The position numbers were made by a program, and so were the translations under genes. Below, piece after piece: positions 1-55,287 of a stretch of 55,287 nt of DNA. The stretch comes from Domibacillus indicus (GTDB lineage: Bacteria; Bacillota; Bacilli; Bacillales; Domibacillaceae), in contig NZ_LAJB01000019.1 in NCBI RefSeq assembly GCF_000970685.1, forward strand, positions 1-55,287, given 5' to 3'. Position 1 is the stretch's first letter. Each line of letters begins with the position of its first letter. The notes below the pieces were generated by a model. It had not been told where the DNA came from. It saw only the letters and a list, made by a program, of their open reading frames with translations, and did no database searches.

Positions 1-17
1 CGATCGAGGACTTAATC
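1..17 (+). rRNA. 3' tip of 23S rRNA gene (partial)
   Basis: The first bases (CGATCGAGGACTTAA) match the conserved 3' end of Bacillus 23S rRNA. Only the last ~17 nt are inside the window and the exact 3' end is approximate. The 18-156 spacer that follows holds a TTTTGAAGGAACAATTC stretch typical of Bacillus 23S-5S spacers and no gene. Confidence 0.6.
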
Positions 18-156
18 AATAATAAAATGGTTCGAATGCAAAGTTCGCTGCATCGTGCAGCAGCGCATTCATGACTCACATCCTGTGAGCCCCGGTATTG
101 CCGTTACTTTACAGAGATTATCCAGTTTTGAAGGAACAATTCTTTCAAATACATAG

Positions 157-272
<116 letters not shown>

Positions 273-344
273 GAATTAAAAGTGAATAGCTAATGCTGTT
301 CTTTTAATAAGTCTTTGGTTTAAAATGTTTTTCTGAAATAACTA

Positions 345-373
345 TTGACTAATAAGCTTGAAAATGATAATAT
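345..373 (+). promoter_or_regulatory. Promoter of the tRNA array
   Basis: TTGACT (345-350), a 17-nt spacer and TAATAT (368-373) make a near-consensus sigma-A promoter between 5S and the first tRNA. The array can therefore be transcribed independently of the rRNA operon. No convincing terminator separates 5S from this promoter, so read-through is also possible. Confidence 0.75.
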
Positions 374-401
374 ATTATAGTTGTCGTTAGTAAATGAATA
401 T

Positions 402-476
402 TCCGCAGTAGCTCAGTGGTAGAGCAATCGGCTGTTAACCGATCGGTCGCAAGTTCGAGTCTTGCCTGCGGAGCCA
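402..476 (+). tRNA. tRNA-Asn (GTT)
   Basis: Cloverleaf with acceptor TCCGCAG/CTGCGGA, anticodon loop CTGTTAA and encoded CCA. First gene of the array. Confidence 0.97.
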
Positions 477-496
477 TTTCAATTCATAATAAGCAA

Positions 497-571
497 GGCC
501 CCTTGGTCAAGCGGTTAAGACACCGCCCTTTCACGGCGGTAACACGGGTTCGAATCCCGTAGGGGTCACCA
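497..571 (+). tRNA. tRNA-Glu (TTC)
   Basis: Acceptor GGCCCCT/AGGGGTC, anticodon loop CTTTCAC (TTC), T-arm GGGTTCGAATCCC, encoded CCA. Confidence 0.97.
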
Positions 572-575
572 TTTT

Positions 576-651
576 GGAGGATTAGCTCAGCTGGGAGAGC
601 ATCTGCCTTACAAGCAGAGGGTCGGCGGTTCGATCCCGTCATCCTCCACCA
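576..651 (+). tRNA. tRNA-Val (TAC)
   Basis: Acceptor GGAGGAT/ATCCTCC, anticodon loop CTTACAA (TAC), encoded CCA. Confidence 0.97.
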
Positions 652-656
652 TTTAT

Positions 657-732
<76 letters not shown>

Positions 733-738
733 CTTACC

Positions 739-814
739 GAGCCATTAGCTCAGTCGGTAGAGCATCTGACTTTTAATCAGAGGGTCGAAGGTTCGAGTCC
801 TTCATGGCTCACCA
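739..814 (+). tRNA. tRNA-Lys (TTT)
   Basis: Acceptor GAGCCAT/ATGGCTC, anticodon loop CTTTTAA (TTT), encoded CCA. Confidence 0.97.
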
Positions 815-821
815 TCTATAT

Positions 822-903
822 GCGGGTGTGGCGGAATTGGCAGACGCACCAGACTTAGGATCTGGCGCCGCAAGGCGTGGGGGTTCAAGTCCCTTCACCC
901 GCA
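822..903 (+). tRNA. tRNA-Leu (TAG), copy 1
   Basis: Class II tRNA with a long variable arm, acceptor GCGGGTG/CACCCGC and anticodon loop CTTAGGA (TAG). CCA is not encoded. Identical over its 82 nt to the copy at 2310-2391, and followed after 3 nt by tRNA-Gly. Confidence 0.97.
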
Positions 904-906
904 TTT

Positions 907-981
907 GCGGAAGTAGTTCAGTGGTAGAACATCACCTTGCCAAGGTGGGGGTCGCGGGTTCGAATCCCGTCTTCCGCTCCA
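907..981 (+). tRNA. tRNA-Gly (GCC), copy 1
   Basis: Acceptor GCGGAAG/CTTCCGC, anticodon loop TTGCCAA (GCC), encoded CCA. Identical to the copy at 2491-2565. Confidence 0.97.
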
Positions 982-998
982 ACTTGATTACACTCCAT

Positions 999-1087
999 GC
1001 CGGGGTGGCGGAACTGGCAGACGCACAGGACTTAAAATCCTGCGGTAGGTGACTACCGTACCGGTTCGATTCCGGTCCTCGGCACCA
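999..1087 (+). tRNA. tRNA-Leu (TAA)
   Basis: Class II tRNA with acceptor GCCGGGG/CCTCGGC, anticodon loop CTTAAAA (TAA), a long variable arm and encoded CCA. Confidence 0.96.
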
Positions 1088-1105
1088 TCTTACAAACGAA
1101 TAGCT

Positions 1106-1182
1106 GCGCCCGTAGCTCAATTGGATAGAGTACTTGACTACGAATCAAGCGGTTAGAGGTTCGAGTCCTCTCGGGCGCGCCA
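1106..1182 (+). tRNA. tRNA-Arg (ACG)
   Basis: Acceptor GCGCCCG/CGGGCGC, anticodon loop CTACGAA (ACG), encoded CCA. Confidence 0.97.
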
Positions 1183-1216
1183 TTTATCATTTATATATAA
1201 ACGATCTTTCGTTTTA

Positions 1217-1293
1217 CGGGAAGTAGCTCAGCTTGGTAGAGCACTTGGTTTGGGACCAAGGGGTCGCAGGTTCGAATCCTGTCTTCCCGACCA
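1217..1293 (+). tRNA. tRNA-Pro (TGG)
   Basis: Acceptor CGGGAAG/CTTCCCG, anticodon loop TTTGGGA (TGG), encoded CCA. Confidence 0.97.
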
Positions 1294-1303
1294 TCTTAAA
1301 ATT

Positions 1304-1379
1304 GGGGCCTTAGCTCAGCTGGGAGAGCGCCTGCTTTGCACGCAGGAGGTCAGCGGTTCGATCCCGCTAGGCTCCACCA
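1304..1379 (+). tRNA. tRNA-Ala (TGC)
   Basis: Acceptor GGGGCCT/AGGCTCC, anticodon loop TTTGCAC (TGC), encoded CCA. Confidence 0.97.
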
Positions 1380-1396
1380 ATTCTATATAGTATGTT

Positions 1397-1489
1397 GGAG
1401 GAATACCCAAGTCCGGCTGAAGGGATCGGTCTTGAAAACCGACAGGCGGGTCAAACCGCGCAGGGGTTCGAATCCCCTTTCCTCCTCCA
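1397..1489 (+). tRNA. tRNA-Ser (TGA)
   Basis: Class II tRNA with acceptor GGAGGAA/TTCCTCC, anticodon loop CTTGAAA (TGA), a long variable arm and encoded CCA. Confidence 0.96.
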
Positions 1490-1502
1490 TTATTTTTATT
1501 GT

Positions 1503-1576
<74 letters not shown>

Positions 1577-1581
1577 TCGCT

Positions 1582-1658
1582 GGTCCGGTAGTTCAGTTGG
1601 TTAGAATGCCTGCCTGTCACGCAGGAGGTCGCGGGTTCGAGTCCCGTCCGGACCGCCA
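1582..1658 (+). tRNA. tRNA-Asp (GTC)
   Basis: Acceptor GGTCCGG/CCGGACC, anticodon loop CTGTCAC (GTC), encoded CCA. Confidence 0.97.
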
Positions 1659-1680
1659 TATTTATACGATTGCTTTAAAC

Positions 1681-1756
1681 GGCTCAGTAGCTCAGTTGGT
1701 AGAGCAAAGGACTGAAAATCCTTGTGTCGGCGGTTCGATTCCGTCCTGAGCCACCA
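1681..1756 (+). tRNA. tRNA-Phe (GAA)
   Basis: Acceptor GGCTCAG/CTGAGCC, anticodon loop CTGAAAA (GAA), encoded CCA. Confidence 0.97.
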
Positions 1757-1768
1757 TCTTAATATTAC

Positions 1769-1842
1769 GCGGGTGTAGTTTAATGGTAAAACCTCAGCCT
1801 TCCAAGCTGATGTCGTGGGTTCGATTCCCATCACCCGCTCCA
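1769..1842 (+). tRNA. tRNA-Gly (TCC)
   Basis: Acceptor GCGGGTG/CACCCGC, anticodon loop CTTCCAA (TCC), encoded CCA. Confidence 0.97.
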
Positions 1843-1855
1843 TTATTTTGATAAT

Positions 1856-1929
<74 letters not shown>

Positions 1930-1938
1930 TTTTTATCT

Positions 1939-2022
1939 GGAGGGGTAGCGAAGTGGCTAAACGCGGCGGACTGTAAATCCGCTCCTTCGGGTTCGGCAGT
2001 TCGAATCTGCCCCCCTCCACCA
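1939..2022 (+). tRNA. tRNA-Tyr (GTA)
   Basis: Class II tRNA with acceptor GGAGGGG/CCCCTCC, anticodon loop CTGTAAA (GTA) and encoded CCA. Confidence 0.96.
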
Positions 2023-2027
2023 TCTAT

Positions 2028-2101
2028 AGGGGCATAGTTTAACGGTAGAACAGAGGTCTCCAAAACCTCCAGTGTGGGTTCGATTCCTACTGCCCCTGCC
2101 A
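2028..2101 (+). tRNA. tRNA-Trp (CCA)
   Basis: Acceptor AGGGGCA/TGCCCCT, anticodon loop CTCCAAA (CCA), encoded 3' CCA. Confidence 0.97.
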
Positions 2102-2130
2102 GTCGAACAGTATTTGAATTATAATATAAT

Positions 2131-2207
2131 GGCGGTCGTGGCGAAGTGGTTAACGCATCGGATTGTGGCTCCGACACTCGTGGGTTCGATTCCCATCGAT
2201 CGCCCCA
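2131..2207 (+). tRNA. tRNA-His (GTG)
   Basis: Has the extra 5' G(-1) opposite C73 that marks tRNA-His, anticodon loop TTGTGGC (GTG) and encoded CCA. The 29-nt gap before it is AT-rich and includes TATAAT-like hexamers. Confidence 0.96.
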
Positions 2208-2223
2208 TCTTTATCTGTATAAA

Positions 2224-2298
2224 TGGGCTATAGCCAAGCGGTAAGGCAACGGACTTTGACTCCGTCACGCGAAGGTTCGAATCCTTCTAGCCCAGCCA
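2224..2298 (+). tRNA. tRNA-Gln (TTG)
   Basis: Acceptor TGGGCTA/TAGCCCA, anticodon loop CTTTGAC (TTG), encoded CCA. Confidence 0.97.
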
Positions 2299-2309
2299 TT
2301 TTATATATC

Positions 2310-2391
2310 GCGGGTGTGGCGGAATTGGCAGACGCACCAGACTTAGGATCTGGCGCCGCAAGGCGTGGGGGTTCAAGTCCCTTCACCCGCA
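2310..2391 (+). tRNA. tRNA-Leu (TAG), copy 2
   Basis: Same 82-nt sequence as 822-903, without encoded CCA. The next tRNA-Gly is 99 nt away here, against 3 nt at copy 1. Confidence 0.97.
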
Positions 2392-2397
2392 TTGCTG

Positions 2398-2483
2398 ACA
2401 GGCTGACGGAAATGAAATATTTTCGTCAGCCTGTGTCTTGATAAAAGACTTCTTACTGTTAAATCTCGCAGGAGTACATCCTG
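2398..2483 (+). other. Three consecutive hairpins in an array spacer
   Basis: The 99-nt gap between tRNA-Leu and tRNA-Gly holds a 15-bp hairpin (arms 2398-2412 and 2420-2434, one G-U pair), a short GTCTT/AAGAC hairpin (about 2435-2449) and CAGGA/TCCTG (2469-2483). None is followed by a T-run. A TTGATA hexamer (2438-2443) with TAAATC 16 nt later could be a weak promoter. Function unknown. Confidence 0.5.
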
Positions 2484-2490
2484 TATTAGT

Positions 2491-2565
2491 GCGGAAGTAG
2501 TTCAGTGGTAGAACATCACCTTGCCAAGGTGGGGGTCGCGGGTTCGAATCCCGTCTTCCGCTCCA
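2491..2565 (+). tRNA. tRNA-Gly (GCC), copy 2
   Basis: Same 75-nt sequence as 907-981. Confidence 0.97.
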
Positions 2566-2576
2566 GTAATATATAT

Positions 2577-2660
2577 GCCGGCGTGGCGGAATTGGCAGAC
2601 GCGCTGGACTCAAAATCCAGTTCCTTCACGGGAGTGCCGGTTCGACCCCGGCCGCCGGTA
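2577..2660 (+). tRNA. tRNA-Leu (CAA)
   Basis: Class II tRNA with anticodon loop CTCAAAA (CAA) and acceptor GCCGGCG/CGCCGGT with a terminal G-U pair. CCA is not encoded. Last gene of the array. Confidence 0.95.
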
Positions 2661-2666
2661 TCAAAG

Positions 2667-2716
2667 AAGCAGCTTTCATTTCATTTAACATAATGAAATG
2701 AAAGCTGCTTTTTTTT
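2667..2716 (+). terminator. Terminator of the tRNA array
   Basis: A perfect 19-bp stem (2667-2685 with 2692-2710) is followed by a T-run to 2716. It closes the array and can also act on ald, which converges on it. Confidence 0.93.
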
Positions 2717-2799
2717 GTGAAAAAAACTTTAGCTGCCTGCACTAACAGCTTAAAGCTTTATTCATAAATACAGAAAGCCTTAAAGAATCAGGCATGTGT

Positions 2800-3927
2800 T
2801 TAAACAGTTAATGAATCCAGCAGTGTTTTAATATTTTTTGTTTCATAGCCGAGATCGCGCGCGACAGCATCAAATGTTATGTGGCCGCTATATGTGTTTA
2901 CACCGCTCTCGAGAGCCGGATTTTGTTTAATTGCCTGCTCGAACCCTTTATTTGCGATTTGAAGAGCATATGGGACTGTAACATTTGTTAATGCAATGGT
3001 TGATGTCCGCGGAACTGCACCTGGCATGTTCGCAACAGCATAGTGCACAACGCCATGCTTTTCATACGTAGGATCTGCATGCGTAGTGATTCGGTCCACT
3101 GTCTCAAATATGCCTCCCTGATCAATGGCTACGTCTACAATAACAGATCCTGCCGACATTGATTTTACCATTTCTTCCGTTACTAGCTTTGGTGCTTTCG
3201 CTCCCGGAATTAAAACGGCTCCAATTACGAGATCAGATTCTTTAACAGATTCAGCAATATTTAACGGATTTGACATAAGCGTTTGAACACTTGCCCCGAA
3301 GATTTCTTCAATTCGGCGCAGCCGGTCTGCATTCAGATCAATAATGGTAACATCCGCACCGAGCCCGATTGCAATGCGCGCCGCATTTGTACCAACCATG
3401 CCGCCGCCGATAATGGTTACCCGGCTTTTCTTCACACCCGGGACACCGCCCAGCAGCACCCCTTTACCTCCATTGTTTTTTTCTAAAAACTGCGCTCCGA
3501 TTTGTGCTGCCATACGGCCTGCAACTTCACTCATTGGAGAAAGAAGCGGCAAAGTGCCGTTGGCCGAAACAGTCTCATAAGCAATTCCGGTCACGCCGCT
3601 GTCAACTAAAGCTTTTGTTAACTCCGGTTCAGCTGCAAGATGCAGATAAGTAAACAGAAGAAGTCCTTTGCGGAAATACTGATATTCCGAGGCAAGGGGT
3701 TCTTTCACTTTTAGTATCATCTCTGCCCGGTTCCACACTTCTTCTGCCGATTGAAGTACTTGAGCTCCATACCGGGCGTATTCCGAATCTGTAAATCCGC
3801 TTCCAAGCCCCGCCCCCTGTTCGATCAGTATTTCATGGCCCGAATCGACAAGTGTTGCCACTCCAGATGGTGTAATAGCCACACGGTTTTCATTATTTTT
3901 GATTTCAGCTGGAATTCCAATTCGCAC
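2800..3927 (-). CDS. ald: Alanine dehydrogenase
   Basis: L-alanine:NAD+ oxidoreductase (deaminating). It converts alanine to pyruvate and ammonia and supports alanine use and sporulation in bacilli. The 375-aa product has the usual family length and N-terminus ([17 protein letters not shown]). Visible are Arg15, catalytic Lys75 (KVKEP) and His96, the NAD-binding glycine motif GGGMVG near residues 174-179 and Asp198 ending the second Rossmann strand. The GTG at 3925-3927 is preferred over the upstream in-frame GTG at 3934-3936: it fits the family N-terminus and lies a normal distance from GAGAGGGTGAT, which overlaps the upstream codon. Monocistronic. Confidence 0.96.
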
Positions 3928-4204
3928 GTTGATCACCCTCTCGTTTTGTTGATTTTATTGTAGAAGAAAAAGGAAAAGATGACATTGTTTTGACTGTTAA
4001 AAAAACCGATATAATTTGTGTAAAAACACAAAGAGAAAATAAGCGGAACAATCACCGAAAACAAGAAGGCGCTATCATTAACTGTATTATAAGTATTTTA
4101 GTTGATCTCAAACAAATAATTTACTTTAGAAAGTTACTTTTCAAGTAAGTATCATTCGAAAAAACATTGTGAGAAAATCTAACGAAAGATTTTTTTGAAA
4201 AAAA
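3928..4204. other. Intergenic region ald // ABC operon
   Basis: AT-rich gap between divergent genes. It holds small palindromes (GTGTAAAAACAC near 4018, TTACTTTTCAAGTAA near 4134) that could be operators, and a TATAAT-like hexamer near 4008. No gene or RNA is recognised. Confidence 0.4.
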
Positions 4205-4256
4205 CTGGACTTTTTTCATATAGGTGTATAATATGTATATACAGATATACACACCT
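4205..4256 (+). promoter_or_regulatory. Promoter and GntR/YtrA-type operator
   Basis: TATAAT at 4227-4232 with a weak -35 (CTGGAC 4205-4210, 16-nt spacer). The -10 lies inside an inverted repeat, AGGTGTATA (4222-4230) and TATACACACCT (4246-4256), with a further TGTATATACA palindrome in its centre. TGTATA/TATACA repeats are typical operators of YtrA-family GntR repressors, and such a repressor is the second gene of the operon, so autoregulation is likely. Confidence 0.65.
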
Positions 4257-4279
4257 AAAAATGGAAGGAAGTGAAAGTT

Positions 4280-5002
4280 GTGGAAGAAACCAAACAAAGC
4301 TTTTGGCTTGCTTTATTTGAATTGAAAAAATCAAAAAGCAGTATACTGGTTCTTTTGCTCAGCCTGCTGCTCTTTGTACCGTCACTCTCGACGATGTGGA
4401 CAGCTTATATCGAAAAAAATTTTGCAGGATTAGACGCATTCTTTTTGATTTTATTCAGTATATGGACAGTTTGGCTTCGTCCAAAAGATTTTCAATATCA
4501 AAAAGGGAGCGATGGAACCTGGGGAACGGCTCACATGTCTTTTTTGCTGCCGCTTGCCATTCCACGTATGACGATTATTAACAGCCGCTTGATTGCCTAT
4601 TTTTGTTTGTCTTTTCCTTTCCAGCTGCTTCTTTTAGTGCTCATGTATATGTACTCGAGCGATCTCAGGGAAGCAATGACAATTTTTTCTTACAGTGCCT
4701 TTTCTGTTATTTGGCTGTCGTTTGGTATTTGGGGAGGGGGAGCTTTTCCTGCAAGCGATATTGGAGACCGAATTAGCGGAAGCCGGCTTGTTCTAGGTAT
4801 TCTTTTTTACATTGGACTGTTTGCCGCTCTTCTTTCCTTGTATTTTCTCACTGGCGGCGGATTAGTGAAGTGGACAATGGAAGCCGCAGTTCATTTTCCG
4901 TTTTGGAGCATTATAATTTCTGTTCTTCTGGCAGCTGTCAGTCTTCTTTATTACAGGAACTACATGCAAAAAAAACTAGAACAGGTGGATTATTTAGGAT
5001 GA
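4280..5002 (+). CDS. ABC transporter membrane protein (ABC-2-like)
   Basis: A 240-aa hydrophobic protein with about six membrane segments (from residue ~20, the last near 210-230) and no soluble domain. It resembles the small permeases of YtrCD-type ABC systems. The GTG at 4280 is chosen because AGGAAG (4266-4271) lies 8 nt upstream; the in-frame GTG at 4271 overlaps that site. Its stop overlaps the next start (ATGA), so it is translationally coupled to the GntR regulator. It probably partners the ATPase at 5394. Substrate unknown. Confidence 0.7.
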   Translation: MEETKQSFWLALFELKKSKSSILVLLLSLLLFVPSLSTMWTAYIEKNFAGLDAFFLILFSIWTVWLRPKDFQYQKGSDGTWGTAHMSFLLPLAIPRMTIINSRLIAYFCLSFPFQLLLLVLMYMYSSDLREAMTIFSYSAFSVIWLSFGIWGGGAFPASDIGDRISGSRLVLGILFYIGLFAALLSLYFLTGGGLVKWTMEAAVHFPFWSIIISVLLAAVSLLYYRNYMQKKLEQVDYLG

Positions 5003-5397
5003 AGCTGCCTATTCGTTTATCAAAGGAATCACGTGAGCCGATTTATCACCAGATTGAGCAGCAGATGAAAGGGTTAATTGCGGGAGGAAACCTTCCTGCG
5101 GGCACTATACTCCCTTCGATTCGGGCGCTCGCTAAAGATCTGGAAATCAGTGTGATTACAACAAGGCGCGCATATCAAGATCTGGAGCAGACGGGCTTTA
5201 TTCAGACGCTGCAGGGAAAAGGGACATTCGTAGCGGAAATAGAGCATTCGTTAAAAGAGCAGGTTACCGTATCCGCTGTGTATGAAGCAATAGAAAGAGG
5301 AATTGACACGGGGCTGCAATATGATTATTCGCTGAAGGAAATTGAGGAGCTTTTTCAAAGCATTATAGTGCAAAAAAGAAAGGAGCGGTTGGAATGA
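4999..5397 (+). CDS. GntR family regulator, YtrA subfamily
   Basis: A 132-aa transcription factor. Residues ~5-75 form a GntR winged helix (EPIYHQIEQQMKGLIAGG, then LPSIRALAKDLEISVITTRRAYQDLEQTGF, here a continuous match, and GKGTFV). Only a short ~50-aa helical tail follows, as in the YtrA subfamily, which lacks a large effector domain and usually represses its own ABC operon. It overlaps both neighbours by ATGA. AGGTGG upstream serves as ribosome binding site. The TGTATA/TATACA repeat at the operon promoter is the likely operator. Confidence 0.88.
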   Translation: MKLPIRLSKESREPIYHQIEQQMKGLIAGGNLPAGTILPSIRALAKDLEISVITTRRAYQDLEQTGFIQTLQGKGTFVAEIEHSLKEQVTVSAVYEAIERGIDTGLQYDYSLKEIEELFQSIIVQKRKERLE

Positions 5398-6236
5398 CGG
5401 TACAGCTGACGCGCATGACAAAATCGGTTGATGATTTTTCGCTTGGCCCGGTGGATCTCACATTAGAACCCGGGACTGTAACTGTACTTGCCGGCAGCAA
5501 TAGCTCCGGTAAAAGCCTGCTGCTGAAAACCATTTTAAATCTTGTGAAAAAAGATGATGGTGAAGTGAAAATTTTTGGCGAACATGTCCCGGGAAATACA
5601 GAACAGTGGATAGGAAGAGTCGGCTACATGCCACAGGCTTTAATCGGATGTGAAACATTTACAGGTGAAGAATTAAAGTCTCTTGTTTCCCGCTGGTATC
5701 CGAACTGGGATGATTGCTTCTTCAATACAATTGCAGAACGGCTGAATATACCGCTGAAAAAAAAGTATGGAAAAATGTCAAAAGGCGCCCAGCAAAAGCT
5801 GTCTTTTGCTTTAACGATTCCTAGAAACCCTGAGCTGCTTTTGCTGGACGAACCGACGTCCCATATGGATATTCCGGCAAAGCAAATATGGCTGGATATT
5901 CTGGTTGAATGGATGGAGGCTGAAGAGCGAACTATTTTGATGGCGACACATAATGTGGACGAAATTCGGAAGATCGCTGACTATATCAGTGTAATGCGAA
6001 ATGGAAAGATCATTGGAACATTTGAGAAGGAAGCGTTTACCCGCTCTTATAAACGGTACTGGCTGCACAAGCTGCCTGTCCATCCTGTTCCGGGTGAAGC
6101 GGCACGGGAAGAAGGAGTAATTATCAGCCGCCTTCCATTTGAAACCGAACAATATTTCCGTGTTCAAAACATAGAATACACAGATGTCCGGCCGCTTGAC
6201 CTGGAGGAAATTATTACAATGATGCTGAAAGGGTGA
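5394..6236 (+). CDS. ABC transporter ATP-binding protein (YtrB-like)
   Basis: A 280-aa ATPase. Walker A GSNSSGKS at residues 34-41, a signature loop reading MSKGAQQKL instead of LSGGQ, and Walker B LLLLDEPTSHMD. The ~60-residue C-terminal tail is typical of BcrA/YtrB-type ATPases. It sits between the GntR regulator (ATGA overlap) and a second ATPase and most likely energises the membrane protein encoded at 4280. Such systems respond to cell-wall-active compounds in B. subtilis, but the substrate here is unknown. Confidence 0.82.
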   Translation: MTVQLTRMTKSVDDFSLGPVDLTLEPGTVTVLAGSNSSGKSLLLKTILNLVKKDDGEVKIFGEHVPGNTEQWIGRVGYMPQALIGCETFTGEELKSLVSRWYPNWDDCFFNTIAERLNIPLKKKYGKMSKGAQQKLSFALTIPRNPELLLLDEPTSHMDIPAKQIWLDILVEWMEAEERTILMATHNVDEIRKIADYISVMRNGKIIGTFEKEAFTRSYKRYWLHKLPVHPVPGEAAREEGVIISRLPFETEQYFRVQNIEYTDVRPLDLEEIITMMLKG

Positions 6237-6240
6237 GAAG

Positions 6241-7173
6241 ATGGATACAATGCTGACCGTGGATCAGCTTGGGAAATCATTTAAAGAGAAGAAAATCATT
6301 GAAAACATTTCATTTGATGTACGTCGGGGAGAAATTATGGCTGTGCTGGGGCCAAACGGCGCAGGGAAATCCACAACGATACGCAGCATTATGGGGATTA
6401 TGTATCCAGATGAAGGCTCTATCACATTTCACAGCCATAAATCCGGCAAGATCCCCCGCCATAAAATCGGCTACCTGCCTGAAGAGCGCGGGCTTTATAA
6501 AAATGTAACCATTTTAGATATTTTGCTTTATTTTGCGGAGTTAAAAGAATATCCAGCTGCGAAAGCAAAAGAGCGAGCCCGTTTCTATTTAAAAAAGTTT
6601 GGGCTTGAAGGAAAGGAAAAAGCTTCTATAGAAGAATTATCAAAAGGGATGGGCCAAAAGGTCCAATTTATTGCATCCATTATTCATGAGCCTGAATTGC
6701 TTATCTTAGACGAGCCGTTTTCAGGACTTGATCCGGTCAGCCTGGAATTATTTAAAAAAGAAATACAGGAGCTGGCGAAAAACGGAACAGCCATTTTACT
6801 GTCGTCACATCAAATGAATGTAGTAGAAGAACTATGTGACCGTTTATTTATGATTCACCGCGGCCAAAAGGTTCTTTATGGAACAATAGATGAAGTAAAA
6901 AAGCAATATGCCAGTTTCAAGTGTGTCATTTATGGAGAAAACAGCAAGCGGGTACTCGGGCAAATTTCTGATGTGCAGCGTATTGAGCAGGAGGGAGACC
7001 GCTCCGTATTATATTTATCCCAAAACCTTTCCCTGCCAGCCTGGCTGAAAAAACTGCCTGAAACAGTAGACATCCAGGAATTAGTGATTGACCGTGTGTC
7101 CCTTCATGAAATTTTTATCGATATTGCCACGGATAAAAGCACTATGCAGGAAGCAGGTGAGCGGTATGCGTAA
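6241..7173 (+). CDS. ABC transporter ATP-binding protein (YhaQ/NatA-like)
   Basis: A 310-aa ATPase with Walker A GPNGAGKST, the segment GYLPEERGLYKN typical of YhaQ/NatA proteins, signature LSKGMGQKVQ, Walker B LLILDEPFSGLDP and switch His in LSSHQM. It begins 4 nt after the previous gene and overlaps the next (permease) gene by 8 nt, so the two form one exporter. YhaQ/YhaP and NatA/NatB of B. subtilis are linked to sodium or cation efflux; transfer of that role is inference. Confidence 0.85.
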   Translation: MDTMLTVDQLGKSFKEKKIIENISFDVRRGEIMAVLGPNGAGKSTTIRSIMGIMYPDEGSITFHSHKSGKIPRHKIGYLPEERGLYKNVTILDILLYFAELKEYPAAKAKERARFYLKKFGLEGKEKASIEELSKGMGQKVQFIASIIHEPELLILDEPFSGLDPVSLELFKKEIQELAKNGTAILLSSHQMNVVEELCDRLFMIHRGQKVLYGTIDEVKKQYASFKCVIYGENSKRVLGQISDVQRIEQEGDRSVLYLSQNLSLPAWLKKLPETVDIQELVIDRVSLHEIFIDIATDKSTMQEAGERYA

Positions 7174-8404
7174 CAGCTTTAAAGTGGCGAAATGGGAAGT
7201 GAAGCGGAATATAAAGAACAAGTCATTTTTAATTTCGCTTATTCTAACACCGGTTTTATTTTTGGTTTTTTTTACAGTTCCCACACTTTTTGGTGACGAT
7301 GAAAAAAAGAGCACAGCTACAAACAAAGTAACGGTCATTATCCAGGATGAGCTTGGCGTCTATAATGAGATTGACTCCATTATAAAGCAGCAAAATGCGA
7401 TTCACTGGGCGTTGAAGCAAACGGACCGGACAGAAAAAGAGATGGTTCCGGAACTCGAAACAGCCAAAAACACAGTATTTGTTTCGCTGACAGAAGAAGC
7501 ACTGGCAGCGGGAAAAATAAATGTATGGATGAGCGAAGGAGCCAATGCCAATTTTCTTCAGCAAGCTGCCGTTATTGAACCTCCGCTTCGTGCTCTTCAG
7601 CTGGAGAGAGCGGGTTTGAATTCCGAACAAATAGAAATGATTTCACAGAGGATTGGGTTCAAATCGATTCCTGTTAAAAAGCAGGCAGAAAAAACGGAGC
7701 CGGAACCAACAGAAGATCCAATGAAAAAGCTTGTTCCGGGCGCGTTTGCCGGAGTTGTTTTATTCTCTATTGTAATGACAGGCATGATGATTTTTCAAAG
7801 TGCTTCACAGGAAAAAAAAGAAAAAGTGGCGGAAATTATTTTATCGAGTGTAACGCCGGCTGATTTAATGCAAGGGAAAATTATCGGCTACTTTGTTCTT
7901 GGATTGACACAGGTTTTTGTTTGGATGGCTTTTGTCATTCCGCTTATTATATGGAGGTTTGATGTCCCGATTTTTAACTATTTGCTTGTTCCGGAACTGG
8001 CATTGCTTCTGTTTATTGCGCTCTCCGGATATTTGCTGTTTGCCTCTCTATTTGTTGGAATAGGAGCAACAGTGGAAGATATATCAACATCAAGCAACTT
8101 TCAGGGCATGCTGTTTATGCTGCCGTTTATGCCATTTATTTTCATTGGACCGATTTTATCCAATCCAGAAGGACTGGCCGCCCAAATCGGCTCTTATATT
8201 CCTTTTACAGCGCCAGGAGTGCTCTTAATCCGGCTGTCCATTATGGAAAGGTGGCCATGGATTGAAATCTTAATAGCCCTGGTTATTCTCACAGCAAGCA
8301 TCTGGCTGTTTATGAAGCTGGCCGGCAAGGTATTTCAAACAGGCATTCTTATGTATGGAAAAAATGCAACTCCAAAAGAAATTTGGAAATGGATGTGGAG
8401 TTAG
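7166..8404 (+). CDS. ABC-2 type permease (YhaP/NatB-like)
   Basis: A 412-aa membrane protein. N-terminal TM segment (~residues 20-42), a large extracytoplasmic domain to ~residue 190, then five or six TM helices, one of them preceded by the SASQEKKEKVAEIILSSV motif conserved in NatB/YhaP permeases. The ATG at 7166 overlaps the ATPase gene by 8 nt and fits the family N-terminus. Last gene of the operon, followed by a terminator. Confidence 0.87.
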   Translation: MRNSFKVAKWEVKRNIKNKSFLISLILTPVLFLVFFTVPTLFGDDEKKSTATNKVTVIIQDELGVYNEIDSIIKQQNAIHWALKQTDRTEKEMVPELETAKNTVFVSLTEEALAAGKINVWMSEGANANFLQQAAVIEPPLRALQLERAGLNSEQIEMISQRIGFKSIPVKKQAEKTEPEPTEDPMKKLVPGAFAGVVLFSIVMTGMMIFQSASQEKKEKVAEIILSSVTPADLMQGKIIGYFVLGLTQVFVWMAFVIPLIIWRFDVPIFNYLLVPELALLLFIALSGYLLFASLFVGIGATVEDISTSSNFQGMLFMLPFMPFIFIGPILSNPEGLAAQIGSYIPFTAPGVLLIRLSIMERWPWIEILIALVILTASIWLFMKLAGKVFQTGILMYGKNATPKEIWKWMWS

Positions 8405-8416
8405 AGAACTGGCAAG

Positions 8417-8440
8417 AGCCCGCTTGAAAAAGCGGGCTTT
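8417..8440. terminator. Bidirectional terminator
   Basis: AGCCCGCTT / AAGCGGGCT stem with GAAA loop and a T-rich tail. It lies between the + strand ABC operon and the - strand copD, which converge. Confidence 0.85.
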
Positions 8441-8442
8441 CT

Positions 8443-9522
8443 TTATGAAATGCCAGTCATAAGGGCAAGGTAAAGGGAAAAAACAAGCAGGAGGCTCATC
8501 ATAAAGGCGACGAGGGCAGCTCTTTTCTTATACGCCCAAAAACAAAGCACCAGACAAAAGGCAGATAAAAAGAAACAAATGATGCCAGCAGCTGACCATC
8601 CAAAATGGATAGGGACAGCTGGCGGTATGGGGCCGTTATAAAAGTAGGTAAATAAGGGAGAGTAACGGTCTTCACTCCAGGCATGCGGAGGATCCTGCTG
8701 TCCGAGAAAAGCTGTAGCGGCGAAAATAAGCAAAAGAATGAGGCTTTCTGCTTTTATCCACGGCTTTGGATCAATATCTTCCTGTTTTTGAAGCTTTCTT
8801 TTAACTAGCTGGCCGTTAATGAAAGCAAACAGCAAAACAGGCAAAACAAATAAATGCTTGATGAGGAGCGACTGTCCATAATTTATCGGCCAGGAGCTGG
8901 CATATTCCTTCACATCCATAATGATTTCCATCATAAAAAATCCAGAAAGTGCCGTTAAAACAAAACATATCATCGCAGCAGGAGAAAACCATTTTAAAAA
9001 AGCCAGCCAGTTAGCATAGTTCTTTGAGAACCAGCCTGTCATAAGCAGAACGCCCACCCATATTGAAACTGCAGCAAAGTGAACAGCGTGATAAAGGAAA
9101 CCGCTCCAATCGGTTAAAGAGGCTGCATGGCTGGACCAGGCAATTGACAAAATAAGCACAATAGTAAAGAAAAGGGCACCAATTGTAAACCGTTTATCTG
9201 ATAAAACAGGGAAGGTAAAAAGGTACAATGCAAAAAAAACGGCAACGATAAATGTGAATGCCCACGATTTTCCAATGGTAAAGCTGAAAATAACCGTTTG
9301 GGCCATGGAAAGGAAAGCGGCTTCTTTTGAAAGTTCCGTAATAAGCACGGCGGCGGGCGTAAAAGCAAAAAGAGCAATCCCCGCTATAGCGGCATAAAGC
9401 CACCGTTCCTGAATGAGGACCGATGGCTTTTTATGGGCGGGGACCAGCTGTATGCAAAAAGCACCCATTAGTAAAGAGAAACAGCTGTATAAAAGGACCT
9501 CCGTTACATATAGCACAGCCAT
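8443..9522 (-). CDS. copD: Copper resistance protein CopD-like
   Basis: A 359-aa membrane protein with about nine TM helices and the CopD domain in its centre (HAVHFAAVSIWVGVLLMTGWF, with conserved His residues). CopD/PcoD proteins are inner-membrane partners of CopC in copper uptake or tolerance. It starts within the stop codon of copC (TAATG), so the two are co-translated. In B. subtilis YcnJ the CopC and CopD parts are fused; here they are separate genes. No copper-responsive operator was recognised. Confidence 0.83.
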   Translation of the reverse strand: MAVLYVTEVLLYSCFSLLMGAFCIQLVPAHKKPSVLIQERWLYAAIAGIALFAFTPAAVLITELSKEAAFLSMAQTVIFSFTIGKSWAFTFIVAVFFALYLFTFPVLSDKRFTIGALFFTIVLILSIAWSSHAASLTDWSGFLYHAVHFAAVSIWVGVLLMTGWFSKNYANWLAFLKWFSPAAMICFVLTALSGFFMMEIIMDVKEYASSWPINYGQSLLIKHLFVLPVLLFAFINGQLVKRKLQKQEDIDPKPWIKAESLILLLIFAATAFLGQQDPPHAWSEDRYSPLFTYFYNGPIPPAVPIHFGWSAAGIICFFLSAFCLVLCFWAYKKRAALVAFMMSLLLVFSLYLALMTGIS

Positions 9523-10070
9523 TATTTTTTTCCTTTTCTCATTAACAAAACTGCGAAGGCAAGAGCGAGGACGACCACAATGCCGATGACAATCGGCATA
9601 ACAGCCGTAGCGCTGCTGCTATTATCCTGCGAATTAGCGGCTGTGTTTTCCTCAGTGTTTGTTAATTCTGTATCTTCTTCTACAGGCTCCTCTTCTGGTG
9701 CGGGTTCAGCAGCTTGTTCAACAGCGACTGTAAATCCGTATGTTCCTTCAATAAGGTGGCCATCTTCTCCAATGATTTTCCAATCGACTGTATAGCTTCC
9801 GTTTTCCAGCGGATCTGCCGCTGTTCCACTTAAGACGTTCTCTGTTACTTTCACGTTTTCTACCGACACTTCTCCAGCCTCGTCGCGTAAAGTGAAGCTG
9901 CTTCCTTCTTCAATTACCGTTTCAAATGTTAACGAAATATCCTGAATTTCCTCTGTCACTGTATCGCCATCGGCAGGAGAAGAATTTTCCAGTCCAGTAT
10001 GGGCGGATACAGAGGACGAAAAGAGAAATAATAAGCCAAAAAGAAATAAATATGACTTTTTCACTTTCAT
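9522..10070 (-). CDS. copC: Copper-binding protein CopC, membrane-anchored
   Basis: A 182-aa protein: signal peptide (residues 1-23, SVSA|H), CopC domain to ~120, an acidic Glu/Asn/Ser-rich linker and a C-terminal TM anchor (AVMPIVIGIVVVLALAFAVL) before RKGKK. The mature protein would start with His (HTGLENSSPADG), and GEDGHLIEGTYGF supplies the Asp and second His of the Cu(II) site. First gene of the copC-copD pair. Confidence 0.88.
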   Translation of the reverse strand: MKVKKSYLFLFGLLFLFSSSVSAHTGLENSSPADGDTVTEEIQDISLTFETVIEEGSSFTLRDEAGEVSVENVKVTENVLSGTAADPLENGSYTVDWKIIGEDGHLIEGTYGFTVAVEQAAEPAPEEEPVEEDTELTNTEENTAANSQDNSSSATAVMPIVIGIVVVLALAFAVLLMRKGKK

Positions 10071-10099
10071 TCACCTCTATTTTTAAGTTACTTATATAC

Positions 10100-10105
10100 A
10101 CTATA
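10100..10105 (-). promoter_or_regulatory. Extended -10 of copCD
   Basis: On the - strand TGGTATAGT gives an extended -10 (TATAGT) 30 nt upstream of the copC start. The -35 is weak. Confidence 0.5.
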
Positions 10106-10234
10106 CCATTGTCGAAAAGTGAGTGGATAAAAACAGAACTTCGCTCACAAATGTGTCAAAAAGAAAGAAAAAGGCACACAAACTCTTCACAAAAGGAGTG
10201 AAAAAAGCAGGGATGGGGAATCAAGGGTAAAAAA

Positions 10235-11809
10235 ATGACGAATGAAGAGGAGAAACAATCGATGCACATTCCATTCACACACATTCCAGCTATTTCACTG
10301 ATTCAGCTCTTTGGTCCATCCAATCCAGTAGTTTCAGGTATTACCTATCATTCTCAAGCTGTCAAGCAGCACTCAGCTTTTTTCGCTATTACAGGAGAAC
10401 ACACAGATGGCCATGCATATATCGAGCAAGCGATTGAATCAGGTGCATCCGCAATTATTGGCACCGACCGAGAACTTCTTCATTCATATTATGAGAAATT
10501 TCCGTCTGTATGCTTTGTTGCTGTAAAGGACTCCAGACAGGCAATGGCTCATGTTGCTGATTACTTTTACAGGCATGTAAAGGACCGGCTAATCAAGATT
10601 GGTGTTACCGGCACAAATGGAAAAACAACTGTCGCCACGTATGTGCAGAATTTATTCAATCTGCTTCACATCCCGTGCGGCCTGCTTGGAACCACAGGTA
10701 TTTGGGCAGCCGATAAAAAACTGGCTTACGAAAAAAGTACGCCAACAACGCCCATGTCCTCCGACATTCATCATATTTTTCATGCACTTCATCAATCCAA
10801 TCACGAAGCAGCGGCGATGGAGGTATCTTCCATTGCACTTGATCAAAAACGGGTAGAGGGCATTTTTTTCGATATAGCGATTCACACGAATTTGTCAGAA
10901 GAGCATCTGGAATACCATAAAACATTTGAGCATTATAAAAAATCAAAGCTTTTGCTGTTTAAGCAGGCGGCAAACAGTGTCGTGAACCTTGATGATCGCA
11001 TAATGGCCGAAGCGATTCTTTCCGCAGCCGAAAACAGGGTAATAACATACAGTAAAAACCGGGAATCAAACGCAGATTTAATTTGGAGTAAATGCCGGCA
11101 CAGTGAAAAAGGAATGGCTTTTTGTCTGTATTATGAGGGGAAAACGCATAAAGTGAGTGTCCCGCTGTATGGCGAGTACAATGCAGGAAACCTAACGGCC
11201 GCTATTGGGGCAGCATTATCACTTGGAATTGGCATTGAGGAGATTATTGGAGTTCTGCCGAAAATGCAGCAGGTGGAAGGAAGATTTGAGGTAATTCATG
11301 GACCGGAAAGGCGCAAAGTTATCATTGACTATGCCCATACACCTGTAGCGCTTGACCATATTTTAAAAGAAGTGCGCCGTCTTCCGCATAACCGTCTGGT
11401 CGCCATGATTGCCGGAATCGGAATACGCGACTTTGGAAAAATGCCGAAAATGGCCCGTGCCGCTGAAGGAAAAGCCGATACCATCGTTGTAACAGTCGAC
11501 CATCCGGGCTTCAATAATCCCCGGGATGTAATCCAAAACGTATTAAAAGGTTTTTCCAATCCATCGGACTCCGTTTACACAGCGGAAACCCGGCGGGCAG
11601 GGGTGATGAAAGCACTGGAAAAAAGCGGTCCTAATGATATTGTTCTGCTCACCAGCGGGTGTATAAATGGATGCCAGATAGTAAAAGGGAAAAGTATCCC
11701 GCATTCCGATAAAGACATCATTAATGAATTTTTCAGCACTGTTCTTCCGGCAGCCACTATGGATTTTAATATTCAGGAACGCCTGCATTGGCAGCAAGCT
11801 GAAAATTAA
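10235..11809 (+). CDS. MurE-like Mur ligase, divergent paralogue
   Basis: A 524-aa cytoplasmic ATP-dependent amide ligase with the three MurE domains: N-terminal UDP-binding part, central ATPase with P-loop GTNGKTT (126-132), and C-terminal domain. The lysine expected to be carbamylated is present (HYKKSKLLLF, K238), as is NLSEEHLEYH. Two positions deviate: the usual EVSSHALDQ reads EVSSIALDQ, and the DNPR motif that reads the third amino acid (DAP) is replaced by DHPGFNNPRD near residue 420. It stands alone, away from the division/cell-wall cluster where genuine murE lies, so it may join another amino acid or act on another substrate. Preceded by AAGGGT. Confidence 0.8.
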   Translation: MTNEEEKQSMHIPFTHIPAISLIQLFGPSNPVVSGITYHSQAVKQHSAFFAITGEHTDGHAYIEQAIESGASAIIGTDRELLHSYYEKFPSVCFVAVKDSRQAMAHVADYFYRHVKDRLIKIGVTGTNGKTTVATYVQNLFNLLHIPCGLLGTTGIWAADKKLAYEKSTPTTPMSSDIHHIFHALHQSNHEAAAMEVSSIALDQKRVEGIFFDIAIHTNLSEEHLEYHKTFEHYKKSKLLLFKQAANSVVNLDDRIMAEAILSAAENRVITYSKNRESNADLIWSKCRHSEKGMAFCLYYEGKTHKVSVPLYGEYNAGNLTAAIGAALSLGIGIEEIIGVLPKMQQVEGRFEVIHGPERRKVIIDYAHTPVALDHILKEVRRLPHNRLVAMIAGIGIRDFGKMPKMARAAEGKADTIVVTVDHPGFNNPRDVIQNVLKGFSNPSDSVYTAETRRAGVMKALEKSGPNDIVLLTSGCINGCQIVKGKSIPHSDKDIINEFFSTVLPAATMDFNIQERLHWQQAEN

Positions 11810-11810
11810 G

Positions 11811-11863
11811 GAAAAAAGCAGCCTTGTTTTCCATATGCTCTCTGGCAGGAAAAGCTGCTTTTT
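11811..11863 (+). terminator. Terminator of the MurE-like gene
   Basis: AAAAGCAGC pairs with GCTGCTTTT, an inner TTTTCC/GGAAAA stem extends it, and a T-run follows. Confidence 0.75.
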
Positions 11864-11946
11864 AATAAGAATTCTGACAGGATACGAAACGGCCAATGCA
11901 AAAAAATGATGGGATTTATGTAAGCAAAACATAATCAAAATGCTTT

Positions 11947-12720
11947 CTAAGAGCCGATCCGCCGGTAAGCGCCGGGAGCGGTTCCATATTTCTTTTTAAA
12001 CACTTTATGAAAATACGTATAAGATCCAAATCCGCATTCCTCTGCGATATGCTCTAAAGTCATTGTAGTATAGGTCATCCGGTCAATAGCCGAGGAAAGG
12101 CGAATTTCATGCGCGTACTCCAGCATTGTTTTTCCTGTGCTGCTTTTAAACAGGTGAACAGAACGTGATACACTTAATCCGGCATGACCGGCAACATCCT
12201 CTACTTTAAAGGTGCCGAGTGCATGTTCTTCGATATAGCGCATCATTCGGGTGACGGCATACGGCCTTGTTACATCAACATGGGTTTCATTGGCGGCCCG
12301 CTCGATGTAAAAACATAGTGATTGAAGCAGGGCATGAGAAAGTTCTTTGCTTTTACTCGAAGCAGGCCGCCGTTCTTCAATAATAATGCTTCTCCATAAA
12401 GAAATTAAGTTTTCATCAACCCCAATATGAGACCGGACCGGTTTTTGAGAACGCATCCACCATTCAGCGATCCAGCTGCCGTCGCAAATAAGATAGTAAT
12501 CACCGCTTTCTTGATTTTCTTTAATAAACAGCTCATAGTGATCTTCTGGATGAATCATAAGCAAATCGCCTTGCTTTATTTCATATATACGGCCGTTTAC
12601 TTTTGCCTTGCAGGCGCCTTCCGTCTGCAGGCGGAATACATACTCAGAAAAGCCAGGTTTATGCTGGGCGTATAAGCGCTGCGTGTGATAAGCGTACCCG
12701 CATATGTAAATATTCATCAT
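11947..12720 (-). CDS. AraC family transcriptional regulator
   Basis: A 257-aa regulator. N-terminal cupin-type sensor (residues ~1-140, GDLLMIHPEDHYELFI), then two C-terminal AraC helix-turn-helix motifs (VEDVAGHAGLSVSRSVHLFK and LEHIAEECGFGSYTYFHKVF, 20 residues each). The adjacent ATGs at 12718-12720 and 12715-12717 follow AGAAGG; the first is used. It is divergent from the ABC exporter and close to the GH43/Gfo-Idh cluster. AraC proteins of this build usually sense sugars, so it may control one of these operons. Not shown by the sequence. Confidence 0.85.
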   Translation of the reverse strand: MMNIYICGYAYHTQRLYAQHKPGFSEYVFRLQTEGACKAKVNGRIYEIKQGDLLMIHPEDHYELFIKENQESGDYYLICDGSWIAEWWMRSQKPVRSHIGVDENLISLWRSIIIEERRPASSKSKELSHALLQSLCFYIERAANETHVDVTRPYAVTRMMRYIEEHALGTFKVEDVAGHAGLSVSRSVHLFKSSTGKTMLEYAHEIRLSSAIDRMTYTTMTLEHIAEECGFGSYTYFHKVFKKKYGTAPGAYRRIGS

Positions 12721-13164
12721 AATGTAATCGCCTTCTTTTTTACTTAATAGCAAAATTGTATATGTTTTCATTATATCATTTATGTTTATTTTGAAACCGC
12801 TGTTATATGATTGTAGTCAAATTCATTATGCGAAAGGAAGGTCTATAAAGGCGTGGCAGTGACTCGGGAAAGCGTTGTTTCTCTATCGGACGCTGAAAGC
12901 AGCTGATGAATAGCACAGAAAGACGGCGTTTACAGGCAGCTTGAAAGGACAGTAGTATATCCTTTTCAGGATCTTTAAACAAAAATTGTTCAATAAACAG
13001 AGTTTTTTTCTTTTTAGATGAAAAAAACGGATATAACGTGGAAGAAAGAATAAAATGAACGTATTTCAAATTCAATTGTACGGAAGGGGTCCTTATTTTC
13101 ATCAAAGATCGAGTGTCATCATAATGTGCTGTGGTGAAAATATAAGGAAAGAAGGGAATAAAAC
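12721..13164. other. Intergenic region AraC // ABC exporter
   Basis: A 444-bp divergent gap. It is AT-rich around 12720-12800 and 12960-13060, and a GC-richer block at 12830-12930 could form a hairpin. A 100-codon open frame on the - strand (12803-13105) has no recognisable motif and a low-complexity composition and is not called. No known riboswitch or convincing promoter was found. Confidence 0.4.
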
Positions 13165-14916
13165 GTGCATAGCTTAAAGTGGATTTGGACGTATATGCGG
13201 GACTTCAAATCCGGCATATGTATCGGATTTTTGCTCGTGCTGGTTGTTGCGGGATTAAATATGCTTAATCCCTATTTTTCGGGGCGGATTGTCGATGATG
13301 TTATTTATGGAGGGAATATGCCGCTGCTCTGGAAACTGATCGGCTTTATGATAGCGGTTACGATGATAAAAACGGTTATCCGCTACAGCTTTCAGCTTCT
13401 GTTTGAACGCATATCGCAGCGAGTTATTTATACCATTCGAAAGCAGTTGTATGAGCGGTTAAATGAACTGGACTTCCGGTATTATGACCGGACAAAAACG
13501 GGTGACATTATGGCGCGGATGACTGGCGACATGGAAGCAGTGCGTCATTTTACAGCCTGGACTACTTATATGATTGTAGAAAATGCGATGGTGTTGTTTT
13601 TTGCCATTATTTTTATGTTTACCATTCATGCACCACTTACAGTGGCGATGCTTGCTGTAACCCCGGTGATCGGCTTTTTTGCATATCGGATGAGCAGTGA
13701 GGTAAGGCCGACCTTTTCAGAAATTAGGGCCCAGTTCGCACGCTTAAATTCAGTAGTACAGGAAAACATAAGCGGAAATCGCGTTGTGAAAGCATTCGCA
13801 AAAGAAGAACATGAAATTGGCAAATTTTCTGCTGAAAACAGGGCATTTAAGGAAAAAAATATTAAATCGGCACGTGTATGGGAGAAGTATTTGCCTGTTC
13901 TGGATTCACTAGCCGGTGTGCTGACTGTCGTGATGATTTTGGCAGGTGGATTTATGGTGGTTCAAGGATCGCTGACAATCGGGGAACTCGTTATTTTTAA
14001 TTCTCTTATCTGGGCGCTGAACAATCCCATGCGGATGGCAGGCTGGCTTATTAATGATGTTCAGCGGTTTATTGCATCTGCTGAAAAGATTGAAGATTTG
14101 CTTAATGAGCAGCCTGCCATTACGAACCGGAAGCAGAAAGGTGAGTCTGTTTCAGCTGATTTCTCTGTTCAATTTCAAGATGTCACGTTCAAATACGAAG
14201 ATGAGCCGGTGCTCTCAGATATAACATTCGGCGTTAAAACGGGGCAGACTGTTGCGATTGTAGGACCGACTGGTGCGGGGAAATCAACCATTGTTAACCT
14301 GCTTTGCCGATTTTATGATGCAGACAGCGGAGAAGTAATAGTTGAAGGAAGGGATGTAAAAGACTGGAATGTCAGATCGCTGCGGAAGCATACTGCTATG
14401 GTTATGCAGGATATCTTTTTATTTTCCGACACGATTGAAGGCAATATCGCTTATGGCATGCCGGATGCAACACTCGAACAGGTAAAGGATGCGGCAAAAA
14501 AAGCGGAAGCGCATGGCTTTATCTCCAAGCTGCCGGAAGGCTATGACACAATTATCGGGGAGCGGGGCGTTGGTTTGTCAGGCGGTCAGCGCCAGAGAAT
14601 TTCATTGGCACGGGCACTATTAAAGGATGCTCCTATTTTAATCCTGGATGACACTACATCTGCCGTGGACCTGGAGACAGAGATGCGTATTCAAAAAACG
14701 CTGAAACCTATTCTTCGAGAAAAAACATGCTTTATTATTGCGCATCGGATTTCTTCTGTAAAAGAAGCGGACCTTATCCTTGTCCTTGAAAACGGACAGA
14801 TTATGGAGCGAGGCCGGCATGAAGATTTATTGAAGCGCAAAGGGCGTTATTACAATGTATTTAAAAACCAGTTTGGTGATTTTGACGGTCACCAATTCGG
14901 CAAGGAAGTGATGTAA
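13165..14916 (+). CDS. Heterodimeric ABC exporter, subunit with degenerate ATP site (YfiB-like)
   Basis: A 583-aa half-transporter: six-TM ABC exporter domain (~1-310), then nucleotide-binding domain with Walker A GPTGAGKST, signature LSGGQRQR and Walker B ILILDDTTSAVD. The catalytic Glu after Walker B is Asp, the mark of the degenerate site in heterodimeric exporters such as TM287/288 and BmrCD. The GTG start follows AGAAGGG by 8 nt. The next gene starts directly after the stop, so the two subunits are made together. Resembles B. subtilis YfiB; exports drugs or lipids by family, substrate unknown. Confidence 0.9.
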   Translation: MHSLKWIWTYMRDFKSGICIGFLLVLVVAGLNMLNPYFSGRIVDDVIYGGNMPLLWKLIGFMIAVTMIKTVIRYSFQLLFERISQRVIYTIRKQLYERLNELDFRYYDRTKTGDIMARMTGDMEAVRHFTAWTTYMIVENAMVLFFAIIFMFTIHAPLTVAMLAVTPVIGFFAYRMSSEVRPTFSEIRAQFARLNSVVQENISGNRVVKAFAKEEHEIGKFSAENRAFKEKNIKSARVWEKYLPVLDSLAGVLTVVMILAGGFMVVQGSLTIGELVIFNSLIWALNNPMRMAGWLINDVQRFIASAEKIEDLLNEQPAITNRKQKGESVSADFSVQFQDVTFKYEDEPVLSDITFGVKTGQTVAIVGPTGAGKSTIVNLLCRFYDADSGEVIVEGRDVKDWNVRSLRKHTAMVMQDIFLFSDTIEGNIAYGMPDATLEQVKDAAKKAEAHGFISKLPEGYDTIIGERGVGLSGGQRQRISLARALLKDAPILILDDTTSAVDLETEMRIQKTLKPILREKTCFIIAHRISSVKEADLILVLENGQIMERGRHEDLLKRKGRYYNVFKNQFGDFDGHQFGKEVM

Positions 14917-16698
14917 ATGGCGCGCAATAAATTTGATGTGGATGAGGAGCTGGAGACAGCGTTCGACCTTAATCAGCTAAAGCGGATGATGGGCTATTTG
15001 CGGCCTTTTAAGAAAAAAATTATTTTTACTGTTTTGCTTATGCTGTTAGCGAGCTGTGCAGCTTTAACGGGTCCTTACTTAATCAAAATGGCGATTGATG
15101 ACAAGATTCCGAACGGGGATGTAAAAGGGCTTGCGCTGCTTGCCGGATTTTATTTAGCTGCCATCACGGTCACAGGTCTTTGCTTAAAATATCGGATACG
15201 GATGATGTCCCAAATCGGGCAGAGTGTCATTTTACAGCTTCGAAAAGATTTATTTTCGCACTTACAGACACTGTCTTTTTCCTATTATGACAGCCGGCCG
15301 CACGGGAAAATTTTAGTACGCGTTGTCAATTACGTAAACTCACTTAGCGATCTGCTGTCAAACGGTATTATTAATGTTATTACGGATTTATTCAGCGTGC
15401 TGGTGATTATCGGGTTTATGCTGGCAATTGATGTAAAGCTGACGCTGGCTGCCATGGCTGGGTTCCCGTTTTTGCTCGGTTTCATCTTCCTGATTAAAAA
15501 CGCTCAGCGTAAAGCCTGGCAGCAGCTTAGCAATAAGCAGTCCAACATGAATGCCTATATCCACGAAAGCTTAAACGGCATGAAGGTAACGCAGGCATTT
15601 GCGCGTGAAGAAGAAAATGAAAAAATCTTTCATGAAGTGTCAGACAGCTACCGTACAGCCTGGATGAAAGGAGTCAAAATTCAATTTTTGCTCTGGCCGG
15701 TCATTGAGAATATCTCTGTTATTACGGTTTCATTTGTTTATATCACAGGGATTTTCTGGCTGAACGGCAGTGTCACGGCGGGAGAATTGGTGGCTTTTAT
15801 TGGGTACATCTGGATGTTCTGGCAGCCGCTTGCGAATATCGGCAACTTTTACAATGCAATTATTAATGCGATGGCTTATTTGGAGCGTATTTTTGAAACG
15901 ATTGACGAAGAGCCATCGATCAAGAATATGCCCAATGCAAAGGTACTGCCGTCTGTCCGCGGCAAGGTTCAATTTGATAATGTTGTGTTCGGCTACGAAG
16001 GTGAACAAAATATTCTTGAGAATATGAATTTTACAGTAGAGCCGGGAGATACAATTGCACTGGTTGGAGCGACAGGCTCTGGCAAAACAACCATTGTCAA
16101 CTTAATCAGCCGGTTTTATGACACAAAAAGCGGCAGTGTGCGAGTAGATGGCACAGATATTAAAACGGTTACTCTTTCATCGCTGCGCAGCCAGATGGGC
16201 GTCATGCTGCAGGACCCATTTATTTTTTCGGGAACCATTATGGATAATATTCGATACGGACGGCTGGATGCGACAGATGAAGAAGTAATCGCTGCATCAA
16301 AAGCCGTGCAGGCTCACGATTTTATTTGTGAAATGGATAACGGATACGAAACGGAAGTAAACGAGCGCGGTACACGCCTTTCATCCGGCCAGCGCCAGCT
16401 TATTTCCTTTGCGCGGGCTCTTCTTGCTGACCCTAAAATCCTCATTCTTGATGAAGCAACATCAAGTATTGACACGGAGACAGAGCTCGCTCTGCAAAAA
16501 GGGCTTGAGCAGCTGTTAGCAGGAAGAACCTCCTTTATCATTGCGCACCGCCTGTCTACCATTCAAAATGCCACACGCATTTTCTATATTGATGGCGGAG
16601 AAATTGTGGAAGAAGGAACACATGATGAGCTGATGAAAAAGGGCGGAGCTTATTCAAAGCTCTATATGTCACAGCGGCGTGCTCTGCAGGTTGGATAA
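14917..16698 (+). CDS. Heterodimeric ABC exporter, catalytic subunit (YfiC-like)
   Basis: A 593-aa half-transporter with six TM helices and an NBD carrying Walker A GATGSGKTT, Walker B ILILDEATSSID with the catalytic Glu, and a non-canonical signature LSSGQRQL. Its altered signature pairs with the Asp-type Walker B of the partner, and the partner's LSGGQ pairs with the intact site here: one degenerate and one active ATP site, as expected for a true heterodimer. Starts at the base after the previous stop; AAGGAAGTG lies upstream. Confidence 0.9.
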   Translation: MARNKFDVDEELETAFDLNQLKRMMGYLRPFKKKIIFTVLLMLLASCAALTGPYLIKMAIDDKIPNGDVKGLALLAGFYLAAITVTGLCLKYRIRMMSQIGQSVILQLRKDLFSHLQTLSFSYYDSRPHGKILVRVVNYVNSLSDLLSNGIINVITDLFSVLVIIGFMLAIDVKLTLAAMAGFPFLLGFIFLIKNAQRKAWQQLSNKQSNMNAYIHESLNGMKVTQAFAREEENEKIFHEVSDSYRTAWMKGVKIQFLLWPVIENISVITVSFVYITGIFWLNGSVTAGELVAFIGYIWMFWQPLANIGNFYNAIINAMAYLERIFETIDEEPSIKNMPNAKVLPSVRGKVQFDNVVFGYEGEQNILENMNFTVEPGDTIALVGATGSGKTTIVNLISRFYDTKSGSVRVDGTDIKTVTLSSLRSQMGVMLQDPFIFSGTIMDNIRYGRLDATDEEVIAASKAVQAHDFICEMDNGYETEVNERGTRLSSGQRQLISFARALLADPKILILDEATSSIDTETELALQKGLEQLLAGRTSFIIAHRLSTIQNATRIFYIDGGEIVEEGTHDELMKKGGAYSKLYMSQRRALQVG

Positions 16699-16827
16699 TA
16701 CTTTTTTAAAGTGGCTGAACAGGCAGAATCGGCGGCTCGGATAAATAGATTGAAACAGCCGGTCATATAGCCTGATTCAGCCATTCTATTTCTGCTAATC
16801 TCTTTGCTTTTAAAGGAGGCTTCAATA

Positions 16828-17727
16828 ATGCCAAAAGCGCCGCTTTTCCGTGATCCGATTTACGATGGGGCTGCCGATCCGGCTTTAATTTGGAACCGGG
16901 AAGCAGAAGAATGGTGGATCGTATACACAAATCGAAGAGCATCTTTAGAAGGCCCGGGTGTTGCCTGGGTGCACGGCACTGATCTGGGTATTGCTTCATC
17001 GCGGGATCAGGGAGAGACCTGGACATACCGCGGTATCCTTCAAGGACTTGAATTTGAAGAAGGAAGAAACACATTTTGGGCTCCGGAAATTCTCTGGCAT
17101 GACGGTGTCTACCATATGTACGTCAGTTATATACAGGGTGTACCCGTTCAATGGGAGGGACATAAAAGGCAGATCATTCATTATACAAGCAATGACTTAT
17201 GGAATTGGACGTTTCAATCCATTCTGCGTTTAAGTTCTGAATATGTTATAGATGCCTGTGTCCATCAAATTCTAGGTAATAAGTGGCGCATGTGGTATAA
17301 AGATGAAGCCGCCGGTTCGTTTACTTATGCGGCAGACAGTGACAATTTGTATCACTGGCAGCCGGCAGGCCCCGTTTTGACGCATCAGCCGCATGAAGGA
17401 GCCAATGTATTTTACTGGAATGACACGTACTGGATGGTTATTGATGAATGGTCAGGCCTCGCTGTTTATCAGTCTGCTGAGGGACAAGCCTGGCACCGTA
17501 ACGGAAAGATTTTGCATGAGCCGGGTACACGAGATGATGATCAAACCATCGGCTTGCACGCGGATGTGCACGTAAATGGTAAGCATGCGTATATTTTTTA
17601 TTTTACGCATCCAGACCGTGATCAAAATCCCCAGTCCAGACGCTCCTCTTTGCAGGCGGCTAAGCTTGAACTGGAAAACGGAAAGCTTATCTGCAGCCGG
17701 AATGCCTCGTTTTCATTTAATTTGTAA
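16828..17727 (+). CDS. GH43-like five-bladed beta-propeller glycosidase
   Basis: A 299-aa protein without signal peptide, so cytoplasmic. Motifs of GH43/GH32-type propellers are visible: YDGAADPALIW near the N-terminus (candidate catalytic Asp), FWAPEILWHDGVYHMYVSY, DACVHQILGNKWRMWYKDE and DQTIGLHADV. AAAGGAGG lies 8 nt before the ATG. First of four closely packed genes with a second GH43-like protein, an oxidoreductase and an SGNH hydrolase. Likely cleaves an imported oligosaccharide (arabino- or galacto-type); exact activity not inferable. Confidence 0.72.
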   Translation: MPKAPLFRDPIYDGAADPALIWNREAEEWWIVYTNRRASLEGPGVAWVHGTDLGIASSRDQGETWTYRGILQGLEFEEGRNTFWAPEILWHDGVYHMYVSYIQGVPVQWEGHKRQIIHYTSNDLWNWTFQSILRLSSEYVIDACVHQILGNKWRMWYKDEAAGSFTYAADSDNLYHWQPAGPVLTHQPHEGANVFYWNDTYWMVIDEWSGLAVYQSAEGQAWHRNGKILHEPGTRDDDQTIGLHADVHVNGKHAYIFYFTHPDRDQNPQSRRSSLQAAKLELENGKLICSRNASFSFNL

Positions 17728-17744
17728 AGAAGGGGGAACTAAAC

Positions 17745-18596
17745 ATGAACATTGATTCTATCCGTATTCGTGATCCGTTTGTGCTGAGAGATGATAAATC
17801 AAACACTTATTATCTTTATGGAACAACCGATGAAAATGTATGGTCAGGGCGGGCGTCAGGGTTTGATGCTTACAAAAGCGATGATCTGCGGAGTTGGGAA
17901 GGTCCATTTCAAGCGTTTCGCCCGGCTCTGGGTTTTTGGGCGGACCAGCATTTTTGGGCGCCGGAAGTGTTTGTCTGGAAGGATGCTTATTATATGTTTG
18001 CCACCTTTAAATCGGATGATCGATGCCGGGGTACACAAATTTTAAAATCAGCTTCACCACTCGGGCCTTTTGAGCCGCTGACTGATTATCCAGTTACCCC
18101 GAAGAAGTGGGAATGCCTGGATGGAACGCTTTTTATTGATGAAAGGGACAGGCCATGGATGGTATTTTGCCGTGAATGGCTTCAGGTGCAGGACGGAGAA
18201 ATGTACGCGATGCCGCTGTCAGATGATTTACGTACCGCTGCCGGCGATCCGGTTCTCCTATTTAAAGCGTCTGCAGCGGAATGGACAAAACCGGTTCATG
18301 ACGGTGTGAGCTATATAACAGATGGCCCTTTTCTTTACCGGACAAAGCAGGGTGACTTGCAGATGATTTGGTCAAGCCGAAGTGAAAAAGGATATGCAGT
18401 GGGTATTGCCTGTTCTCAGTCAGGGACAGTTCAGGGTCCCTGGCTTCATGAAAAGAAGCCTTTGCTCGATGAAGATGGCGGCCATGGAATGGTATTCCAT
18501 ACATTTTCGGGCGAAGCTATGCTGGCTATTCACGCGCCAAACAAATCACCTCATGAACGTGCTGTTTTTCTGAAGGTAAAGGAGCTGGCGCTGTGA
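17745..18596 (+). CDS. GH43 family glycosidase-like protein
   Basis: A 283-aa five-bladed propeller. RIRDPFVLRDD carries the likely catalytic base, HFWAPEVF and WECLDGTLF the pKa-modulating Asp. Where many GH43 enzymes have the general acid in an EGP or EAP motif, this one reads ITDGPFLY, so the acid may be supplied differently. No signal peptide. The last four bases overlap the next gene (GTGA). Works in the same intracellular sugar cluster. Confidence 0.76.
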   Translation: MNIDSIRIRDPFVLRDDKSNTYYLYGTTDENVWSGRASGFDAYKSDDLRSWEGPFQAFRPALGFWADQHFWAPEVFVWKDAYYMFATFKSDDRCRGTQILKSASPLGPFEPLTDYPVTPKKWECLDGTLFIDERDRPWMVFCREWLQVQDGEMYAMPLSDDLRTAAGDPVLLFKASAAEWTKPVHDGVSYITDGPFLYRTKQGDLQMIWSSRSEKGYAVGIACSQSGTVQGPWLHEKKPLLDEDGGHGMVFHTFSGEAMLAIHAPNKSPHERAVFLKVKELAL

Positions 18597-19567
18597 AAGT
18601 TGGCATGATTGGAACAGGCGGATTCAGCCGGATGCATGCAGAAATTCTGGCGGATATGGAAGAGGTAAAACTGCAGGCGGTGTGCGGAACAAGCAGGGCA
18701 AAAGCAGAGGCTTTTGCTTCGGAATATGGCGGAGCAAATGGATATGACCAGCTGGTAGAAATGCTGGATAGCGAAAAGCTTGATGCCGTCTACATTTGTG
18801 TTCCTCCTTTTGCCCACGGTGAAATTGAGCGGCAGCTTATTGAGCGCGGTATCCCTTTTTTCGTTGAAAAGCCGCTTGCAGCTGATTTAGAAGTACCAGG
18901 CGAAATTATGAAAGCCTTGCAGAAAAAGAAGCTAATTACCTCGGTCGGCTATCATTTTCGCTACCGGAATACCGTTGCCGCTTTAAAAAAAGAGCTGGAG
19001 GCCCATACAATCGGAATGGCAACGGGGAGCTGGATGGGATCAATGCCGCTTGTTTCATGGTGGAGAAATCGTGACGCATCCGGAGGGCAGTTTGTAGAGC
19101 AGACAACACACTTAATCGATCTTATCCGTTATACGCTTGGTGAAGTGGAAGAAGTGTATGCAGTGGAGGCGGACCGGCTTATGGCAAAGCAGCATGAACA
19201 TGTGACAGCACCAGACGTTGGCAGTGCGGTGTTGAAAATGAAAAGCGGTGTAATCGTCCAGCTGTCGAATACATGCATGCTGCCGGCTGGTGTCTCACAA
19301 ATTGAGCTTCAGTTTTTCCATAGCGGCGGCATTACAAAGATGGACCAGTCGGGGCTGACAAAATGTACGCCTGCCATGGAGATAAAAGAAAAAGATTCAG
19401 TGAATCCGTATATACGTGAAAATGACGCATTTCTTCACGCTGTGCGAACTGGAGATGCGTCGAAGATTTTGTCCAGCTATGAAGACGCATGGCGCACACA
19501 GGAAGTAACAAGTGCCATTTCAAAATCTGCTGCAAGCAAAAAAACAGTTCAATTGGGAGGGAAATGA
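18593..19567 (+). CDS. Gfo/Idh/MocA family oxidoreductase
   Basis: A 324-aa NAD(P)-dependent sugar or inositol dehydrogenase-type protein. N-terminal Rossmann motif GTGGFSRMHAE, catalytic-Lys motif VEKPLAA, and C-terminal alpha/beta domain with GGQFVEQTTHLIDLIRYTLG (20 residues) carrying conserved His. GTG start overlapping the previous stop; its own stop overlaps an ATG of the next gene region. Acts on a sugar released by the neighbouring glycosidases, by context. Confidence 0.85.
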   Translation: MKVGMIGTGGFSRMHAEILADMEEVKLQAVCGTSRAKAEAFASEYGGANGYDQLVEMLDSEKLDAVYICVPPFAHGEIERQLIERGIPFFVEKPLAADLEVPGEIMKALQKKKLITSVGYHFRYRNTVAALKKELEAHTIGMATGSWMGSMPLVSWWRNRDASGGQFVEQTTHLIDLIRYTLGEVEEVYAVEADRLMAKQHEHVTAPDVGSAVLKMKSGVIVQLSNTCMLPAGVSQIELQFFHSGGITKMDQSGLTKCTPAMEIKEKDSVNPYIRENDAFLHAVRTGDASKILSSYEDAWRTQEVTSAISKSAASKKTVQLGGK

Positions 19568-19569
19568 GC

Positions 19570-20184
19570 ATGTTTACAAAGAAAGACCGGCTTTTATTTA
19601 TTGGAGACAGCATCACAGACTGCGGACGCCGGACAGAACCGGAAGAGCTGGGAGACGGCTATGTAAGGCTGGTGCGAGACCAGTTAATTTGTGAATCGCC
19701 AGCGAACGCTCCAGTTGTTATAAATAAAGGAATTGGAGGAAACCGGGTAACGGATTTAGCGGAGCGCTGGGAGCAGGATGTGCTGCAGGAGCAGCCAACG
19801 GTTTTATCTGTCTCCATTGGCATTAACGATGTCTGGCGGCAGCTTGATTCACCGGGAATGAATCAAGTATTGCCCGGGAAATTTGAAGAGGTTTACAGAA
19901 GTTTGCTGGAAAAAACATCAGGAGTACAGCTCGTTTTAATGGAGCCGACTATTATCGAAGAAGATCCGCAGTCAAAAGGAAATGAAATGCTCAAGCCTTA
20001 TGTGGATATTGTACAAAAGCTGTCGAAAGAATATAATGCTGTTCTTGTGCCTGCTCACCAGGCTTTTATCAGCTACATAAGTGGAGAGAATGAACATAAA
20101 TTAACAACAGACGGCGTGCATATGAATTCGATTGGAAATATGCTGATGGCCCGCACATGGATCAAAGCTATAAATGAGCGATAA
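19570..20184 (+). CDS. SGNH/GDSL hydrolase (carbohydrate esterase-like)
   Basis: A 204-aa cytoplasmic SGNH hydrolase. Block I FIGDSITDCGR with nucleophile Ser14, block II Gly in GIGGNRV, block III Asn in GINDVW, block V DGVHMNS with Asp ~181 and His ~184. The ATG at 19570 is 8 nt after GGGAGGG; an in-frame ATG at 19564 is too close to it. Related proteins deacetylate xylan or rhamnogalacturonan oligomers, which fits the cluster. Last gene of the operon. Confidence 0.85.
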   Translation: MFTKKDRLLFIGDSITDCGRRTEPEELGDGYVRLVRDQLICESPANAPVVINKGIGGNRVTDLAERWEQDVLQEQPTVLSVSIGINDVWRQLDSPGMNQVLPGKFEEVYRSLLEKTSGVQLVLMEPTIIEEDPQSKGNEMLKPYVDIVQKLSKEYNAVLVPAHQAFISYISGENEHKLTTDGVHMNSIGNMLMARTWIKAINER

Positions 20185-20240
20185 AATAAAAGCAGCAATG
20201 AAATAAGCCAAAATAAGTGCTGCGATAGAGCAAGTGATAA

Positions 20241-20286
20241 AAAGTGCCTCTAAAGCCATTAATCTAGCTTTAGAGGCACTTTTTTT
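20241..20286. terminator. Bidirectional terminator
   Basis: A 16-bp stem (20241-20256 with 20267-20282), T-run on the + strand and A-run on the other side. It ends both the sugar cluster and the converging - strand PTS operon, overlapping the stop codon of the latter. Confidence 0.92.
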
Positions 20287-21052
20287 ACTGAATTTCTATT
20301 TCAACCCCGTAATGATCAGATACAACCGGTTTGTTGGACCCGTTAAAAACAACAGCAGACGACGCCACGTTAACAGGCTTATTTACAAAAATATAGTCAA
20401 TCCGCAAATCCTGTTTGTTTTCATCCCACCCATCGATTTTGCCTTTCACCGTAAACCCATTATCCTTCCGGGCAGCGAGTGCATAAGTGTCTTTAAATCC
20501 AGCTTTAAGCACATAATCGTAATTCTCACCCCGAACAGACGGATCGCCGTTAAAGTCACCCATCAGAAATGAGCATTTGTCAGAAGAAGCGTGTTCGAGC
20601 AGGCGGTCCAGCTGCTTTCTGGCCGGCTCTTCTTCATCATGCCACCAGCCGAGGTGGCATGAATAAAAGGACAGGAGCCTGCCGTCAACTTCAACCTCAG
20701 CTTTTACGATTCTGCGGGTTTTCCAGTTGTGAATATCATGCTGGTCCGTAATGAAAAAAGATTCATGGCTGAACACAGGATGCTTTGTAATAATTGCGAC
20801 GCCTTCTTCATAAATTTCATATCCGAAGTGGCTCATATCCCAGATGAATGTATACTCTTTTTGTCCAAGTTCATGCAGCTTTTCGATGAGAAGCTTTGCA
20901 TAATTTTCATGGCCAGCTGCCTCAGACTGGCTTACCTCCTGCAGTGCAATAACATCATACTCTCTTTCAGCAATAGTCCCGGCGAGTATATTCAGCTTTT
21001 CCAGCGTATTTTCTTCCTGCCAGGAATGGCAGTTTAACGTCAGGAGCTTCAC
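20285..21052 (-). CDS. Endonuclease/exonuclease/phosphatase family protein
   Basis: A 255-aa metal-dependent phosphodiesterase fold (DNase I-like). Seen are LTLNCHSWQ, ALQEV (metal Glu), FYSCHLGWWHDEE, FLMGDFNGDP (Asp/Asn) and a C-terminal SDHYGV (catalytic Asp-His). No signal peptide. It starts 3 nt after the PTS gene and is its operon partner. In other Firmicutes this subfamily also neighbours sugar PTS genes; the substrate, perhaps a phospho-sugar or nucleotide, is unknown. Confidence 0.85.
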   Translation of the reverse strand: MKLLTLNCHSWQEENTLEKLNILAGTIAEREYDVIALQEVSQSEAAGHENYAKLLIEKLHELGQKEYTFIWDMSHFGYEIYEEGVAIITKHPVFSHESFFITDQHDIHNWKTRRIVKAEVEVDGRLLSFYSCHLGWWHDEEEPARKQLDRLLEHASSDKCSFLMGDFNGDPSVRGENYDYVLKAGFKDTYALAARKDNGFTVKGKIDGWDENKQDLRIDYIFVNKPVNVASSAVVFNGSNKPVVSDHYGVEIEIQ

Positions 21053-21055
21053 CGT

Positions 21056-22714
21056 TTACACCCCCAAATAATCCTGTACATCCGACTTAATAACGTCCGC
21101 TTTTGGACCGTAAATCGCCTGGACGCCTTTGTCTTTTAAAATAAGGCCGAGAGCACCGGTTTTTTTCCAGTCTGCTTCTGATGATACTTTTTCAACGTCT
21201 TTTACCGTAACGCGCAGACGGGTCATACATGCGTCTACATCTTCAATATTATCGCTGCCGCCAAGCAGGCCGATAATTGTTGAAGCCACTGTTCCTTCTG
21301 CCGCCGGAGCACTTTCTGAAGCGGGAGCAGCTGTTTCGGCAGCTGTTTCTTCTTCATCCGTGTAATTTCCTGCCCGTCCCGGCGTTGGGAAATTGAATTT
21401 TTTGATCAAGAAGTTTGCGACTGTGAAATTCAGTGCGAAGAAAACAGCACATGTAATAATGAAATTAATAATATCACGAGTTAATCCCGCTTTTGCCGCC
21501 ATTGGAATCCGGGTGATAAACTCAATCAGCCCGAATGAATGCAGCCGCAGATTAATTAAATCGGCTGCCGCAAAGCTTAATCCGGTTAAAATAGCATACA
21601 CCACATATAAAAGAGGAGCTGCAAACATAAACATAAATTCAATCGGCTCTGTTACACCGGTTAAAAAGACAGCCAGGCCGGCAGACAAAAACATTGGCTT
21701 ATACTTTGCCCGTTTGTCTTTATCAACGTTTTTGTACATAGCAAGTGCAATTCCGACAAGTGAGGCAGTGGAAATAATCATCTGTCCGACTTTAAAACGC
21801 GCCGGTGTCACATCCGCAAGTAATGCATTGTATGCAGCCATATCACCGGCCGCTTTTAAGTTGTTCAGGTCAGCTGCCCAGGCAAGCCAGAGCGGGTCCT
21901 GGCCGGCGACAACCTGTCCGGCGGACGCTCCTGTCAGCATTGTGTATGTGCCGCCAAGTTCTGTGTAGTTAATCGGAACCGTCAGCATATGATGCAGACC
22001 AAATGGCAGCAGGAGACGTTCGAGTGTACCGAATACGAATGGCGCGATAATCGGCGCTGTATCTTTTGATGTGGCAATCCACTTGCCGAAATCATTTAGA
22101 ACACCCTGGATAAAAGGCCAGACCGCCGCAAGAAAAATGGCGATTACAACTGACCAGACAATTACTACAAACGGAACAAACCGTTTGCCGTTAAAAAAGG
22201 CTAATGAAGCGGGCAGTTTGCTGAAATTATAATATTTGTTAAAGATAACCGCTCCGGTAAAACCAGCAATAATACCGACAAACACCCCCATATTAAGAGC
22301 AGGTGCACCGAGTACAGACGTAAAATAATCGCTTACAATTAAGTCGCTGCCAAAGAAAGAAGACACAGCAGCTTCTGGATCGTTCATCATATCGCTGTTT
22401 AGGCCAAACAAAGCACCTGTAATTCTATTAATCAATACAAAGGCAAGCAGGGCCGCAAATGCTCCGCCGGCTCGTTCTTTTGCCCATGAACCGCCGATAG
22501 CCACTGCGAACAGAATATGTAAGTTCCCGATAATGGCCCAGCCGATATCCTCCATTACGTGAGCGGTCACTCCAATAATTTCGATATTGCCGCCCATCAT
22601 AGCGATAAGCTTGCCGACTGAAATCATAATACCGGCCGCAGGCATAACAGCCACAACAACGAGAAGCGCTTTTCCAAGCTTTTGCCAGAAATCAAAAGAC
22701 ATAAACTTCTTCAT
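21056..22714 (-). CDS. PTS EIIBC permease, glucose/maltose type
   Basis: A 552-aa sugar phosphotransferase permease. EIIC membrane domain (residues ~1-430) with GLHHMLTVP and GVTEPIEFMF, a Glu/Ala-rich linker (~435-465) and a C-terminal EIIB domain with phosphorylated Cys ~496 in DACMTRLR. No EIIA domain, so it must borrow one. The ATG at 22714 is 8 nt from AAAGGAG. The divergent alpha-glucosidase suggests uptake of maltose or a related alpha-glucoside as the 6-phosphate or free sugar. Confidence 0.88.
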   Translation of the reverse strand: MKKFMSFDFWQKLGKALLVVVAVMPAAGIMISVGKLIAMMGGNIEIIGVTAHVMEDIGWAIIGNLHILFAVAIGGSWAKERAGGAFAALLAFVLINRITGALFGLNSDMMNDPEAAVSSFFGSDLIVSDYFTSVLGAPALNMGVFVGIIAGFTGAVIFNKYYNFSKLPASLAFFNGKRFVPFVVIVWSVVIAIFLAAVWPFIQGVLNDFGKWIATSKDTAPIIAPFVFGTLERLLLPFGLHHMLTVPINYTELGGTYTMLTGASAGQVVAGQDPLWLAWAADLNNLKAAGDMAAYNALLADVTPARFKVGQMIISTASLVGIALAMYKNVDKDKRAKYKPMFLSAGLAVFLTGVTEPIEFMFMFAAPLLYVVYAILTGLSFAAADLINLRLHSFGLIEFITRIPMAAKAGLTRDIINFIITCAVFFALNFTVANFLIKKFNFPTPGRAGNYTDEEETAAETAAPASESAPAAEGTVASTIIGLLGGSDNIEDVDACMTRLRVTVKDVEKVSSEADWKKTGALGLILKDKGVQAIYGPKADVIKSDVQDYLGV

Positions 22715-22746
22715 AATCAAATCTCCTTTTGTATTTTTAAAATCTA

Positions 22747-22760
22747 CGAAATCGTTTGCA
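22747..22760 (-). promoter_or_regulatory. cre-like box at the PTS promoter
   Basis: CGAAATCGTTTGCA matches TGWAANCGNTNWCA at 12 of 14 positions. It lies just downstream of the -10 of the PTS promoter, where CcpA (or a LacI-family maltose regulator) would block transcription. Confidence 0.6.
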
Positions 22761-22768
22761 TGAGTAAC

Positions 22769-22797
22769 ATTCTAATAAATCCGCTTTCATTTAGCAA
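22769..22797 (-). promoter_or_regulatory. Promoter of the PTS operon
   Basis: On the - strand TTGCTA (22797-22792), 17-nt spacer, TAGAAT (22774-22769). Leader of about 50 nt. Confidence 0.65.
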
Positions 22798-22911
22798 GAA
22801 GAAATTTACGAATTATTTTAAAATAAAGGTGAAAATAGTAGTTTTAAAATAATGAAAGACCAAATCAAAATAATAGAATTTAGCAAGTAACAAGAAAAAA
22901 TAAATTTTTAG

Positions 22912-22925
22912 TGAAAACGATTGCA
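22912..22925 (+). promoter_or_regulatory. cre-like box at the alpha-glucosidase promoter
   Basis: TGAAAACGATTGCA matches the CcpA consensus at 13 of 14 positions and overlaps the -35 of the following promoter, which suggests glucose repression. Confidence 0.7.
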
Positions 22926-22949
22926 CAAGTATATTTTATGATTTATACT
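22921..22949 (+). promoter_or_regulatory. Promoter of the alpha-glucosidase gene
   Basis: TTGCAC (22921-22926), 17-nt spacer, TATACT (22944-22949). About 140 nt of leader precedes the ATG at 23096. Confidence 0.7.
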
Positions 22950-23095
22950 AAATTGAGCGAGGCGGCTGTAAAATTAAATACATAAAAAGCGCGGCTGCAA
23001 AAGTATATCAGAGAAATGAACGGCTTCTCATTTTTCTTTGCATTCCGTGCTAAAATACACGTAGAAAACAATCTAGAAGATTTGGGGGACGTTTT

Positions 23096-24760
23096 ATGAG
23101 CAAAGTATGGTGGAAAGAGGCGGTCGCGTATCAAATTTACCCGCGCAGCTTTATGGATTCGAATGGGGACGGTATTGGCGATATTCAAGGAGTCATCACA
23201 AAGCTCGATTATTTAAAAGATCTTGGAATTGATGTTATTTGGATCTGCCCGATGTTTGAATCGCCAAACGATGATAACGGCTATGATATAAGCGATTACA
23301 AAGAAATCATGGATGAGTTTGGAACAATGGCGGATTTCGACGAGCTTTTAAACGAAGTGCATGCGCGGGGCATGAAGCTTATTCTTGACCTTGTTATTAA
23401 CCATACGAGTGATGAACATCCCTGGTTTATTGAATCGCGCTCCTCTAGAGATAATCCGAAGCGTGACTGGTATATCTGGCGTGACGGAAAGAACGGGGCG
23501 GAACCAAACAACTGGGAAAGCATTTTCGGAGATTCGGCGTGGGAATATGACCAGAAAACAGAGCAGTACTTCCTTCATCTCTTTTCGAAAAAACAGCCGG
23601 ATTTAAATTGGGAGAACTCCGAAGTGCGCCGGGCGCTGTATGAAACTGTGAATTGGTGGCTTGATAAAGGGATTGACGGCTTCCGGGTCGATGCGATCAG
23701 CCATATTAAAAAGGTGGAAGGCTTAATTGACATGCCGAATCCAAACGAACTAAAATATGTTCCCTCCTTTGACCACCATATGAACGTAAAAGGCATTCAG
23801 CCGCTTTTAGAAGAACTAAAAGCTGAAACATTTGCAAAGTACGACATTATGACGATCGGAGAAGCAAATGGCGTAACAGCGGATGATGTTGAAGAATGGG
23901 TGGGTGAAGAAAAAGGGAAATTCAATATGATTTTTCAATTTGAGCACCTCGAATTATGGAATGCAGAAACAAAAACAGGCCTCGATATTCCAGGCTATAA
24001 AGAAGTGATGACCAAGTGGCAGAAAGCGCTTGAAAACAAAGGCTGGAATGCCCTGTTTATCGAAAACCATGATAAGGCGCGCGTGGTCTCTACCTGGGGG
24101 AATGACCGGGAATACTGGTATGAAAGTGCCACAGCTTTTGCGGCCGTTTATTTTTTAATGCAGGGAACACCGTTTATTTATCAGGGCCAGGAAATTGGCA
24201 TGACCAATGTGAAATATGAAAGAATTGAAGATTACAATGACGTCCGTACGAAAAATATGTACCGCCTGGGCACCAGTGCCGGCATTCAGCACGATGAAAT
24301 GATGGAGATTATCTGGCATTCAAGCCGTGACAACTCACGTACGCCTATGCAGTGGTCAGCAGAAGAAAATGCCGGCTTTACCACCGGCAAGCCGTGGATT
24401 AAGGTGAATGAAAATTATCAAAGCATTAATGTTGAAGCCCAACTGCAAAAGGAAGACTCCATCCTGAATTTTTATAAAAAGATGATTAAAGTGAAAAAAG
24501 CAAATGAGGTTTTCACATACGGGACTTATAACATTGTATTGGAGGAAGATACACGGTTATTTGCTTATACACGAACACTTGGAGAGGAAAAAGTGATCGT
24601 GCTTGGCAACCTGTCAGACCAGCCGGTGCCTGTGAAAAAACTCGATGGCGTCACATATGACTTTGCCCAGTTATTGCTTCATAACTACCCTGTGCGTGAA
24701 GAAACTCCGCCGGGTGAACTAATCCTTAATCCGTATGAAACTCGTGTTTATAAAATATAA
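23096..24760 (+). CDS. Alpha-glucosidase, GH13 (MalL/oligo-1,6-glucosidase family)
   Basis: A 554-aa cytoplasmic GH13 enzyme of full family length. Region I DLVINHTSD, region II GFRVDAIS with nucleophile Asp199, region III TIGEANG with acid Glu256, region IV ENHDKAR with Asp ~330. Residue 200, next to the nucleophile, is Ala, whereas alpha-1,6-specific oligo-1,6-glucosidases usually have Val; this points to preference for alpha-1,4 bonds (maltose, maltodextrins). Divergent from a sugar PTS gene and sharing cre-type control. Shine-Dalgarno GGGGGA upstream of the ATG. Confidence 0.9.
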   Translation: MSKVWWKEAVAYQIYPRSFMDSNGDGIGDIQGVITKLDYLKDLGIDVIWICPMFESPNDDNGYDISDYKEIMDEFGTMADFDELLNEVHARGMKLILDLVINHTSDEHPWFIESRSSRDNPKRDWYIWRDGKNGAEPNNWESIFGDSAWEYDQKTEQYFLHLFSKKQPDLNWENSEVRRALYETVNWWLDKGIDGFRVDAISHIKKVEGLIDMPNPNELKYVPSFDHHMNVKGIQPLLEELKAETFAKYDIMTIGEANGVTADDVEEWVGEEKGKFNMIFQFEHLELWNAETKTGLDIPGYKEVMTKWQKALENKGWNALFIENHDKARVVSTWGNDREYWYESATAFAAVYFLMQGTPFIYQGQEIGMTNVKYERIEDYNDVRTKNMYRLGTSAGIQHDEMMEIIWHSSRDNSRTPMQWSAEENAGFTTGKPWIKVNENYQSINVEAQLQKEDSILNFYKKMIKVKKANEVFTYGTYNIVLEEDTRLFAYTRTLGEEKVIVLGNLSDQPVPVKKLDGVTYDFAQLLLHNYPVREETPPGELILNPYETRVYKI

Positions 24761-24765
24761 TACTG

Positions 24766-24800
24766 AACGGCTCAAATCAGTAAAGGTTTGAGCCGTTTTT
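24766..24800 (+). terminator. Terminator of the alpha-glucosidase gene
   Basis: AACGGCTCAAA (24766-24776) pairs with TTTGAGCCGTT (24787-24797), followed by a T-run. Confidence 0.9.
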
Positions 24801-24801
24801 G

Positions 24802-24926
24802 CATTAAAGGGCGGAAAAGGGAAATAGGGGGCGGAATAAATTGCATTTAGGGCGGTAAATGCTGTTGCCGCCCCGGGCAATTCGATAACCGCCCTAAAGT
24901 AAAATTTACCGCCCCGGGAGTGCATC
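24802..24926. repeat. GGGCGG / CCGCCC repeat block
   Basis: Between two convergent genes, GGGCGG occurs three times on this strand (about 24809, 24829, 24850) and CCGCCC three times further on (about 24867, 24889, 24908). GCATTTA/TAAATGC makes a hairpin with GGGCGG in its loop. GGGCGGTAAAT (24850-24860) can also pair with ATTTACCGCCC (24904-24914), so alternative folds compete. The left half is G-run rich. It codes for nothing evident. Confidence 0.6.
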
Positions 24927-26264
24927 TTACTGTAAAATAGCGGTCCGGCTGAGCAGACGTTTAATGGAAGCGTCTGCTTCTTTCAGCACGGTTTCTTTGT
25001 TGATTGTTTTCATGCGGCCGTTTTCCATTACTACCCTGCCGTCAACAATGGTTGTTTCCACATCCGCGCGTGTTGCCGAATAAACGATGCGGGAAATGGG
25101 GTCCACATCATAGGAGGGGAATGTATGAAAGCTGTTTAAATTTAAGATGGCCAGGTCTGCTTTCTTGCCGATTTCAATACTGCCGATTTCATGATCCATT
25201 CCGACAGCGCGGGCGCCGCCAATAGTCGCCATTTTAAACACAGCGCGGGCGTTCATGCAGGTTGGGCCATAAATCGGTTTTTGAATAAGAGCAGCAAGGC
25301 GCATTTCGTTAAACATATCCAAATTATTGTTGCAGGGAGCTCCGTCGGCCCCGAGGCTGACGGAGGAGCCGTCGTTAAGCAGCCCGGGAATATCAGCGAT
25401 ACCGGAAGCGAGCTTTAAGTTTGATCCGGGGCAGTGGCTGACATTGACACCGCGCTCTCGAATAATCCGCTTTTCCTGTTCATCGAGCCAGATGCAGTGT
25501 GCCAAAATAAGCCGCTCGTTGGCAAGGCCGAGATGATCGAGATAAACAACATTGCGCATGCCGGTTTCCTGCTCGACAATGGCGATTTCCCCTTTGTTTT
25601 CGGAAGCATGGGTATGTACTTTAACATTGTAGTGAGCAGACAGCTTCTGCACTTCTCGCAGCAGCTCTTCTGTGCAGGAAACGACAAACCTTGGGGAAAA
25701 CGCATATTGAATGCGGCCGCTGTCATACATGTGCCATTTCTCTAATAAACCAACACTTTCTTGAATGGATGCAGCTGTTTTTTCCTGAAGGCCGGCCGGG
25801 ACCTCATTTCCTTTGTCCATCATTACCTTGCCGGACAGGGCGCGGATGCCGCTTTCCGCAATGGCTTGAAACGCAAAATCGGTGTGGCTGACCGTTTCCA
25901 TATCAACGATGGTTGTAGTGCCGCTTTGCAGGAGTTCCCCGATACCGAGCATGGCTGAATAGTAAATAGATTCTTCATCATGAGAAGCTTCAAGCGGCCA
26001 TATTCTTTTTTTCAGCCAGTCCATTAATTCGAGATCATCCCCTTTTCCTCTAAACAGTGTCTGGCACAGGTGAATATGGGTTTGGACAAACCCGGGAATG
26101 ACTGTCCGGCCGGATGCATCAATTATGTGATCCGCTGCTGTGCCGCTGAAAGAGGCGCCGATCGAGCTGATCCGGCCATCTTTAATATAAAGATCCCCTT
26201 TGATAATTTCCTCCCTTGCGTTCATTGTGATAATCTGTGCATTTTTGATCAATAAGCTTTCCAT
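24927..26264 (-). CDS. Amidohydrolase: guanine / 5'-deoxyadenosine (SAH, MTA) deaminase type
   Basis: A 445-aa zinc-dependent aminohydrolase of the SsnA/MtaD group. Metal and substrate residues: His63 and His65 (THIHL), His217 and Glu222 (HTHASEN), His256 (LAHCIW), Asp307 (GADGAP). The ATG at 26264 follows GGAGGG. By sequence it fits 5-methylthioadenosine/S-adenosylhomocysteine or 5'-deoxyadenosine deaminases. Its leader has a guanine-type riboswitch and a TnrA box, and pucR with the xanthine dehydrogenase genes lie close by, which favours guanine deaminase (guanine to xanthine plus ammonia). The activity is therefore inferred mostly from context. Confidence 0.8.
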   Translation of the reverse strand: MESLLIKNAQIITMNAREEIIKGDLYIKDGRISSIGASFSGTAADHIIDASGRTVIPGFVQTHIHLCQTLFRGKGDDLELMDWLKKRIWPLEASHDEESIYYSAMLGIGELLQSGTTTIVDMETVSHTDFAFQAIAESGIRALSGKVMMDKGNEVPAGLQEKTAASIQESVGLLEKWHMYDSGRIQYAFSPRFVVSCTEELLREVQKLSAHYNVKVHTHASENKGEIAIVEQETGMRNVVYLDHLGLANERLILAHCIWLDEQEKRIIRERGVNVSHCPGSNLKLASGIADIPGLLNDGSSVSLGADGAPCNNNLDMFNEMRLAALIQKPIYGPTCMNARAVFKMATIGGARAVGMDHEIGSIEIGKKADLAILNLNSFHTFPSYDVDPISRIVYSATRADVETTIVDGRVVMENGRMKTINKETVLKEADASIKRLLSRTAILQ

Positions 26265-26284
26265 TTTATTCCCTCCAGTCAAAT

Positions 26285-26332
26285 AAAAAAGGCTGCGAAA
26301 AAATAAGCGATGCTGCTTATTTTTTCGTAGCC
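26285..26332 (-). terminator. Riboswitch expression platform: intrinsic terminator
   Basis: On the - strand an 18-bp stem (26332-26315 with 26308-26291, one A-C mismatch) with 6-nt loop AGCATC is followed by six T (26290-26285). The 5' arm begins GGCTACG, so it contains the J3/1 and the 3' strand of aptamer helix P1. Terminator and ligand-bound aptamer cannot coexist. Confidence 0.85.
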
Positions 26333-26391
26333 GGGAATTTGCGGTTCCGAGTAGAGACCCTTAACCCATATTGTTAAGGATATACGAAAAA
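26321..26391 (-). promoter_or_regulatory. Purine riboswitch aptamer, guanine type
   Basis: On the - strand: P1 TTTTTCGTA with TACGAAAAA; P2 CCTTAAC/GTTAAGG with loop AATATGG; J2/3 GTCTCTAC; P3 with loop CCGCAAA; J3/1 GCTACG. Loops and junctions follow the purine aptamer consensus. The base that pairs with ligand in J3/1 is C (as in guanine/hypoxanthine aptamers, U in adenine ones). Oddities: P3 has an internal C-C mismatch (TCGGAA/TTCCCG), and G replaces the usual A just before the C. Position and terminator overlap predict ligand-activated expression of the deaminase. Confidence 0.85.
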
Positions 26392-26436
26392 GATAAGTTG
26401 ATCATAAGGGTCTGGCAGAAGCAATTCAACTTATCT
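26391..26436. repeat. Inverted repeat spanning the deaminase promoter
   Basis: AGATAAGTTGA (26391-26401) and TCAACTTATCT (26426-26436) are perfect 11-bp arms 24 nt apart. One arm overlaps the -35, the other the start point. It may be an operator for a dimeric or looping regulator, for example PucR. Confidence 0.5.
26401..26429 (-). promoter_or_regulatory. Promoter of the deaminase leader
   Basis: On the - strand TTGAAT (26429-26424), 17-nt spacer, TATGAT (26406-26401). Predicted start near 26394, directly at the beginning of aptamer helix P1. Confidence 0.75.
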
Positions 26437-26452
26437 GTAAGAAAATCTTACG
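26436..26452 (-). promoter_or_regulatory. TnrA/GlnR box, activating position
   Basis: TGTAAGAAAATCTTACG matches the TnrA/GlnR consensus TGTNANAWWWTMTNACA at 16 of 17 positions. Its centre (26444) is about 50 bp upstream of the predicted start of the - strand transcript, the position from which TnrA activates in B. subtilis. Confidence 0.75.
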
Positions 26453-26519
26453 CACATTCTGCCGGAGGTTCAAAATCATGATTAAATAAAAACACCAACG
26501 ATTACAAGGAGGCCGCATA

Positions 26520-26936
26520 ATGAATGTACAGTTTTTAAACGAACAGCATAAAAGCCGTTTTGAGCTGGCAAGGGCCTCGATGCCCGCTATGCAGCAGGCA
26601 GACCGGTCAAAGCTTGCTTTTGTATTTTTAGTGACAGGAGACCGTACGCTGAGGAAAACGCTCAATCCATATATTCATTTAAAGGATGGCCGTTTTTTAT
26701 GGACGGACACACTTTCCAGCCCGGATGCGGATGCAGCCAATGGCAGCAGCACATTTTTGACACTGGCTATTCAGCTTTTAAGCAATCAAAAAATAACGGC
26801 GCCTGTTTATTTGATGGATGAATTAAGTGATGACCAGCTAAAGCTGGCCCTTAGTGCCATTATTATCCGTCGTATTGGAATCCCAGCCTTTCCTGAGAAA
26901 GAAAAAACAGATGAACGCTATTATTACTATATGTAA
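26520..26936 (+). CDS. Hypothetical protein (138 aa)
   Basis: A small soluble protein not recognised with confidence; it may belong to an uncharacterised DUF family of Firmicutes. It begins MNVQFLNEQHKSRFELARAS, has no signal peptide or TM segment, contains LAFVFLVTGDRTLRK and a hydrophobic LALSAIIIRRIGIPAF helix, and ends in a Tyr-rich tail (DERYYYYM). AAGGAGG precedes the ATG. It is divergent from the deaminase and convergent with pucR; the duplicated terminator and inserted element follow its stop codon. The role in purine use, if any, is unknown. Confidence 0.7.
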   Translation: MNVQFLNEQHKSRFELARASMPAMQQADRSKLAFVFLVTGDRTLRKTLNPYIHLKDGRFLWTDTLSSPDADAANGSSTFLTLAIQLLSNQKITAPVYLMDELSDDQLKLALSAIIIRRIGIPAFPEKEKTDERYYYYM

Positions 26937-26964
26937 AAAGCCCGGAGAAAGAATCTCCGGGCTT
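26935..26964. terminator. Terminator hairpin, left copy
   Basis: AAGCCCGGAGA / TCTCCGGGCTT stem with a 5-nt loop directly after the stop at 26936. The 24 bases 26941-26964 recur exactly at 27118-27141. Here the expected T-run is missing because the element starts at once. Confidence 0.8.
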
Positions 26965-27117
26965 CAGGCTGTTGACAAACGCTTGCTTTCGGCGTCACTT
27001 GCCGTCTGTGAATGCTCATGACCCCCAAACGGTCACTCCGCTTCCCAGCCGGCGGCGTTCCTGGAAAGACAAACGTTTTCAATCAGCCTGCTTTCTAACT
27101 TTGTCTACACTCTGAAA
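26965..27117. mobile_element. MITE-like element, copy 1 (IS1182-type ends)
   Basis: A 153-bp non-coding segment between two exact 24-bp copies of a terminator hairpin. Its ends, counting two bases of the left repeat, are imperfect 17-bp inverted repeats: TTCAGGCTGTTGACAAA (26963-26979) and, on the other strand, TTCAGAGTGTAGACAAA (27117-27101), with 3 mismatches. A second copy begins at 55202. The inverted-repeat style and insertion at terminator stem-loops recall the IS1182/IS1272 family; no transposase is present, so it would be a non-autonomous derivative. Family assignment is inference. Confidence 0.7.
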
Positions 27118-27145
27118 CCCGGAGAAAGAATCTCCGGGCTTTTTA
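27118..27145. terminator. Terminator hairpin, right copy
   Basis: Same 24 bases as the left copy, here followed by the T-run and overlapping the pucR stop codon (27143-27145). It still terminates pucR on the - strand and could have been the original bidirectional terminator. Confidence 0.85.
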
Positions 27146-28759
27146 TGCATTCAATAAGTGCTTTATACGCAAAGCGAGACGCACCTGCAGGGAAAAATCA
27201 GGATCCTTTAACGAAATACCGAGCAGCTCTTCGCATTTTTCCAGCCTGTATACGACTGTGTTGCGGTGCACAAACAGCCGCTTGGCGGTTTCGGAAATGT
27301 GGCAGTGGCTTTCCATATACACAAACAGTGTATCAAGCAGCGATTTCTCTTCTTCTAAATTGCTCAGCTTCAGCTGCTGGGTAGTATGCTTGTAAAATTG
27401 AATTAAATCCTTTGCGGGCAAAAGCCTTAACAGCTCATTTACATCTTTTGTCCGGTGAAAGTGGATGGAAGAAGGCCCGCTGGACAGCCTGTTGGTTTTC
27501 AAAGCATCACGCGCTTCTTTATAACCCTGGCGAACAAATAAAAGGGAAGAGCAAAGATGGCTGACACCAAAGGACATGGTTATTTTATGCTCGCGGCTCA
27601 GGCGGTTTTGGAGCTTATGTAAAAACGAAGCTGTGAACGAGTGAGTGTCTTTAATATGGTCAGGAGCTTTTAAAAGCAAAATTAATGTTTCGCCTTTTGT
27701 GAATAAATGACAGGGAACGTCCATTGTATGCAGCTCTTTTTCGAAAAAATGACAAATTTCATCAAGTTCTTTCTGATTTGTATAATAGGACCACTCTTCC
27801 TCGGGCGCATCGATCCGCCCGGCGGCGCAAATATATTTTTGCTTCAGCGGCAGATCAAATTCCTTTGCGCGGCTGACAGATTCTTCTTCACTTGAAAAAG
27901 CATCATCTAAAAAGTTTAAGAAAAATTCATTGCGGATGCGCCGTGTAAACTGTTTGACAGCATCCTCTTTTAAAAGCTCAAATGATATAACATTCAGCGC
28001 CTGCTCAATGGTCAGCAGTTTAACGTGTTCCTGTGGATAAATTGCTCCTTCAAGCAGGAGAAGCGCTGCATTTTTCTTGTGTGCATAAACGGGAAACAGC
28101 GTATAGGTTTTTTCAGCGGCGAGCGTAGTAAAAGTAGAGAAAGCAGAGCCCGGCGATAAGAAAGAGCCATGCTGTGACGACCATTCTTTTAAAAGAGAAA
28201 GAACATCGGACAACTGGCGGTCTCCGGCAAGAAGAGAGAAATAAGACGTGCACAAAAAAGCACGGTGCCCGGTCAATTCCGTTAAATTAGCGAGCAGTGC
28301 ATTCAAGCCCTTGCCGCCCATGATATGGCTTGAGAACAGCTTATGTGTTTCAATGGCACTGTGCAATTCACTTGTCCGCTTGTCAAGAATAACATTGAGC
28401 ATTTGATTGACTGTTTCACCGAGTGACCAGTTTTCAGGAATTTCAACGATAGGGAATTCAAGGCGATTGGCAAGCTGGATTGCTTCAGAAGGCAGCTGGC
28501 CGAAAAAGCGTTTTGTTTTTATAAACAGAGCGGCACAATGCTTGCGGGCCATTTGGTCGATAAGATAAATCAGCTTATCAGAATCGTCTTTGACATGGTA
28601 GCCTGTGGTAACAAGCAAATCGTTCGGCTTTAAGTAAGGGAGAATATCCGGAGCGTCCATCATCGTTACATTGGTAATATCGTTTAAAGCTCCTTTTTCA
28701 CCCGCAATCCATTTCATATCTTGAAAAGGAGCCTGATTAAGCAGTGTTTTTAGTTTCAC
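27143..28759 (-). CDS. pucR: PucR family transcriptional regulator of purine catabolism
   Basis: A 538-aa regulator of usual PucR length. N-terminal PucR domain (residues ~1-125, with TNVTMMDAPDILPYLKP and LLVTTGYHVKDD), central GGDEF-like/CdaR-type domain, and a C-terminal helix-turn-helix (HCHISETAKRLFVHRNTVVY, then RLEKCEELLG). The GTG at 28759 follows GGAGGG; an upstream extension has no ribosome binding site. It is divergent from the uric acid genes, as in B. subtilis, where PucR controls the puc genes and senses allantoin-type inducers. A TnrA box lies in the shared promoter region. Confidence 0.93.
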   Translation of the reverse strand: MKLKTLLNQAPFQDMKWIAGEKGALNDITNVTMMDAPDILPYLKPNDLLVTTGYHVKDDSDKLIYLIDQMARKHCAALFIKTKRFFGQLPSEAIQLANRLEFPIVEIPENWSLGETVNQMLNVILDKRTSELHSAIETHKLFSSHIMGGKGLNALLANLTELTGHRAFLCTSYFSLLAGDRQLSDVLSLLKEWSSQHGSFLSPGSAFSTFTTLAAEKTYTLFPVYAHKKNAALLLLEGAIYPQEHVKLLTIEQALNVISFELLKEDAVKQFTRRIRNEFFLNFLDDAFSSEEESVSRAKEFDLPLKQKYICAAGRIDAPEEEWSYYTNQKELDEICHFFEKELHTMDVPCHLFTKGETLILLLKAPDHIKDTHSFTASFLHKLQNRLSREHKITMSFGVSHLCSSLLFVRQGYKEARDALKTNRLSSGPSSIHFHRTKDVNELLRLLPAKDLIQFYKHTTQQLKLSNLEEEKSLLDTLFVYMESHCHISETAKRLFVHRNTVVYRLEKCEELLGISLKDPDFSLQVRLALRIKHLLNA

Positions 28760-28783
28760 CGAATCCCTCCAAAAAACATTTTG

Positions 28784-28800
28784 TGTAATAAAATATAACA
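28784..28800 (+). promoter_or_regulatory. TnrA/GlnR box, perfect match
   Basis: TGTAATAAAATATAACA matches TGTNANAWWWTMTNACA at all 17 positions. Its centre (28792) is about 48 bp upstream of the start predicted from the promoter at 28805-28833, the TnrA-activation geometry. It also lies in the leader/promoter of pucR. Confidence 0.85.
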
Positions 28801-28804
28801 CAAA

Positions 28805-28833
28805 TTGAGTATGTTTTGTTATAAAAATATAAA
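28805..28833 (+). promoter_or_regulatory. Promoter of the uric acid operon
   Basis: TTGAGT (28805-28810), 17-nt spacer, TATAAA (28828-28833); start near 28840. An alternative is ATGACA (28862-28867), 17 nt, TAAAAT (28885-28890). Confidence 0.55.
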
Positions 28834-28898
28834 ATAATTTATTATTTAGTTGTTTTAACTAATGACAATAGAGATACCCCTTTGTAAAATATTTATTA

Positions 28899-28915
28899 TG
28901 TTATTTAACATTACA
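28899..28915. promoter_or_regulatory. Second TnrA/GlnR-like box
   Basis: TGTTATTTAACATTACA matches the consensus at 15 of 17 positions. It could serve pucR on the - strand (about -50 from a TATTGT -10 at 28870-28865) or act on the + strand leader. Confidence 0.5.
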
Positions 28916-28941
28916 CAAAAGAAAGAGAAGAGGTGTCGAGC

Positions 28942-29466
28942 TTGCTGACAATCCAATTCGTTAATGAAATGAAAAAGTCTTCCTTCGTCCAGCATTTTGG
29001 CGGGGTATATGAGCATTCCCTCTGGGTAGCAGAACGGGCAGCCCATAGCCGTCCGTTTTCCTCGATTCGATCCTTGCATGAGCAGATGGTTTTGATTGTG
29101 CGCGAATCATCCGTTTCTGATCAGCTGGCACTGCTGCGCAATCATCCGAACCTTGGAGCAAGAATAAAGATGACAGATTCCTCCGTGAAAGAGCAGGCCA
29201 GTGCGGGTTTAACGGCTCTTTCAGAAGGTGAATTTACACAGTTTTCAATGCTGAACAAAGCTTATACAGAAAAGTTTGATTTTCCTTTTATTATCGCTGT
29301 CCGTGGCAAATCGAAAGAAGAGATCAGCATGAATATGGAAAAGCGTCTGGAAAATGATAAAAAAACGGAATTTGATACGGCTTTAAATGAAGTATTTAAG
29401 ATCGCTCATTTCCGAATAAGGGACATTGTTGCTGCTGAAAAGGAGCCGAGTGAATGCCTGCATTGA
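28942..29466 (+). CDS. OHCU decarboxylase
   Basis: 2-oxo-4-hydroxy-4-carboxy-5-ureidoimidazoline decarboxylase, last step from urate to S-allantoin. The 174-aa single-domain protein carries GGVYEHSLWVAERA with the catalytic His, RNHPNLG and a closing ALNEVFKIAHFRIRDIV helix. The TTG at 28942 lies 8 nt after AAGAGG; the in-frame GTG at 28933 overlaps that site. In B. subtilis PucL this domain is fused to urate oxidase. Here the oxidase part is absent and not found elsewhere in the window. Overlaps the HIU hydrolase gene by 13 nt. Confidence 0.9.
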   Translation: MLTIQFVNEMKKSSFVQHFGGVYEHSLWVAERAAHSRPFSSIRSLHEQMVLIVRESSVSDQLALLRNHPNLGARIKMTDSSVKEQASAGLTALSEGEFTQFSMLNKAYTEKFDFPFIIAVRGKSKEEISMNMEKRLENDKKTEFDTALNEVFKIAHFRIRDIVAAEKEPSECLH

Positions 29467-29810
29467 CTACACATATTTTAGATTTAACGCACGGACAGCC
29501 GGCATCAGGAGTCGAGGTGGATGTTTATTTTGTAAAGACCGAATCAGAAAAGAGGATCATCGCACAATCCGTCACCAACCGCGATGGCCGGGTGGATAAA
29601 CCTCTGGTGGCAGAAGCGGATTTTGAAGAAGGAGAGTACGAGCTTTTATATTATATTGGTGATTATTTTGGCCGGAAAGAAGTTTCTGCCGGCAGCCCGC
29701 CGTTTTTAAATCGGGTGGCGGTGCGGGTGAGCCTGTCAGCATCCGCGGCTCATTATCATATTCCGCTTCTTATTTCGCCTTGGGGTTATCAAGTGTATAG
29801 AGGAAGCTGA
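29454..29810 (+). CDS. pucM: 5-hydroxyisourate hydrolase (transthyretin-like)
   Basis: A 118-aa enzyme converting 5-hydroxyisourate to OHCU. Family signatures: LTTHILDLTHGQPA with catalytic His at the N-terminus, TNRDGRVD with Arg, HYHIPLLISPWGYQVYRGS with catalytic His and the C-terminal YRGS tetrapeptide. No signal peptide, so cytoplasmic. Translationally coupled to the OHCU decarboxylase gene; together they process the product of urate oxidase to allantoin. Confidence 0.96.
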   Translation: MPALTTHILDLTHGQPASGVEVDVYFVKTESEKRIIAQSVTNRDGRVDKPLVAEADFEEGEYELLYYIGDYFGRKEVSAGSPPFLNRVAVRVSLSASAAHYHIPLLISPWGYQVYRGS

Positions 29811-29811
29811 C

Positions 29812-29848
29812 AAAAAGGGCAATGATTTTTAAATCAGCGCCCTTTTTT
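29812..29848 (+). terminator. Terminator between pucM and pucA
   Basis: AAAAAGGGC pairs with GCCCTTTTTT, with inner stem TGATTT/AAATCA. It separates the uric acid genes from pucABCDE or acts as an attenuator, since no clear promoter precedes pucA. Confidence 0.8.
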
Positions 29849-29881
29849 AGCACAGCAAATCTTAGAGGGGGGAACATCGTT

Positions 29882-30886
29882 ATGGAGGAAATTCATGATG
29901 TGCTGGATGCCATTAGCAATACTTCGGCTGGAGGTGTACTGGCAATGATCGTTAAAGTCACCGGCTCTGCTTATAAAAAGGAAGGAGCAGCAATGTTATT
30001 TAAGCCGGATGGAACGCAGGTGGGCTTGCTGAGCGCCGGCTGTCTGGAGGAAGATCTGGCCGGGCGGCTGGAAGAAAATGATGAGCTGTATAGGGAGCTT
30101 ATATATGATATGCGCGGTGAGGATGAGTTTTCCTGGGGGGAAGGTTCAGGCTGTAATGGAGTTATTCACATATGGACTGAAAAGCTGACTGAGGCACATC
30201 TAACGCATTTGCTTCAATTAAAAAAATTACTTCAGGAAGGCCAGTCTGTATTAATGATAAAAAAGCGGGGTGACCGTCCGGGTTATTTGTTTGTTCCCGA
30301 GTCAGGAGAGGCGTTCGGGCATTGGGAAGGCGGCATACCGGACAATGGCCGGGTGCTTGAACGCGGGATGTTTTTCAGCAAAGCGCTGAAAAGCGATGTG
30401 TATGTACACCGAATTCGCCCAAAGCGAAGGCTGGTTGTATTTGGAGCAGGTCCCGATGCGCGCCCGCTCGTTTCATTTGCGGCCGGTGCCGGGTTCTCGG
30501 TTACGGTTGCTGACTGGCGCCCCGCTTTTTGCACAGCAGATCATTTTCCATCTGCAGAAACCCGTATTGTCGGTTTTCCGCATGAGGTGCTCGGCCAATT
30601 AAAGCTGAAATCAGATGATTGCGTTGTAGTCATGACTCATAATTTCAAACGGGATCAGGAGCTGGTATGCGCATTGGCAAAGAAGGAACTGAGGTATCTT
30701 GGTGTACTTGGTTCGGAGAAAAGAACCGCCCGCTTGTTTGGGGCAGACACTGTTCCTTCAGGAGTTTCCTCGCCGGCCGGTTTAGCCATTCGGGCTCAGG
30801 GAGCAGAAGAAATTGCGATCAGCATTGTCGCCCAGCTTATTGAAGTGAGCCATGCGGTTTCCGTGAAAGAAGCGGCCTGCATATGA
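29882..30886 (+). CDS. pucA: Xanthine dehydrogenase maturation protein, XdhC family
   Basis: A 334-aa XdhC/CoxI protein needed to insert sulfurated molybdenum cofactor into xanthine dehydrogenase. N-terminal domain with GSAYKKEGAAMLF and LLSAGCLEEDLAGRL (conserved Cys), C-terminal Rossmann domain with VVFGAGPDARPLVSFAAGAG (20 residues) and YLGVLGSEKR. The ATG at 29882 follows AGAGGGGGGAA. First gene of pucABCDE; its stop overlaps the pucB start (ATGA). Confidence 0.92.
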   Translation: MEEIHDVLDAISNTSAGGVLAMIVKVTGSAYKKEGAAMLFKPDGTQVGLLSAGCLEEDLAGRLEENDELYRELIYDMRGEDEFSWGEGSGCNGVIHIWTEKLTEAHLTHLLQLKKLLQEGQSVLMIKKRGDRPGYLFVPESGEAFGHWEGGIPDNGRVLERGMFFSKALKSDVYVHRIRPKRRLVVFGAGPDARPLVSFAAGAGFSVTVADWRPAFCTADHFPSAETRIVGFPHEVLGQLKLKSDDCVVVMTHNFKRDQELVCALAKKELRYLGVLGSEKRTARLFGADTVPSGVSSPAGLAIRAQGAEEIAISIVAQLIEVSHAVSVKEAACI

Positions 30887-31581
30887 ACAGTCCGATTATC
30901 GGTATTTTGCTCGCAGCTGGCAGCAGCCGCCGGATGGGCGAAAACAAGCTGCTGCTGCCGCTTGGTGATACAACGATTGGGGGAGCAACACTCAGGGCGG
31001 CGCTTTCCTCCAGACTTGACCATGTGGTTGTTGTCAGAAAAAAAGAAGAGGAAGCCTGCTGGATACAGCCTGATTTTTTGAGGGAAAGAAATTGGTCGCA
31101 AACAGTTTGTAAGGATGCTTCCCGAGGTCAGGCGTATTCACTGGCAGCCGGTTTGAAAGCAGCTGAAAACGCGGGTGCAGGGGCCGCCGTGATTCTTCTG
31201 GCAGACCAGCCGTTTGTTAATTCGAGTTTAATTAATGAGCTGATAGATATGTATAACGCAAGGAAGCCGGCATTTGTTTCATCGCGTTTCCACGATATTG
31301 CCCGGCCGCCGGTGCTTTTTTCAAGGCATCTTTTTGCAGAGCTTCAGAAACTGGAGGGGGACCGGGGGGCGGGAAATTTGCTGAAGCAGCCGTCTTTTGC
31401 CTGCAGGGGCATTATGATTGAGAGGAAAAGAGACTATTCCTTTTTTGATATCGATACAAAGAAAGATTACAAAGAAGCGGTAAGGAGGGAGAGGAATGGT
31501 GGCTGCGTTAACGGCGACATCAACATCTGTCTGGCAGCCGGTGAGCCTGGAAGAGGCCCGGGCATTAAAAAAAGAGCTTGA
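30883..31581 (+). CDS. pucB: Molybdenum cofactor cytidylyltransferase-like protein
   Basis: A 232-aa MobA/MocA nucleotidyltransferase. GILLAAGSSRRMGENKLLLP (20 residues) is the nucleotide-binding loop, with LLADQPF and the metal Asp further on. It likely makes molybdopterin cytosine dinucleotide for the dehydrogenase. The C-terminus runs about 25 residues past the usual family end and overlaps the start of pucC by 86 nt in another frame, a large overlap for this operon. Overlaps pucA by 4 nt. Confidence 0.9.
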   Translation: MNSPIIGILLAAGSSRRMGENKLLLPLGDTTIGGATLRAALSSRLDHVVVVRKKEEEACWIQPDFLRERNWSQTVCKDASRGQAYSLAAGLKAAENAGAGAAVILLADQPFVNSSLINELIDMYNARKPAFVSSRFHDIARPPVLFSRHLFAELQKLEGDRGAGNLLKQPSFACRGIMIERKRDYSFFDIDTKKDYKEAVRRERNGGCVNGDINICLAAGEPGRGPGIKKRA

Positions 31582-32353
31582 TGGCGTATCCCGGTTTATT
31601 GCCGGAGGAACGCTTATGCAAATGCAGCGGGAGCAGGGAATTGCATTTCCTCCTCATTTAATCAGCCTGGAGCGGATTCGTGAACTGGCAGATATTGAAG
31701 AGACGGTGGACCGGTCCATTCGAATCGGTGCGCTGACCGACCTGGAGACATGTCGCACCCACTCATTGATAAAAAGGAAGTGCCCTGTTTTAGGGAAAGC
31801 AGCTGGCACGATTGCCTCGCCGGCTGTGCGAAACCGGGGCACGCTTGGCGGCAATATTCTTTATGGTGTCGGGGACGCTATTCCAATTTTGCTGGCGCTG
31901 GATGCGCGCCTCTCCTGGTTTTGTGAGGGTGGTATTCAGTCTGAGCCGCTTGCTGGCTTCGTTGATAGAAAAGAAGCTCCGGAGGAAGGAGCTATTTTAA
32001 CCGATATTATCATTCCTTCTCCTGTAAAAGGCCGCTGTTTTTTTCACAAAGTCGGGCGAAGAGAAGCGTTTATTCCGTCTGTTGTGACTGTTGCGATGTA
32101 CGTGGAAGTTACCGGTTCAAATACAGTTAAAATGATTCGGATGGCGGTTGGGGGCGGTGTTAATACACCGATGCGTTTAAAGGAATGTGAAGAAATGGTA
32201 AGCGGCAAGCAGCTGACAGACGGCTTCATGTCTGGTCTTGCCAGCCGTATCAAAAAGGAGTCAGCCCTGATTGGCGACGTTTTCGCATCAGCGGATTACC
32301 GGAGGACTGTGGCAGCGAACCTTCTTGTCAGGGAGCTGCAGTCTGTTCTATAA
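31496..32353 (+). CDS. pucC: Xanthine dehydrogenase, FAD-binding subunit
   Basis: A 285-aa FAD subunit (CoxM/XdhB type). FIAGGTLMQMQ and AGTIASPAVRNRGTLGGNIL (20 residues) are the two FAD-binding motifs; the C-terminal domain has KVGRREAFIPSVVTVA. AAGGAGGGAGAGG immediately before the ATG makes this start firm even though it lies 86 nt inside pucB. It passes electrons from the iron-sulfur subunit to the acceptor. Confidence 0.93.
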   Translation: MVAALTATSTSVWQPVSLEEARALKKELDGVSRFIAGGTLMQMQREQGIAFPPHLISLERIRELADIEETVDRSIRIGALTDLETCRTHSLIKRKCPVLGKAAGTIASPAVRNRGTLGGNILYGVGDAIPILLALDARLSWFCEGGIQSEPLAGFVDRKEAPEEGAILTDIIIPSPVKGRCFFHKVGRREAFIPSVVTVAMYVEVTGSNTVKMIRMAVGGGVNTPMRLKECEEMVSGKQLTDGFMSGLASRIKKESALIGDVFASADYRRTVAANLLVRELQSVL

Positions 32354-32375
32354 AGCTGGAGAAAGGAGCATAAGG

Positions 32376-34604
32376 ATGAAAAAAAATATCCGGCCGGATG
32401 GAAAAGCGAAAGTAACAGGGAAAATGAAGTACCTGACAGATTTATCGTTCCCGCATATGCTCTACGGGAAAATTTTAAGAAGCCCTTACCCGCATGCCCG
32501 TATTCTTTCCATTTCCACTGATGAAGCACAGCGTCTGCCTGGTGTTCAGGCGGTCATTACACATAAAGATGTACCTGCCTTAAATGGGTTTGGTATCGTA
32601 ACACCGGATCAGCCGGTATTATGCAAGGATATTGTACGATATGTTGGAGATGCTGTAGCGGCTGTGGCGGCCGACTCTATTGAGATCGCCGCCCGGGCGC
32701 TTGAACTGATAGGAATTCAATATGAGCCTCTGCCCGTTCTGGACTGCCCGGAAAAAGCGCTGGAAGAAACAGCGCCGCTTCTTCATCCAGACGGCAATGT
32801 TCTTCATCGTGCAGGATTCCAAAAAGGGGATATTGAAAAAGAATTTTCCCAATGTGCAAAAATTGTTGAAGAAACGTATCAAGTACCGCGCCAGCTGCAT
32901 GCATATATGGAAACAGAAGGCGGGGTCATTGTGCCGGAAAAGAACGGCAGTCTTACTGTTTATGTGGGCACGCAGCATGGATTTAAAGACCAGTTTCAGC
33001 TGGCCCGGATTTTGGGGATGCCGGCAGAACGCATTCGGATTGTATCGAGCCCGATGGGAGGATCGTTTGGCGGGAAAGATGAACTCAACATCCAGCCGTA
33101 TGGTGCTCTGCTCGCATTGAAAACCGGAAAACCGGTGAAAATCCACCAGACAAGGCAGGAATCGATGCGTTCAAGCATTAAACGCCACCCGATGAAGATT
33201 ACGATGAAAACAGGAATTGACCGGGAGGGGAGGCTGCGTGCCCACCAAACAAGAATTGTGGCCGATACGGGCGCTTATGCGACGCTTGGACCGGCCATTC
33301 TGGATTTTGCTGTTGAGCATGCGGCCGGTCCGTATATGATCCAGGCTGTTGACACAAAGGGTATTTCCGTTTTTACCAATAACGGTGTTTCTGGAGAATT
33401 TCGCGGGTTTGGAGGGAACCAGGTTACGTTCGCTCTTGAAGGGCAAATTGACCGCCTGGCCGAGGCTATTGGCATGGATGGTATAGCAGTGAGGCGTCTT
33501 AATATTCGGAGCAAACAAGATCCCGGGCCGCTTGGGCAGAGAATCGTTGAAACAGATGGCGCTTTGGATGTGCTGGAATCAGCCGCTGCAGTGTATGCGG
33601 AGAAAAAACGGCTGCCTTTAAAACAAGATACGTGGAAGCGGACGGGCGTAGGGATGGCTGTGACGATGCACGGCGGCGGACTTGGGTTTGGACGGCTGGA
33701 TCCTGCCGGCGGGCGCCTGTCATTTAAAGAAGATGGAAAAATTGAAATTGCTTTTGGCTTTGAGGAAGCAGGCCAGGGAATCCTTGCTGTTATTGAAGCC
33801 ATCACGGCCGGGCAGCTGGGCTGCGCGAAGGAGGATATTTCCATCATAATTGGTGATACGTCGCTTGTACCGTCATCCGGCTCTACTACCGCTTCGCGGG
33901 GAACGAGCATGGTCTGGCATTCGCTTCAGCGGCTGAAAAAACCGTTTTTGCAAAAATTGCTGGCCCGGGCAGCGCGAAAAACAGGGATAGAAGAAAAGCG
34001 GCTCTCAGTCGGCCCGGGTGGTATTCAGGTAAATGGAGAATACAAACTGTCCTTTCAGGAGCTGGCAGCAGGCGAGGAGCCGATTGTTGTTGCTGCACAA
34101 TTCGATTTTCCGGTTTCGCCCGATCCAATTGATTCAGCCCATTTTTTATACACATACAGTGGTGTCGTTGCTCAGGTGGAGGCAGATCTTTTAACGGGCA
34201 GAATACGTGTAACCGGCCTGCACCAGACAACAGCAGCCGGGCCGGTCGTCAACGAAATGGGCTATATAGGACAAATTGAAGGAGGCGGCGTGATGGCGCT
34301 TGGTTATACGCTGATGGAAGATGTTACGATGACAGAGGGCCATTATGCGGTGGAAAACTTTGATTCCTACTTAATTCCAGGAATTGTGGATGTGCCTTTT
34401 AACTTGCAGGTGAGAGCAATCGAATCGCTGCCGGCTGAAGATCATTATGGACCGCGCGGTGTGGGGGAAATTGGAACGGTCGCGGTAGCCCCGGCCATTG
34501 CCAGTGCTATTTATGATGCAGTCGGCTTGAGGGTCAGCCGGCTGCCGGTTAAGCCGGAAGCATTACTGCAATCAATTGAAAGGAGTGTTCTCTATGAAAG
34601 TTAA
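32376..34604 (+). CDS. pucD: Xanthine dehydrogenase, molybdopterin-binding subunit
   Basis: The 742-aa catalytic subunit. Substrate and cofactor regions: GKILRSPYPHARI, YVGTQHGFKDQFQLARILG (Gln loop), SPMGGSFGGKDE, GVSGEFRGFGGNQV (Arg of the purine site), and GPRGVGEIGTVAVAPAI near the end with the active-site Glu. Converts hypoxanthine/xanthine to urate. The ATG at 32376 follows AAAGGAG. Overlaps pucE by 11 nt. Confidence 0.94.
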   Translation: MKKNIRPDGKAKVTGKMKYLTDLSFPHMLYGKILRSPYPHARILSISTDEAQRLPGVQAVITHKDVPALNGFGIVTPDQPVLCKDIVRYVGDAVAAVAADSIEIAARALELIGIQYEPLPVLDCPEKALEETAPLLHPDGNVLHRAGFQKGDIEKEFSQCAKIVEETYQVPRQLHAYMETEGGVIVPEKNGSLTVYVGTQHGFKDQFQLARILGMPAERIRIVSSPMGGSFGGKDELNIQPYGALLALKTGKPVKIHQTRQESMRSSIKRHPMKITMKTGIDREGRLRAHQTRIVADTGAYATLGPAILDFAVEHAAGPYMIQAVDTKGISVFTNNGVSGEFRGFGGNQVTFALEGQIDRLAEAIGMDGIAVRRLNIRSKQDPGPLGQRIVETDGALDVLESAAAVYAEKKRLPLKQDTWKRTGVGMAVTMHGGGLGFGRLDPAGGRLSFKEDGKIEIAFGFEEAGQGILAVIEAITAGQLGCAKEDISIIIGDTSLVPSSGSTTASRGTSMVWHSLQRLKKPFLQKLLARAARKTGIEEKRLSVGPGGIQVNGEYKLSFQELAAGEEPIVVAAQFDFPVSPDPIDSAHFLYTYSGVVAQVEADLLTGRIRVTGLHQTTAAGPVVNEMGYIGQIEGGGVMALGYTLMEDVTMTEGHYAVENFDSYLIPGIVDVPFNLQVRAIESLPAEDHYGPRGVGEIGTVAVAPAIASAIYDAVGLRVSRLPVKPEALLQSIERSVLYES

Positions 34605-35088
34605 TCATCAAACAGCAGAAAAAACAGAGGCAATGCCTGTGTCTTTTCTGTTAAATGGGGAAACCGTTCAATTAAATATCTCTCCAGTGATGAGAGCGGT
34701 CGATGTAATTCGTAACGAACTAAACCAGACGGGAACTAAAATTTCATGCGGTATCGGCCGGTGCGGGGCCTGCTCGATTTTGCTGAATGGAAAATTGGCG
34801 GTTTCATGCCTTATTCTTGCCTATCAGCTTGAAGACGCTTCGGTTGTAACGATTGAAGGGCTGTCAGATGGAAAACAAATGCACCCGATTCAGGAAGCGT
34901 TTCTTGAAGAAGGGGGCTTTCAATGCGGCTATTGTACACCGGGAATGATAATGGCGGCGAAATGCCTTCTTGACTCGAATCCAAAACCGGATCAGGCGGA
35001 TATCCAAAAAGCTTTTTCAGGGAACTTATGCCGCTGCACAGGCTATGGCGGGATTGTTCGGGCGATACAGTGTGCCAGCTCAAAATAA
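34594..35088 (+). CDS. pucE: Xanthine dehydrogenase, 2Fe-2S subunit
   Basis: A 164-aa electron-transfer subunit with two 2Fe-2S clusters. Plant-type motif CGIGRCGACS plus a later Cys (VSCLIL), and CGYCTPGM with CRCTGY in the helical domain. The ATG at 34594 follows AAAGGAG by 8 nt. Completes pucABCDE in the same order as in B. subtilis. Confidence 0.95.
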   Translation: MKVNHQTAEKTEAMPVSFLLNGETVQLNISPVMRAVDVIRNELNQTGTKISCGIGRCGACSILLNGKLAVSCLILAYQLEDASVVTIEGLSDGKQMHPIQEAFLEEGGFQCGYCTPGMIMAAKCLLDSNPKPDQADIQKAFSGNLCRCTGYGGIVRAIQCASSK

Positions 35089-35110
35089 ATATTGTTATAT
35101 TATCTTACAT

Positions 35111-35146
35111 AAAGAGGCGTAATCCAACAAGGATTACGCCTCTTTT
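35111..35146 (+). terminator. Terminator of pucABCDE
   Basis: AAAGAGGCGTAATCC / GGATTACGCCTCTTTT, 15-bp stem with AACAA loop and T-run. Confidence 0.93.
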
Positions 35147-35160
35147 CTATTTTACTGCTA

Positions 35161-35208
35161 ACAAGATGAATAATATTTAGTGATAATGCACATTGAGGTT
35201 CATCTTGT
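35161..35208. repeat. Inverted repeat upstream of the ureide ABC operon
   Basis: ACAAGATGAA (35161-35170) and TTCATCTTGT (35199-35208) are perfect 10-bp arms 28 nt apart. The right arm falls between -35 and -10 of the promoter. Possible operator; the regulator is unknown. Confidence 0.5.
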
Positions 35209-35221
35209 CTGTGAATATGAT
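35193..35221 (+). promoter_or_regulatory. Promoter of the ABC importer operon
   Basis: TTGAGG (35193-35198), 17-nt spacer, TATGAT (35216-35221). Confidence 0.6.
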
Positions 35222-35237
35222 GTTAATAGATATTACA
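35221..35237. promoter_or_regulatory. TnrA/GlnR-like box at the ABC importer promoter
   Basis: TGTTAATAGATATTACA matches the consensus at 15 of 17 positions. It covers the predicted start site, so GlnR/TnrA would repress from here unless a second promoter further down is used. Confidence 0.5.
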
Positions 35238-35289
35238 TAGATAGAGAATGCCGTTTTAAATAAGAATTGAGTTAGGAGGAGAGAGCGAC

Positions 35290-36081
35290 ATGACGACCAA
35301 ACAAAAGCAGGCCGTTTATTTTCAAAATGTCAGCAAAATCTATAATACCGGTACGATTGCTCTTAATCATTTTGACTTTTCGGTGGAAGAAGGAGAGTTT
35401 GTCAGCTTTCTTGGGCCTTCTGGATGCGGAAAATCTACTGCGCTGAGAATGGTAGCCGGACTTGGCTCTCCAACAGTAGGCGAAGTGACCGTTTTTGATA
35501 AAACGCCGGAAGAGCTTATTAAAAATACAAATGACATCGCTTTTGTGTTTCAGGACGCCAACCTGCTTCCATGGCGCAGTGTGCTTGATAATGTTCTGCT
35601 GCCGCTTGAGCTTCGCGGCGGGAATAAAAAAGAGAAACAAGAAGCTGCAGTCAAAGTGCTGGAGATGGTCGGATTAAAAGACCATCTCAAATCATACCCG
35701 AGACAGCTATCCGGCGGAATGAGAATGCGTGTCTCCATTGCCCGTGCGCTTGCAGCTAAACCAAAGCTTCTGCTCATGGACGAACCCTTTGCAGCCCTGG
35801 ATGAAATCACCCGGCAGACCCTGCAGATGGAGCTGCTCGATATATGGGAAAAAGAAAAAATGACCGTTTTATTTGTGACACACAACGTATATGAAGCCGT
35901 CTTTTTATCTTCTAAAATTGCAGTTATGTCTGCTCGCCCGGGAAGACTTTCATCGGTCATTGATGTAAACCTTCCATACCCTCGTGAATTGGGCATGAGA
36001 ACAGATCCTGCTTTTTCAAAATATGTTGATATTGCCTCGGCCAGTCTTGAAAATCATGAACATCGAAAGGAGACAGTTTAA
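35290..36081 (+). CDS. ABC importer ATPase (nitrate/sulfonate/NMT1 type)
   Basis: A 263-aa ATPase of the SsuB/TauB/ThiZ group. Walker A GPSGCGKST, Q-loop FVFQDANLLPWRSV (the LLPW motif is typical of this group), signature LSGGMRMRVS, Walker B LLLMDEPFAALDE, switch His in THNVYEA. AGGAGG lies 8 nt before the ATG. The permease gene begins at the next base after its stop. Together with 36082 and 36968 it forms a complete importer, probably for a purine breakdown product, given its place among the puc genes. Confidence 0.9.
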   Translation: MTTKQKQAVYFQNVSKIYNTGTIALNHFDFSVEEGEFVSFLGPSGCGKSTALRMVAGLGSPTVGEVTVFDKTPEELIKNTNDIAFVFQDANLLPWRSVLDNVLLPLELRGGNKKEKQEAAVKVLEMVGLKDHLKSYPRQLSGGMRMRVSIARALAAKPKLLLMDEPFAALDEITRQTLQMELLDIWEKEKMTVLFVTHNVYEAVFLSSKIAVMSARPGRLSSVIDVNLPYPRELGMRTDPAFSKYVDIASASLENHEHRKETV

Positions 36082-36942
36082 ATGGCAATGTCGGAAATGG
36101 AAATAACGAAGAAGCAAAATGCGTTAGCAGCCGCAGGAAAAAAGAATAAGCCACTGGGTACGACATTTAAAGAAATGTATCTCGGTCCCATCGTTGCATT
36201 TATTTTGTTTATTTCAATGTGGCAGCTGATCCCTCTTGCTCTGGGTCTTCCCCATTATATTCTGCCGAAGCCAACAGACGTTTTAGAGGCAACGGTATCT
36301 GATTGGGCTTTGCTTGGAGAAGCGATCCGCATTACGATTTTTGAATCAGTGATCGGCTTTTTGCTAAGCGCTGTAATAGGCATCGGTGTTTCTGTTCTTT
36401 TGGCCAGTTCCAAAATACTGGAGCGAAGCATTTATCCATATGCGATCATTTTGCAGACCATCCCAGTCGTGGCGGTAGCTCCGATTGTGGTCATCTGGTT
36501 TGGCGCCGGCTTTAACTCTATTGTTGTTATTTCTTTTTTAATCGGGTTTTTCCCGGTTATCTCCAATACATTAATGGGCTTAAATTCCGTTGATAAAAAC
36601 ATGGATGAGCTTTTTACTTTGTACAATGCATCAAAGTGGCAAAGAATGTGGAAGCTCCGCATTCCAGCAGCCATGCCTTACATCATGGCCGGACTGAAAA
36701 TTTCCTGTACATTGTCCATCGTCGGCGCTATTGTCGGTGAATATGTAGCGGGAATAGGCGGCGGAAATGGCGGCCTGGGTTATGCCATTACAGTCGCAGC
36801 CATTCAAGTAAAAACATCGTTTTTGTTTTCATGTGGAATTGCGGCAGCGATCCTGGGAATCAGCTTTTATCTGCTCGTCAGCCTGTTCTCAAAAATGATG
36901 CTTGGCAGCTGGCATGAATCAGCAATGAAATCAGAAAAATAA
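36082..36942 (+). CDS. ABC importer permease (SsuC/ThiX type)
   Basis: A 286-aa inner-membrane permease with about six TM helices after a ~35-residue cytoplasmic N-terminus. The EAA loop that contacts the ATPase is visible in LFTLYNASKWQRMWKLRIPA (20 residues) followed by AMPYIMAGLK, as is the typical IVGEYVAGIGGGNGGLGY segment. AAAGGAG precedes the ATG. Confidence 0.9.
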   Translation: MAMSEMEITKKQNALAAAGKKNKPLGTTFKEMYLGPIVAFILFISMWQLIPLALGLPHYILPKPTDVLEATVSDWALLGEAIRITIFESVIGFLLSAVIGIGVSVLLASSKILERSIYPYAIILQTIPVVAVAPIVVIWFGAGFNSIVVISFLIGFFPVISNTLMGLNSVDKNMDELFTLYNASKWQRMWKLRIPAAMPYIMAGLKISCTLSIVGAIVGEYVAGIGGGNGGLGYAITVAAIQVKTSFLFSCGIAAAILGISFYLLVSLFSKMMLGSWHESAMKSEK

Positions 36943-36967
36943 AGAGATAGATAGAGGAGGAAATGGA

Positions 36968-37987
36968 ATGGAGATTCGAAAATGGAAACAAAAAGGGCTG
37001 CTTGCTTCGATGATGGCAGTGAGTTTAATGCTTGCGGCATGCGGAGAGGAAAGCGCCTCGAATACAGAAAGCGAGCCAGCCGGTGCGGAAGGGAAAATAG
37101 AAGACGTAAAGCTGGTGCTAAACTGGTTCCCGAAATCCCAGCATGGCGGCGTATACAGTGCAGTTGAAGAAAGAACATTTGAGGAAAACGGATTAAATGT
37201 AGAGGTGGAACCGGGCGGCCCGCAAGTATCGCCTGTACAAATTGTTTCCGCCGGCGATGCACAGTTTGGCCTTGCACATGCGGACCAGATGCTGATTGCG
37301 CGCAATCAGGGAATTGAACTTGTTGCGCTCGCTGCCACCATGCAGGGAAGCCCTCAGGCCTTTATGTTTCACAAGGGAGAAGACATTCAAGGCTTCGAGG
37401 ATTTGAACGGCCGTGAAGTATTTGTTCAGCCCGGCATTACCTACTGGGACTTCTTGAAAAACAAATATGATTTAAGCGGTGCGACGGAACTGGGCTACAA
37501 CGGCCAGCATGTGAATTTTATCGACAGTAAAACATCGGTGACCCAGGCGTTCGTTACTTCAGAACCGTTTTTCATGGAGCAGGAAAATGTACCGGTTGAA
37601 ACACTGCTCGTCTCGGAGTCGGGCTATGACCCGTACAATGTCGTGCTGTTTACCACAAAGAACTATTTGGAGAGCAATAAAGAAACCGTCGAGAAGTTTG
37701 TTGAATCCTATATAAAAGGCTGGAAGTCATACGAAGAATCATCTGACAAGATTAATGAAGTGATTATCGGTGAAAATCCAAATATTGAGCTTGAGGCATT
37801 GAACTTTGAAACAGAAACGCAGCATGAATATGTTTACGGCAAGGATGCCGCTGAGCATGGAATCGGCTATATGACGGAAGAGCGCTGGGATACATTGAAA
37901 AACCAGCTTCTTGATATCGGGCTGCTTGAGGAAGACTTTGAGACAAGCGAGATTTTCACAACCGAATTTTTACCGGGCCATGAATAA
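36968..37987 (+). CDS. ABC importer substrate-binding lipoprotein (NMT1/THI5-like)
   Basis: A 339-aa exported lipoprotein. The signal peptide ends in lipobox LAAC with Cys25. The NMT1/SsuA-like domain follows: VLNWFPKSQHGGVYSAVEE, ISAG-type loop IVSAGDAQFGLAHADQML, GREVFVQPGITYW and VTSEPFFME. Related proteins bind pyrimidine precursors, riboflavin, sulfonates or nitrate; allantoin, urate or another ureide is likely here from the neighbours. GGAGGA lies 7 nt before the ATG. Confidence 0.88.
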   Translation: MEIRKWKQKGLLASMMAVSLMLAACGEESASNTESEPAGAEGKIEDVKLVLNWFPKSQHGGVYSAVEERTFEENGLNVEVEPGGPQVSPVQIVSAGDAQFGLAHADQMLIARNQGIELVALAATMQGSPQAFMFHKGEDIQGFEDLNGREVFVQPGITYWDFLKNKYDLSGATELGYNGQHVNFIDSKTSVTQAFVTSEPFFMEQENVPVETLLVSESGYDPYNVVLFTTKNYLESNKETVEKFVESYIKGWKSYEESSDKINEVIIGENPNIELEALNFETETQHEYVYGKDAAEHGIGYMTEERWDTLKNQLLDIGLLEEDFETSEIFTTEFLPGHE

Positions 37988-38002
37988 GAACGAATTGGAA
38001 AG

Positions 38003-38038
38003 ACCTTAGTTTCTCCCGGATACTAAGGTTTTTCTTTT
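38003..38038 (+). terminator. Terminator after the ABC importer
   Basis: ACCTTAGT / ACTAAGGT stem followed by TTTTTCTTTT. No promoter is evident before the next gene 30 nt on, so partial read-through is likely. Confidence 0.75.
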
Positions 38039-38066
38039 CCAGTGGTGAATGAATTGAGGAGATTAC

Positions 38067-39452
38067 ATGAAGACATTGTTAATCAAAAACGCTAGAAATA
38101 TTATTTCAATGGATGAAAAGCGCCGCCAGTACCCGCGCGGAAACATCTATATAGAGGGGCAGGAAATCAAAGCCATTGGTTCCGTTATTCCCTTTGAAAC
38201 AGCAGATACGGTTATTGATGCCCGGGATAAAATTGTTTATCCGGGCCTGATCAATACCCACCATCATTTGTATCAAACTTTTACACGGAATATTCCGAGA
38301 GCGCAGGACTGCGAATTATTTGACTGGCTGCTTACGCTTTATGACATTTGGCGTCATATTGAACCGGAGGATGTTTATTTAAGTGCCATGACCGGCCTGG
38401 GTGAATTATTAAAAAGCGGCTGTACAACTGTGGCGGATCATTTTTATGTTTTTCCAAACGGCATAAGCGGCGAGCTGATTGATGAAGAAATCCGGGCAGC
38501 CCGTGACCTTGGCGTCCGTTTCTTTCCCACAAGAGGCTCGATGAGTTTAGGCAGGTCACGGGGCGGTCTGCCGCCAGATGAAGTGGTTCAGACAGAAGAG
38601 ATCATTTTACGGGATACGAGACGTGTCATTGAAAGATACCATGATTCAAGCAAATTTTCATTTCTGCGGGTTGGCGTTGCGCCGTGCTCCCCATTTTCAG
38701 TCAGCAAATCATTATTAAAAGAATCCGCTCATCTGGCAAGAAGCTACGGAGTGCGTATGCACACCCATTTAGCCGAAACAAAAGATGAAGAAAGGTTTTG
38801 CCGCGAAAAGCTGGGACTTCGGCCGTTAGAATTAATGGAAGAAACGGGCTGGGTCGGCAGTGATGTCTGGTACGCGCATGGAATCTGGTTTAATCAGCAT
38901 GAAATGCAAACCATGGGTTCATGCGGATGCGGAGTTGCTCACTGCCCAAGCAGCAATATGAAGCTTTCTTCAGGTGCTTTTCCCATCCTCGACATGAAAA
39001 GAGCAGGTGTGAAAGCAGGGCTTGGCGTAGATGGTTCGGCGTCGAATGATGCATCAAACATGCTTCTTGAATTAAAGATAATGAACCTTCTTCATAAGCA
39101 TCAGCAGGGGATAAACGCTCTGTCTGCAGAAGAATGCTTGTCAACAGCAACAAATGGCTCCGCAGAAGTATTAGGCTGGGAAGATGCCATCGGATCGCTT
39201 GAAGCCGGAAAAGCGGCTGATTTATTCATGATTGATACGAATCGTCTTGAGTATGCCGGCGCGCTGTTTGACGATGCGGCCCTGCCCATTTTAACAGGAA
39301 CTCCTCAAGTGCACACAACAATTGTAGGGGGAAAAGTAGTAGTAGAAAACGGGCGGCTCATTCATATTGATGAACAGAAGCTGGCAGTTAAAGCACAGCA
39401 GGCAGCGATGCGGATGGTTGAAACGGCGATGAAGCATACAAATATAAATTAA
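38067..39452 (+). CDS. 8-oxoguanine deaminase (TRZ/ATZ amidohydrolase)
   Basis: A 461-aa zinc aminohydrolase. Metal His in NTHHHLYQTFTR (65-67), the substrate segment ELFDWLLTLYDIWRHIEPED typical of 8-oxoguanine deaminases and hydroxydechloroatrazine hydrolases, HTHLAET, AHGIWF, VAHCPSSNMKL and LGVDGSASND (Asp). 8-Oxoguanine deaminase yields urate, which would feed the uric acid genes upstream. Heads the operon with pucF, pucG and the GGT homologue. The closely related atrazine-type activity cannot be excluded. Confidence 0.85.
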   Translation: MKTLLIKNARNIISMDEKRRQYPRGNIYIEGQEIKAIGSVIPFETADTVIDARDKIVYPGLINTHHHLYQTFTRNIPRAQDCELFDWLLTLYDIWRHIEPEDVYLSAMTGLGELLKSGCTTVADHFYVFPNGISGELIDEEIRAARDLGVRFFPTRGSMSLGRSRGGLPPDEVVQTEEIILRDTRRVIERYHDSSKFSFLRVGVAPCSPFSVSKSLLKESAHLARSYGVRMHTHLAETKDEERFCREKLGLRPLELMEETGWVGSDVWYAHGIWFNQHEMQTMGSCGCGVAHCPSSNMKLSSGAFPILDMKRAGVKAGLGVDGSASNDASNMLLELKIMNLLHKHQQGINALSAEECLSTATNGSAEVLGWEDAIGSLEAGKAADLFMIDTNRLEYAGALFDDAALPILTGTPQVHTTIVGGKVVVENGRLIHIDEQKLAVKAQQAAMRMVETAMKHTNIN

Positions 39453-39499
39453 CGTAGAAAAAGAGGAAGAAATACGATGCAGAAGAAGGGGGCAATTAT

Positions 39500-40744
39500 G
39501 TGACAATTCCAGTACAGGAAGCAGATTATGGATTTAAGACGGCGAATGAGATGCTGGAATGGCTGGCGGCGTTCGGAGGCAGCAAAAGCGGCGGCGTAAC
39601 GAGGCTCTTGTATTCAGACGCATGGCTTGAAGCGCAGCATGCTTTAAAAAAGCTTATGCAGGCGAAGGGACTGGATGCCCGGTTTGATGAAGTGGGCAAT
39701 CTATTCGGCCGGCGCATTGGTATAGAAGAGCCGGAATCCGTTATTCTAACAGGCTCTCATGTGGATACGGTAATCGATGGAGGAAAATTTGACGGTGCTT
39801 ATGGGATTGTGGCCAGCTTATTGGCTGTTGAACGTTTATATGAGCAATATGGACCGCCGAAACGGACGATTGATATTGTTTCGCTGGCTGAAGAAGAAGG
39901 AAGCCGTTTTCCCCTTACCTTCTGGGGATCGGGATGGATCACGGGCCGTTATAACTTGAATCAGGCAGAGCATATTTACGACAAAGACGGGATTTCGCTA
40001 AAGGCGGCAATGGAAGAAGCGGGCTTTGGCGCCAAACTTATACCGGTTGAACGGCGAAAACCAAAAGCATTCGTCGAAATCCATGTTGAGCAGGGCATTG
40101 TTTTAGAGAGAAAGAAAAAATCAATTGGGATTGTCAGCCACATTGTGGGACAGCGCCGGTATACCGTCCACTTTAAGGGTGAAAGCAACCATGCCGGAAC
40201 AACGCCAATGTCGATGCGCAGGGATGCTATGCGTTTAATGGCGGAGTGGACTGTTTTTCTATCGAATGAAGCAGAAGCACTGGATGAATCCTTTGTTGCT
40301 ACAGTCGGTAAAGCAGCCGTGAAACCGAATATGCCGAATGTTATTGCGGGGGAGGCGGAATGCAGTCTTGACGCCCGGCACTACGACTCATCAGTTTTGG
40401 ACCGGTTTGAACAAAAACTAATGGAATTTGAAACGCAGGCTAAAGCGCGCAGCGTGGCAATGAAAATAGAGAAATGGATGAGTATTGAACCAGTGGCATT
40501 AGATAAGCGCCTGGCAGAGTCGGCTGCCCGGCAAGCACAGCGGTTGGGATTATCTTACAAAACAGTAATCAGCGGAGCCGGCCATGATTCACAGGTATTT
40601 GGCGGCTATTGTCCGACGATGCTGTTATTTGTGCCAAGCCGAAATGGAATCAGTCATTCGCCTGATGAATGGACGGCACCGGAGGATCTTGAAAAAGGGA
40701 TTCAAATGCTTATGGGTGAGCTTTACGCGCTCGCTTATGCGTAA
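39500..40744 (+). CDS. pucF: Allantoate amidohydrolase
   Basis: A 414-aa dinuclear metallo-amidohydrolase (M20 family) that takes allantoate to ureidoglycine, ammonia and CO2. Metal ligands in TGSHVDTV, DGAYG, EEEGSRFP, VEIHVEQG and the C-terminal HSPDEWT; dimer domain with FKGESNHAGTTPMSMRRDA. GTG start 7 nt after AGAAGGGGG. The next gene (pucG) uses its product. Confidence 0.93.
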   Translation: MTIPVQEADYGFKTANEMLEWLAAFGGSKSGGVTRLLYSDAWLEAQHALKKLMQAKGLDARFDEVGNLFGRRIGIEEPESVILTGSHVDTVIDGGKFDGAYGIVASLLAVERLYEQYGPPKRTIDIVSLAEEEGSRFPLTFWGSGWITGRYNLNQAEHIYDKDGISLKAAMEEAGFGAKLIPVERRKPKAFVEIHVEQGIVLERKKKSIGIVSHIVGQRRYTVHFKGESNHAGTTPMSMRRDAMRLMAEWTVFLSNEAEALDESFVATVGKAAVKPNMPNVIAGEAECSLDARHYDSSVLDRFEQKLMEFETQAKARSVAMKIEKWMSIEPVALDKRLAESAARQAQRLGLSYKTVISGAGHDSQVFGGYCPTMLLFVPSRNGISHSPDEWTAPEDLEKGIQMLMGELYALAYA

Positions 40745-40757
40745 GGAGGAAAATGGA

Positions 40758-42008
40758 ATGACATATAGAGATTTAAACACACCGATCCGCACAATTATGA
40801 CACCGGGCCCGGCAGAGGTAGACCCGCGTGTGTTGCGGGCCATGGCCACGCCGGTCGTCGGCCAGTTTGACCCGGCGTTCACCGATATTATGAACGAAGT
40901 AATGGAGATGCTCCGCGCTTTGTTTCAAACAAAAAATAAATGGGCATTCCCGGTAGATGGCACCTCGCGGTCAGGCATTGAAGCGATGCTGGCCAGTGTA
41001 ATCCGTCCTGGAGACCGTGTGCTTGTGCCGGTTTATGGCCGCTTCGGACATTTGTTAATGGAGATTTGCGAACGGTACGGCGCGGAAGTAGAAGCTGTCT
41101 ACACAGAATGGGGAACCGTTTTTGAGCCGGCTGAAATTATTCGAAAAATAGAGGAAACAAAACCGAGCATTGTGGCGATGGTGCATGCGGAAACCTCAAC
41201 CGGATGCATGCAGACGCTGAAGAAAATCGGTCATGCATGCCGCGAGCGGGATATTCTCTTTATTGTAGATGCGGTCGCTTCTGTTGGCGGTACGGAGGTA
41301 AGAGTAGACGAATGGTGTATTGACGGTGTAATCGCCGGCACGCAAAAATGTTTGTCCGTTCCTTCCGGCATGGCACCGCTTACTTATAATGACAGGGTTG
41401 AAAAGCGCATTGCAAGCCGCAAAAAAACAGAAAGAGGCATTGCAACGGAAGAAGAATTAAAACAGCAAAGTGACATTTTTATCCGCAGCAATTACTTTGA
41501 CCTTGGCATGCTTCAGGATTACTGGGGTCCCCGCCGACTCAACCATCACACTGAAGCCACGTCAATGCTGTATGCTCTTCGTGAAGGCTTGAGAATTTTG
41601 CTTGAAGAAGGGCTTGAGGAACGGTTTGAACGCCATGCTTTCCATGAAAAAGCCCTGATAGCAGGAATTAAGGGAATGGGCCTCGAATTATTTGGACAAA
41701 AGGAGGCAAAGCTGCCGACTGTTACCTGCATAAAAGTTCCTGAAGGAGTTGAAGCGGATTCTGTCCGAAGCATGCTTTTGGAGGGGTTTGGCATTGAAAT
41801 TGCCAGCTCATTCGGTCCGCTCCACGGGAAAATCTGGCGGATTGGCACAATGGGCTACAGCTGTCGCCGGGAAAATGTACTGGCGGTGCTGGGTGCGCTT
41901 GAAGCTGTTTTAATCCGCCAGGGGGTGCCGGTAAACCGGGGTGAAGCAGTGCAGGCAGCACTTGACTGTTACATGAAGCCGGCAGTAAAAGCTCCGATCG
42001 AAGCATAA
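40758..42008 (+). CDS. pucG: (S)-ureidoglycine-glyoxylate aminotransferase
   Basis: A 416-aa class V PLP aminotransferase. DGTSRSGIEAMLASVIRPGD near the phosphate site, VHAETSTGCM, FIVDAVASVGG with the PLP-binding Asp, and GTQKCLSVPSG with the Schiff-base Lys. As in B. subtilis PucG it would transfer the amino group of ureidoglycine to glyoxylate, giving glycine and oxalurate. The ATG at 40758 follows AAGGAGGA; pucF ends 13 nt before. Confidence 0.93.
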   Translation: MTYRDLNTPIRTIMTPGPAEVDPRVLRAMATPVVGQFDPAFTDIMNEVMEMLRALFQTKNKWAFPVDGTSRSGIEAMLASVIRPGDRVLVPVYGRFGHLLMEICERYGAEVEAVYTEWGTVFEPAEIIRKIEETKPSIVAMVHAETSTGCMQTLKKIGHACRERDILFIVDAVASVGGTEVRVDEWCIDGVIAGTQKCLSVPSGMAPLTYNDRVEKRIASRKKTERGIATEEELKQQSDIFIRSNYFDLGMLQDYWGPRRLNHHTEATSMLYALREGLRILLEEGLEERFERHAFHEKALIAGIKGMGLELFGQKEAKLPTVTCIKVPEGVEADSVRSMLLEGFGIEIASSFGPLHGKIWRIGTMGYSCRRENVLAVLGALEAVLIRQGVPVNRGEAVQAALDCYMKPAVKAPIEA

Positions 42009-42025
42009 GGCAAAGGAGAGATGAG

Positions 42026-43636
42026 ATGAATACAGATGTGCATTATAATCCTTACAGGACAAAGCGGGAGCCGGTTTTTGCCCGCCGTGGTGTTGTAGCG
42101 ACGGCGCAGCCATTAGCGGCACAGGCCGGGCTTGATATGCTGAAAAAAGGCGGCAATGCGGTAGATGCCGCTATTGCCGCGGCGGCTTGCCTGACCGTCT
42201 TAGAGCCGACATCAAACAGCCTGGGAGGCGATGCCTTTGCGATTGTATCGCGCGAAGGGAAGCTGCACGGGCTCAATGCAAGCGGACCGGCTCCGCATTC
42301 TATTTCTATTGATGAGTTAAACAAAAGGGGACATAAAGAAATGCCCAAGCATGGCGTTGAACCAATCACAGTTCCCGGGGCTCCCTCTGCCTGGGCAGCT
42401 CTATCAAAAAAATTCGGACGGCTTCCGTTTGAGCAGCTGTTTGAGCCTGCCATTTACTACGCGGAGCATGGATACGCTGTTTCACCCGTTGTAGCTGCTC
42501 ACTGGCAGGAAGCCTGCAAGGAGTTTAAGAAAGCGCTGACAGAACCTGTCTTCGAAGAATGGTTTCGTGTTTTCGCGCCAGAGGGCTGTGCTCCGCTGGC
42601 AGGGGAGATATGGAGATCACCGGACCATGCAAAGACGCTGCGTGCCATTGCTCAAACAGGGGGCGAGGATTACTACCGGGGCGAAACAGCTGCAGCGGTG
42701 GCTGCCCACATTCAGTCATCGGGCGGCTTTCTGGCCGAAGAGGATTTAGCCCGGTACCAGCCCGAGTGGGTCGATCCTGTTTCTATAAGATACCGGGACT
42801 ATGAAGTATGGGAGCTGCCGCCGAACGGGCAGGGAATGATCGCGCTGATGGCGCTGAACATGCTGAATGGCCTTTCATTCTCAGCGAAAGAGGAACTGGA
42901 TTCATACCATAAACCGATTGAAGCGATGAAGCTGGCGTTTGCAGATGGCGAAAAGTACATAACAGACCGCTCACGGATGACAGCATCTGAAGCCGGTCTT
43001 TTAGCAGCGGAGTATGCTGAACAAAGACGAGCGCTGATCGGTCCCGAAGCATCCGAGCCTGCCCCGGGTGAACCGCCGTACTGTGGAACTGTTTATTTAG
43101 CGGCAGCAGACGAGGACGGGATGATGGTCTCCTTTATTCAAAGCAGCTATACCGATTTCGGCTCAGGGGTGGTGGTGCCGGGAACAGGGATCTGCCTGCA
43201 AAACCGCGGCCATAATTTTTCGCTGAATCCGGCTCATCAAAATGCGCTTGAAGGCGGCAAAAAAACCTATCATACTATTATTCCGGGCTTTTTAACGAAA
43301 AACGGCGTGCCGGTTGGCCCGTTTGGGGTAATGGGGGGCTTTATGCAGCCGCAGGGGCATGTGCAGGTGCTCATGAATATGATTGATTTTCAATTAAACC
43401 CACAAGCGGCGCTTGATGCGCCAAGGTGGCAATGGATAAAGAAAAAAGAGCTGCTGCTGGAGCCGGCATTCAGTGAGGAACGAGCCCAGCAGCTAAACCG
43501 GCTCGGACATAACGTTTCGTTCAGTTATAACGCTACGCCGTTCGGCCGGGGGCAAATCATCATCCGCAATGCCCAAACCGGTGTTTATTGTGCCGGTACA
43601 GAAACAAGAGCGGATGGAGCAATTGCATCCTGGTAA
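42026..43636 (+). CDS. Gamma-glutamyltransferase family protein (YwrD-like)
   Basis: A 536-aa Ntn-hydrolase of the GGT family. The large-subunit fold starts RRGVVATAQPLAAQAGLDML (20 residues), and GGNAVDAAIA follows. Self-cleavage and nucleophile are expected at Thr in CGTVYLAAADEDG. GVMGGFMQPQGHVQVLMNM lies near the end. No signal peptide, unlike secreted GGTs, so cytoplasmic as B. subtilis YwrD. It ends the pucF-pucG operon, which suggests action on an amide or ureide intermediate such as oxalurate/oxamate rather than glutathione; this is inference. Confidence 0.88.
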   Translation: MNTDVHYNPYRTKREPVFARRGVVATAQPLAAQAGLDMLKKGGNAVDAAIAAAACLTVLEPTSNSLGGDAFAIVSREGKLHGLNASGPAPHSISIDELNKRGHKEMPKHGVEPITVPGAPSAWAALSKKFGRLPFEQLFEPAIYYAEHGYAVSPVVAAHWQEACKEFKKALTEPVFEEWFRVFAPEGCAPLAGEIWRSPDHAKTLRAIAQTGGEDYYRGETAAAVAAHIQSSGGFLAEEDLARYQPEWVDPVSIRYRDYEVWELPPNGQGMIALMALNMLNGLSFSAKEELDSYHKPIEAMKLAFADGEKYITDRSRMTASEAGLLAAEYAEQRRALIGPEASEPAPGEPPYCGTVYLAAADEDGMMVSFIQSSYTDFGSGVVVPGTGICLQNRGHNFSLNPAHQNALEGGKKTYHTIIPGFLTKNGVPVGPFGVMGGFMQPQGHVQVLMNMIDFQLNPQAALDAPRWQWIKKKELLLEPAFSEERAQQLNRLGHNVSFSYNATPFGRGQIIIRNAQTGVYCAGTETRADGAIASW

Positions 43637-43645
43637 AGAAACAGC

Positions 43646-43697
43646 AAAAAGGGTTTTGCCAAAGGAACTTATTTCTTTGGCAAAACCCTTTTTTTTG
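43646..43697 (+). terminator. Terminator of the pucFG operon
   Basis: A 19-bp stem AAAAAGGGTTTTGCCAAAG / CTTTGGCAAAACCCTTTTT followed by more T. Confidence 0.95.
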
Positions 43698-43947
43698 TTA
43701 ACAGGATAAGTGTGGGATAGCTGCAACTTCCGTAAAGTCCCCTCAAGGCTGCTTTCGCTGAATCAGCTATTACAATTTCTCCTGAAAGATCATTAAATAC
43801 CATTGCAAAGCTAAACGGCACTTTGACTTTTTAAAAAATCAGATAATAAATTTTATGGATAAAATGAACGAAATGTTGACAACGGATTAAAAATATCGAA
43901 TTAATGAAAAAGAAGATTGGCGCACAAGGCCGGAAAGAGGGAATCAG
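43698..43947 (+). other. Intergenic region before the two-component system
   Basis: AT-rich, no gene. Candidate promoter TTGACA (43876-43881) with ATTAAT 18 nt later; an upstream alternative is TTGACT near 43825 with TAATAA. No known operator recognised. Confidence 0.45.
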
Positions 43948-45531
43948 ATGACAGCTTTTTTTAAACAGCCAAAACTTCTCACTCAAATGATCTTTCTTAT
44001 TTCAGCTGTTGTCTGCTTAACAGTTCTTTTTGTAAGCGCTATCTCTATGGCGGTAATCGATGAGCTGACAGAAGAAGCACTGGGAAGCCAGGCAATGACA
44101 GTAGCAAAGATGGCAGCTCAAAAGAACAAAATTATTGAAGCTTTTAATAAGGCAGAACCATCTATACAGATTCAGCCGATTGCTGAAGAAATAAGAAAAG
44201 CAACTGGTGCGGGGTACGTGGTAATCGGAAACAAGGAAAATATCCGTTATTCCCATCATCTTGAAGAAAACATTGGCAAAAAAATGGGGACAAGCAGCAG
44301 CCTGACAATTAAAGAAGGAAAATCGGTTATTTATAAAGGAACCGGTATATCGGGTTCAGCAATTAAAGCGAAAACACCGATCTTTGATAAAAAGGGAGAA
44401 GTGATCGGGGTTGCATCGGTTGGTTTTTTAACGGCTGAAGCGGAAAAAAGAATGGACGAATACCAATTTAAACTTCTTATTTTAGCGCTGTTTATCAGCC
44501 TGCTTGGCGTAACCGGCGCCACTGTTATTGCCAGGCGCGTGAAAAAGTTAATATTTGATCTTGAGCCGGAAGAAATTTCATTTTTATTTAAAGAAAAAGA
44601 AGCGACGCTTGAATCTATACGTGATGCAACAATCGCTGTAAACAGGAACCATAAAATAACGTCGATAAACAAAAGAGCAAGAAAATTGCTGGAAAATCAA
44701 ATTGAGCCGGATGGAAAAATAACGAATAAACGGTTAGTCGATATGGCGGCTTCTGTTATAAAGCAAGGAAAAAGTATTATTCACCAGCAAATACTGTTTG
44801 ATCACCAGCTCTATGTAGTAGATAGCTCTCCTATTTGGCAAAATGCCAAAACAGACGGTGCTGTCTTAACAATCCGCCCTGTTTCAGAGATCGAAAAGTT
44901 AGAGAAGGAGGTATCAGCCGTTAAAAGTATTACAGACAATATCCGGGCTCAAAATCATGAATATTTAAATAAGTTAAATACAATCTATGGGTTAATGGAA
45001 TTGGAGCAGTACGATGAAGCAAGGGCTTTTATAGCGGGTGAAGTAAAAGAACGTCAGGATATAGTCGTTTTTTTAACTTCATCAGTGAAAGATCCTTATA
45101 TTGCTGCTTGTCTTCTCGGCAAAATACATCGCTCAAAAGAAATGAAAGTGAAGCTTGTTATTGATGAAAACAGCAATCTTTCGTTTGTGCCTCCTTCGCT
45201 GGATACAAAACTATTTGTAACGGTATTGGGCAATGTCATTGATAATGCAATGGAGGCGGCAAGCCGGTTTATGGGTGAAGAAGCTTTTGTAAACGTTTCA
45301 TTCACGGATTTTGGGGACGATATTGTTTTTGATATTGAAGATAATGGTCCCGGTATTCCGCCAGAGCAGCAGGAGGACATTTTTTTAGAAGGATTTACAA
45401 CAAAAAAGGGAGAGAATCACGGAATAGGCCTGGCAATTGTTCAACATACACTGCAGAAACTAAAAGGGGATATTTATATTTCTGAAGGAGGCAGCAGTGG
45501 TGCTCAATTCACCATTACCATTCCAAAATGA
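43948..45531 (+). CDS. Sensor histidine kinase, CitS/DcuS type
   Basis: A 527-aa membrane kinase for extracellular carboxylates. TM1 (~13-35), periplasmic-type PASTA-less PAS sensor (~40-170, ATGAGYVVIGNKENIRYSHH), TM2 (~175-195), cytoplasmic PAS, phospho-acceptor His in RAQNHEYLNKLNTIYGL, and ATPase with NVIDNAMEAA (N box), DNGPGIP (G1) and GIGLAIV (G2). Followed at 45554 by its response regulator. The tricarboxylate transporter genes nearby are the likely targets. Confidence 0.9.
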   Translation: MTAFFKQPKLLTQMIFLISAVVCLTVLFVSAISMAVIDELTEEALGSQAMTVAKMAAQKNKIIEAFNKAEPSIQIQPIAEEIRKATGAGYVVIGNKENIRYSHHLEENIGKKMGTSSSLTIKEGKSVIYKGTGISGSAIKAKTPIFDKKGEVIGVASVGFLTAEAEKRMDEYQFKLLILALFISLLGVTGATVIARRVKKLIFDLEPEEISFLFKEKEATLESIRDATIAVNRNHKITSINKRARKLLENQIEPDGKITNKRLVDMAASVIKQGKSIIHQQILFDHQLYVVDSSPIWQNAKTDGAVLTIRPVSEIEKLEKEVSAVKSITDNIRAQNHEYLNKLNTIYGLMELEQYDEARAFIAGEVKERQDIVVFLTSSVKDPYIAACLLGKIHRSKEMKVKLVIDENSNLSFVPPSLDTKLFVTVLGNVIDNAMEAASRFMGEEAFVNVSFTDFGDDIVFDIEDNGPGIPPEQQEDIFLEGFTTKKGENHGIGLAIVQHTLQKLKGDIYISEGGSSGAQFTITIPK

Positions 45532-45553
45532 TAAAGCTAAAAGGGGATTAAAT

Positions 45554-46249
45554 ATGCTGACAATAAATGTGATGATCATTGAAGATGATGAGACAACGGT
45601 GAATATTTATCAAAAATTTATTCAAAAAGTTCCCGGCTTTCAAATTATCGCTTCTGCAAGCACGGCAAAGCAGGCATTGGACTTATTAAATGTTTTTACC
45701 CCGGATCTTATTTTGCTCGATGTATTTCTGCCAGATATGAAAGGGACCGATTTGCTCTGGGAAATCCGCAAAGAAATAAGAAGTGTGGATGTAATTATGA
45801 TCACGGCAGCAAATGATGTGCATACTGTCAGCGAATCTATTAGAGGAGGCGCTTTTAGCTACATGATGAAGCCGATTATGATTAATCAGTTTCTCTCTAC
45901 ATTGGAACAATACAAAGAAACAAAAAATAAACTGTCTCATTCCGCTGTCATGGAACAAGGAGATGTGAACCGTTTTTTTGGAATGAACGGCTCCGGTCTC
46001 TCTCTAAATGCGTTAAATCAAGTGAGTGAGCTGCCTAAAGGAATCGACAAGCATACTTTAAAAAAGGTCCGTACCCACATGAAGCAAATGACCGGCAGCA
46101 TCAATGCGGAAGAAACGGCGAAAGCCATCGGAGCAAGCCATTCGACGGTTCGTCGTTATTTAGAATATCTTGTTTCAAAGGAAGAGGTGGAGGTCGATAT
46201 TTTATATGGAACGATTGGGCGCCCCGAAAGAAGGTACCGAAAAAAATAA
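45554..46249 (+). CDS. Response regulator, CitT/DcuR type
   Basis: A 231-aa regulator. Receiver domain with acidic pair IIEDDE, phospho-acceptor Asp in LLDVFLPDM, Thr in MITAAND and Lys in MMKPI. The C-terminal winged-helix-like domain has INAEETAKAIGASHSTVRRY (20 residues). The ATG at 45554 follows AAAAGGGG 22 nt after the kinase stop. Likely activates tctC and/or tctBA in response to citrate-like compounds. Confidence 0.9.
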   Translation: MLTINVMIIEDDETTVNIYQKFIQKVPGFQIIASASTAKQALDLLNVFTPDLILLDVFLPDMKGTDLLWEIRKEIRSVDVIMITAANDVHTVSESIRGGAFSYMMKPIMINQFLSTLEQYKETKNKLSHSAVMEQGDVNRFFGMNGSGLSLNALNQVSELPKGIDKHTLKKVRTHMKQMTGSINAEETAKAIGASHSTVRRYLEYLVSKEEVEVDILYGTIGRPERRYRKK

Positions 46250-46290
46250 AGGGAGGACCTCAAGTACAGAAGGCCCTCCTTTTATTTTAT
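46247..46290. terminator. Terminator between convergent genes
   Basis: GGAGG-A-CCT / AGG-C-CCTCC stem with T-run on the + strand. Separates the response regulator from the methyltransferase gene. Confidence 0.75.
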
Positions 46291-47075
46291 CTTTCTTTTT
46301 TCTCAGCCATTACCATCCACTCATCGAGTTCGAATGAATGAATGCTGCCATTATGGATTTGGATAGAGAAGTGGCTGGCCGCTGCCTGGTCAGCGGAATG
46401 AAGATGAGCATCCACCTTCTGAATCTGCTCGGCAGAAGAAGCTGTCCGGCGCACCCATTCCGGGTAGCCAAGTATTTTTCTGCGTACTTGCTCATTCACA
46501 ATGTTTAAATTTGATTTATTCAGCCATTCTTTCCACTCTGACACAGCGTAGCTGCGGACGTGGCTTGGGTCACGCAATGATTCAAGCTGATTTACAAAGG
46601 TGTCTAGCAATTTGTCTTCCGGCGAGATATTGTCAATCAAAATAAACCGGCCGCCGGGTTTTAACACACGAGCCGCTTCTTTTACGAATAAATCCGGGTT
46701 TGGAAAATGGTGGGCGGCGATTCGGCATGTAACCGCATCAAATGTATCAGATAAAAACGGCAGAGCTTCAGCATCTGCTGCCATATAAAAAACATTATCA
46801 GCATATTGATCCAAATGCTTTCTCGCTGCTTCAAGCATTTCTACTGTTAAATCTGTAGCGTAAATCCGGGCTGTATAAGGGGCCAGTGCTTTCGCTGCAT
46901 GGCCGCCTCCTGTTGCGATATCTAATACGACAGAATCGGGTGCAAGCTGCAGCCATTCCTGGAGCAGAGACAAATCTGTCCCGGTAGAATGGGTGCTGCT
47001 GGTCACATACTGCTCCGCCGATTGCCCGAATTGCTTTTTAACCTTTTGTTTTGCTGCTTCTGCGGATTCTTTCAA
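46287..47075 (-). CDS. SAM-dependent methyltransferase (YcgJ/UbiE-like)
   Basis: A 262-aa class I methyltransferase. Motif I VVLDIATGGGHAAKALAP, ATDLTVEMLEAARKH, MAADAEALPF, VTCRIAAHHFPNP and RVLKPGGRFILIDN. Resembles B. subtilis YcgJ; substrate unknown. It lies between the two-component system and tctC, 31 nt after tctC on the same strand, so it may be transcribed with tctC. Confidence 0.85.
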   Translation of the reverse strand: MKESAEAAKQKVKKQFGQSAEQYVTSSTHSTGTDLSLLQEWLQLAPDSVVLDIATGGGHAAKALAPYTARIYATDLTVEMLEAARKHLDQYADNVFYMAADAEALPFLSDTFDAVTCRIAAHHFPNPDLFVKEAARVLKPGGRFILIDNISPEDKLLDTFVNQLESLRDPSHVRSYAVSEWKEWLNKSNLNIVNEQVRRKILGYPEWVRRTASSAEQIQKVDAHLHSADQAAASHFSIQIHNGSIHSFELDEWMVMAEKKER

Positions 47076-47105
47076 GTTTAATTCTCCTTTTTTAACAGAA
47101 TAAAT

Positions 47106-48146
47106 TTATTTCTGCATGTTGAGAGATTCCAGAATTTCCTGTACTAATACTTCCTGCTCTTCTAGGAAAGCTGTAAATTCTTCAGAATTTTTATAGCCAT
47201 CTTCCCATCCATTTGTTTGAAGAACTTCCTGCCATTCAGGAGTTTTGACCATTTCTGCAAGTGTTTTATTCCAATAATCCACTGCATAATCAGGCATTTC
47301 CTTTGGGCCGAACAAGCCGCGCCAAATCGTGAACTCTGCATCAATTCCTGATTCCTTATAAGTTGGAATATCTTCATATGTGCCTTTTAGTCTCTCAGGA
47401 GAAGATACGCCGAGAACACGAATTTTTCCTGCTTTTAAATATTCGCCAGTGCCGGAAATATCCGTTGCGAGTACATCAGCGTTGCCGCCAATAAGAGCTG
47501 TCATCGCTTCGCCGCCGCCATCGTAAGATAAGTATTTAATCTTAGCCGCATCAACGCCCGCTTTTACTGCCGGAAGCATGGCGACTAAATGATCCTGCGA
47601 GCCTGGCGCTGAGCCGCCTGCCAGCGTTAAACTTTCAGGGTTTGCTTTTAAGTCTTTAAATAGGGATTCTAAATCTTTGTACTTTGAATCCGCCGGTACA
47701 ACGATTGCGCCATAATCTTTCGTTAATTGAGCGATCGGTGTTACGTCTTTATAGGAATGCGGGCTGTTTCCTTCTTTTTTCAAATTATTAATAAGAAGCG
47801 GCACGGAAGGAAGGAAGAGACGATACGGATCTTCAGGGTCCTGGCTTATAAAGTCTGCAAGACCGACCGCTTGTCCGCCGCCTGGCTTGTTTTCAACTGT
47901 CATGGTTTGTTCTGTTAAGCCCGTATCGCTTAATACCTTCGTTAGTGCCCGGGCGGTTGTATCAAGACCTCCGCCTGCTCCTGATGGTGCATTAATCACA
48001 ATCGGCTTTTCAGGATAAGCAGCATTTTCTTCGCTGCTCCCTCCGGTTGAAGAAGATGTTGACTGGCCGCATGCCGCCAAACTCAGTGCTAGTGCGCCAG
48101 CCGTGAGGAAGCTGCCCCACTTTCTTACATTTAATGATGTTTTCAT
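47106..48146 (-). CDS. tctC: Tripartite tricarboxylate transporter, binding lipoprotein TctC
   Basis: A 346-aa secreted lipoprotein. Signal peptide to lipobox LAAC with Cys26, then the Bug/TctC domain: YPEKPIVINAPSGAGGGLDT (20 residues), ALTKVL, then LAGGSAPGSQDHLVAML and ATDISGTGEYLKAGKIRVLG. Binds citrate or a related carboxylate for TctAB. The ATG at 48146 follows AAAGGGG. Divergent from tctB, with cre boxes upstream of both. Confidence 0.93.
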   Translation of the reverse strand: MKTSLNVRKWGSFLTAGALALSLAACGQSTSSSTGGSSEENAAYPEKPIVINAPSGAGGGLDTTARALTKVLSDTGLTEQTMTVENKPGGGQAVGLADFISQDPEDPYRLFLPSVPLLINNLKKEGNSPHSYKDVTPIAQLTKDYGAIVVPADSKYKDLESLFKDLKANPESLTLAGGSAPGSQDHLVAMLPAVKAGVDAAKIKYLSYDGGGEAMTALIGGNADVLATDISGTGEYLKAGKIRVLGVSSPERLKGTYEDIPTYKESGIDAEFTIWRGLFGPKEMPDYAVDYWNKTLAEMVKTPEWQEVLQTNGWEDGYKNSEEFTAFLEEQEVLVQEILESLNMQK

Positions 48147-48169
48147 CTTACTGCCCCTTTCGGAAAAAA

Positions 48170-48183
48170 TGTTAACGCTTTCA
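48170..48183 (-). promoter_or_regulatory. cre box at tctC
   Basis: TGTTAACGCTTTCA matches the CcpA consensus at 13 of 14 positions, 24 nt upstream of the tctC start codon. Confidence 0.75.
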
Positions 48184-48362
48184 TAACGGGATCTTACCAT
48201 CGTGGCTATGCTGAGAACAGTTTATTTGCATTCATCTTATAAAGATTATTAAAAAACATTAGTTTCATATTTTTCATGATCAATTGTATTCCTGTAAAAA
48301 ATATGAACGTTATTGAAGTTATGTGAAAAAACTTCTATCCTTTTGCATTTGCTGTTAATTTA

Positions 48363-48376
48363 AGAAAGCGGTTACA
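48363..48376 (-). promoter_or_regulatory. cre box at tctBA
   Basis: AGAAAGCGGTTACA (reverse complement TGTAACCGCTTTCT) matches at 13 of 14 positions, about 33 nt before the tctB start. Confidence 0.7.
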
Positions 48377-48408
48377 TTAAAAATTTTTATTAAAGCGGGG
48401 TGGGGAAA

Positions 48409-48855
48409 ATGAACAAAACGTTTGATCGTTATGCAAGCATAATTTTTTTGGTTATTGGCATTTTTTTCGTTGTAGAAAGCCGGAAAATTGGAGCCAGTTC
48501 CTATGGAAGCAATGTGGGGCCGGATATTTTCCCGATTGGGCTAGGAGTGCTGCTCATCTTATTAAGTATCAAGCTATTTATTGAAACAATAAAAATGAAG
48601 AGCGAAACTGGAAAGGGTGCGAAGCCTGATTACAAGCGGTTTTTGATTATTTTTGCAGCGGCTGTTCTCTATGTAGCATTGCTTGAGCCGCTTGGCTACG
48701 TGATCACCACCTTTCTCTTTTTAGTTATCGGCTTTCAGGTTTTGGAAAAAGGCGGCTGGGTAAAAACGATTTTAATTGCATTCGCGTTTTCATTCGGTAT
48801 TTATTATGTATTCGTCAATGTCTTGCAGGGATCGCTCCCTGGTTTTCCGATTTAA
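48409..48855 (+). CDS. tctB: Tripartite tricarboxylate transporter, small membrane subunit TctB
   Basis: A 148-aa protein with four TM helices (first ~10-28 FLVIGIFFVVESRKIG, last ~120-140), typical of TctB. The ATG at 48409 is chosen; an in-frame GTG at 48400 lies within the GGGGTGGGG ribosome binding site. Ends 18 nt before tctA. Confidence 0.9.
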   Translation: MNKTFDRYASIIFLVIGIFFVVESRKIGASSYGSNVGPDIFPIGLGVLLILLSIKLFIETIKMKSETGKGAKPDYKRFLIIFAAAVLYVALLEPLGYVITTFLFLVIGFQVLEKGGWVKTILIAFAFSFGIYYVFVNVLQGSLPGFPI

Positions 48856-48873
48856 TTTAAGGAGGTGCTCCGT

Positions 48874-50400
48874 ATGGAGGCAGTGCAGTTTTTAATGAAT
48901 GGGTTTGGCGTTGCCATGCAGTGGCACAATTTATTGTTTGCTTTTTTTGGAGTTTTAATTGGAACAGCAGTCGGCGTGCTGCCTGGTATCGGACCGATGA
49001 GCGGAGTAGCGCTTCTTATTCCGATTACAGCTACATTAACATCTGGACTTGATCCGCAAAGTGCAGCGGCCAGTTCAATTATTTTGTTGGCCGGGGTGTA
49101 TTATGGCGCCATGTACGGCGGATCGACGACCTCTATCTTATTAAACACGCCTGGTGAATCATCATCAGTCGTGACAGCGCTCGATGGATACCAAATGGCG
49201 AGGCAGGGCCGTGCAGGAGCCGCGTTATCAATCTCGGCGATCGGATCGTTTGTAGCAGGAATTGTATCGCTTCTTGGCTTAACATTGCTTGCCAGGCCGT
49301 TGTCGGAGCTGGCTCTTTCATTCGGTCCTGCTGAATATTTTTCATTGATGCTGCTCGGTTTGTGTGCAGTAAGCGGGCTGGCAGGAGGCTCCATCACAAA
49401 AGCGCTGATTATGACAGTTGCCGGCCTGCTTTTGGCTACAATCGGTATGGATAGCATTTCGGGTGTTTCCCGCTTTACGTACGACAATGCGTATTTGTAT
49501 TCCGGCCTTGAATTTCTTACAGTGGCAGTTGGATTATTTGCTCTTGGCGAAGTGTTTCGGACTATTTTAGACAGGGACAAAGAAGACGGCAGCATTGCCA
49601 AGGTCGGGCGCATTTTGCCGACCAGGCAGGATATGAAGGAGAGCACGGCACCAATTGTCCGTGGATCGCTGCTCGGCTTCTTCATCGGCGTGCTCCCAGG
49701 TGCGGGAGCTACGCTTGCTTCATTCTTTTCCTACATTGCGGAAAAGAAACTAAGCAAACAGCCTGAAAAGTTCGGCCGTGGGGCCATTGCAGGAGTAGCG
49801 GCACCGGAGTCCGCCAATAACGGCGCATCAGGCGGTGCCATGATCCCGCTATTAACAATGGGGATTCCCGGGTCCGGCACCACTGCAATTTTAATGGGTG
49901 CCCTCATTATGTATAACGTACAGCCGGGTCCGCTTTTATTTGAAGACAACCCGGAAGTGGCATGGGGGCTCATTGCCAGTATGTTCATTGGGAATGTCAT
50001 GCTTCTTGCGCTGAATATGCCGCTTGTAAAAGTGTTTGCGAAAGTAATTGAAACTCCGGCTAAATATTTGCTGCCGATTATTATAGCGATTTCAATTTTT
50101 GGTGTATATGCTGTTCAGTTTAATACATTTGACCTGGCGTTGCTGCTTATTTGCGGCCTGCTTGGCTACTTCCTATCCAAAAATGATTATCCGGTTGCAC
50201 CGCTTGTTTTAGCGCTTGTGCTTGGGCCAATGATTGAAAACAATATGCGCCGGGCTCTTACAGCTTCCAATGGGGACTTTTCCATTTTTATCACAAGTCC
50301 GGTTTCACTGATTTTCTTAGTCATCGGTGCCCTTTGGATCAGTATTCCGCTTTTAATGAAAATGCGCGGCCGTTCGGTCATCATTAATGAAGAAGGATAA
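48874..50400 (+). CDS. tctA: Tripartite tricarboxylate transporter, large membrane subunit TctA
   Basis: A 508-aa permease with about 11-12 TM helices. The two TctA signatures are visible: TAVGVLPGIGPMSGVALLIP (20 residues), with GAMYGGSTTSILLNTPGE after it, and in the second half FFIGVLPGAGATLASFFSY with TMGIPGSGTTAILMGAL. The ATG at 48874 follows AAGGAGGTG. Confidence 0.95.
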   Translation: MEAVQFLMNGFGVAMQWHNLLFAFFGVLIGTAVGVLPGIGPMSGVALLIPITATLTSGLDPQSAAASSIILLAGVYYGAMYGGSTTSILLNTPGESSSVVTALDGYQMARQGRAGAALSISAIGSFVAGIVSLLGLTLLARPLSELALSFGPAEYFSLMLLGLCAVSGLAGGSITKALIMTVAGLLLATIGMDSISGVSRFTYDNAYLYSGLEFLTVAVGLFALGEVFRTILDRDKEDGSIAKVGRILPTRQDMKESTAPIVRGSLLGFFIGVLPGAGATLASFFSYIAEKKLSKQPEKFGRGAIAGVAAPESANNGASGGAMIPLLTMGIPGSGTTAILMGALIMYNVQPGPLLFEDNPEVAWGLIASMFIGNVMLLALNMPLVKVFAKVIETPAKYLLPIIIAISIFGVYAVQFNTFDLALLLICGLLGYFLSKNDYPVAPLVLALVLGPMIENNMRRALTASNGDFSIFITSPVSLIFLVIGALWISIPLLMKMRGRSVIINEEG

Positions 50401-50411
50401 GGGGGATAAAG

Positions 50412-50660
50412 ATGGAGCTAGGACCTACATTTGCGCATTTTGTCGTCGAATTGAATAAAACCGCTCAGCAGTTTCAATCAAGTATTGTGTTGAAAACAGA
50501 CCATCGCAGCATCGATGTAAAAAGTATTTTAGGATTAACACATTCTATTCTTACATCAAAAGCTTTCAAGCTTGAAATTCACGGGCCGGATGAGGAGCAG
50601 GCTAAACGCGAAATGGCTCAGGTGTTCCATGATTTTCATATGTCAGTAGAAGTAAATTAG
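50412..50660 (+). CDS. HPr/Crh-like protein without His15
   Basis: An 82-aa soluble protein that aligns with HPr along its length: KTAQQF corresponds to QTASKF, and DVKSILGL keeps the Ser46 site phosphorylated by HPr kinase. The HPr active site GIHARPA is replaced by TFAHFVV, so His15 and Arg17 are missing and phosphotransfer in the PTS is impossible. Crh of B. subtilis shows the same logic (Gln15, Ser46) and is a CcpA corepressor. It is the last gene of the tctBA operon, which has a cre box. Proposed role: carbon-state adaptor; inference. Confidence 0.75.
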   Translation: MELGPTFAHFVVELNKTAQQFQSSIVLKTDHRSIDVKSILGLTHSILTSKAFKLEIHGPDEEQAKREMAQVFHDFHMSVEVN

Positions 50661-50661
50661 C

Positions 50662-50695
50662 AAAAAGAGCAGGCTCAATTTAGCCTGCTCTTTTT
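50662..50695 (+). terminator. Terminator of the tctBA operon
   Basis: AAAAAGAGCAGGCT / AGCCTGCTCTTTTT stem with a 6-nt loop. Confidence 0.93.
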
Positions 50696-50779
50696 GTGTA
50701 TTCACCTCGCAAGCACTGTGCTAAAACAATGCTTCGAAAAAACCCCTTTTTCTGCCATAATGATATGGGGGTGATGGAA

Positions 50780-51481
50780 ATGCAAAAGATTATGATTGTA
50801 GAAGATGATTCGAAAATTGCCGTCCTTCTAAAAACGTATATTGAGAAGTACGGCTGCCGGGTGCATGTAGTCAGCGACTTTGATCATGTGCTGAATGATT
50901 TTCATACATATCAGCCGGATCTTGTGTTGCTTGATATTAATTTACCAAGCTTTGACGGCTTTTATTGGTGCCGGCAAATCCGCAAAGATTCGATTTGCCC
51001 TGTTTTGTTTATTTCCGCACGGGATGGAGAAATGGATCAGGTAATGGCACTTGAAAATGGCGGCGATGATTATATAACAAAGCCTTTTTATTATGAAGTG
51101 GTCATGGCGAAAATACGAAGCCATCTGCGCCGGGCATATGGAGAATATGCGTCAAAGACGGAAGAGCGTGTAGTGGAAGCGGGCGGCATGAAGCTTTATC
51201 CAGAGCGTATGGAACTTCAACTTAACGGAAAAATGACAATGCTGACAAACAAAGAAGCGGCGATTATTGATTTATTAATAGAGCGCCATCCGCGTGTGGC
51301 GAGCCGGGAAGCTCTTCTTGAAAAACTATGGGATGACCAGGCGTATGTGGATGAAAACACATTAAATGTGAATATGGCCCGGGTTCGCAAAAAACTTCAA
51401 GAGCTTGGGGCCAAAGATGCAGTCGAAACGGTCAGAGGTGCCGGCTACCGGCTTCATATACCGGAAGGGGAAGAGAAATGA
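50780..51481 (+). CDS. Response regulator, BceR/OmpR type
   Basis: A 233-aa OmpR-family regulator. Receiver with IVEDDSKI, phospho-acceptor Asp in LLDINLPSFDG, Ser in FISARD and Lys in YITKPF; C-terminal winged helix with LTNKEAAIIDLLI and VNMARVRKKL. The ATG at 50780 follows GGGGGTGA. Overlaps the kinase gene by ATGA. It should bind the TTACA-N4-TGTAA box at 52463. Confidence 0.92.
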   Translation: MQKIMIVEDDSKIAVLLKTYIEKYGCRVHVVSDFDHVLNDFHTYQPDLVLLDINLPSFDGFYWCRQIRKDSICPVLFISARDGEMDQVMALENGGDDYITKPFYYEVVMAKIRSHLRRAYGEYASKTEERVVEAGGMKLYPERMELQLNGKMTMLTNKEAAIIDLLIERHPRVASREALLEKLWDDQAYVDENTLNVNMARVRKKLQELGAKDAVETVRGAGYRLHIPEGEEK

Positions 51482-52470
51482 AGCTGTTTTTTCGCGAGCA
51501 CAGGCTGTTGATTGCTGTTCAGCTCATTCAGTTTAGCTTCATTCTGGGTGTTTACTGGCTTGATGGCTATCACCGTCTCAAGCCGGCACTGTATGGCTGT
51601 TTTTTAGGTCTTTTTTTTCTGGCTGCCTATCTTGCTTACTATTACGGAACACGGCGGACATTTTACAACAGGCTGAGCCGTCCGATCGAATCCATGGAGG
51701 ATTCGCTGCAAAAAGCGGAAACGGCTCCTTTACCAGAAGCACTTCGTGAACTGCTCAAGTCCCAGTACCGTCATTATGAAAATGAATTAAAAGCAATGGA
51801 GCGCCAGCAAAACGATCATCTTACCTTTATGAATCAATGGGTGCATCAGATGAAAACACCGCTGTCGGTTATCGAATTAACCGCTCAGCAGCTGGATGAG
51901 CCGGAGTCATCCAGCATTCGGGAAGAAACAGAAAGGATGAGGGCCGGACTGAATACGGTTTTGTATATGGCAAGGCTCCGGACATTTGAACAGGATTTTC
52001 ATATAAAAACGATTCAGCTCTCCGCTGTTATTGAAGCAGTCATTACAGAAAGCAAGCGGCTGTTTATTCGCAGCAGCGTTTATCCTAAAGTCAGCATCAG
52101 TCAGAAGATAACAGCTGCATCAGATGAAAAGTGGCTGTTTTTTATGCTGCAGCAGCTTGTACAAAATGCAGTGAAATATTCAGCGGGAAAAAGCAAGGAA
52201 CTTCACATTTCTTTATTTGCCTGTGCGAAAGAAGCCGTAATTGAAGTGAAAGATTTTGGAGCCGGTATTCCGAAAACAGATATTCAGCGGGTATTTGATC
52301 CATTTTTCACCGGGGAAAACGGCCGCTATTTCCGGGAGTCAACCGGCATGGGGCTTTATATTGTGAAGGAGGCGGCACACCGGCTTGACCACCGTATTGA
52401 AATCGATTCGGAGCAGGGCAAAGGAACTACTGTGCGGATTTTCTTTACCTCATGGAGAAACCTTACATAA
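51478..52470 (+). CDS. Intramembrane-sensing histidine kinase, BceS type
   Basis: A 330-aa kinase with two TM helices (~12-30 and ~38-56) separated by only a few residues and no extracellular sensor, the BceS architecture. H box FMNQWVHQMKTPLSVIEL, N box QQLVQNAVKYS, G boxes DFGAGIP and GMGLYIV. Such kinases are activated by the cognate ABC permease, encoded downstream at 53300, when a peptide antibiotic is present. Confidence 0.92.
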   Translation: MKLFFREHRLLIAVQLIQFSFILGVYWLDGYHRLKPALYGCFLGLFFLAAYLAYYYGTRRTFYNRLSRPIESMEDSLQKAETAPLPEALRELLKSQYRHYENELKAMERQQNDHLTFMNQWVHQMKTPLSVIELTAQQLDEPESSSIREETERMRAGLNTVLYMARLRTFEQDFHIKTIQLSAVIEAVITESKRLFIRSSVYPKVSISQKITAASDEKWLFFMLQQLVQNAVKYSAGKSKELHISLFACAKEAVIEVKDFGAGIPKTDIQRVFDPFFTGENGRYFRESTGMGLYIVKEAAHRLDHRIEIDSEQGKGTTVRIFFTSWRNLT

Positions 52471-52476
52471 TTGTAA
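52463..52476. promoter_or_regulatory. BceR-type binding box
   Basis: TTACATAATTGTAA is a perfect palindrome of the TNACA-N4-TGTAA form bound by BceR-like regulators, 85 nt upstream of the ABC genes. It overlaps the stop codon of the kinase gene. Confidence 0.8.
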
Positions 52477-52560
52477 GACTGGTGAAAGAAAAACCGATGG
52501 CTTGAAAGATATAAAGAACGTACACTGATCTTACAAACAATGTTGAAGGGAGATCAGTGT

Positions 52561-53325
52561 ATGCTGAATGTAAAAAACGTAAGCAAAGTTTATGAAGGAA
52601 AAGTATCATACCGGGCACTTTCCGATATTGATTTAACCATTGAAGAAGGTGAGTTTGTCGGCATTATGGGACCGTCTGGAAGCGGAAAAACCACCCTGTT
52701 AAATATGATTGCGACTATTGATGAGCCGACAACGGGTGAAGTTTTGCTGAGAGGAAAAAATCCTCATCAATTAAAAAGAAATGAGCTGGCGAAATTCCGC
52801 CGCAGGGAGCTTGGCTTTGTGTTTCAGGACTTTAATTTGCTTCACACGCTGACAGTAGAAGAAAATATCGTTCTCCCGCTGACACTTGATGGGGAAAAGG
52901 TAAGCGAAATGAAAAGTAAAGCTGCTGCCGTAGCGGAGCAGCTCGGCATTAAAGAAATTATGAGCAAGCGAACATATGAAATTTCCGGCGGCCAGGCACA
53001 GAGGGCGGCGGTGGCGAGAGCGATGATTCATTCTCCAGGCCTGCTGCTTGCTGACGAGCCGACGGGAAACCTGGATTCAAAATCCTCCAGGGCTGTGATG
53101 GAAATGCTTGAAGCAATCAACCGTGAGCAGAAAACGACAATGATGCTGGTTACCCATGATCCGCAGGCGGCAAGCTATTGCCAGAAGGTTATCTTTATCC
53201 GTGATGGAAAACTGTACACTGAAATCCACCGCGGTGATAACCGGCAGGCATTTTTCCAGAAAATCATTGATACACTTTCACTGCTGGGAGGCGACGCACA
53301 TGACCTTTCGTCAGTTCGCGTTTAA
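52561..53325 (+). CDS. ABC transporter ATPase, BceA type
   Basis: A 254-aa ATPase of the MacB/BceA group. Walker A GPSGSGKTT, Q-loop FVFQDFNLLHTLTVEENI, signature ISGGQAQRAAVARAM (LSGGQ variant with Ile), Walker B LLLADEPTGNLDSK, THDPQAA. The ATG at 52561 follows AAGGGAGATC. Overlaps the permease gene by 26 nt. Energises removal of bacitracin-like or other peptide antibiotics from their target. Confidence 0.92.
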   Translation: MLNVKNVSKVYEGKVSYRALSDIDLTIEEGEFVGIMGPSGSGKTTLLNMIATIDEPTTGEVLLRGKNPHQLKRNELAKFRRRELGFVFQDFNLLHTLTVEENIVLPLTLDGEKVSEMKSKAAAVAEQLGIKEIMSKRTYEISGGQAQRAAVARAMIHSPGLLLADEPTGNLDSKSSRAVMEMLEAINREQKTTMMLVTHDPQAASYCQKVIFIRDGKLYTEIHRGDNRQAFFQKIIDTLSLLGGDAHDLSSVRV

Positions 53326-55192
53326 AAATGTTCTGCGGAACAAGCGTCTGTATGCCGCCTATTTTTTAAGCAGCTTGTTTTCGGTCATGGTGTTTTTCAC
53401 ATTTGCTGTTTTTGCTTTTCATCCGGCGCTTGGAGAAGGAGCCTTTGTTCAATCTGTTTCGATTGCATTGATGACAGCAGAAGGAATTATCTTTTTCTTT
53501 GCCTTTTTTTATGTACTGTACTCGATGGGTGCTTTTTTAAAAACACGAAAAAACGAATTCGGCCTGCTGATCATGCAGGGAATGTCGCCTGTGCAGCTTC
53601 GCTTAATGGTATTTCTGGAAAATCTGCTGATCGGCTTTTTCGCCACAATTGGCGGTATTGGACTGGGACTCGTTTTTGCCAAGCTTATTCTGCTCATCGC
53701 AGAAAATGTACTGCTTATTGGAACAGAGCTGAATTTTTACATGCCGGTAAAAGCGATGATCCTGACATTTGCGGCTTTTGCTCTGCTGTTTTTGTTTATT
53801 TCATTTTTTACAGCTGTCCTTCTGCGAAGCGGGAAGTTAATTGATTTAATAAAAAGTAAAAAGCAGTCAAAAGGAGAACCGAAAGCATCAAAATGGCTGT
53901 CCTTGCTTGTTGTACTTTTGATCGGCGGCGGCTACACGGCAGCTCTTCTCGTTGAAGGAATGTATGTTGCCTATGCACTGGTTCCAGTCGTCATTGTCGT
54001 AGTAGCAGGCACTTACTTTTTATTTACACAGTTGAGTGTCTATATCATTCGCCGTTTAAAAGAAAAGCCGGCGGTTTTTTGGAAAAAAACAAATATGCTG
54101 CTGTTTTCTGACTTATCGTTTCGCATGAAGGATAACGCCCGGACGTTTTTTATGGTCGCGATTGTCTCGACAGTAGCCTTCAGTGCAATAGGCACATTAT
54201 ACGGCTTTAAATCGCTTTTAAATACAGCCGTTTCAGAAGAAAATGCTTATTCGTTAACCTATACAATTTCTGAAGGAAATACAGAAGCGGAAAAACAGGA
54301 TGTAAATAAAATAAATGAAGTATTGGCAGATAAAGAGATAGAAGCCCGGCGTGAACATATGGTTTTATCCTATTTCAATATTAAAGGGCAGGAAGGCCCT
54401 TTGCTGATCATAAAAATTTCGGATTTTAACCGGTTTGCCGAATTGGCCGGTGAAAAGCCGGCGGTTGTTGCCGCCAATGGCGCTGCTGCTATTGAGTATT
54501 CGAACGAGACGTTTGAAGCCTATAAATCAGGCGAGGAACTGCTGGACACCCGCATTCCCCTTTTATCAGGCGGCAGCCTGAAGCCAAACCAGGTTATCAA
54601 AACGCAGGCTATGCCGGCAGCCAGAGGCCTGGTTGTACCGGATTCGGTATTTGAGCAGCTTGGAAAGCCGGTTCAATCGGAGTCATTTTATGCCTGGATG
54701 AGCGGGGATTCTGCCAAAAAGCTAATTGACGCAGGAGAAGTGCTTTCTGAAGAGCTGCAAAATGGAGAGCAGCCGTACTTTTTTGCATCGGATTTTGTTT
54801 TGTATCAATTAAATGCCGGCTATGGGCCGACATTATTTGTCGGGCTCTTTATCGGAATGGTATTCTTTATTTCCTCCGGCAGTATTCTTTATTTCAGGCT
54901 GTACAGCGATTTAGATGATGATAAAGAAAAATTCCGGGCCATTGCAAGGATGGGTTTAACGGAACAGGAGCTGAAAAAAGTATTGAATCGGCAGATTGCT
55001 CTTTTATTTTTCTCACCGATTGTTGTGGCCCTGATCCACGGAATCGTGGCGTTGACAGCCCTGGCGAGTATGTTTTTTCAGCCGTTTTTTATCGAGTGTG
55101 CTTATGTGCTTCTTATCTTTACGATCATTCAAGTCGCCTACTTTTTTATCGTACGCTACTTCTATGTAAAACAAATAAAATCCGCCCTGTAA
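53300..55192 (+). CDS. ABC transporter permease, BceB type
   Basis: A 630-aa permease with ten TM helices expected. Start MTFRQFAFKNVLRNKRLYAA, FtsX-like segments in both halves, and a large extracellular domain (~residues 320-500) between TM7 and TM8, the detection domain in this family. The ATG at 53300 follows GGGAGG. The stop codon TAA (55190-55192) sits in the loop of the terminator hairpin that follows. Confidence 0.92.
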   Translation: MTFRQFAFKNVLRNKRLYAAYFLSSLFSVMVFFTFAVFAFHPALGEGAFVQSVSIALMTAEGIIFFFAFFYVLYSMGAFLKTRKNEFGLLIMQGMSPVQLRLMVFLENLLIGFFATIGGIGLGLVFAKLILLIAENVLLIGTELNFYMPVKAMILTFAAFALLFLFISFFTAVLLRSGKLIDLIKSKKQSKGEPKASKWLSLLVVLLIGGGYTAALLVEGMYVAYALVPVVIVVVAGTYFLFTQLSVYIIRRLKEKPAVFWKKTNMLLFSDLSFRMKDNARTFFMVAIVSTVAFSAIGTLYGFKSLLNTAVSEENAYSLTYTISEGNTEAEKQDVNKINEVLADKEIEARREHMVLSYFNIKGQEGPLLIIKISDFNRFAELAGEKPAVVAANGAAAIEYSNETFEAYKSGEELLDTRIPLLSGGSLKPNQVIKTQAMPAARGLVVPDSVFEQLGKPVQSESFYAWMSGDSAKKLIDAGEVLSEELQNGEQPYFFASDFVLYQLNAGYGPTLFVGLFIGMVFFISSGSILYFRLYSDLDDDKEKFRAIARMGLTEQELKKVLNRQIALLFFSPIVVALIHGIVALTALASMFFQPFFIECAYVLLIFTIIQVAYFFIVRYFYVKQIKSAL

Positions 55193-55203
55193 AAGGGCGG
55201 ATT
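55179..55203 (+). terminator. Terminator hairpin interrupted by the element
   Basis: AATCCGCCC / GGGCGGATT with loop TGTAAAA, which contains the permease stop. The T-run is missing because the interspersed element begins at once, as at 26964. Confidence 0.75.
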
Positions 55204-55287
55204 CAGGCTGTTGACAAACGCCCGCTTTCGGCGTCACTTGCCGGCTGTGAATGCTCATGACCCCAATAGGTCACTCCGCTTCCCAGC
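55202..55287. mobile_element. MITE-like element, copy 2 (cut by window end)
   Basis: Starts with TTCAGGCTGTTGACAAACGC and is nearly the same as 26963-27049 over the 86 visible bases, with about six differences. It again follows directly on a terminator hairpin. The right end lies outside the window. Confidence 0.75.

Follow-up and report, generated by a model that had tools for sequence, protein, structure and literature searches.

The leader of a putative purine deaminase gene on the minus strand of a 55,287-nucleotide stretch of Domibacillus indicus DNA (the whole of which is termed the window here) raises the question of whether an RNA built to bind guanine can turn on a gene of purine degradation. 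Here, the analysis suggests, with a probability of roughly 80%, that this leader is a transcriptional riboswitch in which an aptamer of the guanine-I type turns the deaminase gene ON.

The aptamer (26321–26391, minus strand, as for all leader elements below) is directly established by sequence reading, by the Rfam purine model RF00167 and by alignment. This covariance model, which had been named in advance as a possible refutation, scores it with 72.8 bits at 26308–26407 (gathering threshold 37 bits, E = 4.9e-11 over the window). The 5′ strand (26391–26383) and the 3′ strand (26329–26321) of P1 can be read directly from the sequence, as can G73 (26331) and C74 (26330). The pocket contains U22, U47, U51 and C74, which are all four guanine-I bases, and in the model alignment J2/3 and J3/1 have guanine-I length. 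The usual guanine-I base in J3/1 is A73, which does not define the class; it is absent from this aptamer and a G is found in its place. The preliminary description had called the aptamer guanine-type because of the C in J3/1, an assignment favored by the conservation of C74 together with U22, U47 and U51, and the two details it had listed, a G preceding the ligand-pairing C and a C·C mismatch in P3, are both present in the aligned rows.

The 5′ arm of the terminator (26315–26332) holds nt 72–73 (junction side of P3 and J3/1), C74 and the entire P1 3′ strand, as had been claimed before and as is now confirmed by sequence, folding and a topology test. Within the 3′ arm (26291–26308), the segment UUUUUUCG is a copy of the P1 5′ strand, so that both compete for the P1 3′ strand and the terminator cannot form while P1 is closed. 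The arms form 17 pairs with one A·C mismatch and are followed by a tract of six U (26285–26290; sequence reading and terminator scan), and 8 nt further on by a ribosome binding site, GGAGGG (26271–26276, read by eye), and the ATG at 26264. The leader fold has an energy of −35.2 kcal/mol (z = −5.05), a stability that no member of a set of 200 dinucleotide shuffles reached. No second terminator was found by the terminator scan. Thus, the window displays the arrangement of the pbuE type, in which the 5′ arm contains J3/1 and the P1 3′ strand and no later terminator follows.

For a comparison across leaders, the topology test asked for a single hairpin whose 5′ arm is paired to at least 80% and includes C74, U75 and no fewer than 8 of nt 74–83. 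All 96 other purine aptamers in 24 genomes of the window's family served as controls, and identical rows were removed before counting (6 of 66 deaminase leaders and 5 of 96 controls, leaving 91 distinct ones). Of 60 distinct deaminase leaders, 56 have an overlapping terminator, that of the window included, vs. 13 of 91 controls; 71 controls have a terminator elsewhere and 7 have none. The 13 controls scoring ON comprise four of the adenine type (U74), which are all the adenine aptamers among the controls, four in front of GMP reductase and five with a long bulged helix (L155, L160, L162, L184 and L189). The latter look like false positives, the bulged helix probably being an antiterminator. 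This comparison backs the ON topology proposed earlier by analogy with the adenine pbuE switch. Two other versions of the test were discarded: a looser one, in which folding began at nt 71, failed to catch the GMP reductase leaders and scored xpt antiterminators as ON, and an intermediate one let multi-branched folds pass. Among the deaminase leaders, L081 fails through one mismatch at U75, and no such terminator was found by the test in L112 and L121 (Fictibacillus) and L055, leaders which may act otherwise than by an overlapping terminator. As to the genes behind single control aptamers, the U74 aptamer L190 precedes a gene best matching adenosine deaminase (184.3 bits, cut-off 216.55; the protein ends at the locus edge) and the L184 aptamer, as read by eye, a GMP synthase gene.

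The arrangement is not restricted to one strain. Within the genus Domibacillus, 8 of 13 genomes carry a deaminase above the cut-off of NF005557, the NCBIfam family of the window's gene, and RF00167 lies just upstream in all eight. In a sample of the order, the deaminase gene is present in 50 of 299 genomes; the loci of 30 of these were examined (4 Domibacillus and 26 further), and outside Domibacillus an aptamer precedes the deaminase in 10 of 26 and was not found in 16. One of these 10, L055, is weak (37.0 bits). At this locus (L055:1399–1471) CACA occupies J1/2 and J2/3 is one base shorter (GUC-CUGCC); the combinations C22/G52 and C20/G76 look like compensatory changes. The topology test found no terminator here, and the aptamer is a possible pocket variant. 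Among the best 80 of at least 474 relatives, an aptamer was found at 51 loci (each below 1e-12) and precedes the deaminase gene in 48 and follows it in 3; at the other 29 of these 80 none was found, some loci, e.g., L135, ending at a contig edge. The gap from aptamer to gene in these 48 is 38–690 nt (median 80), and they include Domibacillus, Paenibacillus, Niallia, Metabacillus, Sporolactobacillus, Halalkalibacter, Salipaludibacillus, Evansella, Amphibacillus and Terrilactibacillus. These sites also gave 15 weak matches on the minus strand (E 0.007 to 4.2), which were omitted as mirror images; the loci of the 80 relatives come partly from genomes already included above, and identical leaders were counted once. 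Since aptamer, terminator overlap and gene order all recur in the orthologous leaders, whose comparison had been proposed at the outset, chance is excluded.

Conservation extends to the pairing itself. Here, 60 leaders with the hairpin (57 before the deaminase and three before a xanthine-dehydrogenase-like operon) were reduced to 37 at 90% identity and aligned by MAFFT without fitting to a model, and the pairs were read from this alignment. Terminator pairs hold in 93.8% and aptamer pairs in 91.8% of the cells in these 37 leaders; the rows were picked for having the hairpin, so these percentages are not independent and the double changes are the evidence. In the terminator, both partners are changed in 53 cells, a number reached by 0 of 500 shuffles (mean 11.5; 5–17 with slid partners), and these cells are spread over eight pairs (4.6 in shuffles, 6 of 500). 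In the aptamer, the corresponding number is 68, again reached by 0 of 500 shuffles (mean 24.0; 7–16 with slid partners); the four junction-proximal pairs of P1 are invariant and uninformative either way. As the P1 3′ strand belongs to both covarying helices, selection appears to keep two mutually exclusive folds. The terminator partner of nt 72 in the 37 leaders gives A-U in 17, G-C in 12, G-U in 6 and others in 2, and nt 73 forms G-C in 31, A-U in 3 and G-U in 3.

Folding of the nascent RNA from the inferred start shows which of the two folds is favored at which length. Up to nt 94, the P1 form lies no more than 0.4 kcal/mol off the best fold, and from about 90 nt P1 is accompanied by the top of the terminator hairpin. 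The terminator form overtakes at 96–104 nt and is better by 12.8 kcal/mol at 106 nt, when the U tract is being made. Because the terminator wins, the default would be termination and the ligand would have to act during transcription, as judged from energy parameters that include neither the ligand nor tertiary contacts.

Upstream of the aptamer, a sigma-A-like promoter, TTGAAT-17-TATGAT (26401–26429), was called by a promoter scan, which is no better than chance alone (1 found vs. 1.2 in shuffles); its placement just ahead of the aptamer supports the call. A TnrA/GlnR-like box, CGTAAGATTTTCTTACA (26436–26452), is centered 50 bp before the inferred start A26394 and has one mismatch to the TnrA consensus TGTNANAWWWTNTNACA, which is printed in PMC4475385. 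Boxes with at most one mismatch occur in 25 of 60 upstream regions (0.1 in shuffles) and with at most two in 44 of 60 (2.9 in shuffles), the shuffles preserving only single-base content; no box with at most two mismatches was found in the 10 controls that had enough upstream DNA. This suggests a second, nitrogen-dependent input. Guanine deaminase in B. subtilis, GuaD, has another fold. Its gene is listed as TnrA-regulated in PMC4475385, direct binding not being proven there.

Which ligand is bound is the more delicate question, since the deaminase leaders depart from other purine aptamers at two positions. In model alignments, G73 occurs in 57 of 60 deaminase leaders vs. 2 of the 91 distinct controls, 88 of which have A73 (two control rows, L226 and L232, were corrected by one base; G73 stood at 4 of 91 before), and C48 in 40 of 60 vs. 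2 of 91. Furthermore, a Watson-Crick pair C53-G73 is possible, the two positions being C and G in 54 of 60 leaders and C and A in most other aptamers. These differences would fit a pocket variant for xanthine, hypoxanthine or a guanine derivative, a proposal in line with the preliminary description, which had read G73 and the P3 mismatch as possible signs of a variant ligand. On balance it seems unlikely. U47, U51 and C74 are unchanged in 60 of 60 deaminase leaders and U22 in 59, so the contact bases are those of guanine-I and the U51G hallmark of xanthine-II is absent. Joining-region insertions as in guanine-II and xanthine-II are likewise absent in the window, and among the 37 rows L131 has one extra base by J3/1. 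The G73 regarded as odd is the usual base of this family, and nt 73 pairs within the terminator of all 60 hairpin leaders (G-C in 54, G-U in 3, A-U in 3), which offers another reason for keeping it; the P3 position mismatched in the window is paired in 31 of 37 aligned leaders. The GMP reductase leaders have the same ON topology with A73, and therefore the ON design alone does not require G73. The pocket could nevertheless be tuned through G73, e.g., by a C53-G73 pair, in a manner that sequence does not reveal. From the contact bases we infer guanine as the ligand.

A purine ON switch next to an amidohydrolase gene also recalls the 8-oxoguanine switch of Paenibacillaceae, which, according to a paper from 2023, reportedly acts as an ON switch in front of the gene for 8-oxoguanine deaminase. 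PMC9295807, too, mentions an 8-oxoguanine class resembling the guanine one. That the window leader senses 8-oxoguanine and controls such an enzyme is very improbable, though: its gene reaches only 305.4 bits with NF006055 (8-oxoguanine deaminase, cut-off 532), and the window contains a separate 8-oxoguanine deaminase (38067–39449, 596.4 bits, same cut-off), upstream of which neither R1 nor Rfam found an aptamer. Moreover, an 8-oxoguanine deaminase above the cut-off is present in 5 of 21 genomes of Paenibacillus and relatives, and all five genes are preceded by a different aptamer with J2/3 GCU-CUAC, in which U47 is changed and one base lost, while the same five genomes (L075, L076, L079, L082 and L096) carry a guanine-type leader before the NF005557 gene. 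It is even harder to believe that the leader is an ordinary OFF switch with the hairpin as antiterminator. The well-known guanine-I switches are indeed OFF, and in xpt-type leaders a helix with the P1 3′ strand ahead of a U run is an antiterminator, some of which the looser topology test had scored ON. Here, however, the hairpin abuts the U tract, the ribosome binding site follows 8 nt further on and the scan gave no second terminator. The genome has three other aptamers, for each of which the terminator lies elsewhere; these aptamers precede xpt (by eye), purE (NCBIfam) and a pbuG-like permease gene (by eye, without an NCBIfam match). The ON polarity is less exceptional than the preliminary description, with its contrast to the well-known OFF switches, held it to be, since an 8-oxoguanine ON switch is reported as well and PMC9295807 predicts ON for guanine-II, xanthine-II and 2′-dG-III variants.

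The reading as a guanine ON switch also depends on what the downstream gene (24927–26264, minus strand) encodes. It is an amidohydrolase of the purine/triazine deaminase group and looks degradative, in keeping with the purine deaminase described previously; its NCBIfam match is NF005557, named 5′-deoxyadenosine deaminase (734.9 bits, cut-off 522), and TIGR02967, guanine deaminase, stays below its cut-off (252.7 bits vs. 375.4). A correct switch in front of a 5′-deoxyadenosine or SAH-type deaminase would agree with this family name and with the nearest solved structure for the whole sequence, an MTA/SAH deaminase. A piece of the catalytic half gives 90.4 bits for an amidohydrolase without a name, 84.7 for MTA/SAH deaminase and 83.2 for yeast guanine deaminase. 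The motifs of this half tell differently: SPRFVVSC and THASENKGEI resemble TPRFAPSC and THLSENKEEI of yeast guanine deaminase and not the counterparts APHAPYTV of MTA/SAH deaminase or APCSPFSV of 8-oxoguanine deaminase, with PRF and SENxxEI present in the alignment to the yeast enzyme, the solved guanine deaminase covered here. An AlphaFold model (14-row alignment, mean pLDDT 50.5) was set aside. The characterized 5′-deoxyadenosine deaminase comes from Methanocaldococcus (M.) jannaschii; this organism scores below the NF005557 cut-off, and of 14 control genomes just Haloferax volcanii lies above. In addition, a guanine sensor before a 5′-deoxyadenosine enzyme would make little sense. Such an enzyme is therefore rather doubtful, and the NF005557 gene more likely encodes a guanine deaminase, which fits the sensor and the surroundings best.

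These surroundings (27143–40744) form a purine-catabolism cluster with a pucR-like regulator, OHCU decarboxylase, HIU hydrolase, xanthine-dehydrogenase-like genes (pucB, C and E matches below and pucD above curated cut-offs), an ABC transporter, the 8-oxoguanine deaminase and an allantoate-deiminase-like gene. Among the best 80 of at least 474 relatives, just 19 loci have purine-gene query matches within 4 kb, three of them a PbuG permease alone. Divergent from the deaminase runs an open frame of 138 residues (26520–26936, plus strand), for which no Pfam or NCBIfam match was found at E 0.001; positions 1–2700 of the window hold a 5S rRNA, behind it a long cluster of tRNAs and, at 23–89, a Bacillaceae-1 RNA.

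ON-type guanine aptamers are also found in front of other genes. In Geomicrobium, Virgibacillus and Ornithinibacillus they lie between the deaminase and a xanthine-dehydrogenase-like operon (L138:5844–5917, L117:5471–5542 and L113:5431–5502); the L138 operon best matches pucE and pucD, both below cut-off, the pucD protein ending at the locus edge. Before GMP reductase genes of three Domibacillus loci (L038, L040, L041) and one of the same family (L204), an A73/C74 aptamer with a very stable overlapping terminator is present, the enzyme being assigned by NCBIfam in L038 (660.8 bits, cut-off 465.65) and by its start sequence in the others. These leaders are predicted to be a second guanine ON switch.

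Concerning events in the cell, we infer the following course. RNA polymerase would transcribe the aptamer first. If guanine is absent, the terminator's 3′ arm would invade P1 and J3/1 as it emerges, and the terminator stem would be complete before the U tract ends, which would halt transcription. Bound guanine (or hypoxanthine) would instead keep C74, U75 and P1 in the aptamer, so that invasion stalls and the polymerase reads through into the deaminase gene. The enzyme probably converts guanine to xanthine, feeding the adjoining catabolic cluster, and the TnrA-like box probably adds nitrogen limitation as an input, so that the gene would be fully on only if nitrogen is short and guanine present.

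The aptamer and the ON mechanism are known as such; their pairing with a catabolic gene across many Bacilli was not found in the literature searched, and no guanine ON switch before an NF005557 deaminase or GMP reductase was found in the open-access literature searched, mostly title-level listings. Speculatively, these leaders might form a distinct, unrecognized sub-class of guanine aptamers (C53-G73, C48), tuned for ON control and perhaps altered in kinetics or ligand preference, which heads a TnrA-gated, guanine-ON catabolic regulon opposing the guanine-OFF switches of the same cell. If so, this regulon would comprise the deaminase, the xanthine dehydrogenase operon and also GMP reductase, the latter controlled by an aptamer of the ordinary A73 type. 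Guanine switches are textbook OFF switches, and if an ON form with an unchanged pocket is widespread, it would show how one aptamer serves opposite logic within one genome, where the aptamers of the xpt-, purE- and pbuG-like genes are not ON and that of the deaminase would be. Likewise, a common gene of Bacilli now named 5′-deoxyadenosine deaminase would need re-annotation, and a natural guanine-activated part would be available, in which a J3/1 base is paired in the terminator.

The closest mechanistic relative is the pbuE adenine riboswitch of Bacillus subtilis, which controls an efflux pump. In contrast, the gene of the window is a deaminase, its aptamer has C74 of the guanine type and its terminator reaches nt 72 and not through P3. 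In pbuE, P1 and J3/1 are invaded by the terminator's 3′ arm, as is predicted for the window. As described in PMC7707468, the ligand blocks this strand exchange and the gene is on, and the P4 toehold described there resembles the early upper terminator hairpin of the window.

The guanine-I switches (xpt, purE, pbuG; RF00167) share the fold and the contact bases U22, U47, U51 and C74 with the deaminase leaders, which differ by the opposite expression platform, G73 and mostly C48 in place of A73 and U48. The 8-oxoguanine riboswitch of Paenibacillaceae is likewise a purine three-way junction before a deaminase of the same superfamily; it is reportedly an ON switch with a narrower host range than the deaminase-leader family. 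Here, the aptamers ahead of the five 8-oxoguanine deaminase genes read GCU-CUAC in J2/3 vs. GUNUCUAC in most deaminase leaders, and the gene families differ. At L234–L238, apparent overlapping hairpins and runs of U lie between the GCU-CUAC aptamers and the 8-oxoguanine deaminase genes; these aptamers are presumably the published riboswitch and still score as Purine in Rfam. According to PMC9295807, xanthine-II and 2′-dG-III also precede degradative genes, like the window leader; guanine-II, xanthine-II and 2′-dG-III carry pocket substitutions or joining-region insertions that are absent in the deaminase leaders. The xanthine-I (NMT1) riboswitch, finally, is presented in PMC7373994 as a translational OFF switch, which senses the oxidized product and has a fold unrelated to that of the window switch.
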